Below, in pieces: positions 1 through 64,000 of a stretch of DNA of 64,000 nt. Positions within the stretch are counted from its first letter, which is position 1; each line of letters opens with the position of its first letter. The stretch is taken from assembly GCA_022841915.1 (NCBI GenBank), contig JALHQN010000002.1:1-64000 (forward strand), written 5' to 3'. The DNA comes from Burkholderiales bacterium. GTDB lineage: Bacteria > Pseudomonadota > Gammaproteobacteria > Burkholderiales > WYBJ01. A model generated the notes under the pieces. The model saw nothing but the letters and a program-made list of their open reading frames with translations. It was not told the DNA's origin and made no database searches. Position numbers and translations under genes: made by a program.

Positions 1-614
1 CACCGACTGATGCGCAGTCGCAGTTCGGCAAGGAAGATCCGGGCATCGACTTCAAGCACGGCATGCTCATCGCCAACGACAAGCCCGAGCGCTATCTTTC
101 GCTGCTGCGGGACTTCGCCAAAGAATGCGTGAACGACATCGCGCGCCTGCGGGGACATCTCGAGCGATCGGACTGGCAAGAGGCTCGTCGCAGTTGTCAT
201 TCGCTCAAGGGCGCGGCCGCCTTGGTCGGCGTGGTGCGTATCCACGCGCTGGTCGAGCGGCTCGAACAGGTTGTCAGCGATCCTGCGGCGCGCGAGGGCA
301 GAAAGCAGTTGCTGGACGACATCGAAAAGGCACGCGCTGCGGTCGATCGTTATGTCGTCTCGTCCAGCGCTGCAACTCCATCGGCCGCGCCTGCTCTGGA
401 CGAACGCGAGCAGGCTCGCGCGCTATCGGCCGTCTCCATGCTGGCCGAGCTTCTCGCGGCCGGCGATGTTCGCTCGAACCAGGTCGTGGCGGCCTCCGGC
501 GCTTTGATCGCGTCGTATCTCGGCGCGCCTGCCGAGACCTTGAAGCGGCAGATCGAAGCCTACGACTACGAGGCAGCGATGGCGACACTCACCTCGGCAC
601 TGGCCAAAAGATAA
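1..614 (+). CDS. C-terminal end of a hybrid sensor kinase: HPt phosphotransfer domain (partial)
   Basis: The reading frame is open from the left edge of the window (first full codon at 3), so this is the 3' end of a longer gene. The visible 204 residues hold a histidine phosphotransfer (HPt) domain. The phosphoacceptor His lies in CHSLKGAAALVG, preceded by a helix with the usual LLRDFA pattern and followed by a helical tail. HPt domains pass phosphate from a receiver domain to a final response regulator. Here the domain is probably the last module of a multidomain kinase whose other parts lie upstream. The gene converges with the NarL-type regulator at 672-1313. That regulator could be its target, but this is inferred from proximity only. 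Confidence 0.8.
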   Translation, partial: PTDAQSQFGKEDPGIDFKHGMLIANDKPERYLSLLRDFAKECVNDIARLRGHLERSDWQEARRSCHSLKGAAALVGVVRIHALVERLEQVVSDPAAREGRKQLLDDIEKARAAVDRYVVSSSAATPSAAPALDEREQARALSAVSMLAELLAAGDVRSNQVVAASGALIASYLGAPAETLKRQIEAYDYEAAMATLTSALAKR

Positions 615-671
615 CGAAGGCAAGAATAGCCGCGGCCCAACGGCCTGCGCACGCGAGCGCGCCCGGGGCGC

Positions 672-1313
672 TCAGAGCTCCGAGATGCCGTGACGAATGG
701 CGTAGCGAACCAACCCCGCCGTATCGTGGATATCCAGCTTCGCCATGATCTGCGCGCGATGGCTTTCGACGGTCTTCACGCTGACCTCCAGATCGCCGGC
801 GATCTGTTTGGTGCTGGCACCGTCCGCGATGAGACGCAGTATCTCGCGCTGGCGGGTGGTCAACAGATTGGGCGGGTCGGTGGCCTGGATGCGGCGCAGA
901 TAGGCATCGAGCACCTGCCGCGACAACTGCGATGGCAGCCAAGTGCCGCCTTCTTGGACGGTGCGTACGGCACTGATCAGTTCCTGCGGCGCGGCTTCCT
1001 TCAAGACATAGCCGCAAGCACCCGCCCTCAACGCTCGCACGACGTGCTCCTCGGTGCTGTGCACCGACAGGATGATCACCTTGATGGCGGGCGATTGCTC
1101 TTTCAATCCGCTCAACACCTGCCAGCCCGTCATCCCGGGCATGGTGAGGTCGACCAATGCGATATCGGGCTTGAGCGACTCGCTCAGGCTGATCGCTTCT
1201 GCGCCGCTCTCGGCTTCACCCACGATGACGAACTCCGGCTCGCGCTGCAGCAGCATCTGCAGGCCTGCGCGCACCAGCTTGTGGTCATCGACGATCAGAA
1301 TGCGAACGGCCAT
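672..1313 (-). CDS. NarL/FixJ-family response regulator
   Basis: This is a 213-residue two-domain regulator of normal family length. The receiver domain has the acidic pair D9/D10, the phosphorylated D55 in ALVDLTMPG, S83 in the threonine/serine position and K105. The C-terminal LuxR-type helix-turn-helix spans about 150-208 (LTTRQREILRLIADG, then SVKTVESHRAQIMAKL). It should bind DNA as a dimer once phosphorylated by a partner kinase. The gene stands alone and converges on the HPt-containing kinase fragment, which is a plausible partner. The target genes cannot be read from the sequence. Confidence 0.9.
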   Translation of the reverse strand: MAVRILIVDDHKLVRAGLQMLLQREPEFVIVGEAESGAEAISLSESLKPDIALVDLTMPGMTGWQVLSGLKEQSPAIKVIILSVHSTEEHVVRALRAGACGYVLKEAAPQELISAVRTVQEGGTWLPSQLSRQVLDAYLRRIQATDPPNLLTTRQREILRLIADGASTKQIAGDLEVSVKTVESHRAQIMAKLDIHDTAGLVRYAIRHGISEL

Positions 1314-1494
1314 GGCTCATCGTCTCGAATAGGCGGTCGGTGAAAGAACTGGGGTCGGGCAGCGCTTGACGCAAGGGCATGGCAACTTGTCCAGTGTGAA
1401 GACGAGCCTTCTGGCGTGGTGCATGCGCGGGTTAGGGGCGCTGCATACTGCGTACCCGCGGCGTTCAAGGGCGCGGACTCTTCGATGCGCCATC

Positions 1495-2181
1495 TCACGA
1501 GAGCGCACTTTGGGGATCCGTGACGCCGGCTTCGGCGAAGCCCTTGGCCCGCAGCAGACAGGAGTCGCAGGCCTTGCATGGCACGCCGGAAGGGCTCGGA
1601 TCGTAACAGCTCAAGGTGAGCCCGTAGTCGACCCCGAGACTCAACCCGTGGCGGATTATATCGGCCTTGGTCATCTTGATGAGCGGCGCGTGAATATGCA
1701 ACTGCTGGCGCCCCTCCACACCGGCCTTCGTGCCCAGATGGGCCATGTGCTCGAACGCCGTGATGAATTCGGGGCGGCAATCGGGGTAACCGGAGTAATC
1801 GAGCGCGTTCACGCCGATGAAGATGTCGCTGGCCTGCAGCGTCTCCGCCCAAGCAAGCGCGAAACTGAGAAAGATAGTGTTGCGTGCGGGGACGTAAGTC
1901 GAGGGCACGCCGTGGCTCATCTGCTCGACCGATCGCTGCTTGGGTACCGGGATGTCGCTGGTGAGCGCGGAGCCGCCAAACTGGCGCAAATCGATATCGA
2001 CGACCACGTGCTTCACGGCACCGAGCTTCTCGGCAACCACGCGCGCCCGATCGAGTTCGATCGCATGCCGCTGGCCATAGCGAAAGCTCATGGCATGGCA
2101 GGCATAGCCTTGACGTGCCGCGATGGCGAGCACGGTCGTGGAATCGAGTCCGCCGCTCAACAGCACGACTGCCGGTCGCAT
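1495..2181 (-). CDS. queC: 7-cyano-7-deazaguanine synthase
   Basis: QueC makes preQ0 from 7-carboxy-7-deazaguanine and ammonia with ATP, a step in queuosine synthesis in the cytoplasm. The PP-loop SGGLDSTT lies near the N-terminus. The C-terminal zinc site has four cysteines (SCYDP, then CKACDSC). I chose the ATG at 2181, giving 228 residues starting [11 protein letters not shown], because QueC proteins begin just before the PP-loop. An in-frame ATG at 2247 would add 22 residues unlike the family. No queD or queE is next to it. Confidence 0.93.
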
Positions 2182-2309
2182 CGTAGATTTCAGCAAGTCA
2201 GCGCTCCGCTGGAACAAGTTCGTCGTACACGGGCCGGACAGGAGCATCGGAGCCCCGGCTCGGTCCGGAAACCTCTACCGTCTGCATTCGCGACACCTCG
2301 CGCAGAACG

Positions 2310-3011
2310 TCATGACTGCGGCGGCGCCGACTCGGACGCTGCGACGGCATGGGCCCGCACCCGCGCTTCGAGCAACTCCAGATGACTGTCGCGCAGACCC
2401 AACTCGCGAAGATGCGTCACCGTCTGGAAGAGGTATTCGCGACACTGGCCGAGCGGCCCGGCCCCGCTGGCCAGATAACGCGCCGTTTCGGCGAGGTCGA
2501 GATCGGCGATGTAGCGCTCGTGATCACGATTGACCGCGAACGTGAGTGCCTGCTCGATGCCCTCGGCTGTGCGCGCCGCGGCCCAAACCGGCCGGTAGAC
2601 CATCGAGTTCATTTCGCGCCGCCACAGCACGTCGAGTTCGCTCATAAGCTGCTCCGGAGCGATACGGTACACCACGCCGTGACAGCTTCCGCCGGGCTCC
2701 AGACCGAGCATCAGACCTGGCCGCTCCGGGCTGCCGCGTCCCGTCCGCGCCCACAGGCAGAACTGTCGATGATAGCCATGCACGCGTGCGCGGCGCCGCT
2801 CGGCGAAATGAAACGCCGGGTTCCAGATCAGCGAACCATAGCCGAACACCCAGACGCGCTGCGGATCGGGAGCCGTGGCCACGATGTGCTCGATCTGCCG
2901 GCTGCGCTCCTCGTCGCTCATGAATTTCGTGCCGGGCGGATGCAGGGAACGGGCAGCCGCCCGCCAGCTGCCGTCGAGGATGGATTCGCGAGTGAGCTTG
3001 AAGCCCGTCAT
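2310..3011 (-). CDS. ChaC-type gamma-glutamylcyclotransferase
   Basis: ChaC enzymes cleave glutathione to 5-oxoproline and Cys-Gly in the cytoplasm. The nucleotide-like loop motif VFGYGSLIWNP is intact, and a Glu in LDVLWRRE matches the family's catalytic acid region. The remainder has the usual gamma-glutamyl cyclotransferase fold pattern (HGYHRQFCLWA, CHGVVYRI). Starting at the ATG at 3011 gives 233 residues, the normal family length. An upstream start at 3188 would add about 59 low-complexity residues and is less likely. It reads in the same direction as queC but with a 128-bp gap and no sign of coupling. Confidence 0.88.
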   Translation of the reverse strand: MTGFKLTRESILDGSWRAAARSLHPPGTKFMSDEERSRQIEHIVATAPDPQRVWVFGYGSLIWNPAFHFAERRRARVHGYHRQFCLWARTGRGSPERPGLMLGLEPGGSCHGVVYRIAPEQLMSELDVLWRREMNSMVYRPVWAAARTAEGIEQALTFAVNRDHERYIADLDLAETARYLASGAGPLGQCREYLFQTVTHLRELGLRDSHLELLEARVRAHAVAASESAPPQS

Positions 3012-3209
3012 GGCACTGGATTCTTGTTCAGGGGCGACAGTCGTCGCTCCATCGCCGATCGCCAGCATCGGGGCGGCGCCTGACACGAGCGTCGCGCGCT
3101 GCGGCGAAGGCGATGCGAACTGCCGCCTCTCTCGTTGATCAACGGGGTATGTCGAGGGTGGAGCGGTTCGGTTCTGGGCATCGTTCAAGCAACCAACATC
3201 GTGCTCGGC

Positions 3210-3563
3210 TCACGGGACGAGTTGGCGCAATATGTGGCGCCGATTGTGGGTGTAGGGACGCACCTGCGTCGGCCAACGTCCGCTGTCGACGGCGTTCGCC
3301 CAGGCCTCGCTGGTCAGAACCTCAGGGCCGTCGATTTCGAAGATCGCGCTGTAGCGCGGTTCGTCGTCGAATGCGATGTCTCGCTTCTCGCCGCCGAGGA
3401 TCACGGTCAGGGGCTTCTTCACGTAGCGCGCCACGGACCGAATGCCGGGCACCTGCAGCAGCAGGGGCAGGTGCTCGGTATCGTAGACCTCGTTGAACAA
3501 GGCCTCTTTGTCGGCATCGACGTCCATGCTGACGATATAGAGATACTTCGCTGAGGGGCTCAC
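3210..3563 (-). CDS. small ferredoxin-like-fold protein, unknown function
   Basis: This 117-residue protein has no signal peptide. Its pattern (YLYIVSMDV near the N-terminus, then EVYDTEHLPLLLQVPGI) resembles dimeric alpha-beta barrel proteins of the EthD/DUF4286 sort. I did not find a recognisable catalytic residue set. It starts 22 bp after the stop of the SMP-30-like lactonase gene on the same strand, so the two are very likely co-transcribed. A role in the same sugar-lactone or aromatic catabolism is inferred from that context only. Confidence 0.65.
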   Translation of the reverse strand: MSPSAKYLYIVSMDVDADKEALFNEVYDTEHLPLLLQVPGIRSVARYVKKPLTVILGGEKRDIAFDDEPRYSAIFEIDGPEVLTSEAWANAVDSGRWPTQVRPYTHNRRHILRQLVP

Positions 3564-3585
3564 TGAGAATCTCGTGGCAACGGGT

Positions 3586-4527
3586 CTATGGGGCCTTCGA
3601 TGGCACTACGGCGCCAGGCTCGCGAAGTTGATACCAGGGGTGCGGGTTGCCCGGCACTTTGACGCGCAACGTATAGACCGAAGTATGCGCGCAGCAGAAC
3701 AGCGTGCGCAGATCCTCGCCCCCGAACGCGAAATTGACCGCCTGCTCCGGGAATCGGATGGTGCCGATGCGCTCGCCGAGCGGGGTGAACACCCAGATCC
3801 CGCCCGGGCCCGTGCAATAGACCCGGCCGAGCATGTCCACCTTCAGGCCATCCGGTATGCCCGGCTCGGCGCCGGTGTTCATGTCGGCGAAGATCCGGCG
3901 GCCGATCATCGCGCCGTTCGCATCCAGATCGAGCGCATGGACATACTTGGTCGAGCGCGTGTTGGCCACGTAGAGCGTGCGTTCGTCGGGGGAGAAGGCG
4001 AGCCCGTTGGGGTACTCGCAGTGAGCGACGATGCTTACCTCGCCCTGCGGCGAGATCCGATACACCCGCGCGCCATCCCAAAGATCGCCGACACCCTCGG
4101 GCCCCGGAATCTCGCGCTCCGCATAGGGCACGCGCTTGTCCGGATCGGTGAAATACAGGCTGCCGTCGGAACGGCAGACGATGTCGTTCGGACGATTGAA
4201 GCGCCCGCCCTGGAAACGATCCACCAGCGTTTCCAGGGCTCCGGTGGCGCTCAGGCGAGCCACTCGCCGCGCATCGCCGTCGCAGATAACGAGACGGCCG
4301 TGCAGATCGAACGTCGTGCCGTTGCCGCCGGTCGTCTTGGCCACCAATTCGGCCGCCTTGCCCGGCACCAGGCGATACAGACTGTTCGTTCTGAGATCGA
4401 CGAAGTGCCAATAGCCTTCCGGGTGCCAAAGCGGACCCTCGGTGAAGATGAAGCCGGTTGCGAGCCGTTGCGCTTCGGTGGTCTCCAGGATATCGGGCAA
4501 ATAGTTGATGAGGGACATAACAGACAC
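3586..4527 (-). CDS. SMP-30/gluconolactonase-family lactonase
   Basis: This 313-residue six-bladed propeller hydrolase probably opens sugar or related lactones with a bound divalent metal. The expected metal and substrate residues are present: E30 in FTEGPLWHP, N114 in RPNDIV, N174 in EYPNGLAFSPDE and D226 in IPDGLKVD. There is no signal peptide, so it should be cytoplasmic. It is the first gene of a two-gene unit with the small protein at 3210-3563. The exact substrate cannot be deduced. Gluconolactone is only the family default. Confidence 0.88.
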   Translation of the reverse strand: MSVMSLINYLPDILETTEAQRLATGFIFTEGPLWHPEGYWHFVDLRTNSLYRLVPGKAAELVAKTTGGNGTTFDLHGRLVICDGDARRVARLSATGALETLVDRFQGGRFNRPNDIVCRSDGSLYFTDPDKRVPYAEREIPGPEGVGDLWDGARVYRISPQGEVSIVAHCEYPNGLAFSPDERTLYVANTRSTKYVHALDLDANGAMIGRRIFADMNTGAEPGIPDGLKVDMLGRVYCTGPGGIWVFTPLGERIGTIRFPEQAVNFAFGGEDLRTLFCCAHTSVYTLRVKVPGNPHPWYQLREPGAVVPSKAP

Positions 4528-4674
4528 TTGGCGTGAAGATCAATGCCCGACTCTAAAGGCGCGGCTCGCGGATCGCAAGGCGAGCGCATGTCTAGGACGA
4601 GAAATCGATGCGGAACGCATGAGCGTCAATCCAACCGAGGTAAGCCGGTCGGTTAAGCCCTGATGGCGGACGGC

Positions 4675-5001
4675 TCAACTCATTACGACGGAGACAAGCA
4701 GCCACACCAGCGACAGGATCTGCAGCCAATGCGCCCAATGCAGCCAGCTCGCCCAAGCGCGCGACTCGGGATATTCGGCGAGCCTGGCCCTATATTGCGT
4801 TGTCAGGATGAAGTTCGAGAAGGCCATCAGCAGTTCGTTGCTCCAGAGGTATCTGCCGATGGTCGGCGAGCCGAGCTCGGCGTATACCTGCGGCGCTTCG
4901 ATCCGCAGGACGCGCAAGAACCGTCCGCACAGATAGAAGACCAGCGCCGTCGAGAGGGCCGTGGCCACAAAGGCGGCGCCAGACATGGCGTTTGCAAGCA
5001 T
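4675..5001 (-). CDS. small two-helix membrane protein, unknown function
   Basis: Starting at the ATG at 5001 gives 108 residues; ATG 4986 is an alternative. There is one hydrophobic helix at the N-terminus (AAFVATALSTALVFYLCG) and one at the C-terminus (WLQILSLVWLLVSVVM). The soluble middle contains LRIEAPQVYAELGSP. The TM-loop-TM plan and the LR...P..Y..LG pattern recall universal stress protein B, but the match is weak and I do not name it. Longer upstream reading adds Arg-rich sequence that overlaps the decayed regulator and is unlikely to be translated. Confidence 0.5.
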   Translation of the reverse strand: MLANAMSGAAFVATALSTALVFYLCGRFLRVLRIEAPQVYAELGSPTIGRYLWSNELLMAFSNFILTTQYRARLAEYPESRAWASWLHWAHWLQILSLVWLLVSVVMS

Positions 5002-5105
5002 TCGATCGAGCCGCGAAGAATGAGCTCGATTGTCGCCCCGATCTGCCCCCAGCGTCGAATAGCAGCGACACCCTGGCCGCTTCGACAGGGAAGTCTGCTG
5101 GCTGA

Positions 5106-5840
5106 CATGCCGAGGGCGCCGTGATCGCGACCGTGCTCGGGCGCCTTGCTGCTCGCCGAGGCGGGCCTGTTGGAGGGCTGCGAGGCGGCCACGTACTGGG
5201 CCGTACACCGACGTGCTGCGCGAGCACTATCCCAGCATCAAGGTGCGCACCCAGAAGGCCTTGGTCGTCGCCGGCGAAAGCCAGCACCTGGTCATGGCCG
5301 GCGGCGGCACTTCCTGGCTCGAGCTGGCGCTCTATCTCATCGCTCGCGCGATGGACGTGGAAACGGCCATGCAAGTCGCTCGCATCAACCTCATCGACTG
5401 GCACGACATCGGGCAGCCGCCCTTCGCGCGGCTCGCGCGCTCACGACAAGTCGAAGATGCGACCATCGCCCGTTGTCAGCATTGGATCGCGGACAACTAC
5501 CCCACGCCCTCCCCGGTGGCGGCCATGGTGCAACTGAGCGGCCTGCCCGAGCGCTCGTTCAAACGCCGATTCCAGCAGGCCACCGGCATGCCGCCGCCGG
5601 GATACGTGCACACGCTCAGACTGGAGGAAGCCTCGCAGATTGCTCGAGCGCAGCGACGTGTCGATCGAGGCCATCGCCAACGAGGTCGTCTACGAGAACG
5701 CCGGGTTCTTCGGGCGGCTGTTCCGGCGCCAGGTCGGGCTGACGCCGGCGCAATACCGACGCCGCTTCGGCTCCATGCGACGCGCCCTGCAGAGCAGCCT
5801 GCAGCAAGGAGGTGCGGCAACGGCGAGTTTTCCCGTATAA
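5106..5840 (+). pseudogene. GlxA-type AraC-family regulator, frameshifted and N-terminally truncated
   Basis: Conserved segments of a DJ-1/PfpI plus AraC-HTH regulator occur in order but in different frames. HAEGAVIATV is followed by CSGALLLAEAGLLEG (frame change near 5133). ATYWA is followed by TDVLREHYPSIKV (change near 5201). The AraC helix-turn-helix is split near 5639, after LRLEEASQ and before LLERSDVSIEAIANEV. Each change looks like one inserted base. The first hundred or so residues of the DJ-1 domain are absent upstream. No intact product can be made unless all three shifts are sequencing errors, which would still leave the N-terminus missing. Confidence 0.85.
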
Positions 5841-5982
5841 TCCGCCGTCGTCGGCGCGCGGGTTGTTCTTGTATAGCGCGCCGATTCGTTGCAGCCGATC
5901 CTCGGCGGCGGCGAGTACCACGCCAGGATCCTTTCCCGGGGATCTGTCGTAGCAGCAGGTCGGATAGCGAAGTACCCGGATA

Positions 5983-6058
5983 GGCCAAGTAGCTCAGTTG
6001 GTAGAGCAGAGGATTGAAAATCCTTGTGTCGGCGGTTCAATTCCGTCCTTGGCCACCA
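5983..6058 (+). tRNA. tRNA-Phe (GAA)
   Basis: This is a 76-nt cloverleaf with CCA encoded. The acceptor GGCCAAG pairs with CTTGGCC, the D-arm is AGCTCAGTTGGTAGAGC, and the anticodon loop TTGAAAA carries GAA. The T-arm loop is TTCAATT rather than the common TTCGAATT. The 3' part from the anticodon loop onward is repeated twice downstream, so the gene is the integration target of tandem mobile elements and is kept intact by the left copy. Confidence 0.97.
6015..6058 (+). repeat. attachment site copy 1 (3' part of tRNA-Phe)
   Basis: The 44 bp from the anticodon loop to the CCA end of tRNA-Phe are repeated exactly at 10401-10444. Their last 41 bp are repeated at 7991-8031. This is the classic signature of site-specific integration by a tyrosine recombinase into a tRNA 3' end. 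This copy belongs to the functional gene. Confidence 0.93.
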
Positions 6059-6078
6059 ACAATCAACGACTTATAGAT

Positions 6079-6573
6079 TTACTCCCTCGGCCGCTGTGCC
6101 GAATTCGTGTCTATAAGCCCATCCAGCAGCTTGGCCCGATGCGCCAAGTGTGCAGGCGATAGGTGCGCATACCGCTGCACCATCGACGGCGTCTCCCAAC
6201 CGCCCATCTCCTGAATGTCGCTGAGCGAGACACCCTTCTGAGCGAGCCAGCTCGCCCAGGTATGCCGAATGTCGTGCCATCGAAAGTTTTCGATGCCCGC
6301 TCGTCGCAACGCCGCCTGCCATGCTTTCGTGTACGCCCGGTTGTAGGGTTGGCCACGATACGTGAACACCCGAACCGGATGCTTCCCGAGCTGACGCCGC
6401 AGAACAATCAGCGCTGTTTCATTCAATGAGACGTGGATGTCTCGCCCGCCCTTGGCCTGATCCGCATAAATCCAGGCCGTTCCTGCTTCCAGGCGCGACG
6501 GGGCGCTGTTCCGGACCAGGCGGTCGCGGCGCTCCCGGGTTGCCGTGCAGACACAGACGCTCGCAGCCGAGGA
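6079..6573 (-). pseudogene. tyrosine recombinase (phage-type integrase), C-terminal fragment
   Basis: From about 6480 down to 6079 the minus strand encodes the C-terminal part of a phage-type integrase. It has [13 protein letters not shown], the catalytic block WHDIRHTWASW (H-x-x-R) and the nucleophile Tyr in MVQRYAHLSP. The upstream in-frame sequence up to a stop at 6574 shows no recognisable integrase. The core-binding domain and the first catalytic Arg are therefore missing. The orientation, with its 3' end next to the tRNA, is usual for the integrase of a tRNA-targeting island. It is non-functional as it stands. Confidence 0.88.
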
Positions 6574-6657
6574 CTAAGGATTGTCTCGTGTTGTGAAAAT
6601 ACGATTTCGGCGACGTGTCTTGTTGACGTGTTGCCACCTGCGACATATCCTCCGAAC

Positions 6658-7803
6658 ATGTCGCAAAACTCCACTTTTGACAACATGAGCGCCGACTCGA
6701 CTTGGCAACCGAATCGACCTTACAACGAACTGCCTTCTCTGCCTCCCCCCGTCGAACTGGAGACAAAGCCGGTGTTAAAGCAGTGCATCACCGCGCGTGC
6801 GGCACTCGCTGAACTGAAACAGGCGGCGGAACTCATCCCGAATCCGGCGATGCTCATCAACACGCTTCCGCTACTTGAGGCCCGCGCGAGTTCCGAGATC
6901 GAGAATATCGTTACCACCGCAGACAAGTTGTTTCGACACCTGCAGGCCGACACCGGCGCCGACGCCGCAACCAAGGAAGCGCTGCGATATCGGCGCGCCC
7001 TGCTGGAAGGCGTGCAAGCCCTGAAGACCAGACCACTTACGACTCGGACGGCGGAATCGATTTGCACGCAGATCAAGGGCATCGAAATGCGTGTGCGGCG
7101 GGTGCCAGGAACCGCGCTAGCCAACGATGCCACTGGCGAAATCGTCTACACCCCGCCCGACGGAGAAGCACGCATTCGCGATCTACTCGCGAACTGGGAG
7201 CGCTTTCTGCATGACGAAGAATCACTCGACCCGCTCGTTCGAATGGCTGCCGCACACTATCAGTTCGAGGCGATCCATCCGTTCACAGATGGCAACGGCA
7301 GAACCGGGCGCATATTGAACAGTCTATTCCTGGTCGAACACGGATTGCTACCCCTCCCCATCCTCTACCTCAGTCGATACATCATCGCGAACAAGGCGGA
7401 TTACTACCGCCTACTGCTTGCGGTGACCCGCGACGGTACTTGGGAACCTTGGTTGCTCTATATGCTGCGCGCCGTCGAAGACACGGCGGCGTGGACGACG
7501 GCGAAGATTGGTGCGATCCGCAAGCTCGCAGACCACACCACCGAACACGTTCGGCGCAAGCTTCCAAAAATCTACAGCCGCGAACTCGTCGACACCATCT
7601 TCGAGCAGCCGTACTGTCGGATCGCACATCTCGTCGACGCAAGAATCGCCGGGCGCCAGGCGGCGTCCCGTTATCTGAAGGCGCTTACGTCCGCCGGCGT
7701 ATTGAACGAACAAGCCGTCGGCAAGGAAAAGCTCTTCGTGCATCCGAAGCTGATGAACCTGCTCACGCGCGAAAGTAATGCGTTCGATCCCTATCAGCGA
7801 TAG
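6658..7803 (+). CDS. Fic-family AMP transferase (class II, N-terminal inhibitory helix)
   Basis: This 381-residue Fic protein probably transfers AMP from ATP to a protein hydroxyl. The core motif [12 protein letters not shown] (H207 to R218) is complete. S78-S-E-I-E82-N83 matches the [ST]xxxE[GN] inhibitory helix. It lies N-terminal to the Fic core, which defines class II and predicts self-inhibition by E82. The C-terminal third ([14 protein letters not shown], then [17 protein letters not shown]) looks like a winged helix. Length and layout fit the stand-alone Fic proteins of Shewanella type. I chose the ATG at 6658. Upstream in-frame sequence crosses the integrase remnant. It is the only intact gene of element 1, so a toxin-like or defence role is possible. 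Confidence 0.9.
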
Positions 7804-7862
7804 GGGCCGCCTGCCAGAACTACTCGCACTGCCCCGAAACCGAGAGCGACCGGATACGTGGA

Positions 7863-7953
7863 GTGTGCTGAATTCGTGTCACAGTCGCCTTCAAATGACG
7901 CTGGATTTTCAGTGATTGAGACTGGGTTTGAATCGGCAAGCGCTGCGAAGTGA
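7863..7953 (+). repeat. right-end repeats of element 1 (possible integrase arm sites)
   Basis: A 20-bp sequence at 7863-7882 (core GTGTGCTGAATTCGTG) recurs with two changes at 10275-10294 and, with a few changes, at the left end at 6095-6111. A 27-bp block at 7927-7953 recurs perfectly at 10339-10365. Both lie about 40-170 bp inside an att copy, where tyrosine recombinases usually bind arm sites. The binding role is inferred. Confidence 0.6.
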
Positions 7954-7990
7954 CTGATTTCGTTGCGATTGAAAATTACGTTTCGAGTTG

Positions 7991-8031
7991 AAATCCTTGT
8001 GTCGGCGGTTCAATTCCGTCCTTGGCCACCA
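7991..8031 (+). repeat. attachment site copy 2 (tRNA-Phe 3' end)
   Basis: These 41 bp are identical to 6018-6058 of tRNA-Phe, ending in the CCA triplet. The copy has no acceptor 5' strand or D-arm in front, so it is not a tRNA gene. It marks the junction between element 1 and element 2. Confidence 0.93.
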
Positions 8032-8213
8032 TCCCATCAAGCCTTCGGACGTAAGTAAGCCCTGACGGCCAGTTACGAAAGCTACCGGGGAGACACCTCC
8101 TCCTCTCCCCCATAGTGGGTGCTTCAGCTTCTCTGCAGCAGTCTCTCTCAGCCGCTTTCTTGACTCGTCCGAGAAGCAATAAAAAAATTAATAAACAATA
8201 ATATAAAACATTC

Positions 8214-8326
8214 TGTCCAATTTTGGATAATGTCCACTACTGGTGAACATATAGGCTTATTGGACAAATTCTTACCGTCCCTAAGGAGTTGTCCGTTATT
8301 TACGTTTGTCCACCTATGTTGGACAA
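8214..8326. promoter_or_regulatory. operator-like cluster of TGTCC half-sites upstream of the abiE-like operon
   Basis: The AT-rich leader contains repeated half-sites: TGTCCAA at 8214-8220, TGTCCA at 8231-8236, TTGGACAA at 8260-8267 and TTGTCC at 8289-8294. An inverted pair TTGTCCA (8306-8312) and TGGACAA (8320-8326) is separated by 7 bp and sits 9 bp before the start codon. AbiEi antitoxins of type IV systems bind inverted repeats in their own promoter, so this is a good candidate for autoregulation. No clear Shine-Dalgarno lies between the palindrome and the ATG at 8336. Confidence 0.6.
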
Positions 8327-8335
8327 TACAAATAA

Positions 8336-9394
8336 ATGGACAAGACTCCTCGAAGCGCGAAAGAATACCAAATCCTCGCCGCTGCCCTCGCGGCGGCGGA
8401 AGCGCTCGGCTTGACGAGCGAACTCATCGAGCGCGAGCCTAAGCTCGCCAACGGCCACGCCGACACGCTAGTTCGCATCGGACGAGGCGATCAAAATGCC
8501 TTGTACGCGGCAGAGGTAATGCGCGCACAAGGCCCAGCCACGTTCGGCGCAGTCCTAGTACGAATGGAGCGGCTTGGGCCACAGGCCCTGCTCGTCACCG
8601 ATCACGTGACCCCCGCCCTCGCCGAGGAGTTGAAAGCCCGGCGAATATCCTTTCTCGATACCGCAGGCAATGCCTACCTCGACCAGCCAAACCTCTACAT
8701 CTGGGTAAAGGGGCAGAAGGCTGCCACGCGCCCCACCACACCGGAAATCGGCCGGGCATTCCAGCCGACGGGTCTCCAGGTTCTCTTCGCCCTGCTCTGC
8801 GAGCCGCACGCCATCAATCGGCCCTACCGCGCCCTCGCCGCGATGGCTGGCGTCGCTCACGGCACGGTAGGATGGGTGATCCCCGATCTTCAACGCCTCG
8901 GGTTCGCCGCCGACCTAAAGGGCAAGCGAGGTACGCGTCGCCTGTTCAACCTGGAGCAGTTGCTCGACCAGTGGGTGACCGCCTACGCACGCGTGCTGCG
9001 GCCGAGGCTGTTGATCGGCCGCTATTTCATTCCCACGATCGAAGGCTGGAAAGACTGGCCTATTGCGGAATACGATGCAATCTGGGGTGGCGAACCGGCA
9101 GGCGCACTGCTGACGAACTACCTGCGTCCCGGCGAGCTCACCTTGTATGCAGAAAAGCTCCCAGGCGCGCTCGCCGGCCGCCAGCGATTCGCCCGCGATC
9201 CGGCGCCGGCACACACCGCCGTGGTCGAGGTCCGCAAGAGGTTCTGGCATTTTCCGGGCGATTCAGCACATCCCACGATCACACCCCCGATTCTCGTCTA
9301 CGCCGATCTACTGGCGACGGGTGATGCACGCTGCATCGAAACGGCGAAGATGATCTACGACACCCATGTCACTCGACTTCTCAAACAAGGCTGA
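8336..9394 (+). CDS. AbiEi-family antitoxin-like DNA-binding protein (type IV toxin-antitoxin)
   Basis: This 352-residue protein resembles the large AbiEi-type antitoxins with a restriction-endonuclease-like fold. The region around 80-130 (ALLVTDHVTPALAEEL, FLDTAGNAYLD, YIWVKGQK) fits that fold. A winged helix follows at about 145-195 (LQVLFALLCEP, then AHGTVGWVIPDLQRLGF), suited to promoter binding. It overlaps the following nucleotidyltransferase gene by 29 bp, so the pair is translationally coupled in antitoxin-then-toxin order. The upstream palindromes support self-repression. Family assignment is from the overall pattern and gene pairing, not from a catalytic motif. Confidence 0.75.
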   Translation: MDKTPRSAKEYQILAAALAAAEALGLTSELIEREPKLANGHADTLVRIGRGDQNALYAAEVMRAQGPATFGAVLVRMERLGPQALLVTDHVTPALAEELKARRISFLDTAGNAYLDQPNLYIWVKGQKAATRPTTPEIGRAFQPTGLQVLFALLCEPHAINRPYRALAAMAGVAHGTVGWVIPDLQRLGFAADLKGKRGTRRLFNLEQLLDQWVTAYARVLRPRLLIGRYFIPTIEGWKDWPIAEYDAIWGGEPAGALLTNYLRPGELTLYAEKLPGALAGRQRFARDPAPAHTAVVEVRKRFWHFPGDSAHPTITPPILVYADLLATGDARCIETAKMIYDTHVTRLLKQG

Positions 9395-10208
9395 CCTCGC
9401 ACCGCTCGGCCGGGTTATGGCTGCACTTCAAGCCGTCGCGATTCCCGCGCAAGTGGAGTTCCTTCTAATGGGCGCTGCCGCCCGCGACATCAGGCTGACC
9501 CACGCGCACGGGATCGAGGCGCAGCGTAAGACCGAGGACGTAGACTTCGCCGTCATGGTGAACGACTGGTCGCAGTTCGCATCGCTGCGCGCCAACTTGA
9601 TCGCAAGCGGATATTTCTCGCCACGCCCCGGCGCAGCCACGCACAAGCTGCATCACCTGAAGAGCGATCTTCCGCTGGACATCGTCCCCTTCGGCGGCAT
9701 CGAGCGAAGCGATCGAACGATTGCATGGCCTCCGAACGGCGACGCTGTGTTTAGCTGCTTCGGAATTCGTGAAGCATTCGCTGCCACGCAATGGATTCAC
9801 CTGCCCGAGTGTTCGCCGATACGGGTTCCTTCCATCGCTGCACTCACGATCTTGAAGATCGCGGCTTGGGAAGACCGCAAACAGTCACAGCCCGGAAAAG
9901 ACGCACCCGACCTGCTCCTATATCTGCGGAGCTACATGGACTGTGACAACTTCGATCGAGCCGCTACCGAACACTCAGACTTGTTCGACGCGGGCGACTA
10001 CGACCATAACGAAGCCGGCGCTCGCCTCCTCGCTCGCGACATGGCGAACTTGCTGGACGAGCCCGCGATCTCGTTACTTCTGAGGATCCTCACGCCCGAA
10101 GCCGACGAGCGCGGGGCGCTGCTCCTAGCCCACCAGTCCGGCCTAGATCTTGAACAGGCGCGTCGGCTCATCGCTGTGGTCTGTAATGAACTGGCGTCGA
10201 GGGCATAA
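9366..10208 (+). CDS. AbiEii-like nucleotidyltransferase (putative toxin)
   Basis: This 280-residue protein has the polymerase-beta nucleotidyltransferase signature. A GAAARD segment starts at G36, followed by the paired acidic residues D58 and D60 (EDVDFAV) and the third acid D105 in PLDIVPFGG. These positions coordinate Mg-NTP in the family. AbiEii-type toxins use this chemistry to inactivate tRNA or other targets; the target here is unknown. The start overlaps the end of the antitoxin-like gene. It is the last gene before the third att copy, so the pair is the entire cargo of element 2. Confidence 0.8.
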   Translation: MSLDFSNKADLAPLGRVMAALQAVAIPAQVEFLLMGAAARDIRLTHAHGIEAQRKTEDVDFAVMVNDWSQFASLRANLIASGYFSPRPGAATHKLHHLKSDLPLDIVPFGGIERSDRTIAWPPNGDAVFSCFGIREAFAATQWIHLPECSPIRVPSIAALTILKIAAWEDRKQSQPGKDAPDLLLYLRSYMDCDNFDRAATEHSDLFDAGDYDHNEAGARLLARDMANLLDEPAISLLLRILTPEADERGALLLAHQSGLDLEQARRLIAVVCNELASRA

Positions 10209-10274
10209 AGAGCCGGTGCCTCAGACACCAGTTATGCCAGACACGCATTTCTTCGTCGTTTATACGACCCCAGG

Positions 10275-10365
10275 GTGTGCTGAATACGTGCCACCGCGCC
10301 ACGACGATGGCATTGATTCTCCATCGACTGCGATTGGTTTTGAATCGGCAAGCGCTGCGAAGTGA
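10275..10365 (+). repeat. right-end repeats of element 2 (possible integrase arm sites)
   Basis: These are second copies of the two blocks at the right end of element 1: the 20-bp sequence at 10275-10294 (two changes) and the 27-bp block at 10339-10365 (identical). The intervening sequence has diverged, which suggests selection or gene conversion on the blocks, or two related elements integrated separately. Confidence 0.6.
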
Positions 10366-10400
10366 GTGATCTGATTAGCAACAACAATTGCGTTTCGAGC

Positions 10401-10444
10401 TGAAAATCCTTGTGTCGGCGGTTCAATTCCGTCCTTGGCCACCA
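10401..10444 (+). repeat. attachment site copy 3 (tRNA-Phe 3' end)
   Basis: These 44 bp are identical to 6015-6058. They are followed at once by a perfect hairpin, CCTGCC/GGCAGG (10448-10462, 3-nt loop). That could be the original downstream sequence of tRNA-Phe before integration. No T-run follows it. Confidence 0.92.
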
Positions 10445-10754
10445 CCCCCTGCCTCCGGCAGGCTCCAGAGCGTTTCAGCCCCCGGATTCGAACCAAAAAA
10501 AACGAGCTGTTCGGCTTTCCGCTAACCTCTTGTTCCATCGACTGACAGAGCAAAGAGGGCAGCTTTCGGGTTACCCGCATATCTGATGCCAAGGATGCCT
10601 GCAAAGACGAGGCAGCCCGTCCTGGACCGAGATCCAGAAATCAACGACTCGCCCCGTAGCATCCGAAGTCGGTCGCTTATCCGGGTTTCCAAGGCCCCTC
10701 AGGCGGGCAATACTTCTTTCTCATCCTGCCATCCAGCGAAGTGAGGAAGCTACA
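10445..10754. other. intergenic, no gene seen
   Basis: Apart from the hairpin at 10448-10462 I see no gene. On the minus strand, 10474-10494 contains GGTTCGAATCCGGGGGC, which looks like the T-arm of a tRNA but has no complete cloverleaf around it. It may be a fragment left by another integration. Confidence 0.5.
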
Positions 10755-11846
10755 TTGAGCGAAGCGCTCCAGATTCGGCGTCGCGCCGACAAACTGAAGG
10801 ACTGGATCGCGACCATGGTCGTGGCCCTCGTCATGGCCGGACTTTGCGCAGCGGTCGCCGTAGTCCTGGTGCTTTTGGTCGGAAAGTTAGTAGGCGACCC
10901 GAACTGGTATCGCCCATGGGTAGACAAGCAATTCGGCATGGTAGTGACGTGGATGGAAAACCTGCCATTCGTCGGTGAGTTTGCGTCGGCCGCTTCGAAG
11001 ATTCCGAATCTGCTGCCCCAGGAGAGCCCTTTCCGCGACCTGCTGGCGTTGCTGGTGTTTTTCTCGATCCCTTGTCTTGTTCCGGCCAAACGAGTGGGCC
11101 CGACGCTGATCGCTCGCTACGACGTGGAGGCGCTACGCGTGGCGCCGCCCTCCGAGTTGGGAAGCCGGTGGGCCGGCCTGCGGGGGGATGAGCAGAAGCG
11201 CGTCTGGGCCGAATTGCGAGCATGGTGTTTCACCGGGGTGGGCAAGGGTCGCTCGCCGCGGCTGCGACCTTGGGTCATGCCGCATGTCGAAGAGCGTTTT
11301 TCGATCGCCGTCCTGACCGGAGTCGACGGCCCAGAAAAGTCGCATATGGCCGAGGCATTCTCGCGGGAGATCGACGGGAGCAATCGTCTTGCAGCGGCCC
11401 CGAACGGGCGCGCGCGTCTACTCATTCGCCTGCAGACCAAGCTCAACGACTGTGTTTGGTGGCGCGCGCGACAGACCGACGATCCCTGGGACAGCGGCTA
11501 CCTCGTGGAGGACCCGGCTGCGCGTCTGCGTTTGAAAACGTTTCGGCCACGGCGCGCGACCTTCCTAGTTGCAGACCAGTTGTCCGCATCGGGCTTGACG
11601 CAGTGTATCGACGATCTCATGGCCCACCGCACCGAATTCCCCCATCCGGTACGCCTGCTCGTGGTTGATTGCGTCTTGCCAAGCGCGCTGGAATTGCGCT
11701 GGCAGGATGAACGACAGCGCTGGACCAGCAGCAGGAACGACCTCGGCCCCGTTACGATCCTGCACCTGTCCGATGCTCGGTTCGGCGCCGAGGAGTTCCG
11801 CAGCTTGCGGGGAGCGCATGAAGTTCCGGGCACGGATGAGAAGTGA
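10755..11846 (+). CDS. membrane protein with a degenerate P-loop domain, unknown function
   Basis: This 363-residue protein starts at TTG 10755, behind a good GAGGAAG ribosome site at 10743-10749. Hydrophobic helices at about 18-43 and 95-110 precede a cytoplasmic domain. In that domain, 188-196 (TGVDGPEKS) resembles a Walker A loop with Glu in place of the final Gly. ATFLVADQL (268-276) resembles a Walker B strand. LLVVDC (301-306) and VTILHLSDARFG follow in the manner of AAA/STAND ATPases, but no sensor or effector region follows. The protein may be C-terminally cut: 11847-12030 holds no continuation that I can read. It sits between the tRNA-Phe elements and the type I restriction operon. 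Function is unknown; a defence role is inferred from position only. Confidence 0.6.
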   Translation: MSEALQIRRRADKLKDWIATMVVALVMAGLCAAVAVVLVLLVGKLVGDPNWYRPWVDKQFGMVVTWMENLPFVGEFASAASKIPNLLPQESPFRDLLALLVFFSIPCLVPAKRVGPTLIARYDVEALRVAPPSELGSRWAGLRGDEQKRVWAELRAWCFTGVGKGRSPRLRPWVMPHVEERFSIAVLTGVDGPEKSHMAEAFSREIDGSNRLAAAPNGRARLLIRLQTKLNDCVWWRARQTDDPWDSGYLVEDPAARLRLKTFRPRRATFLVADQLSASGLTQCIDDLMAHRTEFPHPVRLLVVDCVLPSALELRWQDERQRWTSSRNDLGPVTILHLSDARFGAEEFRSLRGAHEVPGTDEK

Positions 11847-12030
11847 GCGGTGCTGGTCGATGTGCTGGGCCGCCAGCCCGTTTTTTCGAGCAAGGCATAC
11901 GGGGTTTGTTCAGGAAGAGGCTCAGCGCTTACGGCCCCTTCTCGGGGGCGCACCCAATGCGTTCGGCTCCCATCAGAGCTGGGCGCGCTGGCACACGCAC
12001 TCACCAAGCTGAGTCGCGTCGTGCGAGGAG

Positions 12031-12324
12031 TCACCCTAGCAGGGGGCCCTCGGGTTCCGGCCAACTACGCCGAGCCCCCGCCTCCGCCCTCCAATACCGA
12101 ATCCCTGGCGCACCGTCCTGGCACTCGGGGCAACGCCGCTCGTGAACGTCCGATCCATTAGCACCATAGACGTAGCCGCATCTGAGGCACTCCATCCGAT
12201 AGACGTACTGCAGGTGATCCGTGCCTTTCACCTTCAGCGTGCCATGACACTGCTGGTCGTTCTTGTTGGTGTATCCGATCTCGGTGGTCCCCCCTGTTCC
12301 GGATACGAACTTGCAGTTCTCCAT
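12031..12324 (-). CDS. small zinc-ribbon protein at the end of the type I restriction operon
   Basis: This is a 97-residue protein from the ATG at 12324, which has a strong GTGAGG ribosome site 7 bp away. It has two Cys pairs, CLRCGYVYGANGS and RRCPECQDGAPG, forming a zinc ribbon. A conserved-looking N-terminus (MENCKFVSGTGGTTEIGY) precedes them. The gene starts 8 bp after the hsdR stop, so it is the last gene of the restriction operon. Small proteins with this N-terminus and ribbon recur near restriction genes as far as I know, but their biochemical role is not established. The last 20 residues are Arg/Pro-rich and may not be conserved. Confidence 0.75.
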   Translation of the reverse strand: MENCKFVSGTGGTTEIGYTNKNDQQCHGTLKVKGTDHLQYVYRMECLRCGYVYGANGSDVHERRCPECQDGAPGIRYWRAEAGARRSWPEPEGPLLG

Positions 12325-12332
12325 CGCTAACC

Positions 12333-15300
12333 TCACCGATTCCATTCGTCCGATAACCGCTCGGCCTGTTCGAGCACCAGGCGAATCGCCTCCTCCTGCT
12401 GGTCGGGTGGATACTTGTAGCGGCGCAGGGTGATGCGCACCAGGTTACGCAGCCGCGCGCGGACGCTTTCGCGCTTCTGCCAATCCACGCTGGTGCTTCC
12501 GCGCAGCTTTTCGGTCAGCTCGAACGCGATCTTCTTCAGCACCTCGTCGCCGAGACCGCGTACGGCGCTCTCGTTGTTGGCCAGCGCATCGTAGAAGGCC
12601 AGCTCCGATTCGTTGAGCCCCAGTGCCTCGCCACGCGTGGCGGCTTCGCGAAACTCCTTGGCCATCGCAATCAGTTCTTCGATGACCTGCGCACTTTCGA
12701 TGGCGCGGCTTCGATACCGGTTTAGCGCGGCTTGCAGGCGCTCGGCGAACTTCTTCTCCAGCACGACGTTGGTCCGGCTGCGCGACTTCACTTCGTCGTT
12801 GAGCAGCTTCTGCAGCAACTCGATCGCGAAGTTCTTCTGCGGCAGTTGCCGCACCTCTTCCAGAAACGCATCGGACAGCAGGCCGATGTTGGGTTTGTCC
12901 AGGCCGGCCAGCTTGAAGACATCTTCAACGCCCTGCGCGACCACCGCGTTGTCGAGGATCTGCTTGAGGACGGCATTCCTGCGGTCCTGGTCGAGCTTCT
13001 TGTCGGTCTCCGTCGCCTTGGCGATCACGATGCGGATCGCCTGGAAGAAGGCGATCTCCTCGCGCATCCCGATGGCGTCGTCCAGGGTGCCGCAGAGTGA
13101 AAACGCCTTGGTGATGTTCAGCACGACATCGAACCATCGCTTCTTGCCGTCGTCCAGCCCGAGCACGAAGTTGGCCACGGGCAACAGCAATTGCGTGGGT
13201 TGCGCGCGATACCCCGAGTAGTCGATCCCGTGCAGCATCGCACGGGCCACTTCCATGAGTTCCTTCAGCTTGGCGAGCGCCTCGGCACTGTCCCGCGACG
13301 GCTGGCCCTTGCCGCGGCTCTCGGTGTAGGTCTTCAGCGCGCGCCGCAACTCGGCCGCGATGCCTATGTAGTCGACGACGAGGCCACCTTCCTTGTCGCG
13401 GAACACTCGATTCACGCGCGCGATGGCCTGCATCAGATTGTGATCGCGCATGGGTTTGTCGACGTACATCGTGTGCAGGCAGGGCACGTCGAAGCCGGTC
13501 AGCCACATGTCGCGGACGATCACGAGCTTCAAGGGATCTTTCGGGTTCTTGAACCGCTTCTCCAGCAGCTTCTTCGCCGACCCAGAGTAGACATGCTGTT
13601 GCAGCTTCGCCGCGTCGCTTGCCGAGCCGGTCATCACGATCCGTATCGTTCCGTCCTCGGGGCTGTAGTGACTGGGCTTGTCGGCATCCTTGCTCGGCAC
13701 CAAGGTGCCTTTCCAGTCCGGTCGCAGTTCGACGATGGCATCGAACAGATCGACACAAATCTGCCGGCTCATCGCGACGACCATGGCTTTGCCGTCGGCG
13801 GAAGCGAGCCGCGCCTCGAAGTGCTTCACGAGATCGGCAGCCACCTCCTTGATACGCGGCTCGGCACCGACCAGCTTCTCCAGCGCCGCCCACTTGGTCT
13901 TCGCGGCCTCGCGTATGGCGACGCTCTCCTCGTCCTCGAAGATCTCCTCGACCTGCTCGCTCAACTGCTCGATCTCGGCCTGATTGATGTCGAGCTTGGC
14001 GAGCCGGCTCTCGTAGTAGATCGGCACGGTCGCGCCGTCGTCCACCGCGTCCTGAATGTCGTAGACGCTGACGTAATCGCCGAACACCGCGCGCGTGTCC
14101 TTATCGGTCGTCTCCACCGGCGTGCCGGTGAAGCCGACGAAGGTTGCGTTCGGCAGCGCATCGCGCAGATGCTTGGCGAACCCGTACTTGTACTTGCCGG
14201 ATTTCTGATTCAGCACGGCGCGAAAGCCGTACTGCGAGCGGTGCGCCTCGTCCGCAATGACGACGATGTTGGTGCGATCGGTCAGCTTCGGAAATTGCTC
14301 CTCGTCATCGGTCGGCGAAAATTTCTGCACCGTGCTGAAGATGATCCCGCCCGAGGCGCGCTCGGCGAGCAACGCACGCAATTGATCCCGATCGCCTGCC
14401 TGTTCCGGCGTCTCGCGCAGAAGCGCGTGCGCCCCCATGAAGGTCTGGAACAGCTGCCCGTCCAGATCGTTGCGGTCCGTCACCACGAGCAGCGTTGGGT
14501 TGCGCATCTGCGGCTGCTGCATCAGCTTGGCAGCGAAGCACACCATCGACATGCTCTTGCCCGAGCCCTGCGTGTGCCACACGATGCCGCCCTTGCGAGA
14601 ACCCGGCTCCACGCGTTTACCATAGGTCGCGCGTTCCTCGCGAAATTCGCCGGTGGCCGGCGGCACCTGAGTCGCCGCGATCACCGCCACGCGCACCGCC
14701 TCGCGTACCGCATGGAACTGGTGATAGCCGGCGATCTTCTTGATCAGCCCGTCGTCGCCCTGCTCGAAGAGAACGAAGTAGCGCAGATAGTCCAATAGCA
14801 GTTCAGGCGCGAAGAACCCGCGTACCACCTTCTCCAGCTCGAACTCCAGCAGCGGCCGGTCGTTCTCGTTGCGGATCGTGCGCCATGGCATGAAGCGCTC
14901 GCGGTTGGCCGTGAGCGAGCCTACCCGTGCATGCAAGCCGTCGGAAATCACGAGCGCCTCGTTGAACACGAAGAGGTCCGAGATCTCGGTCTTGTACGTG
15001 TCGAGCTGGTCGAAGGCCGACCAGATGTCCGCTTGGCTAGCCGTCACGTTCTTCAGCTCGATCACGCCGATCGGCAGCCCGTTGATGAAGCAGACGAGAT
15101 CGGGCCGGCGCGGCTGCTTGGTGCCCTGCACCGTAAATTGATTGATGATCAGGAAGCGGTTGTTCTGCGGATGCTCGAAGTCGATCAGCCGCACCTTGTC
15201 GCCGCGCTTGTCGCCCTCCTGCTCGACCTCGACCGGCACACCATCGATCAGCGCTTCATGGAAACCGCGGTTGCTTTGCACCAGCGAGGGCTCGTGCAGC

Positions 15301-15518
15301 GCTTCGATCCGGTGGGCCACCTCGTCGAGCACGACCTCCGGCATGCCGGGGTTCAGCCGATACATCGCCTCGCGCAGCCGCCGGCCAAGCACCACCTGGC
15401 GGTAGTCGGCGCGTTCGGGCGTGTCGCCGTCCGGGGCGAGATCCGGCCCGTGCCTGTATTCCCAGCCGGTGTCCTGGAACCAGATGAGTGCGAGCTGTTC
15501 GAGCTGGTCTTCAGTCAC
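12333..15518 (-). CDS. hsdR: type I restriction enzyme, endonuclease/translocase subunit
   Basis: This 1061-residue HsdR cuts DNA after ATP-driven translocation when the HsdMS complex finds unmethylated sites. The nuclease core has D140 followed by E154-L-K156 (RPDLVCF, then GVIELKN). The helicase part has Walker A TQGSGKS (316-322), DEAH at 423-426, [10 protein letters not shown] and the motif VI region [14 protein letters not shown]. The GTG start at 15518 overlaps the TGA of the preceding AlbA_2/ATPase gene by 4 bases, indicating translational coupling. All key motifs are intact, so the enzyme should be active. Confidence 0.95.
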
Positions 15519-17038
15519 CCGGCACCCCCTCGATCAGGGCCTGCGTGTTTATCGATCCACTGACGGCCCCAGGCGGTGAGCCGGTAACGCTGCCTGCTGC
15601 TGCGCGGCTTGTCGGGTTGCGTCATCTCGACCAAGCCGAGGTCGATTGCCGGCAGCAGGTACGCTTTGCGAAAGTGCTCGCTGTCCTTGAGCCCCAACGC
15701 CTCCTGCAATGCTTGCCGACCCAACTCGTTCGGTAGGGCGAACATCAGCCGCCCGACTTCCGGGGTGACTTCCGGGGTAACTTCCGGGGTAACTTCCGGG
15801 GTGCTTGTCGGACGCTGGGAAAGCCCCTTCCGGGGCGCGTCCAGCCCTTCAGCCACCGTCGGCCCCACCGACGTCCTGAACGTCACCGTCACCACGCCGC
15901 CCATCTCCGAATACTCGGGCGGTGCGATTCCGTATCGGCGACACGCCTCGATCACCCGGTTCGTGCCGCGGCCCCAGACCTCCACCGCGCCGGTGCGATG
16001 GAAAGCGCCGGCGATAAGCGGGTTGCGCAAAATCGACGAATGCTCCTGCGACAGCATGGCTGCGCTGATGCCGGTCGGAAAATCGCCCACGCTCCGCACT
16101 TCGATACGGTCGTCGAACACGGCGATGGCCACATACGAAGCCGCGCGACTGTAGTCGCGGTGAATCACTGCATTGACGATCGTTTCGCGCAAAGCCTCCG
16201 CCGGCACCGGCTGCCGATCCTCGCGAAAGATGCTGCCCTTCGGGAAATGCGCCGCCAGAGGCAAGGTACGATCCAGCCACGCGATGGCCTCGCGCACCAT
16301 CGCAAACGCATGCATGTGCTCCTGCTTGTTGTCGAGGATGTCGCCGATGATCGTCGTGCCGCGGAAGCGCCCAAGCTTGAGCAACCCCTGTGGGTAGTAG
16401 GGCAGGAAGCGCGTGCCGTATAGGATTTGCGCTGCCTGGGTGATCTGCCCGTCGATGCGCAGGCCCAGCCGATCGAGGATGTCGCCGACGTGCATCGGCG
16501 TGCCCGCCGAGAGCCTGCGCTGCGCAATCGCCGTTTCGCGCGTGCGCAAGATCTCTTCATGGTCGAGATCTTCCAGACGCACGTTCACGGCGGGCTGGTT
16601 CTCCCAGCGATGCAGGCTGTGGCTGCGATCCAGCAGCGCACGCTCGTACGCCTGCTGCGGCATCACCGAGGTCGTCGAGCCAACCCGACGATACGGCTTG
16701 CCCTCGAACACGAAAGGCGCCGACTGCCGCGCCGCCGGCGCATCGAGGACGAGCACTTCGCGCCCGTTACCCAGCGCCACGCGGTCCATCTCTACCGGAG
16801 CCGCAGGCTCGAACCTTGTCAGCATGGCGGCAATGTCGCGCAACGTGCTGTCCGAGACTTGTTGCCCGACGAGCTTGCCGTCCGGTCCGACGCCGATCAA
16901 CACCCGCCCGCCGTTGCCGTTTAGGAAGGCGCAAAGGGTTTCGCCAGTGCGGCGCAGCTCGGCGGTGGAGCGCTTGAATTCGAGGGTGTCGGATTCGCCG
17001 GTGCTGGCCCAGGTGGCGATTTGGTCGGGGGTCGTCAT
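15515..17038 (-). CDS. AlbA_2-domain ATP-binding protein (RecG-like transcriptional regulator type)
   Basis: This is a 507-residue protein. The N-terminal AlbA_2/Schlafen-like domain runs to about residue 120 (ESDTLEFKRS, FLNGNGGRVLIGV, PYRRVGSTTSVM). A GHKL-like ATPase region follows (LRETIVNAVIHRDYS, then RIEVRSVGDFPTGI, WGRGTNRVIEAC). A TPEV repeat linker leads to a C-terminal winged helix. Such proteins are often called RecG-like but have no helicase motor. The ATG at 17038 is 2 bases after the hsdS stop, and its own stop overlaps hsdR, so it is embedded in the restriction operon. It may regulate or assist the system; this is inferred. Confidence 0.88.
   Translation of the reverse strand: MTTPDQIATWASTGESDTLEFKRSTAELRRTGETLCAFLNGNGGRVLIGVGPDGKLVGQQVSDSTLRDIAAMLTRFEPAAPVEMDRVALGNGREVLVLDAPAARQSAPFVFEGKPYRRVGSTTSVMPQQAYERALLDRSHSLHRWENQPAVNVRLEDLDHEEILRTRETAIAQRRLSAGTPMHVGDILDRLGLRIDGQITQAAQILYGTRFLPYYPQGLLKLGRFRGTTIIGDILDNKQEHMHAFAMVREAIAWLDRTLPLAAHFPKGSIFREDRQPVPAEALRETIVNAVIHRDYSRAASYVAIAVFDDRIEVRSVGDFPTGISAAMLSQEHSSILRNPLIAGAFHRTGAVEVWGRGTNRVIEACRRYGIAPPEYSEMGGVVTVTFRTSVGPTVAEGLDAPRKGLSQRPTSTPEVTPEVTPEVTPEVGRLMFALPNELGRQALQEALGLKDSEHFRKAYLLPAIDLGLVEMTQPDKPRSSRQRYRLTAWGRQWIDKHAGPDRGGAG
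15756..15803 (-). repeat. 12-bp tandem repeat (4 units) encoding a TPEV linker
   Basis: Four consecutive copies of a 12-bp unit (ACTTCCGGGGTA/G on the plus strand) encode repeated Thr-Pro-Glu-Val between the ATPase region and the C-terminal winged helix. Unit gain or loss keeps the frame and would only change linker length. Confidence 0.9.
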
Positions 17039-17040
17039 GA

Positions 17041-18396
17041 CTAACGGCACGCAACTGCTTCGAGCGGGACGCGGAGTTCGCCCGAGAGGAGCCTAGGTAG
17101 CAACAGGTCTCGAATCCGAGCAAGATTGTCGGATTGCGCACTCGAACTTACGGACCATCTTCTGAGTACACCAACGTAGAGTTCAAAACTGCGAAGTAGT
17201 ATGTCAGATGGCAACAAGAGTGGCACGGCACCAAGAATCGCGGTATTCAGATTTGGCATCGTTGCACCCACTGCATGCTGCACGAGCCATCGTCTCGTAG
17301 TAGGTAGGTCTAGGGCTTCTGACAAATAAGCCTGCGAGGGCCAACTCTCACCGAGTCGAACCAGCAAGCACCCGGTTCCGCAAAGCCACCCATGCTCTCG
17401 GTCGCTGATCAACGCGTGACGCTCGACATCTCCTCGCCGACTATAAACAACATCTCCGGGTTCAAGGACGTGACGCGCCAATCGCGAAGCTGTCTCCGCA
17501 GTGACGCGCGCAACTCGTGCAACGGAAACGCGACGGTTCGAAATGTCCTGCGGCATGACGACCGGCACACCTTCAGGAACATAGTCCGCGGCATGCAATT
17601 GACTTCCGAATGGACCCGTTTGAATTACACCACCGCAGCGCTTCGCCTCAGCAGCGAGCGTGCTGTAAGTCCACCCCTCCGGGATCTCACCGAGTTCGGA
17701 GTCGACGAGGCGGTCGGGAAAGAGGGCGAGCAGTTCGGGAGTGAGACCGAGGCGGCGGCAGATGGATTCGGGCGGCTCGCCGCTTACCTTGGCGCGGACG
17801 GGCTCGAAGTCGACAAACCAGGACTGGAAGATCGTACGCGCGATTCCCTCCAGCGTTTCGTTCATGCGGCGGTTCAGTTCGATCTTGTCGTCGAGGGTGC
17901 CGAGGATGTGGGCGATGCGCTTGCGTTCCCCTTTATCGGGCAGAAGGATCGGCAGTTGCGCCACATCCTTCAGATTGAGCGTGGCCTGTACGGTAGTGTT
18001 CAAACGCCCATAAATCATCTCGCGCGCTTCAGGTGCGTTAAGCGCGAGCTTCACCCAATATGCGCCGACACATTCTCGGACAGGCACAACTGCGACAGCT
18101 CTGGCAACATTCCAACCTTTCATCTCAGTAGGTACTACTGCCGCTTCACCGACCGTACCGACAAGCGTTAGGAGCAATTCACCACCGTTCAATCGAGTTC
18201 GCGCATACGTTGCTTCGATCTCCGACGCAACTTTCAAAGGCCGATCGGTCGCAATTCGACCGCCGCGGATGTCAGCGACTCGAACGATGGGCACACCGTC
18301 GGCCAGATGAGCGCCAGGCTGAACTATGCCGTATGAGATCCCGCGCCCCTCAGCAAGAAGCGAGGAGAGCGGCTGAGACTTCCACTCACCCCCCAT
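17041..18396 (-). CDS. hsdS: type I restriction enzyme, DNA specificity subunit
   Basis: This 451-residue HsdS chooses the bipartite recognition sequence for both modification and cutting. It has two target-recognition halves separated by a conserved helix (GTLDDKIELNRRMNETLEG) and closed by a second one near the C-terminus (RIRDLLLPRLLSGELRVP). The ATG at 18396 overlaps the hsdM stop by 11 bases and gives a natural start (MGGEWKSQPLSSLL). Both recognition halves look full-length, and no inverted hsdS copies for phase variation are visible in the window. Confidence 0.92.
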   Translation of the reverse strand: MGGEWKSQPLSSLLAEGRGISYGIVQPGAHLADGVPIVRVADIRGGRIATDRPLKVASEIEATYARTRLNGGELLLTLVGTVGEAAVVPTEMKGWNVARAVAVVPVRECVGAYWVKLALNAPEAREMIYGRLNTTVQATLNLKDVAQLPILLPDKGERKRIAHILGTLDDKIELNRRMNETLEGIARTIFQSWFVDFEPVRAKVSGEPPESICRRLGLTPELLALFPDRLVDSELGEIPEGWTYSTLAAEAKRCGGVIQTGPFGSQLHAADYVPEGVPVVMPQDISNRRVSVARVARVTAETASRLARHVLEPGDVVYSRRGDVERHALISDREHGWLCGTGCLLVRLGESWPSQAYLSEALDLPTTRRWLVQHAVGATMPNLNTAILGAVPLLLPSDILLRSFELYVGVLRRWSVSSSAQSDNLARIRDLLLPRLLSGELRVPLEAVACR

Positions 18397-20020
18397 ATCC
18401 CAACCTCGCCAAATTCTCCCGAATCGCCCTCTCCAGCCGCGCACTCTCCCCGAACTGCTCGGTAAGCTGCTGCGTCAACCGCCCCATCTTCTCCTCGAAC
18501 AGCTCCCCGTCCGCTACCTGTGCCGCCGCGCCCACATACCGCCCCGGCGTCAGCACGTAGTCGTGCTTTCGGATCTCGTCCAGCTTCGCCGCCTTGCAGT
18601 AGCCCGCCTCGTCCGCATAGCCCTCGCCCTGCTTCCACGCATGGAAGGTGCCGGCGATCTTCGCGATGTCGTCGCTGCTGAAGTCGCGCAGCACGCGGTC
18701 TTTCATGTAGCCCAGGTTGCGTGCGTCGATGAAGAGTGTTTCACCCGCGCGGTCGCGAAAGCCGTTGCGCGCCGCCTTGCTGCGGGCGAGCACCCAGATG
18801 CACGCGGGGATCTGCGTGTTGGTGAAGAGCTGGCCGGGCAGCGCCACCATGCACTCGACGAGATCGGCCTCGACGATGGCCTTACGGATCTCGCCCTCGT
18901 TGTTGGTGTTGCTGCTCATCGAGCCGTTGGCGAGCAGCAGCGCCATGCTGCCCTGGGGGGCGAGGTGGTGGATCATGTGCTGCATCCACGCGAAGTTGGC
19001 GTTGTTCGCCGGCGGGATGCCGTACTTCCAGCGCGGGTCGTCGTCCTTCACGCCGGCGTTCCACTCCTTCATATTGAAGGGCGGGTTGGCCATGATGAAG
19101 TCGGCGCGCAGATCCGGGTGCTGGTCGCGGGTGTAGGTGCTGGCGGGCTCCTTGCCGAAGTCGTAGTCCATGCCGCGGATGGCCATGTTCATCGAGGCGA
19201 GCCGCCAGGTGGTCGGGTTCGATTCCTGACCGTAGATCGAAAGCTGCCCCACGCGCCCGCCGTGCTCCTCGACGAACTTCTCGGACTGCACGAAGAAGCC
19301 GCCCGAGCCGCAGCAGGGGTCGTACACGCGGCCTTGGTAGGGCTGCAGCATCTCGACGATGGTGGTGACGATGCTCTTGGGCGTGTAGTACTGCCCGCCC
19401 TTCTTGCCCTCGGCCATGGCGAACTCGCCGAGGAAGTATTCGTAGACGTGACCGAGGATGTCCTTCGCCTTGAGCGTGCCGTGTCGAAAGGGGATTTCGG
19501 CGATGAGGTCGATCAAACCGGGCAGCGCGGTGTCGATCTGCTTGCGGGCGTAGTCCTTGTCGAGCACGCCCTTGAGCTTGACGTTCTCCTTCTCGACCGC
19601 ATCCAGTGCATCGTCGAGCAGCCGGCCGATGCCCTTGAACTCGTAAGTGCTGGTCTTGCCGTTCTTGACTTCGAGCTTGGCGCCCATCGCGACCTTCGCG
19701 TGCGCCTGGATGAAATCCCACCGCGCCAGAGCCGGCACCCAGAAGACGTTCTTCTCGGTGTAGTAGTCACGCGCTTCGAGCTCCTCCGCGATCATTTCAT
19801 CGGCATCGTCGCCGAGGTAGTAGTCGTGATTCGGGTCGCGAAAGGCCGCCTCCAGTTCGGCGCGACGTTCCTTGAAGGCATCCGACACGTATTTGAGGAA
19901 GATCAGGCCGAGCGCGACGTGCTTGTAGACGGCCGCATCGAGCATCGGCAACAGCTTGTTCGCCGCCGTCCAGAGCTTCTTGTCGAGGTCGTTGAGGAAT
20001 TGTTGTTCTTGCGGGTTCAT
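18386..20020 (-). CDS. hsdM: type I restriction enzyme, adenine methyltransferase subunit
   Basis: This 544-residue HsdM methylates adenine at the sites chosen by HsdS, protecting host DNA. The N-terminal helical domain (FLNDLDKKLWTAANKLLP) is followed by the S-adenosylmethionine loop DPCCGSG (234-240) and the catalytic NPPF (312-315). It is the first gene of a five-gene coupled operon with hsdS, the AlbA_2/ATPase gene, hsdR and the zinc-ribbon gene. The promoter should lie in the 335 bp up to the divergent nuclease gene at 20356. The start codon has only a weak ribosome site. Confidence 0.95.
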   Translation of the reverse strand: MNPQEQQFLNDLDKKLWTAANKLLPMLDAAVYKHVALGLIFLKYVSDAFKERRAELEAAFRDPNHDYYLGDDADEMIAEELEARDYYTEKNVFWVPALARWDFIQAHAKVAMGAKLEVKNGKTSTYEFKGIGRLLDDALDAVEKENVKLKGVLDKDYARKQIDTALPGLIDLIAEIPFRHGTLKAKDILGHVYEYFLGEFAMAEGKKGGQYYTPKSIVTTIVEMLQPYQGRVYDPCCGSGGFFVQSEKFVEEHGGRVGQLSIYGQESNPTTWRLASMNMAIRGMDYDFGKEPASTYTRDQHPDLRADFIMANPPFNMKEWNAGVKDDDPRWKYGIPPANNANFAWMQHMIHHLAPQGSMALLLANGSMSSNTNNEGEIRKAIVEADLVECMVALPGQLFTNTQIPACIWVLARSKAARNGFRDRAGETLFIDARNLGYMKDRVLRDFSSDDIAKIAGTFHAWKQGEGYADEAGYCKAAKLDEIRKHDYVLTPGRYVGAAAQVADGELFEEKMGRLTQQLTEQFGESARLERAIRENLARLGYGG

Positions 20021-20355
20021 GACTCGTCTTCGATGGTCGGCCCGTCAGGCGACGAACGCCGCGATTGCCTTGGCCCGATTGCAATGCGCAATGCTGCGCG
20101 CCCCTGAGCCAGGGACAATACCGAGAGCCTAGCTGCGACGCAACAGGCGACTCACCGGATTGCCGAGAGCCCGGTCCTCGAGGGCCCGCTCTCGACAGCC
20201 TCGACCTGTTCCATGAGCCCACGAGACTGAAGTCCGGCCCGACTAGCCTGCAGACTGTTCCTGCGCCGCCGTGATGCCAGCGCCGAAGACGAACAGGAGA
20301 ACACTCGCAAGTAGACTAAGATGTCCTAGCACGATACACCGATGACGCCACTCTG
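20021..20355. other. divergent promoter region between hsdM and the NYN nuclease gene
   Basis: This 335-bp stretch separates divergent genes and must hold both promoters. I find no convincing -35/-10 pair, operator or RNA gene. A four-codon open frame starting with ATG at 20342 ends with a TGA that overlaps the ATG of the nuclease gene at 20356. It could couple that start. Confidence 0.5.
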
Positions 20356-21126
20356 ATGCCGATCACTTATCTCTTGGTGGATTTCGAGAACGTGAAGCCC
20401 ACGGCTGCCGACGTCGCGCAGTTGCGGGGCGAGCATGTCAGGCTTTGGATATTCCGAGGGCCGCACCAAACCAAGTTCGATGCCGACATGGTCGAGGCAT
20501 GGCAGCCTCTCGGCAATCATGTGAGATTCGTTCAGAGCAAGAAGTCGGGCAAGAATGCGCTGGACTTCCACATCGCGTTTTGCCTGGGCATGGTGCATCA
20601 GGAAAACGTCGCCGCGAATCGCCTCGCGCGCTACGTCGTCGTATCGAAGGACGGCGGCTTCGACTCGCTGTTCGAATATGCTCGGAGCGAGCGATGTCAC
20701 GTTGCTAAGGCGGCGACGATACGGGAGGCGCTTGTCGTGGCCGAAGCCATGGACTTCGTTCAATCGGCGACCGAAGTCGCTTCGTCACTCAGGGCCGATG
20801 TGCCAGCCACTCGACATGACCCAGTAGAGACGTCTTCGGAAGCACCTGTTGCGAAGCCCAAAGCACCGGCGAAGAAGTCCGCCAAGAAGACAACCTCCAA
20901 GCGCGGCACGATGAATGCCGGCGATGTTGCGAAGGTAGTCGACTTTCTGCGCAAGCAGTCGAAGAACCGGCCCGCCAAACGGACAACGCTCGAACACCAC
21001 GTCGTGCATATTCTCGGCAATGAAGTGACCGAGCAAGCGGCTCAGGCGGTGGTGGATCGGCTCGTGAAAGACAAGCAGATCATCGTGACTGCCAAAAAAG
21101 TCGAGTACCGGCTTTCGAAAAAGTGA
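20356..21126 (+). CDS. NYN/PIN-domain ribonuclease-like protein with C-terminal winged helix
   Basis: This is a 256-residue protein. The N-terminal NYN/PIN nuclease domain has the first acid in LLVDFENV, a basic-acidic block KSGKNALDFHIAF and the last acid pair in VVSKDGGFDSLF, as expected for a metal-dependent RNase. A Lys/Ala-rich linker at about 165-190 leads to a winged-helix-like segment (GDVAKVVDFLRKQ, then EQAAQAVVDRLVKDKQI). The protein is cytoplasmic. Divergent placement beside the restriction operon suggests it belongs to the same accessory region. Its RNA target is unknown. Confidence 0.8.
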   Translation: MPITYLLVDFENVKPTAADVAQLRGEHVRLWIFRGPHQTKFDADMVEAWQPLGNHVRFVQSKKSGKNALDFHIAFCLGMVHQENVAANRLARYVVVSKDGGFDSLFEYARSERCHVAKAATIREALVVAEAMDFVQSATEVASSLRADVPATRHDPVETSSEAPVAKPKAPAKKSAKKTTSKRGTMNAGDVAKVVDFLRKQSKNRPAKRTTLEHHVVHILGNEVTEQAAQAVVDRLVKDKQIIVTAKKVEYRLSKK

Positions 21127-21429
21127 CCCGGGATCGGGTGATCGCTCCCCTCCGATCGTCAACGCCTCCGCTTGGCCCCGTGCACAACTCGTTGCGAGCC
21201 GCGCACAGGCGGTCGGAACATGTCATCGAGCGCCGGCGCATGAGGCGGGTGCATGGGCTGACCGCCTTGTCCCGCTACGAAAGGCGGGGAAGAGTTCGCC
21301 TGATACGACCCCTCCTCATCACCCAGCAGCAGAGCGATCGTATGCCTCGCTGTGAACCTTCTGTCTTGGTCGCGACAGCAGGCTCGGATCCCGAAGCACT
21401 ACGCTGAAGAGATAGGCGCGGTCGGCCGG
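21127..21429. other. intergenic, no gene seen
   Basis: These 303 bp lie between convergent genes. No coding frame with family features, no RNA gene and no strong terminator hairpin was seen. Confidence 0.5.
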
Positions 21430-22302
21430 CTAGCCGTTCGGGGTTTCGTCTATCGGTCGCGTACCCCGACATTTCGGGTAGTCGGCACAGCCCCAGAAGT
21501 CGCTGCCTGCATTCACACCGCGCTTCGCGGTTCGCCGAATCATGGGCGTGCCGCAGGAGGGGCAGGCGAGGCGCGAAGTGCTCTTTCCGGAGGCTTGCCG
21601 AGGCGTCTGCGTACGCGGTGTATTCCCAGCTGCGGCACCCGTTGCTTTCGAATCGCGGAGGAACGCCTGCAAGAGCGTACCATCCACGAGTTCGATGTTT
21701 CGGCCCGCCACGAAGTCGACTGCTGGCTGCGTGAACTTCCCCGATGTCACGACGTAGCCACCGGTTGCGCCGGAGGCAGCCATGACGCCATACAGTTCGC
21801 GGACCACGTCGACGCCGACGTTGAAGGCACGCCAGTGCTTGCACTGAACGAGAAACTTCTCGCGCCCCTTCTGCAGAACGAGATCCACGCCGCCATCGGC
21901 ACCACCGCCACCCGTCTCGCGCGCCTCAAACCCACGTCGTCGAAACCCTTCCGCAAGTAGCTTCTCGAAATCGCGCCAGTCCATCGCCGCGATCGCCTGC
22001 GTCGCGTCGTTTCCCGTCGCATTGCGCAGCAGTTTGCGGCGCGCAGCTCTGTGGTAAGCCGATGTCGCGGCACCAGCGAGGCACAGCAATGGCAGCAAAT
22101 ACTGACCGACGGCGGCAACGGCGTTCATTACTGCAAAGGCGGCCATTTCACCCACGCGAATATCGGCCGGCACCGGCCGACTCGAAAATGAGTGGAGCAG
22201 AAGGTAGAAACCAATCGCCAACAGCACCCCGCCCCACCAGGGTAGGAAAGCCACGATTTCGGCGATGTCTCTTGCGGTGCTGACCTTGGCACGTCGTGAC
22301 AT
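21430..22302 (-). CDS. membrane-anchored Mrr-type restriction endonuclease with C4 zinc finger
   Basis: This is a 290-residue protein. Two N-terminal hydrophobic segments (WWGGVLLAIGFYLLL; AVGQYLLPLLCLAGAA) precede the Mrr catalytic core. That core has E near DFEKLLAEGFRRRGF, D in GGGADGGVDLVL and QCK in KFLVQCKHW. A topoisomerase-type C4 zinc finger closes the protein (CPSCG, then FWGCADYPKC). Mrr-like enzymes cut modified DNA, but the membrane-bound type is poorly characterised. The gene ends the defence-like region. It stands alone, separated by 82 bp from the kinase operon on the same strand. Confidence 0.85.
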   Translation of the reverse strand: MSRRAKVSTARDIAEIVAFLPWWGGVLLAIGFYLLLHSFSSRPVPADIRVGEMAAFAVMNAVAAVGQYLLPLLCLAGAATSAYHRAARRKLLRNATGNDATQAIAAMDWRDFEKLLAEGFRRRGFEARETGGGGADGGVDLVLQKGREKFLVQCKHWRAFNVGVDVVRELYGVMAASGATGGYVVTSGKFTQPAVDFVAGRNIELVDGTLLQAFLRDSKATGAAAGNTPRTQTPRQASGKSTSRLACPSCGTPMIRRTAKRGVNAGSDFWGCADYPKCRGTRPIDETPNG

Positions 22303-22384
22303 TTGAAGTTGCGCTACGAATGATCTAAGTCGACGTTAACGGCACATGCGCACTGCGGTTGATCGAAGGCGCATGTCGCCGCAT

Positions 22385-23626
22385 TCAGATCCATACGATC
22401 AGCGCGCCCACCACCAACGCGCCGCAAACTGCGCCGAGAAAGAATCTGCGGTCGCGTTTCGACCACGGCGGCGCACGCATGGCCGTGGCAGCATCCTGTT
22501 TGCGTTCCGGGGCGTTGCCGGCATCCAGGATGGCCGCGTCGATGACATCGCGGCTGACGCCGAGATCCGTCGCGAAACTGCCCGGATCGTTGATCGCGCC
22601 GGTTCTGGCGGCGAGTCGCATCGTCGCCGCCAGGGAGTCGAATTCCTTCGCCAGCCCGCGCGCGGGCAACGCGTAGCCGGGCAGGGTCGGGGCGCCGTCG
22701 CCAGTACGCGACCAGGGCAGTGTCTCCGTGAACGGATCGGCCATCCATTCCGACGCCAGCTGCGGCCCGGTGGCCGGCACCGCCGGCGGCACGCTCGACG
22801 GCACACCCTGTTGCAGGCAGGCACGCAAGTCGGCGGCCAGTTCGGCGGTGCTTGCGTAACGCTCGTCCGCCGACTTCGCCAGTGCCTTGGCAATGATGAG
22901 GTCGAGCATCGGCGGCAGCGCGGGATTGAGCGAGCTCGGCGGCGGCGGCATGAAGTTGACGATCTGGAACAGCAGCGAGTTGACGTCCGCGCCGTTGAAG
23001 GGCGTCTGCCCGGTGACCGCTTCGTAGATGATCACGCCCAGCGAGAAAATGTCGGCGCGGCCGTCGAAATGCTTGCCTAGAACCTGTTCCGGCGACAGGT
23101 AGCGCGGCGAGCCGAGCACGACACCGGTCTGGGTGCGCACCTCGACGGTGCGCATGCGGGCGATGCCGAAATCGGTAATCTTCACCCGGCCGTCGCGCAG
23201 GATCATGATGTTCGCCGGCTTGATGTCGCGGTGGACGACGTCGTGTCGGTGGGCGTAGCCAAGGCCGTCGGCGACCTGCGCCGCGATGTCGAGCGCGCGA
23301 TCCGCAGGCAGTTCCTTCCCGATGATCAGGTCGCGCAGCTCGCGGCCTTCGAGGAACTCCATCGCCATGTAGGCGAGATCGCCGCTGCGGCCGATGTCGT
23401 GGATGATGACGATGTTGGGATGGTTGAGGCCGGCGGCGGCGCGGGCCTCGATGGTGAAGCGTTTCTCGTAATGCTCCATCTCGCCCGGATCGAGCGCCAT
23501 GTTGATGGTCTTGATCGCCACCGTGCGCTCGAGCATCGGATCGACCGCGCGGTAGACCACGCCCATCGCGCCGCGGCCGATTTCCGCGGTGACCACGTAA
23601 CGACCGATCTGGGCTGGCTGTTCCAT
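22385..23626 (-). CDS. membrane serine/threonine protein kinase
   Basis: This 413-residue Hanks-type kinase starts at the ATG at 23626. The glycine loop EIGRGAMG (15-22), Lys39, the catalytic HRDIKPANI and DFGIARM are all present, as is APE-like SPEQ in the activation segment. A Pro-rich linker leads to a single C-terminal helix (GAVCGALVVGALIVWI), so the kinase domain faces the cytoplasm with a short or no periplasmic part. It is the last gene of a unit with the lipoprotein and cyclase genes (gaps of 13 and 8 bp). This trio resembles PpkA-like signalling genes near type VI secretion loci, but no secretion structural gene lies in the window. Confidence 0.92.
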   Translation of the reverse strand: MEQPAQIGRYVVTAEIGRGAMGVVYRAVDPMLERTVAIKTINMALDPGEMEHYEKRFTIEARAAAGLNHPNIVIIHDIGRSGDLAYMAMEFLEGRELRDLIIGKELPADRALDIAAQVADGLGYAHRHDVVHRDIKPANIMILRDGRVKITDFGIARMRTVEVRTQTGVVLGSPRYLSPEQVLGKHFDGRADIFSLGVIIYEAVTGQTPFNGADVNSLLFQIVNFMPPPPSSLNPALPPMLDLIIAKALAKSADERYASTAELAADLRACLQQGVPSSVPPAVPATGPQLASEWMADPFTETLPWSRTGDGAPTLPGYALPARGLAKEFDSLAATMRLAARTGAINDPGSFATDLGVSRDVIDAAILDAGNAPERKQDAATAMRAPPWSKRDRRFFLGAVCGALVVGALIVWI

Positions 23627-23639
23627 CGTTCGAAATCGT

Positions 23640-24068
23640 TCAGCGGCCGCCGGCAACGCTGCGATAGACCGGCCCCCAGGTCGGGTGCCCGGCCTCGGCC
23701 CGCGTCAGCGTGAATTTGGGATCCGCGTTCAAAGCATTGTTGAATTCCTGGCGGCATTGCGCGATGCGGTCCGTGACGCAATAGATGAAAGCCAGATACT
23801 TGTAGGCCCGGGCCTGGTCTGATCGCGACGCGAGCCCGGCCGCCAGCGCCGACTGCAATAAACGCTGGGCCTGCGCGTAGTTGCCGTCCTCGTAACGACT
23901 GATGCCGGCCTTGAGCCGCGACTCCGCGCTCGGCGGCGGGCTTTCCTTCGGTTTTTCGCGCGGTGGGTCGAAGTCGAGCGCGTCACTGACGCTCTTGAAG
24001 CCTTTCTGCACGGTTTCGCAGCCGGCAAGCAGCGGCACGAGCAGCAGCAAAACATAGAACAAACGCAT
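23640..24068 (-). CDS. TPR-type outer-membrane lipoprotein (TssQ-like)
   Basis: This is a 142-residue lipoprotein. The signal peptide ends in the lipobox LLAGC with Cys17. A Pro/Lys/Ser linker is followed by tetratricopeptide-like helices (RLKAGISRYEDGNYAQAQRLLQSAL, ARAYKYLAFIYC, CRQEFNNALNADP). The length and pattern are those of the lipoproteins annotated as TssQ near type VI secretion genes; I use that name only as a likeness. It is encoded between the cyclase and kinase genes in one operon, so it may be a sensor or scaffold for the kinase. Confidence 0.75.
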   Translation of the reverse strand: MRLFYVLLLLVPLLAGCETVQKGFKSVSDALDFDPPREKPKESPPPSAESRLKAGISRYEDGNYAQAQRLLQSALAAGLASRSDQARAYKYLAFIYCVTDRIAQCRQEFNNALNADPKFTLTRAEAGHPTWGPVYRSVAGGR

Positions 24069-24076
24069 GGATTTCC

Positions 24077-25144
24077 CTAACGGAACCGGTGCTCGATTCT
24101 AGTGGCTACCCCGGGCTGGACCTCGACCACCTGCAGGTAGGAGGCAAAGCCCGGATTGCGCACTTCGACCTTGTAGATGCCCGGCGTCAACGCGATGTCG
24201 CGCAGCGGAGGCGAGACGCCGTACTTGTTGCCGTTGATGACGATCTCGCCCCAGGGCAGCACCGCCAGGCGCAGCGTGCCGGGGGCGGCCTCCTTCTCCG
24301 CGGCGACGGGCTTTTTCGCCAGGCGCGGCGCGGGCCGGGCGTCGGAACCCGGGGCGGTCGCGGTGTCGGCGGCCAGCGGCTGTGCCGGCAGCGGACGAGG
24401 CATGATCACCGTCGATGCCGCGAGTTCGTCCTGGTTCTTGACCCGCGCATCCGCGCCCTGGATCACGGCCCGGATGCCGATGGCGGCGAGCAGGATCATC
24501 CCGACCGCAAGTCCGGTGGCAAGCGGCGGACGGCGCATCACCTGGGCGCACGCGACATGCGCAGCATGGGTCAGCTTGCCTATCGCCGCAGCGCCAGCCC
24601 CACCCTGGGGCGCGCGTTCCGGCGCAGCAGCATCACCCAGCGCGTAGACCTCGTGTTCGCGCACGTGTTTGTCGGTGCGTGAACCCTCGAAAGCGAACAG
24701 CAGGGCGTAGTCGGGTGACAGCGCCGACACCACATCGTAGTACGAGCGGGACACGAACACCTGGTTGATGCCGGCGAAACTCATGATGCGCTGAGCGACG
24801 TTGATGCCGTCGCCGATGATGTTGGGCTGGCCGTTGATATCGCGTACCAGACGCACCGGACCGAGGTTGATGCCGGTGCGCAGTTGCAGAGAGCCGTCGG
24901 TGCGCAACGCGTCGCGCAGGGTGATCCCGAGGAACAGCGCTTCCTCGGGATCTCCGAGGAAACTGACCGCCGCGCCATCGCCGGTATCGAGGATGATGCG
25001 ATCCTTCACCGGCACGTCATCGAGCGCCTGCGCGAGCAGAGCATTGAGCCGTTCCTTGATCTGCATCTGATCGGCCACCGACCTCTTCGAATACCCGACG
25101 ATGTCGACGAAGACGACGCTGCAGATTAGGGTGCGTTTGCTCAT
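24077..25144 (-). CDS. membrane adenylate/guanylate cyclase-domain protein with PEGA-like C-terminus
   Basis: This is a 355-residue protein. The class III cyclase domain (1-170) has the metal-binding D14 in FVDIVGYSK and D56 in DTGDGAAVSFLGD. One membrane helix lies at about 208-228. A Pro/Ala-rich linker leads to a beta-rich PEGA-like domain at the C-terminus (VINGNKYGVSPPLRDIALTPG), presumably outside the membrane. It may make cAMP or cGMP in response to an envelope signal. Residues fixing purine specificity were not assigned. It is the first gene of the cyclase-lipoprotein-kinase operon. Confidence 0.87.
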   Translation of the reverse strand: MSKRTLICSVVFVDIVGYSKRSVADQMQIKERLNALLAQALDDVPVKDRIILDTGDGAAVSFLGDPEEALFLGITLRDALRTDGSLQLRTGINLGPVRLVRDINGQPNIIGDGINVAQRIMSFAGINQVFVSRSYYDVVSALSPDYALLFAFEGSRTDKHVREHEVYALGDAAAPERAPQGGAGAAAIGKLTHAAHVACAQVMRRPPLATGLAVGMILLAAIGIRAVIQGADARVKNQDELAASTVIMPRPLPAQPLAADTATAPGSDARPAPRLAKKPVAAEKEAAPGTLRLAVLPWGEIVINGNKYGVSPPLRDIALTPGIYKVEVRNPGFASYLQVVEVQPGVATRIEHRFR

Positions 25145-25177
25145 CGCGGATTTTCGGGGGCGGGTTGCGTCGAGCGT

Positions 25178-25560
25178 CTAGTGGGTGCGCATGCCGGACT
25201 GGCCGCCGGAGTCGTGCAACAGGATGGGGAGCCCGGGCACCTCGCCGCTGGCGGCGAGCCCCACGACTTGCGACAGGTCGAATTTCATCTAGCGCGGCGC
25301 GCGCTCGGACTCAGCCTGTCGGCACCTTCGACGTGTTCGGCATTGGCAATGCAGGCGACGCGGAAGTCGGTCTTGGAAAAGTCCTCGGTCAAGATGGTGG
25401 TCGGTTGAGTTGCTGCTTCCACGACGATCTCCTGGTGCTGTGCAAGGCGCGGCAGGGACCATGGCGCCGGGGTACACGGTTCGAGGCTTTCCCGGATGCT
25501 GGCGACGACGGCTTCAATCTGTTCCGGGGCTGACGCGGGTCAACGAATGCTGCTCGTTGC
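25178..25560 (-). pseudogene. metG: methionyl-tRNA synthetase C-terminal domain, decayed fragment
   Basis: The minus strand encodes broken pieces of the tRNA-binding C-terminus of MetRS. From about 25526 one frame reads EQIEAVVASIRESLEP and then DFSKTDFRVACIANAEHVE, matching the domain's entry (DF.KvDLRVa.I..aE.VEGAD). From 25288 to the stop at 25178 a frame reads VVGLAASGEVPGLPILLHD, matching the domain's end. The middle (about 60 residues) is missing, and a frameshift lies near 25530. No catalytic domain is present upstream. It is a relic; a working metG must be elsewhere. Confidence 0.8.
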
Positions 25561-26393
25561 GAACCCAACGAACTTGTCCAAGTGCGGACGGCGGATTGTT
25601 GCGGACAAGCCCCTGCCAACTTAGCGGTTTTATAGTGAGAAATTGCTCTGCAGCTTCGGCGGCTATCGGAAGCACGGACTCGACCTCGACAGCAAGCAGG
25701 CGAATCCCTTCAGCGCCCTACTGCATGAAGCATGCAGTTTCAGCCTCGCGGCTAACTTTTGGTCATTGCTAACAGCATGGTCTTTTCGTTTTTTGCTTCG
25801 TCCCAAGATCGTTGCTTGTCAGGATATTAGACCAAAACATGCGAATCGGTTTTTCAGGGCATCGGTTTCGCATGCCGGCACTGTATCGCCAGTGCTTCGA
25901 GCGGTCAATGCCGCGGTGTTCGGCGAAAATGTTTGCTTCTCGACGACTGTCTGAGCTCGACATCGTCGCCGGCGGCACGAATTCTACGCAGTTCGCACAA
26001 CGAGCGAGCGCGAGCCGAGCGCAACCATCGGCTCTGCGCGCAGCCTCGGAAAGCCTGGAGCGGAACCGCACGTCAGCACTGCATTGTTCGAGAGCGTGTC
26101 GCAGCCCGCGCGCGAACGTACCTAGTTTCCGCCGACTGCTCGGGTCGGCAGCGATTCGACGCAGCGAGTCGGTGTGAGCCACGGCCGAGATGATGAGATT
26201 CCCGTTGTCGGCGAGGCCTATTGTTCGCCGGTCGAAAAGGTGGTCGGTGCTGGGCATGAGCGACCAACCGTTTTCTCGGTCGAGCCGTTCCTAGGGGTCT
26301 AGTCAAGGCGCCTAGGTCAAGCTAGATTCTCGCCGTACGTTTTCGCGCCGCAACCGGACTTACCCGAATTTACTCGAACTTACCGGAGGTAAC
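25561..26393. other. gene-poor stretch of about 830 bp
   Basis: Several open frames occur here, the longest at 25769-26257 on the minus strand (162 codons). None has family-like sequence, a good ribosome site or codon use like the neighbours. Together with the metG relic this looks like decayed DNA. Just before the next gene, 26358-26386 holds three imperfect 10-bp repeats (CTTACCCGAA, TTTACTCGAA, CTTACCGGAG). The last of these includes the ribosome site of the methyltransferase gene. Confidence 0.5.
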
Positions 26394-27302
26394 ATGCCCG
26401 ATCGCCGCACGTTCCTGTCCCTCGTCGCCGCCGGCGCTGCGCTGCAGCCGCTCGTTGCGCGCGCTCAGGAGCGCTTTTCTCCCTTTGTAGGCAGCAACCC
26501 GGAGAACGTCCGCCGCATGGTCGAACTCGCCGCACCGCGCAGCGGTGAGACAGTGATCGACCTGGGCTCCGGCGATGGCCGGATCGTCTTTGCCGCCTTG
26601 CAGGATCGTCCGGGGGTCCGGGGACTCGGCGTGGAAATAAGCGCCGAACTGGTGCAGAAGTCGAATGCGGCTGCCAAGGCGCAAGGTCTCGGGGATCGCG
26701 TGCAATTCATGCACCAGAACGCGTTCGATGCGGACCTCGGCAAGGTCGATGTCATCTTCATGTGGCTCTTCCCGGAGTTGATGCGGCTGCTGCGGCCCAA
26801 GATTCTCGCGCAAGCGCGCCCGGGTACTCGCGTCGTCGTGGCGACCTGGGATCTCGGTTCATGGACTGCGGACGCCGTCGACGACGCGGGCGGAATGACG
26901 CCCGCCATTCGCAAATGGATCGTCCCGGCGCACATCGAAGGCGGATGGGAATGGGAGGCGACGGTGCAAGATCGCACGCATCGGTTCAGCGCGCTGTTCG
27001 AGCAGCACATGCAGAAGGCCGAAGGCGTGGTGCGCGTCGGCAATCGCCGCGAGATATTCCAGCACATGATACTGCGTGGGGAACAGATCAACTTCAGCTT
27101 GCGGATGACGCTGCCGGGGCTGGGCTTCACCAACATGATCTATGCCGGCAGCGTTCGCGGCGACAGCATCGAAGGAACGATCGATGCGCAGATTCCGCGT
27201 CCCGGCGACGACGAAGCGATGGACGAAGTGCGTGTGCCGTGGCGCGCCCGGCGCACGACGACTCTCGGCTACTTCGCGCCGACCGGGACGAACATCTCGT
27301 GA
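26394..27302 (+). CDS. SAM-dependent methyltransferase with a Tat-type signal peptide
   Basis: This 302-residue protein starts behind a strong GGAGG site. The N-terminus (MPDRRTFLSLVAAGAALQP, then LVARAQE) has the twin-arginine motif RRTFL, a hydrophobic core and an AxA-like cleavage site. The next 130 residues are a class I methyltransferase fold with the SAM loop VIDLGSGDGRIV, GVEIS and a later MHQNAFDADL. The second half (about 170-300) is beta-rich (LRMTLPGLGFTNMIYAGSV). An exported methyltransferase is unusual because SAM is cytosolic. The fold may have another role, or the Tat-like sequence may be misleading. The substrate is unknown. Confidence 0.8.
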   Translation: MPDRRTFLSLVAAGAALQPLVARAQERFSPFVGSNPENVRRMVELAAPRSGETVIDLGSGDGRIVFAALQDRPGVRGLGVEISAELVQKSNAAAKAQGLGDRVQFMHQNAFDADLGKVDVIFMWLFPELMRLLRPKILAQARPGTRVVVATWDLGSWTADAVDDAGGMTPAIRKWIVPAHIEGGWEWEATVQDRTHRFSALFEQHMQKAEGVVRVGNRREIFQHMILRGEQINFSLRMTLPGLGFTNMIYAGSVRGDSIEGTIDAQIPRPGDDEAMDEVRVPWRARRTTTLGYFAPTGTNIS

Positions 27303-27351
27303 GCCCCTTGCGATCGAGTGCGGTTTTCCAAATGGACGACGGAGGCAGCGC

Positions 27352-27756
27352 ATGAGTCTGACCGGGGGATGTCATTGCGGCGCGATTCGATACCAGGTCG
27401 ACGGCGATCCGTTGACGCACGCGTTGTGTCACTGCACGGATTGCCGTCGTCATGCCGGCGCGCCCATGGTGGGATGGACCATGTATCCGCAGTCGGCGCT
27501 CCGGGTGACGAAGGGCCTGCCCAAGACCTACGAATCGTCGGTGCACGGACGACGACAGTTTTGCGGCGACTGCGGCACGGGGCTCTTTTATACCAACGCG
27601 CAGGTGTTGCCCGGAATCATCGACGTGCAGAGCGCGACCTACGATGATCCCGAGGCCGTGCCGGCGCGGATGCAAATCCAGGTCGCCGAGCGCATCGGCT
27701 GGATGGCGCACGCGCACGAGTTGCCTGCGCACGAGCGCTTTCCGTCGAACCTGTAG
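27352..27756 (+). CDS. GFA-family (glutathione-dependent formaldehyde-activating-like) zinc protein
   Basis: This is a 134-residue GFA-fold protein. The zinc-binding cysteines are arranged as in the family: GGCHCGAIRY, LCHCTDCRR and FCGDCGTGLFY. The ATG at 27352 follows a GGAGG site at 27341. The domain binds zinc and, in some members, glutathione adducts. Most members of this size have no proven reaction, so the specific activity is left open. It lies 49 bp after the exported methyltransferase gene and may share its transcript. Confidence 0.88.
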   Translation: MSLTGGCHCGAIRYQVDGDPLTHALCHCTDCRRHAGAPMVGWTMYPQSALRVTKGLPKTYESSVHGRRQFCGDCGTGLFYTNAQVLPGIIDVQSATYDDPEAVPARMQIQVAERIGWMAHAHELPAHERFPSNL

Positions 27757-27900
27757 GGGCAAGGCCGGTGGGTGAAACCGGTGATAATGACAGGCTCAAA
27801 CCGTCTTCGAGCGAACGAAACTTTCGCCGAATACCGTGAAGTTACCGCTCCGAGCAATAAGATGCAGCGGCAGAAAGCAGAAAAAGGTGCTTTGAACCGC

Positions 27901-30354
27901 CTATAGACCGATTGCATTCGAGCTGCGGGACTGGCGCGTGCGCCTCGCCAGCCCGACAGCGAAGAGGCCGGCAAGCATGAGCATCCACTCATGTGGCTCA
28001 GGAACCGCGGTGACCTGGAATGCGCCCCCGGCGAAGCTGGTCGCAAGGGGTGCGCCGCCGCTGAAGCCATCGAATACGATGTTGTCGAAACTCCCCGTAT
28101 GGCTCGCGAAGGTCAGTATGTTCAGCGCGTCGCCCACAGCGGGCACATAGCTGCCGCTGCGAAGGATGCGCAACGTGCCGTCCAAGTGCAGAGCGCCGCC
28201 GACCGCGATGACGTCATACTGCCCCGTGCCCGTGCCGGCGATCTCGATCATCAGCACGCTGCTATCGGTCAGCGTCAGATCGCCGCTGATGGCCAATGTG
28301 CCGGGCGAGAGGCCTGGGATGATCGTACCATCGCTGACGATGCTGCCGTCGATGCTGCCATTGCCCGTCAGCGTTCCCGTCATCCCGAGGTGAACCGACG
28401 CCGCCTTCACCACCCCGCCGTCGGCGACGTTGAGCAATCCGTTGCCGCCGGGGTTGTTATCGTAATCCCGACCCACCCCCAGGAATGCGCCCATATCCAA
28501 CCTCGAACCGGCGCCGATGACGTGCAGCGTTCCGCTGCTGCCGGCAGTGAAACCGACCGAGCCGGTGCCACTGCTTGGGAAACTGACCTGGGCACCGTCC
28601 GAGATGGTCATCGTGCCGGTGCTGGGCGTCACCCCGCCCGTGATGTCGCGCCCGATGCTCAGCGATGTAGTCGCGCCGGTGACGTTGTAGCGTGTCGCGG
28701 CGCCGGTGATGATGAGCGTGCCTGTGCCGCCGGCCTGCGTCCCGGTACCGCCGACGCTGGTCACATGCCGCTGCGCGCCGAGCGTACCGTCCACGTTGAT
28801 GACCGCGCCGCCACTGATATTCGCTACCCCGATGCCGCCCCGCCCCACAGACAAACCCGCGCCGAATTCATCCGCCGCCAGGCTCTTGATGTTGATCGTG
28901 GTACCGGGACCAGCGACGTTGAGCGTAGCGCTGCTACCTGGCGCATGGCCGACGGTGAGCCGGTGCCCGGGAGCGACGACGGCGCCGTCATCGATCGTGA
29001 GCGTTCCGCTGCTGCCGGCACTTCGCCCCAAACGAAGCGACATGTCGATGCCGGAAATCGTAACGGCGGTGCCTGCGCCTGAGATCAATCCGGAGAACGA
29101 ACCGCCAGTGGACGTGGCGGCGCCTCCGAAATTGAGTGCACCGCCTGCGGTTCCGACATTCGTGATGACCAACTGACCACCGCTCTTCACGTAGAGTGTG
29201 CCTGCACCCAGGCGGGCGACCGTCATGCCGAACCCTTGGCCATTCGAATCGCTGAGCAATTCGAGCTTGCCGCTGCTTTCGATGGTGAGCGTCCCCGTCG
29301 AAAGCGCATCGCGCCCGACGGTGAGCCCTCCCGCGGCAGCGGTCGCGCCACGGGCATCGACTGTCATCTGTGCCCCATTGCGGATCGTCAATGTGCCGAC
29401 GCCATCATTGCGACCGACACTCACGCTCGCGCCGTCACCTATATCGGTACAGCAAGTGGCTACGCCGCCGATGTCGAGCGCGGAACCCACGCCGTCGACG
29501 ATCACCGTACCGGTCGCACCCAAACCCACCTCCGTGACGCCTGCAGCATTCTCGCGCCCGCGGCCGATTCTCAAAAACGTACCACCGCTCACGCTGCCCC
29601 CGCTGTTGATCATCAGTCCACCGGTCGTTCCTGCGCCCATACGACCGACGTTCAACACTGTGTTTTCGCCGAGGAACTCGATCTTTGAACCAACGCCCGA
29701 CACGAGCACGGTACCGTTTCCCGGGAGGACTGGGCCCGAGGTGAAATTGGCACTGCCCACTGTCATTTGCGCGCCGCTTTCGACCCCAATGCCCGAGCCG
29801 GCATCGCCGATCTTCACGCGGCCGCCATTGATGACATTAAGTTCCCCGGTTGACCGGTAACCGACAAGCAACTGCGGCGTAAGGTCTGAGCGGTTGACCA
29901 GCAGCGTACCGCCATCGACGTTGACAGTGCCATGGCTGCCGGGGAACTGCGCGATGATGGAGGAGGTTATTCCATTGCCCAGCGCCGACACGGTCCCACC
30001 GGAAAGGATATCCAGCACGCCCGCGCCGGATCTGCCGACCCCCAAGCCTCGATCGGCCGTCGCCAGAGAGCCCGCGCCGCTTACGGTCAGCGTGCCCTCA
30101 CCCGAGGCCGTCTCCCCGAGGTAGAAATTGCGGCCGGCGAAGGTTGCGCCGCCGATGATCGACATCGTACCGACGCCGACGTTACCGACTAACAGGTTGG
30201 TAGCCGTACCGATATTCGTGCTGCCCGGACCGATGCCCGCGGGCGAGACGTCGCCGGTCACACTGATCGTTTGCGCCAAGGCACCCGCGCCACTGAGCGC
30301 GATTCCCACTGCGATTGCGATGGCCGAGATATGCCGGATGCCGTTCGATTGCAT
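27901..30354 (-). CDS. large repetitive exported protein with a PEP-CTERM anchor
   Basis: This 817-residue protein is secreted by a Sec-type signal (IAIAVGIALSGAGALAQ) at the ATG at 30354, behind an AGGAGG site. The body is many degenerate repeats of about 40-60 residues with the recurring pattern VGRxGxGTLxIxxGG, typical of beta-helical autotransporter-like passengers. There is no outer-membrane beta-barrel. The C-terminus has the PEP-CTERM signal: AVPEPHEW, a hydrophobic helix (MLMLAGLFAVGLA) and Arg-rich tail RRTRQSR. Exosortase should process it for surface display or matrix. No exosortase gene is in the window. Confidence 0.88.
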   Translation of the reverse strand: MQSNGIRHISAIAIAVGIALSGAGALAQTISVTGDVSPAGIGPGSTNIGTATNLLVGNVGVGTMSIIGGATFAGRNFYLGETASGEGTLTVSGAGSLATADRGLGVGRSGAGVLDILSGGTVSALGNGITSSIIAQFPGSHGTVNVDGGTLLVNRSDLTPQLLVGYRSTGELNVINGGRVKIGDAGSGIGVESGAQMTVGSANFTSGPVLPGNGTVLVSGVGSKIEFLGENTVLNVGRMGAGTTGGLMINSGGSVSGGTFLRIGRGRENAAGVTEVGLGATGTVIVDGVGSALDIGGVATCCTDIGDGASVSVGRNDGVGTLTIRNGAQMTVDARGATAAAGGLTVGRDALSTGTLTIESSGKLELLSDSNGQGFGMTVARLGAGTLYVKSGGQLVITNVGTAGGALNFGGAATSTGGSFSGLISGAGTAVTISGIDMSLRLGRSAGSSGTLTIDDGAVVAPGHRLTVGHAPGSSATLNVAGPGTTINIKSLAADEFGAGLSVGRGGIGVANISGGAVINVDGTLGAQRHVTSVGGTGTQAGGTGTLIITGAATRYNVTGATTSLSIGRDITGGVTPSTGTMTISDGAQVSFPSSGTGSVGFTAGSSGTLHVIGAGSRLDMGAFLGVGRDYDNNPGGNGLLNVADGGVVKAASVHLGMTGTLTGNGSIDGSIVSDGTIIPGLSPGTLAISGDLTLTDSSVLMIEIAGTGTGQYDVIAVGGALHLDGTLRILRSGSYVPAVGDALNILTFASHTGSFDNIVFDGFSGGAPLATSFAGGAFQVTAVPEPHEWMLMLAGLFAVGLARRTRQSRSSNAIGL

Positions 30355-30635
30355 GACCCACCTCCTGGGATTATGACGTGTGACCATCGCCGATACCGCT
30401 GCCCGACAATCTGCTTTCTACGCCTTATGTTGGCGGCAATCAACACGAGAACGCATCCACCAAACGGATGACATAATCTTTGCGGCAGGTCCGCTGGCCT
30501 TCGGCGTCGCAACTTCTGATCGGATTGGAGGGTGTTTGGCACCGCAGCATTTCGAGGCACGGGTTCGTGCAATCAGTGGAGTCGGTCGATCCGTTCACCA
30601 GAATGAACCGATCTTCGTGTCACTGCGCTCGCGCA

Positions 30636-31033
30636 TCAGCCCGATCGATGCCTTCGCCGGTCCGGCTGGTAAATCAACCGATATGCCGCGGGGATCACGA
30701 ACAAAGAGGGCAGCGGTGCACTGAGCATGCCGCCGATTATCGGAGCCGCAATGCGCTGCATGACCTCGCTGCCTGCACCGCGCCCCAGAACAGCGGCAGC
30801 AGCCCGGCGACGATCGTGGCTACGGTCATCGCTTTCGGCCGCACCCGCAGCACCGCACCTTCTCGAATCGCCGCCAGCAGATCGTCCTCGCCGTCGCGCC
30901 CAGCCGCCACGCGCGCGGCCCAGGCCTGCTTCTGGTAGTCCAGCATGATCACGCCGAACTCCGCCGCGACGCCGGCCAATGCGAGCGGCAGCGTGGCCAT
31001 GACCAGCAACGATCTTCGGGAACCGGTGGCCAC
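30636..31033 (-). pseudogene. heavy-metal RND efflux pump (CusA/CzcA type), C-terminal remnant
   Basis: From about 31033 downward the minus strand encodes [15 protein letters not shown], then [16 protein letters not shown] and [10 protein letters not shown]. These are conserved segments near the end of CusA/CzcA-type transporters. The frame then shifts by one base near 30788 and continues as [13 protein letters not shown] and [11 protein letters not shown] to the end. Upstream there is only a fused stub ([16 protein letters not shown]), so most of the 1000-residue pump is deleted. It is a non-functional relic with an internal deletion and a frameshift. Confidence 0.85.
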
Positions 31034-31099
31034 CGGCCCGCATGCACTGATCGCGGCAGTCGCGCCAATTGAGTCAACCGCTCGTCACGCGCGGTTGCT

Positions 31100-32695
31100 T
31101 CACTCGTTCACAGGCGCGGCGGAGCCGCTGAACTCGGGGCCGCTCAGCGCCCCGGATACTTGCGCGGGATTGCCGAGTCCGGCGAACTGCGCTGATCCGA
31201 ACAGCCCGAACTGCGAACCCACGCCGGCACGCTTGCGCCATGCATCGAGCAGGCGACCGACACCGGAAGCCTCAGCGCCGGATCCGCTCGCGATCACGCA
31301 GCGAGTCGGCTCGGCCCCTGGCGTCTCGGCACAATCGAACTCCAGGCAGACCGAAGCCGATTCTTCCCCTTCGGCAAACTCCACCGGCCCAAGCCGCAGA
31401 CTCTTGTGCTCGCTCGACGCCACCCGCACCAAGGTACGATCGGCCGCGAGCGCGCGCAGTTCGGCGGCCAGCGGATGGCGGATCCGTCGGTCGATCACGC
31501 TGATCGGCGAGAGCTGACCGGTCAGGATCTGTGCTGCCCAGCCGCCGTCGATCTTCGCCGAGCGCTGCTCTCGGGGATAGATCGGTGCCTCGCCCTGAGT
31601 CCCGCTTGCCTTCACCACCGAGATCAAGAACCGTTCCGGCTCCTCGATGAGTTGCACCCGGTAGCCCGCGCGGCGCAGCATCGCGTCGTCGGTATCGAAG
31701 GTGTGCGCGAGATAGCTCGCGGTACGACGCGGATGCGCTTGGTCCAGCGCACGTTCCAGCGCCTGAAAATCATCTTTGCCATCGACGTCGAAAGCCAGTT
31801 GTGGCCCGTCGCGATCCAGTCCGTTTGCCTGGTCCTTGCGAGCCGCATTCTGGGCGCTCGCGTGCACCGGGGCGTCGGTGATCAGCGTGCTCAGGAGCGC
31901 ATCGAGCGCTTCGGCATAACCGGCTGGGGTCGCCATCGGCGCCACGCCGGTTTGCGAAATCTTCGCCAGATGCGCCCCCACCTCCCGCCACAGGCCCGCG
32001 AACGCTTTGGCGGCCGGATCGCTCGCATCGTAGATTGCAACCGGTGCGCGCCGCACGCTCACTTGCTCGACGCTGCTCGCATACGGGATCTGTTCGCGAA
32101 GAAACAGCTCCGGATGCCGCTCGGCCCACTGCGAGAGGCTGCGATGCAATGCCTTGCGACGGTCCACCATGGAGACGAAGGGCAGCAAGGCGGGCGCATC
32201 GTGGTTGAGGGATTGAGCGAGGCGCAGCAGCGTGCGCATCGACAGGGTGCTTGGAATCGTCGGCACGAGCAGCACATCGGCGCACGCAATGACGGCTTCG
32301 CTCAGCGCGGAGAAGCCGGCAGGACAATCGAGCAAGACCAAGGCATATGCCTCACCGAGCTGCTCCAGCATTCGCTGCATCACGCGCTGCGGATGCTCGA
32401 GCTGATCCAGGAAACGATCCAGGTTGCGATACGAGAAATCCGCCGGTAGCAAATCGAGGTTGCGGTGATCGGTCTCGCGGATCGCCTCGATGAACACTTG
32501 GGCATCCCGCAACGCCGGCTTGCCGAACTGGGCCACCTCGGGCTTGACCCGCAGGGCGAACGTCGAGGCGGCTTGCGCGTCGAGATCCCACAGCAAGGTC
32601 TTCTGTCCGCTCGCCGCTGAAAGATAGGCCAGATTGACAGCGCACGTCGTCTTGCCGACGCCGCCTTTCATGTTGTACACCGCGACGATCGTCAT
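31100..32695 (-). CDS. ParA/MinD-like ATPase fused to a CYTH-like domain
   Basis: This is a 531-residue protein. Residues 1-245 are a ParA-type ATPase with a deviant Walker A YNMKGGVGKTT (10-16 core), WDLDAQAAS and VLLDCPAG (D123). After a linker (250-300), residues about 300-480 follow the CYTH pattern: a DVDGKDDFQALERAL strand-helix, HTFDTDDAMLRRAGYRVQL, and a charged beta segment (FLISVVKAS). CYTH domains bind polyphosphate-like triphosphates in a tunnel. No ParB or centromere gene is near. The ATG at 32695 overlaps the stop of the CHAD gene by 4 bases. The pair may position polyphosphate granules; the sequence shows the fusion, while the role is inferred. Confidence 0.78.
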   Translation of the reverse strand: MTIVAVYNMKGGVGKTTCAVNLAYLSAASGQKTLLWDLDAQAASTFALRVKPEVAQFGKPALRDAQVFIEAIRETDHRNLDLLPADFSYRNLDRFLDQLEHPQRVMQRMLEQLGEAYALVLLDCPAGFSALSEAVIACADVLLVPTIPSTLSMRTLLRLAQSLNHDAPALLPFVSMVDRRKALHRSLSQWAERHPELFLREQIPYASSVEQVSVRRAPVAIYDASDPAAKAFAGLWREVGAHLAKISQTGVAPMATPAGYAEALDALLSTLITDAPVHASAQNAARKDQANGLDRDGPQLAFDVDGKDDFQALERALDQAHPRRTASYLAHTFDTDDAMLRRAGYRVQLIEEPERFLISVVKASGTQGEAPIYPREQRSAKIDGGWAAQILTGQLSPISVIDRRIRHPLAAELRALAADRTLVRVASSEHKSLRLGPVEFAEGEESASVCLEFDCAETPGAEPTRCVIASGSGAEASGVGRLLDAWRKRAGVGSQFGLFGSAQFAGLGNPAQVSGALSGPEFSGSAAPVNE

Positions 32696-34260
32696 TGCAC
32701 CAGCTCGGTTAGATGTTCCATGTGAAAGACTCGCTCGAACGCAACGCGCGTCGCAGCCTCGCCGAAGAGCAGCAACTGCTGGTTCGCGGGCTTGCGCAGC
32801 GCCTGGGCGCGGCGATCGGCCAGACCGGCGAGCGCTTCGGCCGCGTGCCGCATCGAAGTCGCATCGCGCCCCGTTTCGTTTAGCGTCGTTGCGTAGCGAC
32901 GAAGCCAGCTTGCCTGCACGCAAGCATCGTTGAATTCGCCCAATACCGCCTGCAGCCGTCCCAAGGCACGCTGAATGGTCGCTACATCCTCGGCGTCATG
33001 CAGGTTGGCGGTCGTGTCGATCAGGTACCGCAGTTGTCTGGCATCGACGCGGATCCGATGCAGTTCGTGTGCCGGGGTATCGTCGCGCACGTGCTCGGTG
33101 CCGGAAAGCGTGCGGCGGTAAAGCGACCACCCGCTCTGGGAGACGACCGTCATGAGGGGCAATGCATCGCACCCCACGCCGGGCCGCATGCACGGCTCCT
33201 CGGAGAGGAATGCCGCCCATCGGTCTGCCCACTGACGGTAGCGCTCGCTCGTCAGTGGCTCGACGAGCGCCTGTTGGGCTCGGGCGCGCTCCTGCTCGAG
33301 CTGCGCAAGGATCAGGCGTCGTTGATCCTCGTTCAGAGCCTTCGACGGCGAGCGCAGCCCGTGCAGCAACACGTCGAGATCGCGCGCAGGCCCGGTGATC
33401 CGCCCAAGCCACGCGAACTCCGTCTTGAAGCGATCGACCTCAGCCTGGGGTAGCCCACCTTGGACTTGCTCGAGAAGCGTGTGGCAGCGCCGCACAGCGA
33501 CCCGAAAAGCATGCAGGCACTCGCTGTCGAGACCGGCCAGGACGCCCGGATGGTTGGCGACGATGATGCGAAAGAGCTCTCGGTGCATCCGCAGCAAACC
33601 GATGTCGGCACGCACCGCGGGCTCGAGCTCGACGCGATAGGCCGACATGTCTTGCGGCAAGCTTGCACCGATCGTGCGCAACACATGGCCTTGCAGCGCG
33701 AGCTCGCTACGCCCGATCCCCGGACGGCTCTCGATGATCGCGATCGGCCCCGCGCATTGCTCGTCATAGCCGCGCAAGGCGTTTAGCGTGAGAAGAGGCT
33801 GCAACGACTGCCATGAAGATCGTCGCTTGGGCAACCGTGCTCGCCCGGCAACGATGTCGAGGCGGGCGATGACCTTGCGTGCCTCGTCCAACACATCGAG
33901 CTGCACACCGTCTTGCTCGGCTTCGGCGAGCGGCAACAAAGGGCGCGCTCCGATGATCGGTTCGATGCGCTGTCGCACGGACCCCGGCGGAAGATCCCAT
34001 GCAAACTGCACCGCGCCGCTGACCGCGCACCCGACGCGCATCCCGCCTTGTCGCCACTGAATCCGGCGCCCGCCGGCATCCGCGGTCAGCGTCAGGCATG
34101 CGCCCGCACGGCCAACGCGGCCATCCGAAGTATCGAGGAATGTTATGCGCCGGCGCGCAAGCAGCCTCCGGCGCACCGTCAGCAGTGCTGCAAGGCTCTC
34201 GACAATGCGTTCGACCGGCCAGTCTAGGCGCGCTGCGTACCGGGCTTCCAAGGCCAACAA
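32692..34260 (-). CDS. CYTH-CHAD protein (polyphosphate-associated)
   Basis: This is a 522-residue protein. The first 200 residues resemble a degenerate CYTH domain (ALEARYAARLDWP, FLDTSDGRVGRAGACLTL). Residues about 220-515 are a CHAD domain, an all-helical fold with two repeats built around conserved His/Arg: H250 with R253, R257 and R258 (LHAFRVAVRRCHTLLEQ), and ELHRIRVDARQLRYL in the second half. CHAD proteins bind polyphosphate and can localise to polyphosphate granules. Translation probably starts at TTG (34260 or 34257) behind GGAG; no good ATG exists upstream. The stop overlaps the ParA-CYTH start (ATGA). Confidence 0.82.
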   Translation of the reverse strand: MLALEARYAARLDWPVERIVESLAALLTVRRRLLARRRITFLDTSDGRVGRAGACLTLTADAGGRRIQWRQGGMRVGCAVSGAVQFAWDLPPGSVRQRIEPIIGARPLLPLAEAEQDGVQLDVLDEARKVIARLDIVAGRARLPKRRSSWQSLQPLLTLNALRGYDEQCAGPIAIIESRPGIGRSELALQGHVLRTIGASLPQDMSAYRVELEPAVRADIGLLRMHRELFRIIVANHPGVLAGLDSECLHAFRVAVRRCHTLLEQVQGGLPQAEVDRFKTEFAWLGRITGPARDLDVLLHGLRSPSKALNEDQRRLILAQLEQERARAQQALVEPLTSERYRQWADRWAAFLSEEPCMRPGVGCDALPLMTVVSQSGWSLYRRTLSGTEHVRDDTPAHELHRIRVDARQLRYLIDTTANLHDAEDVATIQRALGRLQAVLGEFNDACVQASWLRRYATTLNETGRDATSMRHAAEALAGLADRRAQALRKPANQQLLLFGEAATRVAFERVFHMEHLTELVQ

Positions 34261-34597
34261 CGTGCTCCAGCAGTTTGCGTGGTCCCGTGTGTCACCGAGC
34301 TTGCATCAGCGGGAACTTCCACCGGACAAGTCGAATGTGTGCACAGCGAAGCAGGAACCTAGCTCAAGCGATGGCGCAATTCAAGCGTTGCGCAAGATTC
34401 CATCAACATCCGGGCCCGTATCGCAGGCGGGGCGTGGAAGAGCGAGCACCTGCTCGGCTTGCCGCTTCACCCCGATCGTCCGGAAAATCTCTGTTCCACG
34501 ATGCTACTTACATAGGCTACACTTTTGTCGTGACAGCCATCGAACGGCGATGCCCGACATCGTCCGCGAGCGCGTCATCACAAGGAGGAGGAACGGC
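34261..34597. other. divergent promoter region between the CHAD gene and a Bug receptor gene
   Basis: This is 337 bp without a gene. It must hold promoters for both directions. I see no certain -35/-10 pair. The ribosome site AAGGAGGAG of the receptor gene ends the region. Confidence 0.5.
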
Positions 34598-35566
34598 ATG
34601 AAGGCACTATTGCGCCTTGCGGCGCCCGTCGTCTATGCGCTGTGCGCTTGCGGCACAGCTTACGCCCAGCCGTACCCCACCAAGCCTGTGCGCGTCATCG
34701 TCCCGTTTCCGCCCGGTGGGGCCAACGATATTGCTGCGCGCATCGTCTTCCCCAAGTTGTCCGAGCTGATGGGGCAGACTTTCATCCTCGAGAATCGCTC
34801 CGGCGCAGGCGGCACGATCGGGTCCTCGGCCGTCGCGCAATCGAAGCCCGACGGATACACGCTGCTCATCCAGACGGTCGCGTCCCACGTGGCCAACGCG
34901 CATCTCTACAGCAAGCTGCCCTACGACCCGTTGCGCGACTTCGTCGGCGTCAGTCCGATGGGACAAGTCGCAGCCGTGCTGACGGTGCACCCATCCATGC
35001 CGACGAGGTCGGTGAAGGAGTTCATCGACCTCGCCAAGAAGCGGCCGAACGACATTCTGAACGGACACTCGGGCATCGGCAGCTTCACCCACCTGAACGG
35101 AGTGCTGTTCCAATCCCGCGCGGGCATTCAGATGACGCAGGTTCCGTTCAAGGGAGGCGGACCGGCCGTCATCGCCCTGGTCGGGGGGCAGACCCAAGCC
35201 CAGGTAGCTGCGATCAGCGAGCTGATTTCCTTCATCAAGGCGAATCGCGTGCGCGGGCTGGGCGTGACCACTTCCGCGCGCGTCCCGCAGTTGCCCGACG
35301 TGCCCGCTATATCGGATACGATTCCGGGCTATGAGTCCGTGACGTGGGTCAGCGTCTTCGCGCCCGCGGGGACACCCAAGCAGGTCCTCGATCGACTCAA
35401 CGTCGAGATCGCGAAGGTCTTGAAGGATCCGGGGACCATCGAACGATTGGCAGCCCAGACGCTGGATCCTGCCATCCGATCCGCAGACGACCTGGACAAG
35501 CGAGTCCGTGCTGACTACGACACGATCGGCACACTCTATCGAAAGATCGGCGTGAAGCTCGACTAG
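34598..35566 (+). CDS. tripartite tricarboxylate transporter receptor (Bug/TctC family)
   Basis: This is a 322-residue periplasmic binding protein starting at ATG 34598 behind AAGGAGGAG. The signal peptide (LLRLAAPVVYALCACGTAYA) precedes the Bug-family start YPTKPVRVIVPFPPGGAND. Family landmarks follow: ENRSGAGGTIG, PDGYTLL, VPFKGGGPAVIAL, LPDVPAI, and a Lys/Asp-rich end. It should capture a small carboxylate or aromatic acid. No TctA/TctB transport genes are near, so it is an orphan receptor. The ligand cannot be read from sequence. Confidence 0.92.
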   Translation: MKALLRLAAPVVYALCACGTAYAQPYPTKPVRVIVPFPPGGANDIAARIVFPKLSELMGQTFILENRSGAGGTIGSSAVAQSKPDGYTLLIQTVASHVANAHLYSKLPYDPLRDFVGVSPMGQVAAVLTVHPSMPTRSVKEFIDLAKKRPNDILNGHSGIGSFTHLNGVLFQSRAGIQMTQVPFKGGGPAVIALVGGQTQAQVAAISELISFIKANRVRGLGVTTSARVPQLPDVPAISDTIPGYESVTWVSVFAPAGTPKQVLDRLNVEIAKVLKDPGTIERLAAQTLDPAIRSADDLDKRVRADYDTIGTLYRKIGVKLD

Positions 35567-35884
35567 TCATCCTCCGGCAGCGGCTGCAGGCTTACTTACT
35601 GCGAGCCGCTCAAGAGGGCTCTTCGAGGTCTTCGGCGAGATCTCATCTTGCCGCGCCATCTGCAAGTGGTTAACGCCAAAGCCGGAATCGATCCTGGCGA
35701 GCATCCCCCGCCGACGGGTATCGGACGCACGCCCTTTGCGCGCTCTACCCGCCCCTTGTGCCAGGCGCGATTCGGGCTTGGAGGAGCAACGGGCAGTGGT
35801 GTTCCATGGCCTGTACGTTTCATCGAGAGCGATCCTCCGCTCCACGACGTCGTCTAGCTTAGGATCTCCGCCCGAACTACCGAA
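35567..35884. other. intergenic, no gene seen
   Basis: These 318 bp separate convergent genes. No coding frame with family features and no clear intrinsic terminator was seen. Confidence 0.5.
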
Positions 35885-36793
35885 CTACTTTACCGCCCGC
35901 CGCTGTGCCCGCGACCAGTTGAGATCGTTTTCGCCCCCGCCCTGCCCGACGAGATCTTCGGACAGCGCATCCCGCAACTCCCGATCCTGCATCGCGACCG
36001 TATGCTCCAAGAACGCGTTGGCGCGCGACAGTTTCTGGTTGACCTGATCGACGTTCTCCAGGCGCTGTGCAAGCTGGCGGTCCTTGAGCTGAAGCGTCCG
36101 AGCGGCACGGCGCACGATCAAGAAGAGAAAACCGTACAGGACGGCCAGACTCACGACCACGGTGATGGAAGTGCGCCACCGCTCGTCCTCGATCCGACCA
36201 ACCAGCTCGGTCACATCACTGTAGATTTCCAGGACAGCCACCGGCTCTCCGGCAGCGGCCTCCCGGACAGGAATATATGGTGAGAGGAGATTGCGATTGG
36301 CGATCTCGCCGTTGAATGCCGAGAAGCGCTTGCGGAAAGTAAGCTCGCTGGCCGGCTTGCCGGCGCGTGCCTGACGAAAGCCTGCGTTGTCGCGCTTCGA
36401 CTCGCCGATTTGCGCCGGATCCGAGGAGAACACGGTCAGGCCGTCCAGGTTGTAGAGCTTCACCTTGACCACGTTCGTGCCGCGCACGAGCGACTGCACG
36501 TCGGCTCGCAGACTCGCAACCTCGGGCCGTCGCCGGAGTTGATCGGTCGGCAGGGCAGAAGCATCCGTCACGAAGGCCGCGTGCTTGGCCCACAGCGTAT
36601 TAGCGAACACTCGCGCCAATGTCATGCTCGCGCGGGTCTCGTGTTCGATCATGCGATCGACCGCCGCCCGATGCATGACGAACGTCAGAATCGCGACGAC
36701 GACGACGACGCCGATCAGGCTCACCAGCGAGTAGAAGCGCAAAAGCCGAAAATTCGCACGGCTGGCGCCGATCCATCCGAGAAACCAATTCAC
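35885..36793 (-). CDS. membrane sensor protein without an output domain
   Basis: This is a 302-residue protein from GTG 36793 behind AGGGTGGAAG. A membrane helix (YSLVSLIGVVVVVAILTFV) leads to a periplasmic sensor-like segment (VKVKLYNLDGLTVFSSDPAQIG) and a second helix (TSITVVVSLAVLYGFLFLIV). A coiled-coil follows (LQLKDRQLAQRLENVDQVNQKL), and then the protein ends. In many bacteria the same input module is joined to GGDEF, kinase or cyclase domains; here no output exists. It follows the hybrid kinase gene by 51 bp, so it may present a signal to that kinase. Truncation of a longer ancestor is also possible. Confidence 0.75.
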   Translation of the reverse strand: MNWFLGWIGASRANFRLLRFYSLVSLIGVVVVVAILTFVMHRAAVDRMIEHETRASMTLARVFANTLWAKHAAFVTDASALPTDQLRRRPEVASLRADVQSLVRGTNVVKVKLYNLDGLTVFSSDPAQIGESKRDNAGFRQARAGKPASELTFRKRFSAFNGEIANRNLLSPYIPVREAAAGEPVAVLEIYSDVTELVGRIEDERWRTSITVVVSLAVLYGFLFLIVRRAARTLQLKDRQLAQRLENVDQVNQKLSRANAFLEHTVAMQDRELRDALSEDLVGQGGGENDLNWSRAQRRAVK

Positions 36794-36844
36794 CTTCCAC
36801 CCTTCACGAGAGATGGCGTCGCCACGGGCGCGAGACCAGATGGA

Positions 36845-39220
36845 TCACACATTGCTATCGGCATCTTCACGGACGTCCACACGTCTTGCTGGAACAGCCT
36901 CCGCCTCCGTCGACTCTCGATCCGACGAATTGGGCGGCGAGCCGCTTGCAGCGACGAGCGCTGCCCGCACAATGGCCTCGAGCTGCGCAGGGGTGAACGG
37001 CTTGGCCAAATAATCGTCCATGCCCACTTCGGTACAGCGCTCGCGATCGCCGCGCAGCGCATTGGCCGTTACTGCAATCACGGGCAAACGCCGCAGCCCG
37101 AGTTCGCGCTCCCGCTTCCGCAGCGCGATGGTCGCCTCGTAGCCGTCCATCTCCGGCATCTGGCAGTCCATGAGTACCAGGTCGAAGGACTGTTCATTCA
37201 GCGCGTCGAGGGCTTCGCGGCCGTTCTCCGCCACCTGTACCCTGCATTCGAACGATTCGAGAATTGCCCGCGTGATCTCCTGGTTCACGGGATTGTCCTC
37301 GGCCAGCAGGACGCGCGCGCCGATGCCCGTCGACGTGGTGGACGACACCTTGCTCGCAACGACCCGTGCGCTGGAAAGACTGCGATAGAGATCAGAGGCC
37401 CGTACCGGTTTGATCAAGTGCTCATCCCACAAACGCTCTGGATCGGCAACAGCATGCTGAGCGATCGGCGACATGCGTACGAGGCGAATCCCCGAGAATC
37501 GGGCATCGGCGCGCACGGCGCGCGCCATCGACTCGCCGTCCAGGCCCGGCATCGCGGAATCGATCACCGCGACCTGGAAGCGATTCCCCGAGGTGACGCC
37601 GACCGAGAGCACGTCCAGCGCCCGCTCGACGTCCTGCGCGCTTTCAACCTGCGCGCCGAGGGTCGTGGCAAGCCTGGATACGATGCGACGCGAAGTCTCG
37701 TTGTCCTCGACGATCAGCACGCGCGGATGATCAGACAACTGCGGACGAACGTCGCCGGAAGCGGGCGCGGGCAACATAGGCAATTCGAACGAGAACCGGG
37801 AGCCGCGCCCGAGCTCACTCTCCACGCGGAGCGTACCTCCCATGAGGCTGACCAGATCCCGGGATATGGATAGTCCCAGCCCGGTTCCCCCGAACTTGCG
37901 GGTGGTTGAGGTGTCCGCCTGCGAAAAGGCCGTGAAAAGACGCTGCTGAACTTCGGCCGAGATTCCTATCCCGGTATCCGTTACCGTGAAGCCCAGGCAG
38001 TTGCCCGAGGAACCGCTTCGACAGGGGCGAACGCTCACCACAACCTCGCCTGCCGTCGTGAACTTGACCGCATTCCCCAGAAGGTTCGTCAACACCTGCC
38101 GCAACCGCCCGGAATCACCGCAGTAGTGGCTCGGCAATCCAGGCTCGAGATCGCACGCGAGCTCCAGGCCTTTCTCCTGCGCACTGCCCGCAAAAGCCTC
38201 CATCAGGTCATCGACGAGCTCGCGCAGATCGAATTCGGTGCGTTCGGCCTCCATGCGGCCGGCGCGAAGCTTCGAGTAATCGAGGATGTCGTCGATGAGG
38301 TGAAGCAGGTTCTCGCCCGAGCGCTGAAGGATGGTCGCGAATCGTCTTTGCTTCGAATCGAGCGGCGTATCGAGCAGCAAACCCGCCATGCCTATCACGC
38401 CGTTGAGGGGAGTGCGGATCTCGTGGCTCATATTGGCGAGGAACACCGACTTCGACCGCCCCTCTGTTTCCGCAGCTTTGCGCGCCGCCTCCAACGCCTC
38501 CCGATCACGCGCCATCCTGCGGGAGAGCTGGAACCCATAAGCAGTCACGGCGACAACCATCAGGACGATCAGCACGGCGGAGAAGTATTCCCAGCGCCGC
38601 AGGGACCTCGCACGATCAGCGTGGGCGGCAAGAAGCGCTTGCTGTATGTCACCGACCCGCCACATCAAGGCATTCACCGAGTCGTTCACCCCGTAGAAGC
38701 GCTCATCCATCTGCGCCATGCGCTCTGCGGCGAGGTCGTTGCGTCCGGAGCGCATATAGCGAAAGATCTCTCGAGCCTCGACGACCATGCCCGCCATTGC
38801 CTGCTCGAGCGCGTCAAGCTCGCCCCGAAAGACATCCCTGTGCACCGCAGGGATGTTGTGCTTCATGTCCTCGCGAGCGCCCCCCACGCGCTGGGTGAAT
38901 TTGTGCAGGGCCTCCTCAAGTGCAGCGGATTCCTTTTCCACGTTCTTGCTTTCGAAAACGCGGTTGCCGGGCGCGTTGACTTGGGATGCCAGGTTCGACA
39001 CTTCGAGATACCCGGAGATACGCTGAGTCCACTGCCGACTCTCGTCCACCGAGGAGGTGTAAATCGTCATGATCGAGTGCGTGATGAGCGCACTCAAGCA
39101 CAAAGCGAGGACGCTGAAGGCGGCAAGGCCGAAATAGACGACTTGCGGGCGCGATCCGGACTTCGCACTGGGGTCATCGGAGCTCGATTCGGTCGTGGTT
39201 GCCTCGACGGGATGCATCAT
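36845..39220 (-). CDS. hybrid sensor histidine kinase with two receiver domains
   Basis: This is a 791-residue kinase. Two membrane helices ([20 protein letters not shown] and [19 protein letters not shown]) flank a helical periplasmic sensor of about 150 residues. The dimerisation helix has the phosphorylated His in [16 protein letters not shown]. The ATPase part has the N, G1 and G2 boxes ([25 protein letters not shown]). Two receivers follow: the first with [13 protein letters not shown], the second with [12 protein letters not shown] and K in YLAKPF. No HPt domain is attached, so a separate HPt protein must complete the relay. ATG 39220 is the likely start; GTG 39226 is possible. Confidence 0.93.
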
Positions 39221-39226
39221 TGTCAC

Positions 39227-39831
39227 GTGAATGCGCGGCTGCTACTGCGACAGCGGCAGCTTGGAAGATGATTGGGAACCGAACCATGCCGAGGGCATGA
39301 GAAGGACTTAGCGACCGGGTCGCGCGCAACTTGAGAACGAACACAGACGCTTCGTCGACTCGAGCAACGATGGGCAATGATGCCACGAACGAATCCGTCC
39401 GCCCTGTCCGGCTTCGCCAGTCGATCGACCTTGCAACCGAATGCAATTCGGCGGGCACGCGGAAGTTCAGCCTGTCCTCACACACCCGGACCCATTCCGA
39501 CACCGACGGTCCGAGCGCTCCGATGCCTCCATCGCTCTGGCGCGATGGAGGCTCATGGCACAGGGGTGGCAGAAATGGATCGAACCCTTGCTCCCGAAAA
39601 AGGGGGCGGATCGTATCGAGCGCCCAGGCCGTGCGCACGCATTTGCCTTCATGGCACAGGCCGTGCTTACTCGGGTGCCGACAGTCGGGCGCGGGTGACG
39701 TTTCCCCGGCGCGCGAGGATGGACTGCCCCGCTCGATGCGCAATCGTGGTGCGCACGGCGGGCGCTCCGCACCGCGGCAGTTAGCGGCAGGCCTTCGGGC
39801 GTCGACCACGACATAAAGTTGGCAAGGACAG
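39227..39831. other. 605-bp intergenic region between divergent genes
   Basis: This lies upstream of both the hybrid kinase and the receptor gene at 39832. I see no gene in it. It contains a strong hairpin at 39525-39552, described separately, and the ribosome site AAGGACAG just before 39832. The remainder may be remnant DNA. Confidence 0.5.
39525..39552. other. perfect 10-bp inverted repeat with 8-nt loop
   Basis: GCCTCCATCG (39525-39534) pairs with CGATGGAGGC (39543-39552). No T-run follows on either strand, so it is not a standard intrinsic terminator. It could be a protein-binding palindrome or the relic of an insertion sequence end. Confidence 0.5.
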
Positions 39832-40818
39832 ATGAGACCGCTGTGCATGATGCCGTCGATGTTGGTGGCTGCCGGACTGGGCCTGGCAGGTTCGGGATAT
39901 GCCACGGCCGCCGACTACCCCCGCAAGCCGATCCGCTTCCTGATGCCGCATCCGGTCGGTGCCGGCATGGATTTCGTCTCGCGCACGGTGGCGAACAAGC
40001 TCACCGAGGCCTGGGGTCAGCAGGTCGTCATCGACAGTCGTCCCGGTGCCGGCGGCGTGATCGGTCTCACCCTCGCGAAGAAGGCCGCACCGGATGGCTA
40101 CACGCTGGTGCCGACCTCCATCGGCCCGCTCACGGTCAACCCGAGCCTCTACCGCAACCGCAACCTGCCCTACAACACCCTGCAGGATTTCGCGCCGGTG
40201 ACCTCCCTAATCTCCGCGCTGAACATCTTGGTGGTGAATCCGGCCGTGCCCGCGAAGTCCGTGAAGGAACTCGTCGCACTGGCGAAGTCCCGGCCGGGCA
40301 GGCTCAAGTACGCCTCGAGCGCCAACGGCAATACCGATCACCTCGCGGGCGAACTATTCAAGAAGCTCGCCGGCATCGACATGGTGCACATCCCCTACAA
40401 GGGGGGCGGGCCGGCGGCGATCGCCATCGTCAACGGTGAGGTGGACGCGATTTTCGCGGTCTATCAGAACATCGAACCGCTGCTGCAGGCGGGGCGGCTG
40501 CGGGTGCTCGCCGTCGCTGTCGGACAGCGATGGCCTACGCTCCCGGACGTACCAACGGTGGCCGAGATGGGCGTGCCGGGATTCGAAGTCGTCAACTGGT
40601 ACGGCATGGTTGCCCCCGCCGGAACCCGGAAGGCCGTGATCGACAAAGTAAACACCGAGGTCGTGCGCATCATGAGGATGCCCGACGTGGTCGCTTCGCT
40701 GGCGAAGAACGGGATGGTGCCGTTCACCAGTTCACCCGAGGCGTTCGGTGCCTTCATGAAGTCCGAGATCGCCAAGTGGGCGAAAGTGATCGCGGACGCC
40801 AATATTCAGATCGACTGA
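39832..40818 (+). CDS. tripartite tricarboxylate transporter receptor (Bug/TctC family)
   Basis: This is a 328-residue periplasmic receptor. The signal peptide ends near GSGYATAADYP, followed by RKPIRFLMPHPVGAGMD, where His replaces the more common Phe of PFxPGG. Other landmarks are DSRPGAGGVIG, PDGYTL, HIPYKGGGPAAIAI and LPDVPTV. It is the first gene of a run (39832-45356) with asparaginase-like, amidohydrolase, second receptor and SDR genes, all on the plus strand. Its ligand is therefore probably a nitrogen-containing or ring compound that those enzymes degrade. Confidence 0.92.
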   Translation: MRPLCMMPSMLVAAGLGLAGSGYATAADYPRKPIRFLMPHPVGAGMDFVSRTVANKLTEAWGQQVVIDSRPGAGGVIGLTLAKKAAPDGYTLVPTSIGPLTVNPSLYRNRNLPYNTLQDFAPVTSLISALNILVVNPAVPAKSVKELVALAKSRPGRLKYASSANGNTDHLAGELFKKLAGIDMVHIPYKGGGPAAIAIVNGEVDAIFAVYQNIEPLLQAGRLRVLAVAVGQRWPTLPDVPTVAEMGVPGFEVVNWYGMVAPAGTRKAVIDKVNTEVVRIMRMPDVVASLAKNGMVPFTSSPEAFGAFMKSEIAKWAKVIADANIQID

Positions 40819-40862
40819 CACCGCGCCGCCGCCGGCGCCTGGGACAAAAGGGAAGCAGGGTA

Positions 40863-41858
40863 ATGGGCAAACCAGTCGTTTATGTCGTGGCAACGGGCGG
40901 CACGATCGCCTCGCGCTACAGCGCGCGCACGGGTGAGGTCGTCGACGGCGCATCGGTCGATGAACTGGCCTCGGCCGCTCCCGAGTTGCGGGAATTCGCC
41001 GAGGTGCGAACCCTCCAGCACTCGAACGTCACGAGCGATGTCATCGACACACCCACCATCGTCGCGCTCGGGCGCCTGGTGCGCGAGCTGCTGCAGAAGG
41101 AAGAGACCGCCGGCGTCGTCGTCACCCATGGCACGGCGACCATGGAAGAAACCGCATACTTCCTCGACCTGACACTCCCGGGCGACAAGCCCGTCATCGT
41201 CACAGGGGCGATGCGCAACTTCGTCGAGCGCGACGCGGACGGGCCGCGCAACATTCTCTACAGCGTGATCGCCGCAGCCCACCCGGAATCGCCCGGCCGC
41301 GGCGTGCTCGTGTGCTTCAACGGGCAACTGCACGCCGCGCGCGACGTCGTGAAGGTTCACGCCAACCGGGTCGACGCCTTCGCCTCTCGCGAAGGCGGTC
41401 CGGTGGGTGCCGTCACCAAGGACGGTGTCATCTACTTCTGCCGCCCGGAGCGGCGCATCCATATCGACGTCGACCGCATGGTCGAGAACGTCCAGCTCGT
41501 GACCATCACGCAAGGCTGCAACGACCTGCTGCTGCGGGCCTGCATCGCCGCGAAGGTCGAGGGCATCGTGGTCGAGGGCATCGGAGCCGGCAACGTGAAC
41601 CTGCCCTCGTTCCACGCGATCTGCGATGCGCTCGATGCCGGCATTCCGGTGGTGATCGGGGTGCGCATCTTCGCCGGCACGCCGTATTTCGCCAAAGGTC
41701 ACGAAGGCTCGTTCCGCACCATGGTGGAGCGCGGCGCGATCCCGGCCGGCTATCTATCGTGCATACAGGCGCGCGTGCTGTTGATGGTCGCGCTCGCGCA
41801 TACCCGGGATCCGGCCGAGCTGAAACGCATATTCGCGCAGGTCGCGCTGCCGACCTGA
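40863..41858 (+). CDS. asparaginase-family amidohydrolase with an altered active site
   Basis: This is a 331-residue protein of the bacterial asparaginase/glutaminase type, from ATG 40863. The first catalytic Thr is T14 in ATGGTIAS. The second block reads THGTATMEETA: T91 is present, but the Asp that normally follows (HGTDT) is Ala92. The distal Lys region is present in ARDVVKVH. That Asp holds the substrate amino group in true asparaginases, so a different amide or imide substrate is likely. It lies 44 bp after the receptor gene and 180 bp before the amidohydrolase gene. Confidence 0.82.
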   Translation: MGKPVVYVVATGGTIASRYSARTGEVVDGASVDELASAAPELREFAEVRTLQHSNVTSDVIDTPTIVALGRLVRELLQKEETAGVVVTHGTATMEETAYFLDLTLPGDKPVIVTGAMRNFVERDADGPRNILYSVIAAAHPESPGRGVLVCFNGQLHAARDVVKVHANRVDAFASREGGPVGAVTKDGVIYFCRPERRIHIDVDRMVENVQLVTITQGCNDLLLRACIAAKVEGIVVEGIGAGNVNLPSFHAICDALDAGIPVVIGVRIFAGTPYFAKGHEGSFRTMVERGAIPAGYLSCIQARVLLMVALAHTRDPAELKRIFAQVALPT

Positions 41859-42038
41859 CCCCGAGGGCGGGGCGGGCGCACACCGCCGAGGTACGCACCC
41901 GTGCAAGGACAGCTTCGGCCCGGCGCCCCCTGTGCAATGGTGGCGGTGGTGGCAAGAGCGCGCCCCGTGACGGGGGCAGGAACCCGTTCCAGACACCAGC
42001 CGGCGCGAGTCGTCGCCGGCCCAGACGATGAGGTGAAC

Positions 42039-43583
42039 ATGGCATCTTCATTAGTGCGCGGCAAGTACGTCGTCTGCAAGGTCGAGGATCGGCATACGCC
42101 GCACGTGATCGAAGACGGCGCGGTCTTTCAACGCGACGGTGTGATCGTCGAGGTCGGGCCCTACGCCGAGCTCGCTGCAAGGCACCAGCCGGACGAAGTG
42201 CTCGGCTCGCCCGACCATGTCGTGTTGCCGGGCTTCGTCAACAGCCACCATCATGTCGGTCTGACCGCATTTCAGCTCGGCACGCCGGACATGGCACTCG
42301 AGCTGTGGTTCGCCAGCCGCTACCGCAAGCGCGACGTCGATCCCTATCTCGATACCCTGTACGGGGCGTTCGAGATGATCGAATCGGGGATCACCACGGT
42401 GCAGCATCTGCACAGCCGCGCGAACGGCCCGCTCGAGCGCATCCATGGCACTGCGAGCGACGTCATCAGGGCGTACGATGCAGTCGGCATGCGGCTGTCC
42501 TATTCGTTCAATGTCCGCGACCAGAATCGCATCGTCTACGAGGCCGACGACGCCTTCCTGCGTCGCCTGCCGGAAGATCTGCGGGCCGAGACCGCCGAGT
42601 CGCTGCGCGCACAGACCATCCCGCTGGAGGACTACTTCGCGCTGTTCGAATCGCTGCACCGCGAGCACGCCGGCAAGGAGCGCGTGCGCGTGCAACTCGC
42701 GCCTGCCAACCTGCACTGGTGCTCCGACCGCGCCCTGGGCATGCTGCGGGACCACGCGGCGCGCTACCACGTGCCGCTGCACATGCACCTGCTCGAGACC
42801 CGTCACCAGAAGGAGTACGCCCGCCGGCGCAGCGGCGGCACGGCAGTGACGCACCTGCGGGACCTCGGCATGCTGGGCCCCCACCTCACCCTGGGCCACG
42901 GGGTCTGGCTCACCGAGGACGACATCGATCTGCTCGCGGAAAGCGGCACGATGGTCTGCCACAACCCCAGCTCGAACCTGCGACTGCGCAGCGGAATCGC
43001 ACCGCTCAACCGTCTGGAGGCGCGCGGCGTGCGCGTGGCGATCGGGCTCGACGACTGCTCGCTCAACGACGATCGCAGCATGCTGCAGGAGATGCGCGTC
43101 GCGCTCAAGGTGCACCGCGAGCCGGGGATGGACGACCGGGTGCCGACCTGCCCCCAAGTGCTCAAGATGGCCACCGAGCATGGCGCGCTCAGCACGCCCT
43201 ACGGCACGCACATCGGCACGCTGGAGGCCGGCCGCGCGGCGGATCTGGTCGTGATCGACTGGAAGCACATCGCCTGGCCCTATCTCGACGACGAGGTGCC
43301 GGTCGTCGACGCCGTCGTGCACCTCGCCCGGACCAGCGGCGTGCGCACCGTGCTCGTCGCCGGCGAGCCCATCCTGCGCGACGGGTGCTTCACACGCATC
43401 GACAAGCAGGCGGCGCTCGAAGCGCTGGCTGAGTCCCTGCGGGTACCGCTGCGTCCCGACGAGTTGCGCCGTCGCGAGTTCTCGAAACGGCTGATGCCGC
43501 ACGTGCAGCGGTTCTACGCCGACGAAGGTTACTTGGACGTCCCGCCCGGGCAGCCCTACATGCATGCGAACTGCCGCCACTAA
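42039..43583 (+). CDS. amidohydrolase (TRZ/ATZ, cytosine-deaminase-like)
   Basis: This is a 514-residue metal-dependent hydrolase from ATG 42039 behind GAGGTG. The metal set of the superfamily is visible: HxH in VNSHHHVGL, a His in HMHLLETRH, a His in LGHGVWL and the Asp in AIGLDDCSLNDD. The N- and C-terminal beta-sandwich parts are complete (LPGFVNSHHH, LEAGRAADLVVID). This subgroup deaminates or dechlorinates heterocycles or opens rings. Its exact substrate is unknown. It sits between the asparaginase-like and second receptor genes. The next gene starts 10 bp after its stop. Confidence 0.9.
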   Translation: MASSLVRGKYVVCKVEDRHTPHVIEDGAVFQRDGVIVEVGPYAELAARHQPDEVLGSPDHVVLPGFVNSHHHVGLTAFQLGTPDMALELWFASRYRKRDVDPYLDTLYGAFEMIESGITTVQHLHSRANGPLERIHGTASDVIRAYDAVGMRLSYSFNVRDQNRIVYEADDAFLRRLPEDLRAETAESLRAQTIPLEDYFALFESLHREHAGKERVRVQLAPANLHWCSDRALGMLRDHAARYHVPLHMHLLETRHQKEYARRRSGGTAVTHLRDLGMLGPHLTLGHGVWLTEDDIDLLAESGTMVCHNPSSNLRLRSGIAPLNRLEARGVRVAIGLDDCSLNDDRSMLQEMRVALKVHREPGMDDRVPTCPQVLKMATEHGALSTPYGTHIGTLEAGRAADLVVIDWKHIAWPYLDDEVPVVDAVVHLARTSGVRTVLVAGEPILRDGCFTRIDKQAALEALAESLRVPLRPDELRRREFSKRLMPHVQRFYADEGYLDVPPGQPYMHANCRH

Positions 43584-43593
43584 GGAAATCCCC

Positions 43594-44562
43594 ATGAACA
43601 GGACCACCACCCTTCTCGCTATCACGGCGCTCGGCACATTGCCGCTCGCCGCGCCCGTCGCACACGCCCAGGACTACCCGACACGGCCGATCCGGCTCGT
43701 GCTCCCATTCGCGCCGGGCGGGAGTAGCGATGGGCTCGCGCGCATCCTCGCCCCGAGGATCGGCGAGGCCCTAGGACAGACGGTCGTGATCGACAACCGC
43801 CCCGGCGCGGGCGGCAACGTCTCCGCCCAGATCGTCGCCCAGGCCACGCCGGACGGCTACACCCTGCTGATGGCCTCGGCCATGCTCACCACGAACAAAA
43901 GCCTCTACAGCAAGCTCGCATACGATCCGGAAGCCGACTTCGCGCCGATCACCCACCTGGGCGGGGGCCCCTATGTCCTGATCGCCCATCCGTCGCTCGG
44001 AGTGACGGACTTGCGCAGCATCCTCGCGCTGGCGAAGCAGAAGCCCCTCAACTATGCGTCGTCGGGAGTCGGCGGCGCATCCCACCTCGCCAGCGAGTTG
44101 CTGAAGATGCGCGCCGGGATCGAGATGGCTCATGTCCCTTATCGGGGCGGCGGTCCGGCGTCCCTGGCGGTGTTGTCCGGCGAGACACCGCTGATGTTCG
44201 GGACCATCGCCTCTTCGATCGGCCACATTCGCGCGGGCCGGATCAAGGCCCTCGCCCTCTCGGGACTCGAGCGCACGGATCTTCTTCCGGGAGTGCCCAC
44301 GGTCGACGAATCCGGCATCAAGGGCTTCGACGTGACGACCTGGGACGGCCTGGTCGCCCCCGGGACCACCTCGGCTGCGGTGCTCGCGCGGCTGAACGCG
44401 GAGACGGTGAAGGTCCTGCGCACGCCCGCCGTCCAGGAGGCCATACGCAAGATCGGCTACGAGCCCACCGGCACCACGCGGGAGTCCTTCACGGCCTTCC
44501 TGCGCGCCGAGACCACCAAGTGGGCGAAGGTGATCCGCGCGGCGAACATCCGGGCGAACTGA
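43594..44562 (+). CDS. tripartite tricarboxylate transporter receptor (Bug/TctC family)
   Basis: This is a 322-residue periplasmic receptor from ATG 43594 behind AAGGAAA. The signal peptide ends AHAQDYP, followed by TRPIRLVLPFAPGGSSDG. Other landmarks are DNRPGAGGNVS, PDGYTLL, HVPYRGGGPASLAV and LLPGVPTV. It is the second receptor in the same gene run. The stop is 2 bp before the SDR start, so the two are co-translated. Confidence 0.92.
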   Translation: MNRTTTLLAITALGTLPLAAPVAHAQDYPTRPIRLVLPFAPGGSSDGLARILAPRIGEALGQTVVIDNRPGAGGNVSAQIVAQATPDGYTLLMASAMLTTNKSLYSKLAYDPEADFAPITHLGGGPYVLIAHPSLGVTDLRSILALAKQKPLNYASSGVGGASHLASELLKMRAGIEMAHVPYRGGGPASLAVLSGETPLMFGTIASSIGHIRAGRIKALALSGLERTDLLPGVPTVDESGIKGFDVTTWDGLVAPGTTSAAVLARLNAETVKVLRTPAVQEAIRKIGYEPTGTTRESFTAFLRAETTKWAKVIRAANIRAN

Positions 44563-44564
44563 GC

Positions 44565-45356
44565 ATGGATCTCGGATTGCGCGGGCGGCGCGCGCTGCTG
44601 CTCGCCGCGAGCAAGGGGCTGGGTCGGGCGGCCGCCGAGGCGCTTGCCGCCGAAGGCGCGTCTGTCGTGGTGTGCTCGTCGGATCCCGGACGCTGCACCG
44701 AGGCGGCGAGCGAGATCGCGCGCGCGCATGCGGCGACGGCCGTCGGCATCGCCGCCGATCTACGCGACCCCGAACAGATGGACGGCCTGTTCGATGCCGC
44801 AGTCGAGGCGCTCGGCGGCATCGACATCCTTTTTCTCAATCACCCGGGTCCGGCGCTCGGTCTGGCCGCCGACATCGACACCAAGGTGCTGGAGGAGCAG
44901 TTCCGGCTCATGGTCGCCAGTCCGATCCGGCTGATCTCCCGCGCGCTGCCGGCCATGCGTTCGCGCCGATGGGGGCGGATCCTGACCGTGGGTGGCGGCG
45001 GCATGGTGACGCCGCTGCCCAACAAGGTGATGGACGATACGCTGCGTCCTGCCATGGCGGGCTACGGCAAGGCGCTGGCGAACGAGGTTGCGGCCGATGG
45101 CGTGACCGTGAATGTCATTCTGCCGGGCACCTTCGTCACCGAGCGCGTGCATGCGTCGACCGCAGCCAACGCGGCCCTGTGGGGCATCGGCGTCGAAGAG
45201 GCCATGCGCCGGCGCATCGAGGGCATTCCGGCAGGACGCTTCGGTGCGCTCGCGGAGTTCGGCGCCGTCGCGGCGTTCCTCTGCAGCGAGGCTGCCAGCT
45301 ACGTCAACGGTGCCGTCGTGAGGGTAGACGGGAGCCAGATCCGTAGCGTGTTCTAG
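44565..45356 (+). CDS. short-chain dehydrogenase-like protein without the catalytic Tyr
   Basis: This is a 263-residue SDR-fold protein. The nucleotide loop is AASKGLGRAAAE. The family NNAG is NHPGP here (FLNHPGPALG). The usual catalytic Ser...Tyr-x-x-x-Lys is not found: the active-site stretch reads LRPAMAGYGKALANEVA, with Tyr three residues before Ala rather than in a YxxxK motif. The fold ends normally (VNVILPGTF, ASYVNGAVVRVDG). A subgroup of SDRs has this change, and their reaction may differ or be lost. It starts 2 bp after the receptor gene and closes the catabolic run. Confidence 0.8.
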   Translation: MDLGLRGRRALLLAASKGLGRAAAEALAAEGASVVVCSSDPGRCTEAASEIARAHAATAVGIAADLRDPEQMDGLFDAAVEALGGIDILFLNHPGPALGLAADIDTKVLEEQFRLMVASPIRLISRALPAMRSRRWGRILTVGGGGMVTPLPNKVMDDTLRPAMAGYGKALANEVAADGVTVNVILPGTFVTERVHASTAANAALWGIGVEEAMRRRIEGIPAGRFGALAEFGAVAAFLCSEAASYVNGAVVRVDGSQIRSVF

Positions 45357-45489
45357 GGCCCTTGGGCGTCGACGGCGGCGAGGAGACGTGGCAGCAGATC
45401 GAATCGCGGCGCGTGCCCGAGCGCGTGTCGACGCCGACGATCATGATCGCAAACCGAGCCGCGGACCTCGTCGCAGCTCGCCAGAACGT

Positions 45490-46062
45490 TCAAGCCAATA
45501 GGCGCCTGCGCAAGGCATAAGCACCGAGGGCGATCAACGCGAGGGTGCCTGGCACGGGAACAGCTGCGTTGGCCGCCCGAACCTCGATGCTGGCTGCGAC
45601 CGAGCCGAAGTTGTCGGAAGCGTTCGAGTCCCAGTAGGCCAGGAACAGGCGCCCCGAATCCGACATGATCTGGTCGAAGCTCGTGCCGAGCAAGAACCAG
45701 TCGCCGGCATCGATGCGGCCGACCAAGGCACCAAAGCGGAACGATTCACCGTCCTGCGACCAAAAACCGAAGTTGCCCGTGGGCTGACAGGGGGCCGGGC
45801 TGTTGCCGTCCAGCCCGTTGGCATTGGAGATCCGGTTCGCGGCGCCCGCGCTCCAGCAATCGAGCGGATCAACCCAAACCTGCAAGCGCTCCCCAGCCGC
45901 GATCTCGACACCCGTGTCGAGCGCCGTGCCACCGCTCGTGCTGTTTGCAGCAGCGAAGACTTCCCGCATGACCAAGATCGGCGAAGCCGCCGCAGGCACT
46001 GCTGCCATGCCAGCCGCGCACAAAGCCAGGCCGACCGCCGTAGATGTGAGTCTGAGCTTCAT
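45490..46062 (-). CDS. small PEP-CTERM-type exported protein
   Basis: This is a 190-residue secreted protein. I chose ATG 46062 because the AGGGAG site is then 7 bp away; ATG 46068 would be too close. A signal peptide (LTSTAVGLALCAAGMAAVPAAA) precedes a beta-rich body with two Cys. The C-terminus has the PEP-CTERM variant VPVPGTLALIALG, a helix and RRR at the end. It should be processed by an exosortase and displayed at the surface or in the matrix. The fold of the body is not recognised. Confidence 0.82.
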   Translation of the reverse strand: MKLRLTSTAVGLALCAAGMAAVPAAASPILVMREVFAAANSTSGGTALDTGVEIAAGERLQVWVDPLDCWSAGAANRISNANGLDGNSPAPCQPTGNFGFWSQDGESFRFGALVGRIDAGDWFLLGTSFDQIMSDSGRLFLAYWDSNASDNFGSVAASIEVRAANAAVPVPGTLALIALGAYALRRRLLA

Positions 46063-46330
46063 TGTCATGCTCCCTTTGGAATCGCGCTCATGGTGACAGC
46101 AAACATCGCGCCACCCGCCCAGAATCGAAATATCACAAACGGCGCACCCATGATCCAGGAATTAGTGGGCACTCGTTCCTCGACTGCGCGTCCTGCGGAC
46201 GTCGTTGTCGTCGGAAGAGCGACGACGCAAGCGCAGCGGGCAGAGCCGGCGGTGAGCTCATCGTCATCGGCACGGCAATTGTTTTCGGCCTAGTGCCCTT
46301 GGCGCGCCCAGAGCAGGTCTCGTAATCCTG

Positions 46331-46490
46331 TCATGATGCTTGAATACAAGACTTGGCCCCGATCACCTGACGCGATCACTCCCCATGACATGACCCCCGT
46401 TAATGCGTTCATGCAAGACCTGACCCTCCTGTTCATTAGGGCAGGTCCCGCAATCGCGTCATGATGCTTGAATGCAAGACCTGACCCTCC
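46331..46490 (+). repeat. cluster of intergenic repeats resembling REP/RAYT-type ends
   Basis: A 32-bp repeat (core ATGATGCTTGAATGCAAGAC) occurs at 46459-46490. A diverged copy lies at 46331-46360, and a shorter copy of its right half (ATGCAAGACCTGACCCTCC) at 46411-46429. All lie in the same orientation, and parts are preceded by AGGTC sequences. The GACCTGACCC core is like repeats that flank REP-associated tyrosine transposases. No transposase gene is present. The spacing is irregular, so this is not a CRISPR array. Confidence 0.65.
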
Positions 46491-46511
46491 CGTTCACTCC
46501 CGTTCACGCGC

Positions 46512-47954
46512 CTAGAAGCGCACCAGTGCGCGATAACGCAACGTGACGTTACCCTCGGCCGGCACGCTGACCTTCCACTGCGCCGTGCCGGCAGCGGGCT
46601 TCTGATGGGGGTGCGTCTCCTCCAGCATGGTCCAGTCTCCGGGCAGCGGCTCGCGCACGATTACGGTCACGGCCTCCTTCTTGGCGTTGCGCAGCACGAT
46701 CTCGTAAGCACTCTCGAATGCGTGACTCCACGCCGAGGTGGTGTCGCGCTTCTTGAAATCGGTCTGCTTCTTGTCGGCGGTGACATCGAACGCCTCACCG
46801 AGCTTCAGACGCACGCGTTCGTTCTTGGGTGTGTGGTCGATCCGGTCCTCGCCCACGAACTGGGCATTACCCGCGCTGTCCTTCTTGTAAACGCGGACGA
46901 CCCCCTTGGGCATCGGCATGCCCAGACGCGCAGCCTCGCGGTTTTCGAACTGCACGAACACGCCGACCTTCATCTTCTGGCCGATGTTGCCGACACTCGA
47001 TCGATAGTAGTAATCACGACCCTGCAGGACGAGTTCCTTCGTCACCGGCACACCAGCGGCGCCGAGCAGCGCGACCTGTTTGGTCTGGTTGTTTGCGATC
47101 GTCGTGGGACGCTGCAACGTGTAGAGGTGGTATTCGAAGAGCGCTTCCTGCGCCATGGAAGACTTCGGTGCGGCGTCCATTACGCGCGCAGCCATAGGCC
47201 TCACGGCATGGCTCATCTCGTCTCGCACACGGTTGACGTCCCCGGCGACCAGCTGCAGTCTAGCGCTGGGGTAGCTCGTGCCGCTGCGGTTGGTGAGCGT
47301 CACCCAGCCGTTCAAGTCCAGTGCATCGTCGGTGGCATTCAGCTCGGCCACGTAGTCGGCCTTCCAGGACAGCCCGCCCGACAGATAGGACAGCTCCACG
47401 GTCTGCGTGCCCGGCCGGTCGGCCGTAAGTTCGCTGACCAGCGTGGGACGGTCGCGCAGGTTCGGCGGCACGCCGTCGTAGACGATGCGTCCCGGCAGCC
47501 CGGTTTCGATCCGGTCGCCGATCTTCAGAACGACGCCGCTGTTGGCGGAGAGCACGGTCGCGGTTTCGACCGATTCGACGCCCGTTTGCGGATGCGTTCG
47601 GACGATTCTCACGTCACGACCCACGTACTTCTCCAGCAGCTTCGCCGGCGTGAGGAGATCGAAGTCGAAATTCTGCTCGAGCAGGCGCAAGGCACCGGGG
47701 TGCGAGAGACTGCGCAAGAGCGCGGTTTCCGGACGCATCATGCCGCTCACCTCGCGCAACGCCAGGCGATTCGAGCCTGCGGCGAGCGTGATGCGCCGCA
47801 CGTCCTTGATCAGCGCCAGGTTCTCGTTGTAGATGGTCACGGCGACCGATTCCTGATCGGCGAGCGTGCTGGGCCTCTCGCCGTCGGTGGCGAGAACCGT
47901 GCTCGATGCGAGGAAGACGGCGCCGAGCGCGGCGTGCGAAAGCGTGCGTTTCAT
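46512..47954 (-). CDS. DUF4139-domain exported protein
   Basis: This is a 480-residue protein with a signal peptide (LSHAALGAVFLASSTVLA). The body fits the DUF4139 family of mostly periplasmic or surface proteins: VTIYNENLALIKDVR near the start, SYLSGGLSWKADYVAEL in the middle, LNGWVTLTNRSG, and the C-terminal beta part with VIVREPLPGDW. The family's biochemical function is unknown. It is a single gene, bordered by intergenic repeats on one side and a monooxygenase-like gene on the other. Confidence 0.85.
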   Translation of the reverse strand: MKRTLSHAALGAVFLASSTVLATDGERPSTLADQESVAVTIYNENLALIKDVRRITLAAGSNRLALREVSGMMRPETALLRSLSHPGALRLLEQNFDFDLLTPAKLLEKYVGRDVRIVRTHPQTGVESVETATVLSANSGVVLKIGDRIETGLPGRIVYDGVPPNLRDRPTLVSELTADRPGTQTVELSYLSGGLSWKADYVAELNATDDALDLNGWVTLTNRSGTSYPSARLQLVAGDVNRVRDEMSHAVRPMAARVMDAAPKSSMAQEALFEYHLYTLQRPTTIANNQTKQVALLGAAGVPVTKELVLQGRDYYYRSSVGNIGQKMKVGVFVQFENREAARLGMPMPKGVVRVYKKDSAGNAQFVGEDRIDHTPKNERVRLKLGEAFDVTADKKQTDFKKRDTTSAWSHAFESAYEIVLRNAKKEAVTVIVREPLPGDWTMLEETHPHQKPAAGTAQWKVSVPAEGNVTLRYRALVRF

Positions 47955-48230
47955 GGGGTGAGCTCTTTCGTTCTTGTTGACGACGGAGCCCTAAACGCAC
48001 CAGCAGCCCGAACGGGGTTGAAGGCTGTATGCGGTCGATGCCTGCCCGATGGCGCGCACACGTCGCCGCCCGGTGGCTTGTCGAGGCAGCGCCCGCGCAA
48101 CGACCCTGCAAGTCGTCTCTCGGCGCAGGCGATGCACAGCCGCCTCGCAGCAGCTTACCGGTGCGGCGAACCCCGATGCGCCGCAAAGGCTCGGCCTATC
48201 GCGCCACCAGGCGCAGACGCGGGCGCGAAA

Positions 48231-49238
48231 TCAGCGGAACCGGGACAGCACCTCGGACGCCATCAGCCGGGCGGAATCCATGCCCTGCGCTTGCGTCATG
48301 CCCTCCCAGCGCATGCGCATGCTGATGTTCTCGATGCCCAGCGCCTTGTATTTTTCGATCTCCTGCGCGCAGTCGTCCGGACTGCCGATGATCAGCCTGC
48401 CGCGCACGATGTCCTCGAGCGAGCCCGTGAGACTGTCGCCCTGCGGCAAGTCGCGGTCGTGCCCGAGCTGGGCCCGGTCGGCGTAAAACGGCTCCAGCGC
48501 GGGCCGGACAGTCTCGATGGCGGTCTTCATGTCCTTTGCGCAGTAGGCGTCGCGCCACGCCCAGATGACCGGCTTGCGCCCGGCCGCATCGGCAGCCTCC
48601 CGGAACAATTTGACCTGCGCAGCGATGACCGAGTAGGTGCTGCGCGTGCTGATGAGCCAACCGTCCGCGATCGCGGCCGCGCGCCGAATGGCCGCGTCCC
48701 CGTTGGCCGCCACCAGAATCCTCGGATGAGGCTTTTGCACCGGCCGCGGGACGACGGTAGCGGCATCCGCGCGCTCGCCGGAGGCGTAGGTGTCGAAGTT
48801 GAAGTACTTGCCCCGGAAGCTTACTTTGTCCTCGTGCCAAAGCTGCTTCATCGCCTCCAGCGACTCGGTGAACCGGCCCAGTCGCTCCGCCTTGGGTACG
48901 CCGTAGGCGTTGAACTGGCGATCGCGCCACCCCTGGGCCACGGCGACGGTGGTGCGCCCGCCGCTGGCGCGATCCCAGGTGGCGATGTCGGCCGCAAGCC
49001 GTACCGGGTGAAAGAGCGGGGAGAGAAACAAAATGCCCAAGTCCATGCCGGCATCCACGGCGGCGAGACGCGCCAGCGTGCCCTGCGGGTCGGCGCCGCG
49101 ATCGCCCCCACCCCACCAGAGAAGCTGGTAGCCGAGCGAGGAGACCTCCCGGCACCATGCCGACGACGCTTCGAACCGCTCCTGCCACGTGTCGCCCGAC
49201 GAGGGTAAGCCCGTGCCTGCCATTAGTCCGAATTTCAT
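48231..49238 (-). CDS. LLM-class flavin-dependent oxidoreductase
   Basis: This is a 335-residue luciferase-like monooxygenase fold protein from ATG 49238 behind GGAGG. Barrel landmarks include FGLMAGTGLPSSG at the start, GILFLSPLFHPVRLAADIAT, SGGRTTVAVAQGW, then FRGKYFNF and PRILVAANGD. The C-terminus has IIGSPDDCAQEIEKYKALG. Such enzymes oxidise small molecules with reduced flavin or F420; the cofactor cannot be decided here. A truncated Bug receptor gene lies upstream on the same strand, which suggests an older catabolic unit. Confidence 0.88.
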   Translation of the reverse strand: MKFGLMAGTGLPSSGDTWQERFEASSAWCREVSSLGYQLLWWGGGDRGADPQGTLARLAAVDAGMDLGILFLSPLFHPVRLAADIATWDRASGGRTTVAVAQGWRDRQFNAYGVPKAERLGRFTESLEAMKQLWHEDKVSFRGKYFNFDTYASGERADAATVVPRPVQKPHPRILVAANGDAAIRRAAAIADGWLISTRSTYSVIAAQVKLFREAADAAGRKPVIWAWRDAYCAKDMKTAIETVRPALEPFYADRAQLGHDRDLPQGDSLTGSLEDIVRGRLIIGSPDDCAQEIEKYKALGIENISMRMRWEGMTQAQGMDSARLMASEVLSRFR

Positions 49239-49622
49239 GGAACGCCTCCGTGTGAAGTTGCCGCGATGATCGAGCAGGTATCCGGCCTCGGCGGTATCGA
49301 TCGTACGCCAGACATGCGACCCTGCGACCGTGCATCCATCGCCCCGCTTGCGCGTCTTGCGCAATGCCCATCGCGTCGTCCAAGCCCTGGATACCACACC
49401 GGGACAACGCTGCCTCCTGGAAACCGACACGCGCTTTCGCGCCCCCGCCGACCGTAGCGGCGATACTCCGTGGTCGAAGGCGAACCGGACGTCCTCCTCG
49501 GAGATTTCCCCATCCGCCCACCGCCGGCTTTCGTCCGTGACGGGGCTCAGCCGGGGTGCTTGCTGAAGGCGACTCTATCGGCAGCCCGGCCAGCGGTCAA
49601 TCACGCGATGCCCGGATCGGCA
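49239..49622. other. intergenic, no gene seen
   Basis: This 384-bp stretch lies between the receptor fragment and the monooxygenase gene. It has open frames on both strands but none with family features. It contains the ribosome site of the monooxygenase gene at its left end. Confidence 0.5.
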
Positions 49623-50048
49623 TCACTGCTCCGCCTTGATGCCGGCGTCCTTGATCACCTTGCCCCACTTCTGCATCTCGGCCTGGAGGAAGGCATCGAA
49701 TTCCTTCGGGGTGCTGCCTGCGACGTCCGCGCCGTCGAGTTGAAAGCGCTGGACGATCTCGGGCAGTTGGAGGATGCGCACGACCTCGGCCGAGAGCTTG
49801 CCGACGATCGCTTGCGGCACGCCTGCCGGCATGACCATGCCCTGGAATGCCTCGGCACGGTAGCGGGGCAACGTTTCGCCGACGGTCGGCACCTCCGGCA
49901 TGCTCGACTGGCGCTTGGCGCTGGTGATCGCGACCGCTCGCAACTTGCCCGACTTGATGTGCGGCGCGGCCGATATCGTCGTCGTGAACAGCATGGCGAC
50001 GCGCCCGCCGATGATGTCGGTCACCGCAGGCGGGATGCCCTTGTAGCG
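49623..50048 (-). pseudogene. Bug/TctC receptor, C-terminal fragment only
   Basis: The last 140 or so residues of a Bug-family receptor are readable from about 50048: YKGIPPAVTDIIGG, PHIKSGKLRAVAITSAKR, MPEVPTVGETLP and the end QAEMQKWGKVIKDAGI. The signal peptide and the first half, including the PFxPGG and PDGYTL landmarks, are absent. The frame is open upstream to 50276, but with unrelated Arg-rich sequence. It is a 5'-deleted gene. Confidence 0.88.
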
Positions 50049-50274
50049 CGACGGCGCCCGGCGCGCCGATCGTCGGAGCGAACGCTCGCGCACGATCGCG
50101 GTCCGTGCCGCGATGCCCGCAGGAAAACCGAACCCGGCGACGCCTCTGCGATCGAACAATGGACGCCGGGGCTCGAAGCCGACTATAACGCCGGGGGCAC
50201 ACCTTGGGTGCCGCTCGATCCTGCAGGCAGCATCAGAGTCCACTTCCGAGACAACGAAGCACGACGACGCAACC

Positions 50275-51084
50275 ATGAACGACGCGATCCAGCTGGGCCC
50301 ACTGCTGCTGCCCTACACACTCCTCCTCGTTCTTGCCTGTGTCGGTGCAACTACGCTGGTCGGAAACGCCATCGCGAAACGGGCAGGCGTCCAGGTGGAA
50401 GGCGTCCTGTGGCGCACGCTGTTGGCCGGCGCGCTCGCGGCGCGCCTCGCGTTCGTCCTGGAGTACCGGTCGCTGTATTTCGCCTCGCCCTTATCGATTC
50501 TCGACATACGCGATGGCGGCTGGAACGCCGGCGTCGGGCTGGCGGGCGCATGGCTGTATGCGCTGCACCGCCAACGGCTCAGCCCGGCGCTGACCAAGCC
50601 GTTGCGCTGGGGGCTCGCGGCCGGCACGGTGCTCTTCGTGATCGGCAGCGGCGTTCTCGCGCTGCGGCCGGACACCGGCCAGACCCTGCCCGATCTCGCG
50701 TTCTCTTCGGTGGACGGCAAGACCGTGCAGCTCGGCCAGTTCGCCGGCAAGCCGGTCGTGATCAATCTCTGGGCCACCTGGTGCCCGCCCTGCGTACGTG
50801 AGATGCCGGTCCTGCATCAGGCCCAGGTCGAACGCCAGGACGTGCACTTCGTCTTCCTCAACCAGGGCGAAGACCGGCTCACGGTAAGCCGGTGGCTGCA
50901 GTCCATGGGCCTGCCGCTCGCAAACGTGCTCATCGACGAGCCGCGCCAGGCGAGCGCGACCTTCAAGCAGCAGGGCTATCCGACCACATTGTTCTTCGAT
51001 GCCCAAGGCAGGCTCGTGAGCCGGCGCATCGGCGAGCTTTCCGCAGCGACCTTGCAGGAGCGTGTACGCCAGATCACGAAATGA
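50275..51084 (+). CDS. TlpA-like thioredoxin fused to an Lgt-like membrane domain
   Basis: This is a 269-residue protein. The N-terminal 130 residues hold several membrane helices (LLPYTLLLVLACVGATTLVG; WRTLLAGALAARLAFVLEY; LRWGLAAGTVLFVIGSGVLAL) with a pattern faintly like prolipoprotein diacylglyceryl transferase (LAARLAFVL, DGGWNAGVGL). The C-terminal 130 residues are a periplasmic thioredoxin with the active site WATWCPPC and the cis-Pro region QGYPTTLFFD. It should reduce or shuffle disulfides in the periplasm. Whether the membrane part has any transferase activity is unknown; it may be only an anchor. Confidence 0.85.
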   Translation: MNDAIQLGPLLLPYTLLLVLACVGATTLVGNAIAKRAGVQVEGVLWRTLLAGALAARLAFVLEYRSLYFASPLSILDIRDGGWNAGVGLAGAWLYALHRQRLSPALTKPLRWGLAAGTVLFVIGSGVLALRPDTGQTLPDLAFSSVDGKTVQLGQFAGKPVVINLWATWCPPCVREMPVLHQAQVERQDVHFVFLNQGEDRLTVSRWLQSMGLPLANVLIDEPRQASATFKQQGYPTTLFFDAQGRLVSRRIGELSAATLQERVRQITK

Positions 51085-51226
51085 CGAGCGGGCATCCGGG
51101 CGCCCCTCGCATCGGCTTCGACGCCGTCGGCGATATCGCTCGTTTCGAATTGTGCGCTAGACTTGCACGCCGACGAGGGCATGCTTGCCTGCAAGGCGCT
51201 CCGGCATAAACGTACAGGACTGGCCC

Positions 51227-51982
51227 ATGATCCATCTCAAGGACGGCGTCGAAGTACTCGACAGCCTGCAATCGGTGACCTCCCCCGGCTCGGGTATCGA
51301 GCATTGGGGTTCGTCGTATTTCGGCCCCCGCTACAGCACGACGGAAGTCGAGCGCAGTCCGCATGCGCTGATGACGCAAATGGCGGCGAACGAAACCATC
51401 CTGCCGCACTTCCATGGCGTCATCCAGTTCCAGCTCTTCCCGGCCGGCTCGGGCATGATGGGCAAGAACGAAGTGCGCCCCTTGATGCTGCAATACAAGG
51501 ATCGTCATACCGCCTACGGCCCGCTCGTCGCCGGGCCGCACGGCTGCACCTTCATCGCGCTGCGCAATCGCATCGGCGATTCCGCACCCGTCTATCTAAG
51601 CAAGCCCGGATACAAAGAGAAGCTCAAGCCGAGCAAGCGGCGCAACTGGATCTCCGAGCACATCGGCCTGTCGACCCGACCGGTGCTCCAGCACCGCAAG
51701 GACGTCGCCTGGGAACCGGTCTTCGACCCGGCCAAGATCACCGACGAAATGTCCGCACGCCTCGTCAGGCTGGGCGCGGGCATGTCGGCCATGGGTCCGG
51801 ATCCGAAACAGGGTGCCGGCTATTACGTCTACGTCGCCAATGGCGAGATGGAGGCCCAGGGCCGCACGCTGCCCACGCTCTCGATGGTCTACGTCGATCC
51901 CACCGAAGAGGCCTTCGAGATCAAGGCCGGCACCCACGGCCTCGAAGCACTCGTCATGGTGTTCCCGCTGGACGACGACTGA
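51227..51982 (+). CDS. cupin-like protein, unknown function
   Basis: This is a 251-residue cytoplasmic protein from ATG 51227. The first half has a beta pattern with HFHGVIQFQLFPAGSG (His-x-His) and later PHGCTFIALRN, which suggests a cupin fold binding a metal. The second half is charged and contains GAGYYVYVANGEME. No specific family is recognised. It lies 89 bp before a Bug receptor gene on the same strand and may handle the compound that the receptor binds. Confidence 0.65.
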   Translation: MIHLKDGVEVLDSLQSVTSPGSGIEHWGSSYFGPRYSTTEVERSPHALMTQMAANETILPHFHGVIQFQLFPAGSGMMGKNEVRPLMLQYKDRHTAYGPLVAGPHGCTFIALRNRIGDSAPVYLSKPGYKEKLKPSKRRNWISEHIGLSTRPVLQHRKDVAWEPVFDPAKITDEMSARLVRLGAGMSAMGPDPKQGAGYYVYVANGEMEAQGRTLPTLSMVYVDPTEEAFEIKAGTHGLEALVMVFPLDDD

Positions 51983-52071
51983 CCGGCCGGCGTCCGGGCT
52001 CTCGCCGTCACGGGAGAGCGGTGCGCCCTGTCGTATTCACCGACATCACATTCAGTCAAAGGCATGCCATC

Positions 52072-53052
52072 TTGAATCCTTGCTGGGCTATCGTACGCAC
52101 CTTGGCGTTAGGCTGCATCGGCGCCGCCGCCTCCTCGCAGGCACTCGCACAGGCGCCGGGCAATTTCCCGGCCAAGCCGCCTCGCATTCTCATCGGCTTC
52201 GTCCCCGGCGGCTTTACCGACATCGCGGGGCGGTTGGTCGCGCAGGAATTGTCCGAAGTGTTCGGCATGCAGGTCGTCGTCGACAATCGCCCCGGCGCGA
52301 ACGGCGCCATCGCAGCCGATCTGACGGCACGCGCGGCACCCGACGGCTACACGTTCTACATGGCATCACCGGGCCATACGACCAACCCCATTCTGCGCAA
52401 GCAGGCGGGCTACGACCCGGTCAAGGACTTCACGCCCTTGTCCTTGTTCGCCGATATTCCCAACATCCTGGTCGTGAACCCGACGGTACCTGCGCGCAGC
52501 TTGAAGGAATTCCTGGCGTTGGCCCGCAAAACCACCATGACCCAAGCGTCATCCGGGATCGGATCGCCCGGCCATTTGGTCGGCGAATTGCTGCAGATGG
52601 AAACGCGGGTCAAGTTCATTCACGTGCCGTACAAGGGTTCGGGCGCGGTCATGTCCGATCTCATCGGCGGTCAGGTGGATTTTTCCTTTCCGTCGACGGC
52701 GGCGGCCATGCCGCACGTGAAGAACGGACGCTTGCGCCCGATCGCGATTGCCAGCGCCAAGCGCTCACAGGCCTACCCGGACATCCCGACCATCGCCGAA
52801 GCCGGGGTGCCGGGCTTTCAGGTGATGGGCTGGTACGGCGTGCTCGGACCGGCGCGCATGCCCAAGGAGATCGTCGCGACGCTGAGCGGGGAAATCGCCA
52901 AGATGACGCGCAAGAGCGAAGTGCGTTCGCGCTTGCTGGCGGCGGGCGCCGAACCCGTCGGCAGCACGGCCGAGGAGTTCGCAGCGTTCATCGCCTCGGA
53001 GCATCAGAAGTGGTCCAAGGTGATCAAGGCGGCCAACATCGCGGCGAATTGA
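52072..53052 (+). CDS. tripartite tricarboxylate transporter receptor (Bug/TctC family)
   Basis: This is a 326-residue periplasmic receptor. I chose TTG 52072, with AAAGG 9 bp upstream, because the signal peptide begins there (VRTLALGCIGAAASSQALAQ). GTG 52021 is an in-frame alternative. After the cleavage site come AKPPRILIGFVPGGFTD, DNRPGANGAIA, PDGYTFY, HVPYKGSGAVMSDL and YPDIPTI. It lies between the cupin-like gene and a second cupin-like gene, so these may form one uptake-and-use unit. Confidence 0.9.
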   Translation: MNPCWAIVRTLALGCIGAAASSQALAQAPGNFPAKPPRILIGFVPGGFTDIAGRLVAQELSEVFGMQVVVDNRPGANGAIAADLTARAAPDGYTFYMASPGHTTNPILRKQAGYDPVKDFTPLSLFADIPNILVVNPTVPARSLKEFLALARKTTMTQASSGIGSPGHLVGELLQMETRVKFIHVPYKGSGAVMSDLIGGQVDFSFPSTAAAMPHVKNGRLRPIAIASAKRSQAYPDIPTIAEAGVPGFQVMGWYGVLGPARMPKEIVATLSGEIAKMTRKSEVRSRLLAAGAEPVGSTAEEFAAFIASEHQKWSKVIKAANIAAN

Positions 53053-53115
53053 CGACGGGCCTGGGGGTGCCTCCCGGGCGGGCAACAACGACAAACGCTA
53101 CGCGGAGGAGTACCC

Positions 53116-53613
53116 ATGAAAACCATCGAACAGTTGGCTACCCAATGTCGCGACGCACTCAAGGCCAAGCCCGGATCGGGCGGCCGCAAGGACGTCTGCG
53201 CAATATTGGCCGAGACCCTGCGCGATGCCGAATTCGTCGATGCCTATCTCGTCGACAGCAACCCCGATCGTATCGTGCTGCACGAAGACTCGGAGCTCGG
53301 CTTCTGCATCTGCGCGCACCATTTTCGCGGCGCCAAAGTTCGCCAACCGCACGGTCACGGTCCGACGTGGGCAATCTATGGCCAAGGACGCGGCGAGACC
53401 ATCATGTCCGACTTCGAACTGGTGGAAGCTCCGTCGGCAGGCAAGCGAGGCAAAGCGCGCCGTCTCGACACGTACACTCTGACGCCCGGCACTGCCCATT
53501 TGTACGACATCGGCAAGCTGCACGGACTGCGGCGCGAACGCTCGGCCCACCTGATCCGCATCGAAGGCATGAATCTGCACAACATCAGCCGCGAGGATTA
53601 CGAGGAAGTCTAG
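53116..53613 (+). CDS. small cupin-fold protein (possible thiol or small-molecule dioxygenase-like)
   Basis: This is a 165-residue protein from ATG 53116 behind GGAGGAG. The metal-site pattern PHGHGPTWAIYGQG (His-x-His with later Glu/His in GETIMSDFELVE and KLHGL) resembles cysteine dioxygenase-like cupins. No Tyr-Cys crosslink pair is obvious. It starts 63 bp after the receptor gene. Exact activity is left open. Confidence 0.7.
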   Translation: MKTIEQLATQCRDALKAKPGSGGRKDVCAILAETLRDAEFVDAYLVDSNPDRIVLHEDSELGFCICAHHFRGAKVRQPHGHGPTWAIYGQGRGETIMSDFELVEAPSAGKRGKARRLDTYTLTPGTAHLYDIGKLHGLRRERSAHLIRIEGMNLHNISREDYEEV

Positions 53614-53625
53614 CGGGCTCGTGCG

Positions 53626-54441
53626 CTAGTTGCCGCGCCGCATGACGAAATCATGCGTCAGCCGCGCACACTCGCGCGGCTTGGCGCCGCCGATGTGCCA
53701 ACCGTCGCAAGGCAGCGTGACGAGTTCGGAATCGGCGATTCTTGCTTGCCAGGAAGTCGTCTCGCTCAGCGGGCGCAGCTTGCCCGCATCTGCGGCAATC
53801 ACCAGGGTGGGACAGCGGATTCGGTCGACGTCCTCGGTGATGTCCACGGTCGGCACCCAACGCAGATAGCTTTGCATGGTGCTAAGCGGCGTCAGCAAGG
53901 TCAGATCGACCCACCAGCGAACGGCCTCGGGCGAGAGCATCGTCCCGAAACGCCCTGTCATGCTGGCTGCGGCCCAGGCGGCCACGCCTTGGGCTTCGAT
54001 ATCGGCTCGCCACCGGGTGGTGTCGCCGCCCTTGACCGCGCCGCCGATGACGGTCAGGGTGTGAATCAGATGCGGATGATCGGCGGCGAGCTTCATGGCC
54101 ATCCAGGAGCCGCTCTTGGCGCCGACCAGATGCACGGGCCGTCCGTCGCCGAAGCGTTCGACGACCCGCTTCAAATCATCGACGACGAGCGCCATCGACC
54201 ACTGGAAATCGCTCGGCATGGGTGTAGAGCGGCCGAATCCGCGCACATCGGGACGCACGACGCGGAAGTCCGCGCCGACGACCGGCAGCCACTCGCGCCA
54301 CGCCTCGCTCGACTCGCCGAAACCGTGCACGAGCAGCATCGTCGCGGGCGCCGAGCCCGGCGGGGTATAGTCTTCGATGCCGACGAAAAGCTCGGCCCCA
54401 TCGCCGAGCGCAAGACGCTCCTGAGTGCTGGCAGGCGTCAT
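53626..54441 (-). CDS. alpha/beta-hydrolase
   Basis: This is a 271-residue alpha/beta-hydrolase from ATG 54441; GTG 54450 is possible. The oxyanion region is LLVHGFGESSEAW. The nucleophile elbow is GAKSGSWM with Ser in a Small-x-Ser-x-Small pattern. The acid is probably in VIAADAGK, and the catalytic His is in CDGWHIGG. It may cleave an ester or a carbon-carbon bond of a ring-cleavage product. It converges with the small cupin gene. It is followed on the same strand by the ketopantoate-reductase-like gene (upstream in transcription) and may share its transcript. Confidence 0.87.
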   Translation of the reverse strand: MTPASTQERLALGDGAELFVGIEDYTPPGSAPATMLLVHGFGESSEAWREWLPVVGADFRVVRPDVRGFGRSTPMPSDFQWSMALVVDDLKRVVERFGDGRPVHLVGAKSGSWMAMKLAADHPHLIHTLTVIGGAVKGGDTTRWRADIEAQGVAAWAAASMTGRFGTMLSPEAVRWWVDLTLLTPLSTMQSYLRWVPTVDITEDVDRIRCPTLVIAADAGKLRPLSETTSWQARIADSELVTLPCDGWHIGGAKPRECARLTHDFVMRRGN

Positions 54442-54492
54442 CCCGGGCACCGAACGCTCAGCCCGCCCGCATGCCCGGGAAATCGAAGCCTG

Positions 54493-55419
54493 TTACTGCG
54501 GCGTGCCATTCGCGTAGGGCTTCAGCGCCGCGTACATCACGTTGAAGGCGGGCGTGGGCACGCCCAGCTCCTTGCCGAGTGCCACGACTTTGCCCGCCAG
54601 CCACGGCAACTCCAGCTTGTTTCCGCGCAGCAGATCGATCGCCATGGACGGCATCATGCTCGCGGGGAAACTGCGCGTCGCCTTCTCCGCGCGGGCCTGC
54701 ATCTCGGGGTGCAGCTTCACGCCGAGCGCGCGACCCACCGCGATCGTTTCGGCGAAACAGACGCTGAACAGATCGAAGACTTCAGGATCTTCGCGCAGCT
54801 TGCCGAACGGCAGCCGGGTCAGGGCGACCACGGTGCTGTTCGATGCCAGCAGCACGAACTTCTCCCATAGCGCGGTGACGATCGCGTCGGCAAATGCCAC
54901 GTCGAAGCCGGCTTTCTTGCACATCGCTTCGAACGCTGCGCCGCGCTCGCTCATGCGCCCGTCCAACTCGCCGAACACGATCTTCATGAACGTGCCGGTC
55001 TGGCGGATCACGCCGGGCCCGTCGATCGTCGCGCTGATCTGCGCGACACCGCCCATCAGCGCATTCTTTCCGAGAATGGGCGTCAATCGCTCCGCCGCAT
55101 CGATCCCGTTCTGCAGCGGGATCACGGCGGTGTCGGGACCGATCAGGCCCTTGATCGTGAGGCCGGCTGTCTCGACATCCCACAGCTTGACGCAAAACAG
55201 CACCACATCCACCACGCCGATCTGCGACGGGTCGTCCGTGGCCTTGCAGGGGTTGATATGCATGTCTCCGCGCGGGCCGAGCACCTTGAGCCCGTTCTCC
55301 CTCATCGCTGCCAAGTGCGCCCCGCGCGCGACGAAGGTCACGTCCGCGCCTGCCTGCGCCAGCGCGCCGCCGAACGCGCCACCCACCCCACCGGTTCCGA
55401 TCACTGCAATCCGCATCAT
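54493..55419 (-). CDS. ketopantoate reductase-family (PanE/ApbA) dehydrogenase
   Basis: This is a 308-residue protein from ATG 55419 (or 55416) behind GGGAG. The Rossmann loop GTGGVGGAFGG, the substrate region LQNGIDAAE, and the catalytic Lys in WEKFVLLASNS are present. The C-terminal helical domain is complete (SMAIDLLRGNKLELPWLAGKV). The family reduces 2-oxo-acids with NADPH. The catabolic neighbours suggest a substrate other than ketopantoate. It precedes the alpha/beta-hydrolase gene by 51 bp on the same strand. Confidence 0.9.
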   Translation of the reverse strand: MMRIAVIGTGGVGGAFGGALAQAGADVTFVARGAHLAAMRENGLKVLGPRGDMHINPCKATDDPSQIGVVDVVLFCVKLWDVETAGLTIKGLIGPDTAVIPLQNGIDAAERLTPILGKNALMGGVAQISATIDGPGVIRQTGTFMKIVFGELDGRMSERGAAFEAMCKKAGFDVAFADAIVTALWEKFVLLASNSTVVALTRLPFGKLREDPEVFDLFSVCFAETIAVGRALGVKLHPEMQARAEKATRSFPASMMPSMAIDLLRGNKLELPWLAGKVVALGKELGVPTPAFNVMYAALKPYANGTPQ

Positions 55420-55617
55420 TCGTCTCCCTGCGCCGAGGTCGTATCCATGGACCCCGTCATCGTCCAATCCGATTGCGTGGACCGTAAGCTCGATGAAGGC
55501 CGCGTTCGATGCGTCGCGCGGCACGGAAGCATCGAGGACGTCGCCTGCAACCACCCGGGCCGAGTATAGGGCATCGGGCGCCTGCCTCGGCGCCCTGAAC
55601 GCGTCGCCGTCGCGGAA

Positions 55618-56484
55618 CTACGCGCTCACTGCATAGCCCAGAGGCGTGCCGAAGACCGTAGTGCGCTCCATGTAGCGGTTCTGCGTCTGATCGAAATCAC
55701 CGAGCGCTTCGTGCAGGGTGCAGCGATTGTCCCAGACGATGATGTCGTTCGGGCGCCACTGATGACGGAAAACGAACTCCGGGCGCGTGGCATGCCGATT
55801 GAGATAGTCGATCAGCGGCTTGCTCTCTTCTTCCGTCATGCCGTCGAAGCGCTTCACCTTCTCGCCGAGAAAAATACATTTGCGCCCGGTTTCGGGATGG
55901 ACGCGTGCGACCGGATGCGCCACCGGCGGGCTGATGCGCTGCTGCTCGCTCGCGTGCGCCTGATCGGTCTGGGTGGCGTCGAGTTTGCGCGTCCCCGAGA
56001 AGTGCACCGCGTGCAAGCCGTCAATGAGCTTTTTCATCCCATCGGACAGCGCGTCGTAGGCGAGATACATGTTGGCGAACATCGTATCGCCGCCGACCTC
56101 GGGCACGCGCCAGGAGCGCAACAGCGACGCTGCCGCCGGGCGCAACGTCTGCGACATGTCGGTGTGCCAGCGGCGACCGGCATAGCGCGAGACCGAGGGC
56201 GAACCGTCCGCCTGCGCCTCGTTGGTCACGACCATGAGCTGCGGATAGTCGGGATGGCGATCGCTGGGAAAGGCATCGTGCGGATCGAGCGCGCCGAAGC
56301 GGCTGCTGAACGCGATGTGCTGCTCGCGCGTGATGTCTTGACCGCGAAAGAGCAGCACGCAGTGATCCAGAAAGGCCTGGTAGATTTGGCCGAACTGAGA
56401 TTCGCTCATCGGCGCGGCCACGTCGATGTCGCACACTTCCACGCCGAGCGGATAGGAGAGCCGCCTCAACTTGAGATCCATCAT
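55618..56484 (-). CDS. TauD/TfdA-family 2-oxoglutarate-dependent dioxygenase
   Basis: This is a 288-residue Fe(II)/2-oxoglutarate oxygenase from ATG 56484 or 56481, behind GGAGGAG. The iron site has H-x-D in WHTDMS and the distal His in CTLHEALGD; an Arg in NRYMERTT should hold 2-oxoglutarate. The N-terminal part (LSYPLGVEVCDIDV) is as in TauD/TfdA. It should oxidise a sulfonate, aryloxyalkanoate or similar acid. It is one of several single catabolic genes here. Confidence 0.92.
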   Translation of the reverse strand: MMDLKLRRLSYPLGVEVCDIDVAAPMSESQFGQIYQAFLDHCVLLFRGQDITREQHIAFSSRFGALDPHDAFPSDRHPDYPQLMVVTNEAQADGSPSVSRYAGRRWHTDMSQTLRPAAASLLRSWRVPEVGGDTMFANMYLAYDALSDGMKKLIDGLHAVHFSGTRKLDATQTDQAHASEQQRISPPVAHPVARVHPETGRKCIFLGEKVKRFDGMTEEESKPLIDYLNRHATRPEFVFRHQWRPNDIIVWDNRCTLHEALGDFDQTQNRYMERTTVFGTPLGYAVSA

Positions 56485-56538
56485 CACCTCCTCCGGGTCC
56501 GATGCCGCGAGCTTACACCAGCGCCACCGGTCGCGAAC

Positions 56539-57696
56539 TCACAGCCGGGCGAGCACCAGCGGCACGAACATCTCGTCCTCGGTCACGCCGCCGTGATTGC
56601 CGATCATCCGGTGCTGCTTCTCGCCCGGCAGCTTGTCCTTGATCGTGTAGTGGCCGCGCATCACCAGCGCCACGTCGCCCACGCGCTCTTGCAACCGCGG
56701 ATGCGCGAGCCCCGGGCCGAACCAGCCTTGCGCCACCAGTTCGCTGCTCGGCCGAACATCGGCCCGGCCGTCGAGCGAGGCGCGGGCGCGCCGGATGAAC
56801 TCGTCCACGGCGTCGGGCCGCACGTGGCAAAACGCCACCCTCGGCTCACCCGTCAACGGCCGCTGCAGCAACTCGGCCAGCTCGGGGAAATCCGCCAGTT
56901 CCAGCGCCTGCTCGGCCGGCGTGTCGATGAAGCCGTGATCCGCACTGACGATCAGTGCCGTATCGGTGCTCGACAAGCGTCGCAGCAACATGGCGAACGC
57001 AGCGTCGATCGCTGTCAGCCGCTTCGCAGCCTGCGCGCTGCCCACGCCGAGCACGTGCGCCACGGTGTCGAACTCGGGGTAGTACGCATAGATGTACTTG
57101 CGCTCGGGACCGCTGCGAACGGCCCCATCCACCGCATCGACGAGCCCTCCAAGATTGTCGTACGCGATGCGCTCGGCGCGGCCCCCGAAGTGAACGCTGT
57201 ACTCCGAATCCACGATGCGGCGATGCGAAACGACGAACGAGCGGCAGGGCATGCGATCGAACAGCGACGAACCGACCAGCAGCTGCGCCGGACGGATGCC
57301 GAGCTGGGCGAGCGGCATGTCGTCGCCGCGGCGCTTGAAGGGCAGCGGTGCAGCGACGACGTCGGCCTCGGGAAACCAGCCGTACCAGCCGGTGAGACCA
57401 TGCTCGTGGGGGCTCGAGCCCGTGAAGGAGGTGGTGATCGCACTGGCCGTGGTCGAGGGGAACACCGAGGTGATCTTGCCTGCCACATGATCGTTCAATG
57501 CCCCGCCCTGACCGACCTCGGTCAGATAGTTGTAGCCCAGGCCGTCGACCAGAAAGAACACCACGTTGCGCGCGCTCTCGATGCCGCCCGGCGGCAGCAA
57601 GGCGAGGGGCGGGTGCTCGGGATGGCCTCCCCGCGATGCATGGATCGATGCGATGAGGTTGAGCAGACTGCCGTCGCGATAGGCTGGAAGTTGCAT
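56539..57696 (-). CDS. alkaline phosphatase-superfamily phosphodiesterase/nucleotide pyrophosphatase-like
   Basis: This is a 385-residue protein from ATG 57696. The metal and nucleophile elements fit the superfamily: the Asp in VVFFLVDGLGYNY, the nucleophile Thr in VFPSTTASAITT, YYPEFDTVAHVLG (Asp and His), SADHGFID and the last His in GNHGGVTEDEM. There is no signal peptide, so it should work in the cytoplasm. It starts 5 bp after the stop of the lhr gene, so the two are co-transcribed. A link to nucleic-acid repair is inferred from that only. Confidence 0.88.
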   Translation of the reverse strand: MQLPAYRDGSLLNLIASIHASRGGHPEHPPLALLPPGGIESARNVVFFLVDGLGYNYLTEVGQGGALNDHVAGKITSVFPSTTASAITTSFTGSSPHEHGLTGWYGWFPEADVVAAPLPFKRRGDDMPLAQLGIRPAQLLVGSSLFDRMPCRSFVVSHRRIVDSEYSVHFGGRAERIAYDNLGGLVDAVDGAVRSGPERKYIYAYYPEFDTVAHVLGVGSAQAAKRLTAIDAAFAMLLRRLSSTDTALIVSADHGFIDTPAEQALELADFPELAELLQRPLTGEPRVAFCHVRPDAVDEFIRRARASLDGRADVRPSSELVAQGWFGPGLAHPRLQERVGDVALVMRGHYTIKDKLPGEKQHRMIGNHGGVTEDEMFVPLVLARL

Positions 57697-57701
57697 GAGA
57701 C

Positions 57702-60700
57702 TCAAGCAAGAAAACCGAGTGAAGGGGCGAGCGCATGGCGGCGAATCAGGGCATCGCGCGCCGCGTGCTGCTCGCCTGCATCGAGGGTGCCGGCAAAGCC
57801 CGCGGTGCCGCCGATCGACCACGCAATCGGCACGCCATCGCGGTAGAGTATTCGATTCCCCGTCAGCGCGGGTACCTTGGGGCCTGGCGTCAGGATGCCG
57901 ACGAGATTGAGCGGATCGGCACCGCAGATCGACACCTGTTCGCCGTTGCGCGGTGCACGGCGGGCTTCGCGCAATCCCGTCACCGCCTCGGACAAGGCGA
58001 ACTGCTCGCCGGAGAAGCCGCCGACGAAGCGTCCGCCGCGAATCTCGCCCCGGGCCTCCAGTCGGCGGTACGCACGCAGCAGATCGCGCCAGGGCGGCAA
58101 CCAGGCCGACTCGCGCTCGAGCAAACGCCAGAACACCACCCCGTAGCGCTTGAGCAGCAGTCGCGCCACCTGCTCGATCGCATCCGAGCCGCCCGCCTGT
58201 GCAGCGCCCGAATGGACGCGTCGCGTCAATGTCCAGCGCCCGGCGTCTTCGATGCCGAACAAGGCCGCGCGGCGCCTGCGCCGACCGCCCGGGATGGCCT
58301 TGCGTCGATCGAGCGGCAGCAACAGCGCGCGCAGGCCGACGAAACTGTCCGAGGTGAGCAGTCCGAGGGAGACGAGTTCGCCGATCGACTCTTCGGCTTG
58401 CGTGCGCAAGATTCCGCTGCCCGCGACGATTTCGTCGAAGAAGGATGCGCCGTGCGTCGACAGATAGTCATGGACCGCCTGGGTCGTCGATCGCAGCAGG
58501 GGCACCTCGGTGGCAGGAATCAACGTCGCGAGCATCGGCAGATTGCGACGCGACAGCAGCGTGATCGGCGTTACGCGCACCGGCCAGCCCGCGGCAGGGA
58601 TCGCTGAGTTGTCCGGGCGCGGCCGTGACACACGCATCCAGGCCGCTCGCCCCTTCAAGCACAGTTCGTCCAGCCACTCCGGCTCGTAGTCGCTCACGCG
58701 CGCGGGCAGCAGTTCGGTCTCCCACGCAGCGGCGGGCGCTTCGTAGCCTTCGAGCACGCCCACCATCGCCGCCACCGCATCCGGCCCCGCCATGCGCGAC
58801 TCGGGCGCGACATGCTGCCACTTGAGCAGAAAGCGCATGCAGTCCGCGGCGCTGACGGGCTCGATCTCGGCCCGCAGGCGCTTGACCGTATAGCGGTGGA
58901 TGCGCGCGAGCAAGCGACGCTCGCACCACTCGATTGCCGCGTCGGGTGCCGTGAACTTGCCGCGCATCGCGAAGCCCTCGGCCTCGAGGCGAAGGAGCGC
59001 CATGTCGACATCCGCCTGCACCAGACCCAATGCCGTCGCCATGACGCCCGAACGGATCGGGCCGGCACCTTCGAGGCGGCCGCGCACGATCTCCACCACG
59101 GCCGCTTCGCGCTCCCAGACGACTTCGCCGAACTCGGCGGGCACGTCGACCTCGCGCGCCACCTCGAGGCTCGGCACGGCAGCACGCCAGACCGGCAGCC
59201 GCTCGACCGCCGTCCACAGGCGCGGGCCGCCCGGCGCAGCGATGCCGACCACACGCCCCTGTTCGAGCAGGCGCTGCAGCAGTTCGCGCCAATGCCCCGT
59301 CGCCGCGATCTCGTCTTCGGTCAAGGCGTGCATCCACATCAAGGCGTCATGCAGCTCGTCGGGCGACTCGGCGCTGGGCCAGGCTTCTTCGCGCACGCGC
59401 GCTATGGCTTCCGGATCGAGCCGACCCAGATCCGAGGCGCTGTCCGGATCGAGCCAGCGCCGACCCATCACCGCTTGCGTGCGGCGCTCCTCGAGGGGCG
59501 CATCGTCGAGGAAGGCATAGGGCCGCGCGGTGAGTATCTCCATCGACAACGGGGAAGGCTCGGTCACGTCCCTCGCCACCACGCGGATGCGCCCGGCTTC
59601 CTTGTCGGCCAGCAAGCGCTCCAGCCCTTCGACGTCCATAGCAACCGTCAGGCAATCCGACAGCGTCTGCGCCACCAAGGGATCATCCGGGATCTCGCGA
59701 TCACCGACGATGTTCTCGGCACAGGCCAGCTGATCGGGGAACACGGCCGCCATCAAGTCTTCGGCGATCATGCGCTGCAGCTGAGTGGGGACCTTCTTGC
59801 CGCCGCGGGTGCGGGGCAATGCCAGCGCGATGGAGGCATTCCAGCGCCAGCGGGTCGCGAACATCGGTGCCGCCAGCAGCGCCTGCACGAGCACAGGGCG
59901 CACCGACGACGAATGCAAATACGCCGCGACTTCTTCCAGCGGAAAACTGTGGCTGGTGCCGAGCGATAGCACGATCGCATCCTCGGTTGCCGCCGCCTGC
60001 AGTTCGAAGTTGAACTTGCGGCAGAACCGCTTGCGCAGCGCCAGCCCCCAGGCGCGATTGATCCGGCTGCCCCAGCACGAGTGGATCACCAGCTGCATGC
60101 CGCCGGATTCGTCGAAGAAGCGTTCGAGCACGATGGTGTTCAACGTCGGCAGCACACCGAGCGCCGCGCGCGCCGCGGCAAGATAGTCGACCAGCTGCTG
60201 TGCGGCCGCCTCGACGATCCCCACTTCGCCTGTCAACCATGCGACCGCGCCGGGACGCCCGCCCGCCTGCAGCAAACCATCGATCGTCTCGATCAGTCGC
60301 GATACCGACTGGGAGAGTTCGTCGGACCGGGCCGGGGCCTCGCCGAGCCAGAACGGAATCGTCGGTGGCTGGCCGGCGGCATCCTCCACGCGCACGCGGC
60401 CAGCTTCGACCCGCAGCAGGCGATACGACGTATTGCCCAACTGAAAGATGTCGCCGGGCAGGCTCTCGATGGCGAAATCCTCGTTCACCGAACCGACGCG
60501 GTGCTCTTCGGGCTCGAGAATGACGTCGAAATCGGCATTGTCCGGAATGGTGCCGGCGCTGGTGAGGGCAGTGAGCCGAGCGCCGCGTCTAGCGGTCAGA
60601 CGTTTGTTCACCGCATCGCGATGGATGTGCGCGCTCTGCCGCCCGCGCCGCGTGGTGTAGCCATTGGCGAGCATCTGCAGCACCGCGGCGAACGCGGCAC

Positions 60701-62048
60701 GGGTGAGGTCGCGATACGGATAGGCGCGCCGCACGAGGGCGAAGAGGTCGTCCTCGCCCACTTCGCCGGACGCGACTTCGGCCACGATCTGCTGCGCCAA
60801 CACGTCGAGCGGCGCCTCGGGCAGGACGACCCGATCGAGTTCACCGCGGCGCGCCGAATCGAACATCGCCACCGACGCGAGCAGTTCATCGCGCGTGGTC
60901 GGAAAGAGCCTCCCCTTCGGCGTGCCGGCGACCGAGTGGCCCGCCCGCCCCACGCGCTGCAGGAACGTGGCGATGGTGCGCGTCGACCCCAACTGCACCA
61001 CGAGATCGACATCGCCGATGTCGATGCCCAGTTCGAGCGACGCGGTCGCCACCAAAGCCTTCAGTTCACCGCGCTTCAAGCGCTGCTCGGCGTCGAGGCG
61101 CTTGTCGCGCGCCATGCTGCCGTGGTGCGCAGTCACGTGTTCCACGCCGAGACGCTCCGAGAGGTGCCGAGCAGCCCGCTCGGCGAGCCGGCGTGTGTTC
61201 ACGAACACGAGCGTGGTGCGGTGCGCTTCGATCAGCTGCGCGACGCGATCGTAGACCTGCGACCAAGTCTCGGTCGACATCACGGCTTCGAGCGGCGCGG
61301 GTGCAAGCTCGATCGCCAGATCGCGTTCGCGCACGTGACCGGCGTCGACGATGGTGCACGACTGCGCGGGGTCGGCGCCGACCAGAAAGCGCGCGATCAC
61401 GTCGATCGGCTTTTGCGTGGCGGACAACCCGATGCGATTGAGCTTGCGGCCGGCCAGCGCCTCCAACCGCTCGAGCGTGAGCATCAGATGCGTGCCCCGC
61501 TTGTCCGGGGCGAGCGCATGGATCTCGTCGACGATCACCGTGCGCGTCGTCGCGAGCATCTTGCGTCCCGACTCGGCGCCCATGAGGATGTAGAGCGACT
61601 CGGGCGTGGTGACGACGATGTGCGGCGGGTGGCGCCGCATGCGATCCCGATCGGCCTGCGGCGTATCGCCCGTGCGCACCATGGCGCGAATCGGCACCTC
61701 GGGCAAGCCCATGCGCCGCAACTCGTCCTGAATGCCTGCGAGCGGCCATTCGAGATTGCGCTGAATGTCGTTCGACAGCGCCTTCAGTGGCGAGACATAA
61801 ACGATGCGGGTCTCGTCGCCGAGCGTGCCGGCCAACCCTTCGCGCACGAGTTCGTCGATCGCCCCCAGGAAGGCTGCGAGCGTCTTGCCCGATCCGGTGG
61901 GTGCGGCGATCAACACCTGTCGCCCCGCCTGGATCGCCGGCCAGGCGTCGATCTGAGGCGCTGTCGGGCCGGGAAAGGCCGAACGAAACCAGGCGGCGAC
62001 CGCCGGGTGGAATCGAGCCAGAGGATCAGCGGCGGCCAAGGCAGTCAT
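57702..62048 (-). CDS. lhr: Lhr-type ATP-dependent DNA helicase, full-length
   Basis: This is a 1448-residue superfamily 2 helicase, the size of long bacterial Lhr. Walker A is APTGSGKT (49-56); DEIH in [24 protein letters not shown] and the motif VI region VGRAGH follow. The Lhr core is followed by a C-terminal half of about 600 residues with winged-helix-like segments. Lhr unwinds DNA and DNA:RNA and takes part in repair. The frame is intact across 4.3 kb. The downstream phosphodiesterase gene starts 5 bp after its stop, so the pair forms an operon. Confidence 0.93.
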
Positions 62049-62144
62049 TGCGCGGCAGGGGAGGCGATCGATCGAGAACCTCGGCGGGTGCGGCGGGCGG
62101 GGCCCAGCCTCGACGTGCGTGCAGGCATCCCTGGCGATCGATCG

Positions 62145-62489
62145 CTACAGCATCCCGGTCTTGGCGGAGCGCCAGGTGACATCGGCCTTCTCCGCCGCCG
62201 CAGCTTCGAGCAGCCCGATCAAGGGCACAGCGCGTTGGCGCAGCGTTACGAACGGCGTCGCGGGCTCTCCTTCCTCACCCTCGTCGTTGGTGCTCGGCGG
62301 ATTACCGGCAGGTCGGGCACCGACGATGGCCACGGCCTGCTTGAGGCGCTCCAAGGCGAGAGGCGTGTCGGGGCCGAGCAGGGCGCCGGGCACGACGCCC
62401 GTTTGCCCCATGTACTTCAGCAATTCGACAGCAACGTCGCCGAACATGGTGATATCCGCCGATACCTTCGTACTAAACGTCACCAGCAT
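62145..62489 (-). CDS. DUF1840 family protein
   Basis: This is a 114-residue cytoplasmic protein. MLVTFSTKVSADITMFGDVA followed by LLKYMGQTGVVPGAL and an acidic middle (DEGEEGEP), then RQRAVPLIGLLEAAAAEKADV, is the DUF1840 pattern, common in betaproteobacteria. Function is unknown. It is a single gene upstream of lhr on the same strand, with 96 bp between. Confidence 0.88.
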   Translation of the reverse strand: MLVTFSTKVSADITMFGDVAVELLKYMGQTGVVPGALLGPDTPLALERLKQAVAIVGARPAGNPPSTNDEGEEGEPATPFVTLRQRAVPLIGLLEAAAAEKADVTWRSAKTGML

Positions 62490-62696
62490 GGGTCAGGTCT
62501 CCTGTGTTTTGATTTTTCGGCGCGGGCAGCGCGCACTCCGCGGAGCCAGAGGCCTTTTTTAACAGACCCGCTCCCGCCGGGCTCGTTCCCTGGCCCCACC
62601 GAGTATTCGCCGCATCTCGCCTCATGCCAGCAGCCCGCTTGCTGCAGCGCCGCACCGCTGATAGGCTCGAGCAGAATGCCAACCCTGGAGCCCGAC

Positions 62697-63668
62697 ATGG
62701 CGAATTGCTGCTCGCGCGCAAGCCTCGTATGCCTCACCCTCATCGCGATGGGCGGCCTGGCCCACGCGCAGACCTACCCTGCCAAGGCAGTGCGCCTGAT
62801 CGTACCCTTTCCCCCAGGGGGCGGCACCGACTACACCGCCCGCCTGATCGGCAACAAGCTAAGCGAATTGTGGAGCCAGCCGGTAGTGATCGAAAACCGG
62901 CCGGGCGCCAGCACCACGATCGCCTCCGACATGATCGCCCGGGCCGCGCCCGACGGCTACACGCTGATCATGGGTTCGGTGAACCACACCATCAATCCCA
63001 GTCTCTACGCCAAGCTGCCGTACGACACGATCAAGGATTTCACGCCCGTGACGGTGGCCGTGACCGCAGCCTACATCTTGGTAACGCATCCCTCACTGCC
63101 GGTCAAGACCGTCAAGGAATTGATCGCGCTCGCCAAGGCGCGGCCCGGGCAGATCAACTATTCGTCGAGCGGCAGCAGCGGCCCGCAGCACCTGGCGGGC
63201 GAACTGTTCAAGATGATGGCAGGCATCGACATCGTGCACGTGCCTTACAAGGGGGGCGGTCCGGCCGTCATCGCGCTGCTGGGCGGACACGTCTCCCTGC
63301 AATTCGCCACGCCCGTATCGGGCCTGCCGCACATCAAGACCGGGCGCCTGCGTCCGATTGCAGTGACCAGCCTCACGCGCTCGCCCGCCGTACCCGACCT
63401 GCCCACGATCGCCGAGGCGGCACTCCCCGGCTACGAAGCCGTCACGTGGTGGGGCATCCTCGCCCCCGCAAAGACACCGCGCGACATCGTCAACAAGATC
63501 CACGCGGATGTGGTGCGCGTGCTCGACATGCCCGATACCAAGGCCAAGCTCGCCGCCGAGGGCGTGAACGGCTCGGGCAGTTCACCGGAACAGTTCGCTA
63601 AGATGATCCAGGAGGACATCGTGAAGATGGCGAAGATCGTCAAGGCAGCCAACGTCAAGCTCGACTGA
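62697..63668 (+). CDS. tripartite tricarboxylate transporter receptor (Bug/TctC family)
   Basis: This is a 323-residue periplasmic receptor from ATG 62697, 6 bp after GGAG; an in-frame ATG at 62676 is less likely. The signal peptide (SLVCLTLIAMGGLAHAQ) is followed by YPAKAVRLIVPFPPGGGTD, ENRPGASTTIA, PDGYTLI, HVPYKGGGPAVIAL and VPDLPTI. The amidase gene starts 31 bp after its stop, so the receptor probably delivers an amide or acid to that pathway. It is the fifth intact copy in the window. Confidence 0.93.
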   Translation: MANCCSRASLVCLTLIAMGGLAHAQTYPAKAVRLIVPFPPGGGTDYTARLIGNKLSELWSQPVVIENRPGASTTIASDMIARAAPDGYTLIMGSVNHTINPSLYAKLPYDTIKDFTPVTVAVTAAYILVTHPSLPVKTVKELIALAKARPGQINYSSSGSSGPQHLAGELFKMMAGIDIVHVPYKGGGPAVIALLGGHVSLQFATPVSGLPHIKTGRLRPIAVTSLTRSPAVPDLPTIAEAALPGYEAVTWWGILAPAKTPRDIVNKIHADVVRVLDMPDTKAKLAAEGVNGSGSSPEQFAKMIQEDIVKMAKIVKAANVKLD

Positions 63669-63699
63669 GCACAACGGCCGGCCTCGGCGGAGGGCAAGC

Positions 63700-64000
63700 A
63701 TGAGCACGGAACTGGATTTCATCACCATCGCGCAGGCGGCTCGGCTCATCGCGGCGCGCGAGTTGTCGCCCGTCGAACTGCTGGAGGCCAAGCTCGCGCG
63801 CATCGGCGCTTGCGACGGCCAGGTCAACGCCTTCATCACTCTCACGGCCGAGCATGCGCTGCGCCAGGCCAAAACGGCGCAGGCCGACATCGCGGCGGGC
63901 AAGCATCGCGGACCGCTGCACGGCATTCCCTTCGGGCTCAAGGACATCTATGCCACGGCCGGCATCCTGACGTCGGGCCATTCCCGCTCGGCGATGAACA
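63700..64000 (+). CDS. amidase-signature-family hydrolase (partial, N-terminus only)
   Basis: The first 100 residues of an amidase start at ATG 63700 behind GGAGGG and run off the window. LIAARELSPVELLEAKLARI and PLHGIPFGLKDIYATAG are typical of GatA-like amidases, with the catalytic Lys in GLKDIY. The Ser-cisSer-Lys remainder lies outside the window. It follows a Bug receptor gene by 31 bp, so it probably hydrolyses an imported amide. A true GatA subunit is less likely without gatC/gatB. Confidence 0.85.
   Translation, partial: MSTELDFITIAQAARLIAARELSPVELLEAKLARIGACDGQVNAFITLTAEHALRQAKTAQADIAAGKHRGPLHGIPFGLKDIYATAGILTSGHSRSAMN

Follow-up and report, generated by a model that had tools for sequence, protein, structure and literature searches.

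By what means polyphosphate granules keep their spacing and pass to daughter cells is an open question. In the table of a 2025 review, AlgP is the sole protein given for granule positioning, with the ATP dependence of this positioning entered as unknown (PMC13052382), and many ParA ATPases are described as 'orphans' without a known partner in the available part of PMC10241942. Several described systems resemble the locus presented here, which lies in a window (the whole stretch of DNA analysed) of 64,000 nucleotides from a Burkholderiales bacterium and comprises a ParA-family ATPase gene and a CHAD gene. In McdA-McdB, as proposed for this locus, a ParA-fold ATPase and an operon-encoded partner serve a non-DNA cargo, and McdA is a strong structural match of the predicted ParA model (Z 26.1). 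However, the window partner is not McdB but a polyphosphate-binding CHAD protein whose TTM domain is dead, the positioning role of the window system is putative, and a carboxysome shell-protein model matched none of the eight proteins scanned near the pair (27901-39905). AlgP of Pseudomonas aeruginosa likewise concerns polyphosphate granule spacing, but is, in the available part of PMC9239181, a histone H1-like DNA-binding protein and, unlike the window ParA, no ATPase. Phosins, e.g., CtCHAD of Chlorobium tepidum and the Ralstonia eutropha CHAD proteins cited as such in PMC6537752, likewise have a CHAD domain, and the window protein shares the polyphosphate-contact residues of CtCHAD; the paired CHADs studied here are set apart by a dead N-terminal TTM domain and a distinctive C-terminal sequence. 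Paired CHADs also have an adjoining parA.

The nearest published gene context is the folD-ppk-parA-CHAD cluster of Acidithiobacillus (PMC10892726, PMC6416229), in which a gene named parA there neighbours ppk and a gene for a CHAD or CYTH-CHAD protein. In the available parts of these two sources the cluster is read as cAMP signalling or tested for copper resistance, and a positioning idea does not appear. The earlier note knew of no described system with this architecture; as gene context, parA next to CHAD and ppk was already published. Among the papers listed from the open-licence PMC literature, no report of ParA-driven polyphosphate granule positioning was recognisable from a title or the start of an abstract; one may exist as a preprint or behind a subscription.

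The features of the window pair are as follows:

32692..34260, reverse strand: CHAD gene, 522 aa, TTG start with GGAG 4 bases 5' of it; residues 1-200 degenerate CYTH/TTM, about 205-455 CHAD domain, 455-522 C-terminal helical segment
32692..32695, reverse strand: ATGA overlap of 4 bases between the CHAD stop (TGA, 32694-32692) and the ParA start
31100..32695, reverse strand: ParA-family ATPase gene, 531 aa, ATG at 32695 and stop at 31100; residues 1-245 ParA domain, then a linker, a degenerate CYTH at about 301-490 and a poorly predicted end
31961..32695, reverse strand: ParA domain, with KGGVGKTT Walker A (K10 and K15) and D37, D39 and D123
31226..31795, reverse strand: degenerate CYTH in the tail of the ATPase, residues 301-490 approximately

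The coordinates bear out the 4-base overlap of the ParA ATG with the CHAD stop claimed earlier, and this ATGA arrangement would be expected to couple translation of the two genes. The two genes hang together as one unit: the match listed for the related genome G002 spans window positions 31100-34268 and excludes the flanks. The earlier note saw no parB nearby, and indeed a ParB model matched none of the eight proteins scanned (27901-39905); within that interval the parB adjoining parA that defines ParABS was not found.

The partner protein matches Pfam CHAD (PF05235) at 3.9e-43 over residues 227-454, and the CHAD part of its predicted model superimposes on the CtCHAD-polyphosphate complex 6qva (Z 31.9) and on 6qv7 (Z 32.2). 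CtCHAD residues H253, R256, R260, R296, R418, and Y419 map to window H250, R253, R257, R293, R411, and Y412; all six of these polyphosphate contacts are kept, and none of them varies across the 29 rows of alignment A4 (window included). In CtCHAD, mutants at contact residues lose affinity 6-8-fold, and 80-150-fold with added mutations (PMC6537752). Judged by its sequence, the window protein carries what marks a phosin, namely a CHAD domain and basic pore residues predicted to contact polyphosphate. The structural match to CtCHAD extends across the C-terminal segment too. A profile of this segment gave at least 21.9 bits for 46 of 46 held-out paired CHADs and at most 10.3 for 20 unpaired ones in a first test with near-copies in both halves. 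Once the set had been thinned to 60% identity, 33 of the 34 sequences held out reached at least 20.3, and one scored 7.5, under the best unpaired sequence (8.8). The C-terminal segment is a mark of the family and no proof of contact with ParA.

The N-domain of the partner has a TTM fold in the predicted model (VIA Z 16.4 to 2gfg_A, 173 residues, rmsd 2.8) and aligns with the CYTH profile in hhalign at 1.5e-4 (probability 51), where the ParA and CHAD profiles, compared with the same CYTH profile, gave 0.25 and 0.48. The ExExK motif is absent from it. Such a fold would suit a CYTH-CHAD protein that acts as a class IV adenylate cyclase or triphosphatase coupled to polyphosphate, with ParA incidental; this kind of role has been proposed for Acidithiobacillus in the available part of PMC6416229, which reports active-site residues as conserved in its own species. 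However, ExExK occurs in only 1 of 92 paired N-domains (1/68 after thinning to 60% identity), whereas 16 of 18 CYTH-CHAD proteins that lack the pairing have it in the window's order, and this explanation is considered highly improbable. The earlier description of a CYTH-like/CHAD protein thus holds for the CHAD domain with its polyphosphate contacts and for the TTM fold, but the N-domain has lost its catalytic motif.

The ATPase matches Pfam AAA_31 at 1.1e-29 over residues 1-164. The motif KGGVGKTT is present, as had been noted before in calling the ParA domain intact, and K10, K15, D39, and D123 are invariant across the 37 rows of ParA alignment A5; we take these residues to fill the roles of the deviant Walker A signature lysine and the Walker B aspartate. 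KGGxGKT is found in 110 of 111 CHAD-linked ParAs, and the window protein reads DLDAQA where most of its family read DLDPQG. The ParA part of the predicted model superimposes on Soj (2bek_A) with Z 30.4 over 233 residues (rmsd 1.8, VIA), and by motif and predicted fold the ATPase appears to belong to the ParA branch of ParA/MinD ATPases. FleN and BcsQ are also among the structural matches of the model (Z 24 to 25).

The ParA tail is more divergent. No Pfam CYTH match was obtained for either window protein at E<=1, the NCBIfam scan likewise gave none, and the plain Pfam search of the tail, proposed earlier as a check, was accordingly negative at the same threshold. Compared with the CYTH profile directly, the tail gave a weak match (E 0.027, prob 1.8), and its CYTH case therefore rests on L083, a second ParA-CYTH fusion whose phylum is uncertain, since its contig, from a MAG, is 3.1 kb long. 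The L083 tail matches Pfam CYTH at 3.3e-21 and the window tail by BLASTP at 5e-12 (50.8 bits, 32% over 154 aa) and by profile comparison at 7e-13; because L083 links the tail to CYTH, the silence of Pfam does not amount to absence of the domain. By way of L083, the tail is taken to be a CYTH domain by genuine homology. The catalytic motif is lost (L083 EVEFK aligns with window QLAFD, and ExExK is absent), so that the CYTH-like region seen earlier stands as a homologue yet a degenerate one. Model confidence varies through the tail (block means 25 to 88), and the matches listed by Foldseek and VIA for the whole model were ParA-like or other P-loop chains. Since the tail matches the CHAD N-domain profile only weakly (0.0052, prob 7), copying from the partner is not claimed.

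The fusion is rare, whereas the ParA-CHAD pair is common. CYTH/TTM fused to ParA was found in two species of the window's genus and in L083; a tail search of 300 genomes of the window's order found 2, and a close ParA match was absent from G001 and G003, which belong to this genus. An assembly artefact is ruled out because G002 carries the same fusion at 80% identity. Nearly all examined relatives are ParA alone, and the ParA-CYTH design put forward earlier as the moving part is therefore not general.

The survey of genomes suggested earlier found that the pair recurs. Of 80 relatives (genome contig loci), 67 have a CHAD gene immediately upstream of parA and in the same orientation, as do 41 of 57 ParA-positive genomes of the class sample, or 42/57 with L198, whose CHAD was missed by the custom profile and detected by Pfam (3e-29); the two sets share at least 5 members. 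When the whole ParA set was thinned to 70% identity, 85 were left and 65 of them were linked. The gap is exactly -4 in 41/67 and 19/41 linked pairs of the two unthinned sets. The pairing recurs in several phyla, and some carriers belong to genera that are in culture, e.g., Methylomonas, Nitrosomonas, and Sedimenticola (loci L104, L131, and L134). Across a sample of 200 genomes from the phylum, a CHAD resembling the partner was present in 41 of 60 ParA-positive versus 24 of 140 ParA-negative genomes (uncorrected for shared ancestry), and at E<=1e-25 none was found in 19 of the 60. ParA and CHAD distances correlate over 108 pairs (r 0.80, 0/999 permutations), with species ancestry as a confounder.

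An adjoining CHAD is lacking for 13 of 80 ParAs (2 of these 13 cut by a contig end) and for 15 of 57, and in the phylum sample 5 of 60 ParAs were linked by coordinates (3/53 outside the window's class). These many unlinked relatives, chiefly outside the class, would fit a ParA that moves DNA or a different cargo, or that serves some older function independently, with CHAD merely an operon mate and granules not the cargo. Such a role is judged quite unlikely, as the polyphosphate contacts of the partner are intact, some pairs adjoin ppk genes, and a ParB model matched none of the eight proteins scanned near the window pair. Among 106 ORFs scanned in the flanks of pairs, there were 7 PPK1, 3 PPK2, 3 CYTH, and 7 histidine phosphatase genes. 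This neighbourhood also suits a regulatory switch like FleN or BcsQ, in which the ATPase would bind CHAD and control polyphosphate synthesis, breakdown, or CHAD loading by ATP level; the structural matches to FleN and BcsQ agree with it, and a fused CYTH domain would suit a sensor. However, Soj and McdA match better (Z 26 to 30), although the difference is modest, and of the 106 ORFs in the flanks just 10 are PPK1 or PPK2; a switch is regarded as unlikely.

The two genes probably form a positioning system of the ParA/McdA type, with the polyphosphate granule as cargo. What the sequences show is association: the genes with their domains, motifs, and overlap, the recurrence and co-occurrence of the two, and the ppk neighbours. 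The movement itself is inferred at each of its steps, and so is the surface at which ParA and CHAD meet. The many unlinked relatives, the ParA-positive genomes in which no such CHAD was found, the absence of a close ParA match from G001 and G003, and the DLDAQA of the window protein count against this reading. ATP-bound ParA dimers would sit on the nucleoid, and the CHAD protein would cover the granule via its polyphosphate pore. CHAD would then bind ParA, with the C-terminal segment or the dead TTM domain as a possible contact, and trigger ATP hydrolysis, so that granules climb the ParA gradient and become spaced and shared between daughters. Where present, the fused CYTH/TTM domain may touch polyphosphate, or the partner CHAD, at a second site. 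The earlier granule reading is supported in part: the ParA motifs, CYTH homology, CHAD contacts, recurrence, and ppk flanks of some pairs stand, but the fusion is not general, the tail is degenerate, and granule positioning or segregation is a prediction.

Since the pairing recurs across several phyla, the machinery still missing for spacing granules, or for sharing them out at division, may be this pair. The recurrent ParA-CHAD operon is one candidate answer both to the question of granule spacing and inheritance and to that of partners for orphan ParAs. Tentatively, and with odds that fall a little short of even, polyphosphate granules would be an actively positioned and inherited organelle in members of several phyla, moved by a dedicated ParA with CHAD as its adaptor; a motor-fused TTM domain would, in some lineages, read the polymer, with one protein linking nucleoid, ATP, and polyphosphate.

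A ParA-type gene and a CHAD gene with a 4-base overlap had been described in the earlier note, and both the coordinates and the ATGA overlap, at the end of the CHAD gene and the start of the ParA gene, agree with that description:

32695..31100, minus strand: ParA ATPase gene, 531 aa
34260..32692, minus strand: CHAD gene, 522 aa, TTG start

Pfam AAA_31 was matched by residues 1-164 of the ParA protein (1.1e-29) and Pfam CHAD by residues 227-454 of its partner (3.9e-43); neither protein gave a Pfam match to CYTH. The motor motifs of the ParA are intact, its fold is closest to Soj, and McdA ranks high among the structural matches. The GC content of the pair is about that of its surroundings. In G002, a genome of the same genus (87% complete, pair on a 7.2 kb contig), the match to the window among the matches listed covers 31100-34268 at 79% identity and excludes the flanks; no close ParA was found in two other genomes of the genus, G001 and G003. 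Seven ParA-like matches, the window's ParA among them, occur in the window's own genome (G000), and two of these, G000:C17:115187-115675 and G000:C18:110384-110872, share score, length and an open frame, perhaps reflecting a duplication or an assembly double.

The gene pair is real and recurrent, and its ParA-CYTH fusion variant is rare. In an order sample of 300 genomes, six ParA matches stand apart with at least 198 bits (next, 80 bits), and a CHAD gene lies immediately upstream in five of them, the sixth locus (G058) being without one. From a genome-contig search, the best 80 of 566 confirmed ParA relatives were analysed: in 67 of these 80 the gene immediately upstream, on the same strand, is CHAD, the gap is exactly -4 in 41 of the 67, and the linked loci are deposited under names that include Gammaproteobacteria, Nitrosomonas, 'Deltaproteobacteria', Acidobacteriota, Planctomycetota, Actinobacteria, and Schekmanbacteria. 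A class sample of 369 genomes yielded ParA in 57 (E<=1e-40), with a CHAD neighbour in 41, or 42 when locus L198, where CHAD was recognised by Pfam, is counted. Five ParAs are identical between the genome-contig and class sets. The same pair, for which a survey of related genomes had been suggested, is found there: with both sets and the order loci thinned to 70% identity, 65 of 85 ParAs are linked to CHAD, with a gap of -4 in 38 of 64. These ParAs are about 243-280 aa long; the only long fusions among the best 80 of 566 and the 57 are that of the window and a second one, L083. The ParA of L220 (341 aa) is divided between two reading frames and extends into masked sequence.

Among the best 80 of 566 relatives, 13 loci are unlinked. 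Two of them are cut by a contig end (L124, L148), a third (L107) is preceded by a short ORF that looks by eye like the N-domain of a partner, CHAD lies 2.8 kb upstream in L139 and 0.9 kb upstream in L150, and in L152 CHAD is 4.3 kb off and a CYTH gene follows ParA after 13 bases; the remaining seven had no CHAD within the fetched stretch. In a phylum sample of 200 genomes, 60 contain ParA, of which five are CHAD-linked by coordinates (G000, G017, G763, G787, and G801), i.e., 3 of 53 outside the window's class. Direct inspection of 25 of the 60 (20 fetched loci and five further matching loci, each about 3.7 kb at most) gave one linked genome, G763. On a FastTree phylogeny of 178 ParAs (13 as outgroup), which carried a tool warning of long branches and near-copies, the adjacency label requires at least 19 changes versus 53.6 when shuffled, and linkage has therefore been gained or lost often.

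AlphaFold gave a good model (pLDDT 89.8) for the CHAD protein, in which the CHAD part matches the complex of polyphosphate with the Chlorobium tepidum protein CtCHAD (6qva; Z 31.9, 306 residues, rmsd 2.5), and the N-domain matches the CYTH/TTM protein 2gfg (Z 16.4, 173 residues, rmsd 2.8). The CYTH-like domain claimed for this protein thus stands as a fold, but is not recognised by Pfam. According to excerpts of PMC6537752, CtCHAD H253, R256, and R260 mutants have a 6-8-fold lower affinity, and additional mutation of R296 and R418/Y419 makes it 80-150-fold lower. The CtCHAD contact residues align with H250, R253, R257, R293, R411, and Y412 of the window protein, all invariant across 29 aligned sequences, window included. 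Of 92 paired N-domains, 1 carries the CYTH catalytic motif ExExK (1 of 68 in the thinned set), against 16 of the 18 CYTH-CHAD proteins of the same order that are unpaired. G000 also has an ordinary CYTH-CHAD gene, adjoining ppk1.

L083 (JAJDET010000097.1, filed as Planctomycetota), found by the genome-contig search, encodes a 527-aa ParA with a fused domain that matches Pfam CYTH (3.3e-21) and has an intact EVEFK; this gene, too, lies behind a CHAD gene. It is the nearest ParA relative outside the genus by tree and BLAST (52%, 253 bits vs 237 for the next), and its partner is, narrowly, the nearest relative of the window CHAD outside the genus by BLAST (40%, 189 vs 184 bits). The two ParA tails match each other (50.8 bits, E 5e-12, 32% over 154 aa; 7e-13 by profile comparison), and because the window tail matches CYTH weakly when the two are compared directly (0.027), its assignment rests on L083. 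In the alignment, ExExK and a late acidic strand are lost from the tails of the window ParA and G002, which points to a degenerate form; judged by homology, then, the window tail is a degenerate CYTH domain. The CYTH-like tail proposed in the earlier note is upheld by this homology, but the Pfam scan is without CYTH and ExExK is gone. In L152 (6001-7246, Acidobacteriota MAG), the CYTH gene behind the same-family ParA is free-standing (6e-19), possibly a stage before fusion.

Hydrolysis by ParA/MinD ATPases, stimulated by a partner, moves plasmids, chromosomes, carboxysomes, and other cargo, DNA and carboxysomes being moved on the nucleoid (excerpts of PMC10241942 and PMC13052382). With intact motor motifs, a Soj/McdA-like fold, and a partner with a predicted polyphosphate-binding surface, the simplest reading of the pair, which we consider somewhat probable, is a putative positioning system for polyphosphate granules. 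In the phylum sample, 41 of 60 ParA-positive genomes contain a partner-like CHAD (E<=1e-25), versus 24 of 140 ParA-negative ones (Fisher 4e-12, ignoring kinship). Where the CHAD match reaches at least model position 500, 26 of 31 genomes are ParA-positive, and 15 of 34 with shorter matches. A separate argument, from the C-terminal segment of the CHADs, is weakened by thinning checks; the odds of the mechanism are unchanged because confidence never rested on it. One taxonomic family of the order (f34; loci L052, L053, L054, L055, and L057) has short CHADs with matches reaching the C-terminal end of the window CHAD; these genomes have no ParA scoring near the members of this ParA family, and none beside CHAD by eye.

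The chief rival is that ParA instead regulates polyphosphate metabolism. The 106 ORFs flanking linked pairs, some of them spurious because they were called mechanically, include 7 PPK1, 3 PPK2, 7 histidine phosphatases, 3 CYTH, and 6 peptidase M1; in the window, six neighbours of the pair were scanned and no polyphosphate enzyme was found among them. Just behind the ParA gene, 30636-31043 (minus strand) has a sub-threshold Pfam ACR_tran match (4.6e-5), with a second frame similar by eye, and resembles the degraded C-terminal remnant of an RND pump; an RND pump adjoins the parA-CHAD cluster of Acidithiobacillus (excerpt of PMC6416229). The gene at 27901-30387 (minus strand) encodes a repetitive protein of 828 aa that matches PEP-CTERM below threshold, and most of this gene has a second copy at G000:C40:18757-20856 (87% DNA identity). 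Further off, 12333-20020 (minus strand) carries the type I restriction-modification genes HsdR, HsdS, and HsdM, with a Schlafen/AlbA_2-HATPase-Fic-like-C protein encoded between HsdR and HsdS.

In Acidithiobacillus, parA lies beside CHAD and ppk, and the excerpts of PMC6416229 and PMC10892726 contain no positioning proposal for them. The main text of the ParA/MinD survey PMC10241942 lacks the words 'CHAD' and 'polyphosphate', and no paper on ParA-driven granule positioning was found among the literature matches listed. Granule positioning would share the ParA motor with known ParA cargo positioning and differ from it in the proposed new cargo: the motor, together with a CHAD partner that has a predicted polyphosphate-binding surface, would position polyphosphate granules, and the fused degenerate CYTH may serve as a second adaptor.
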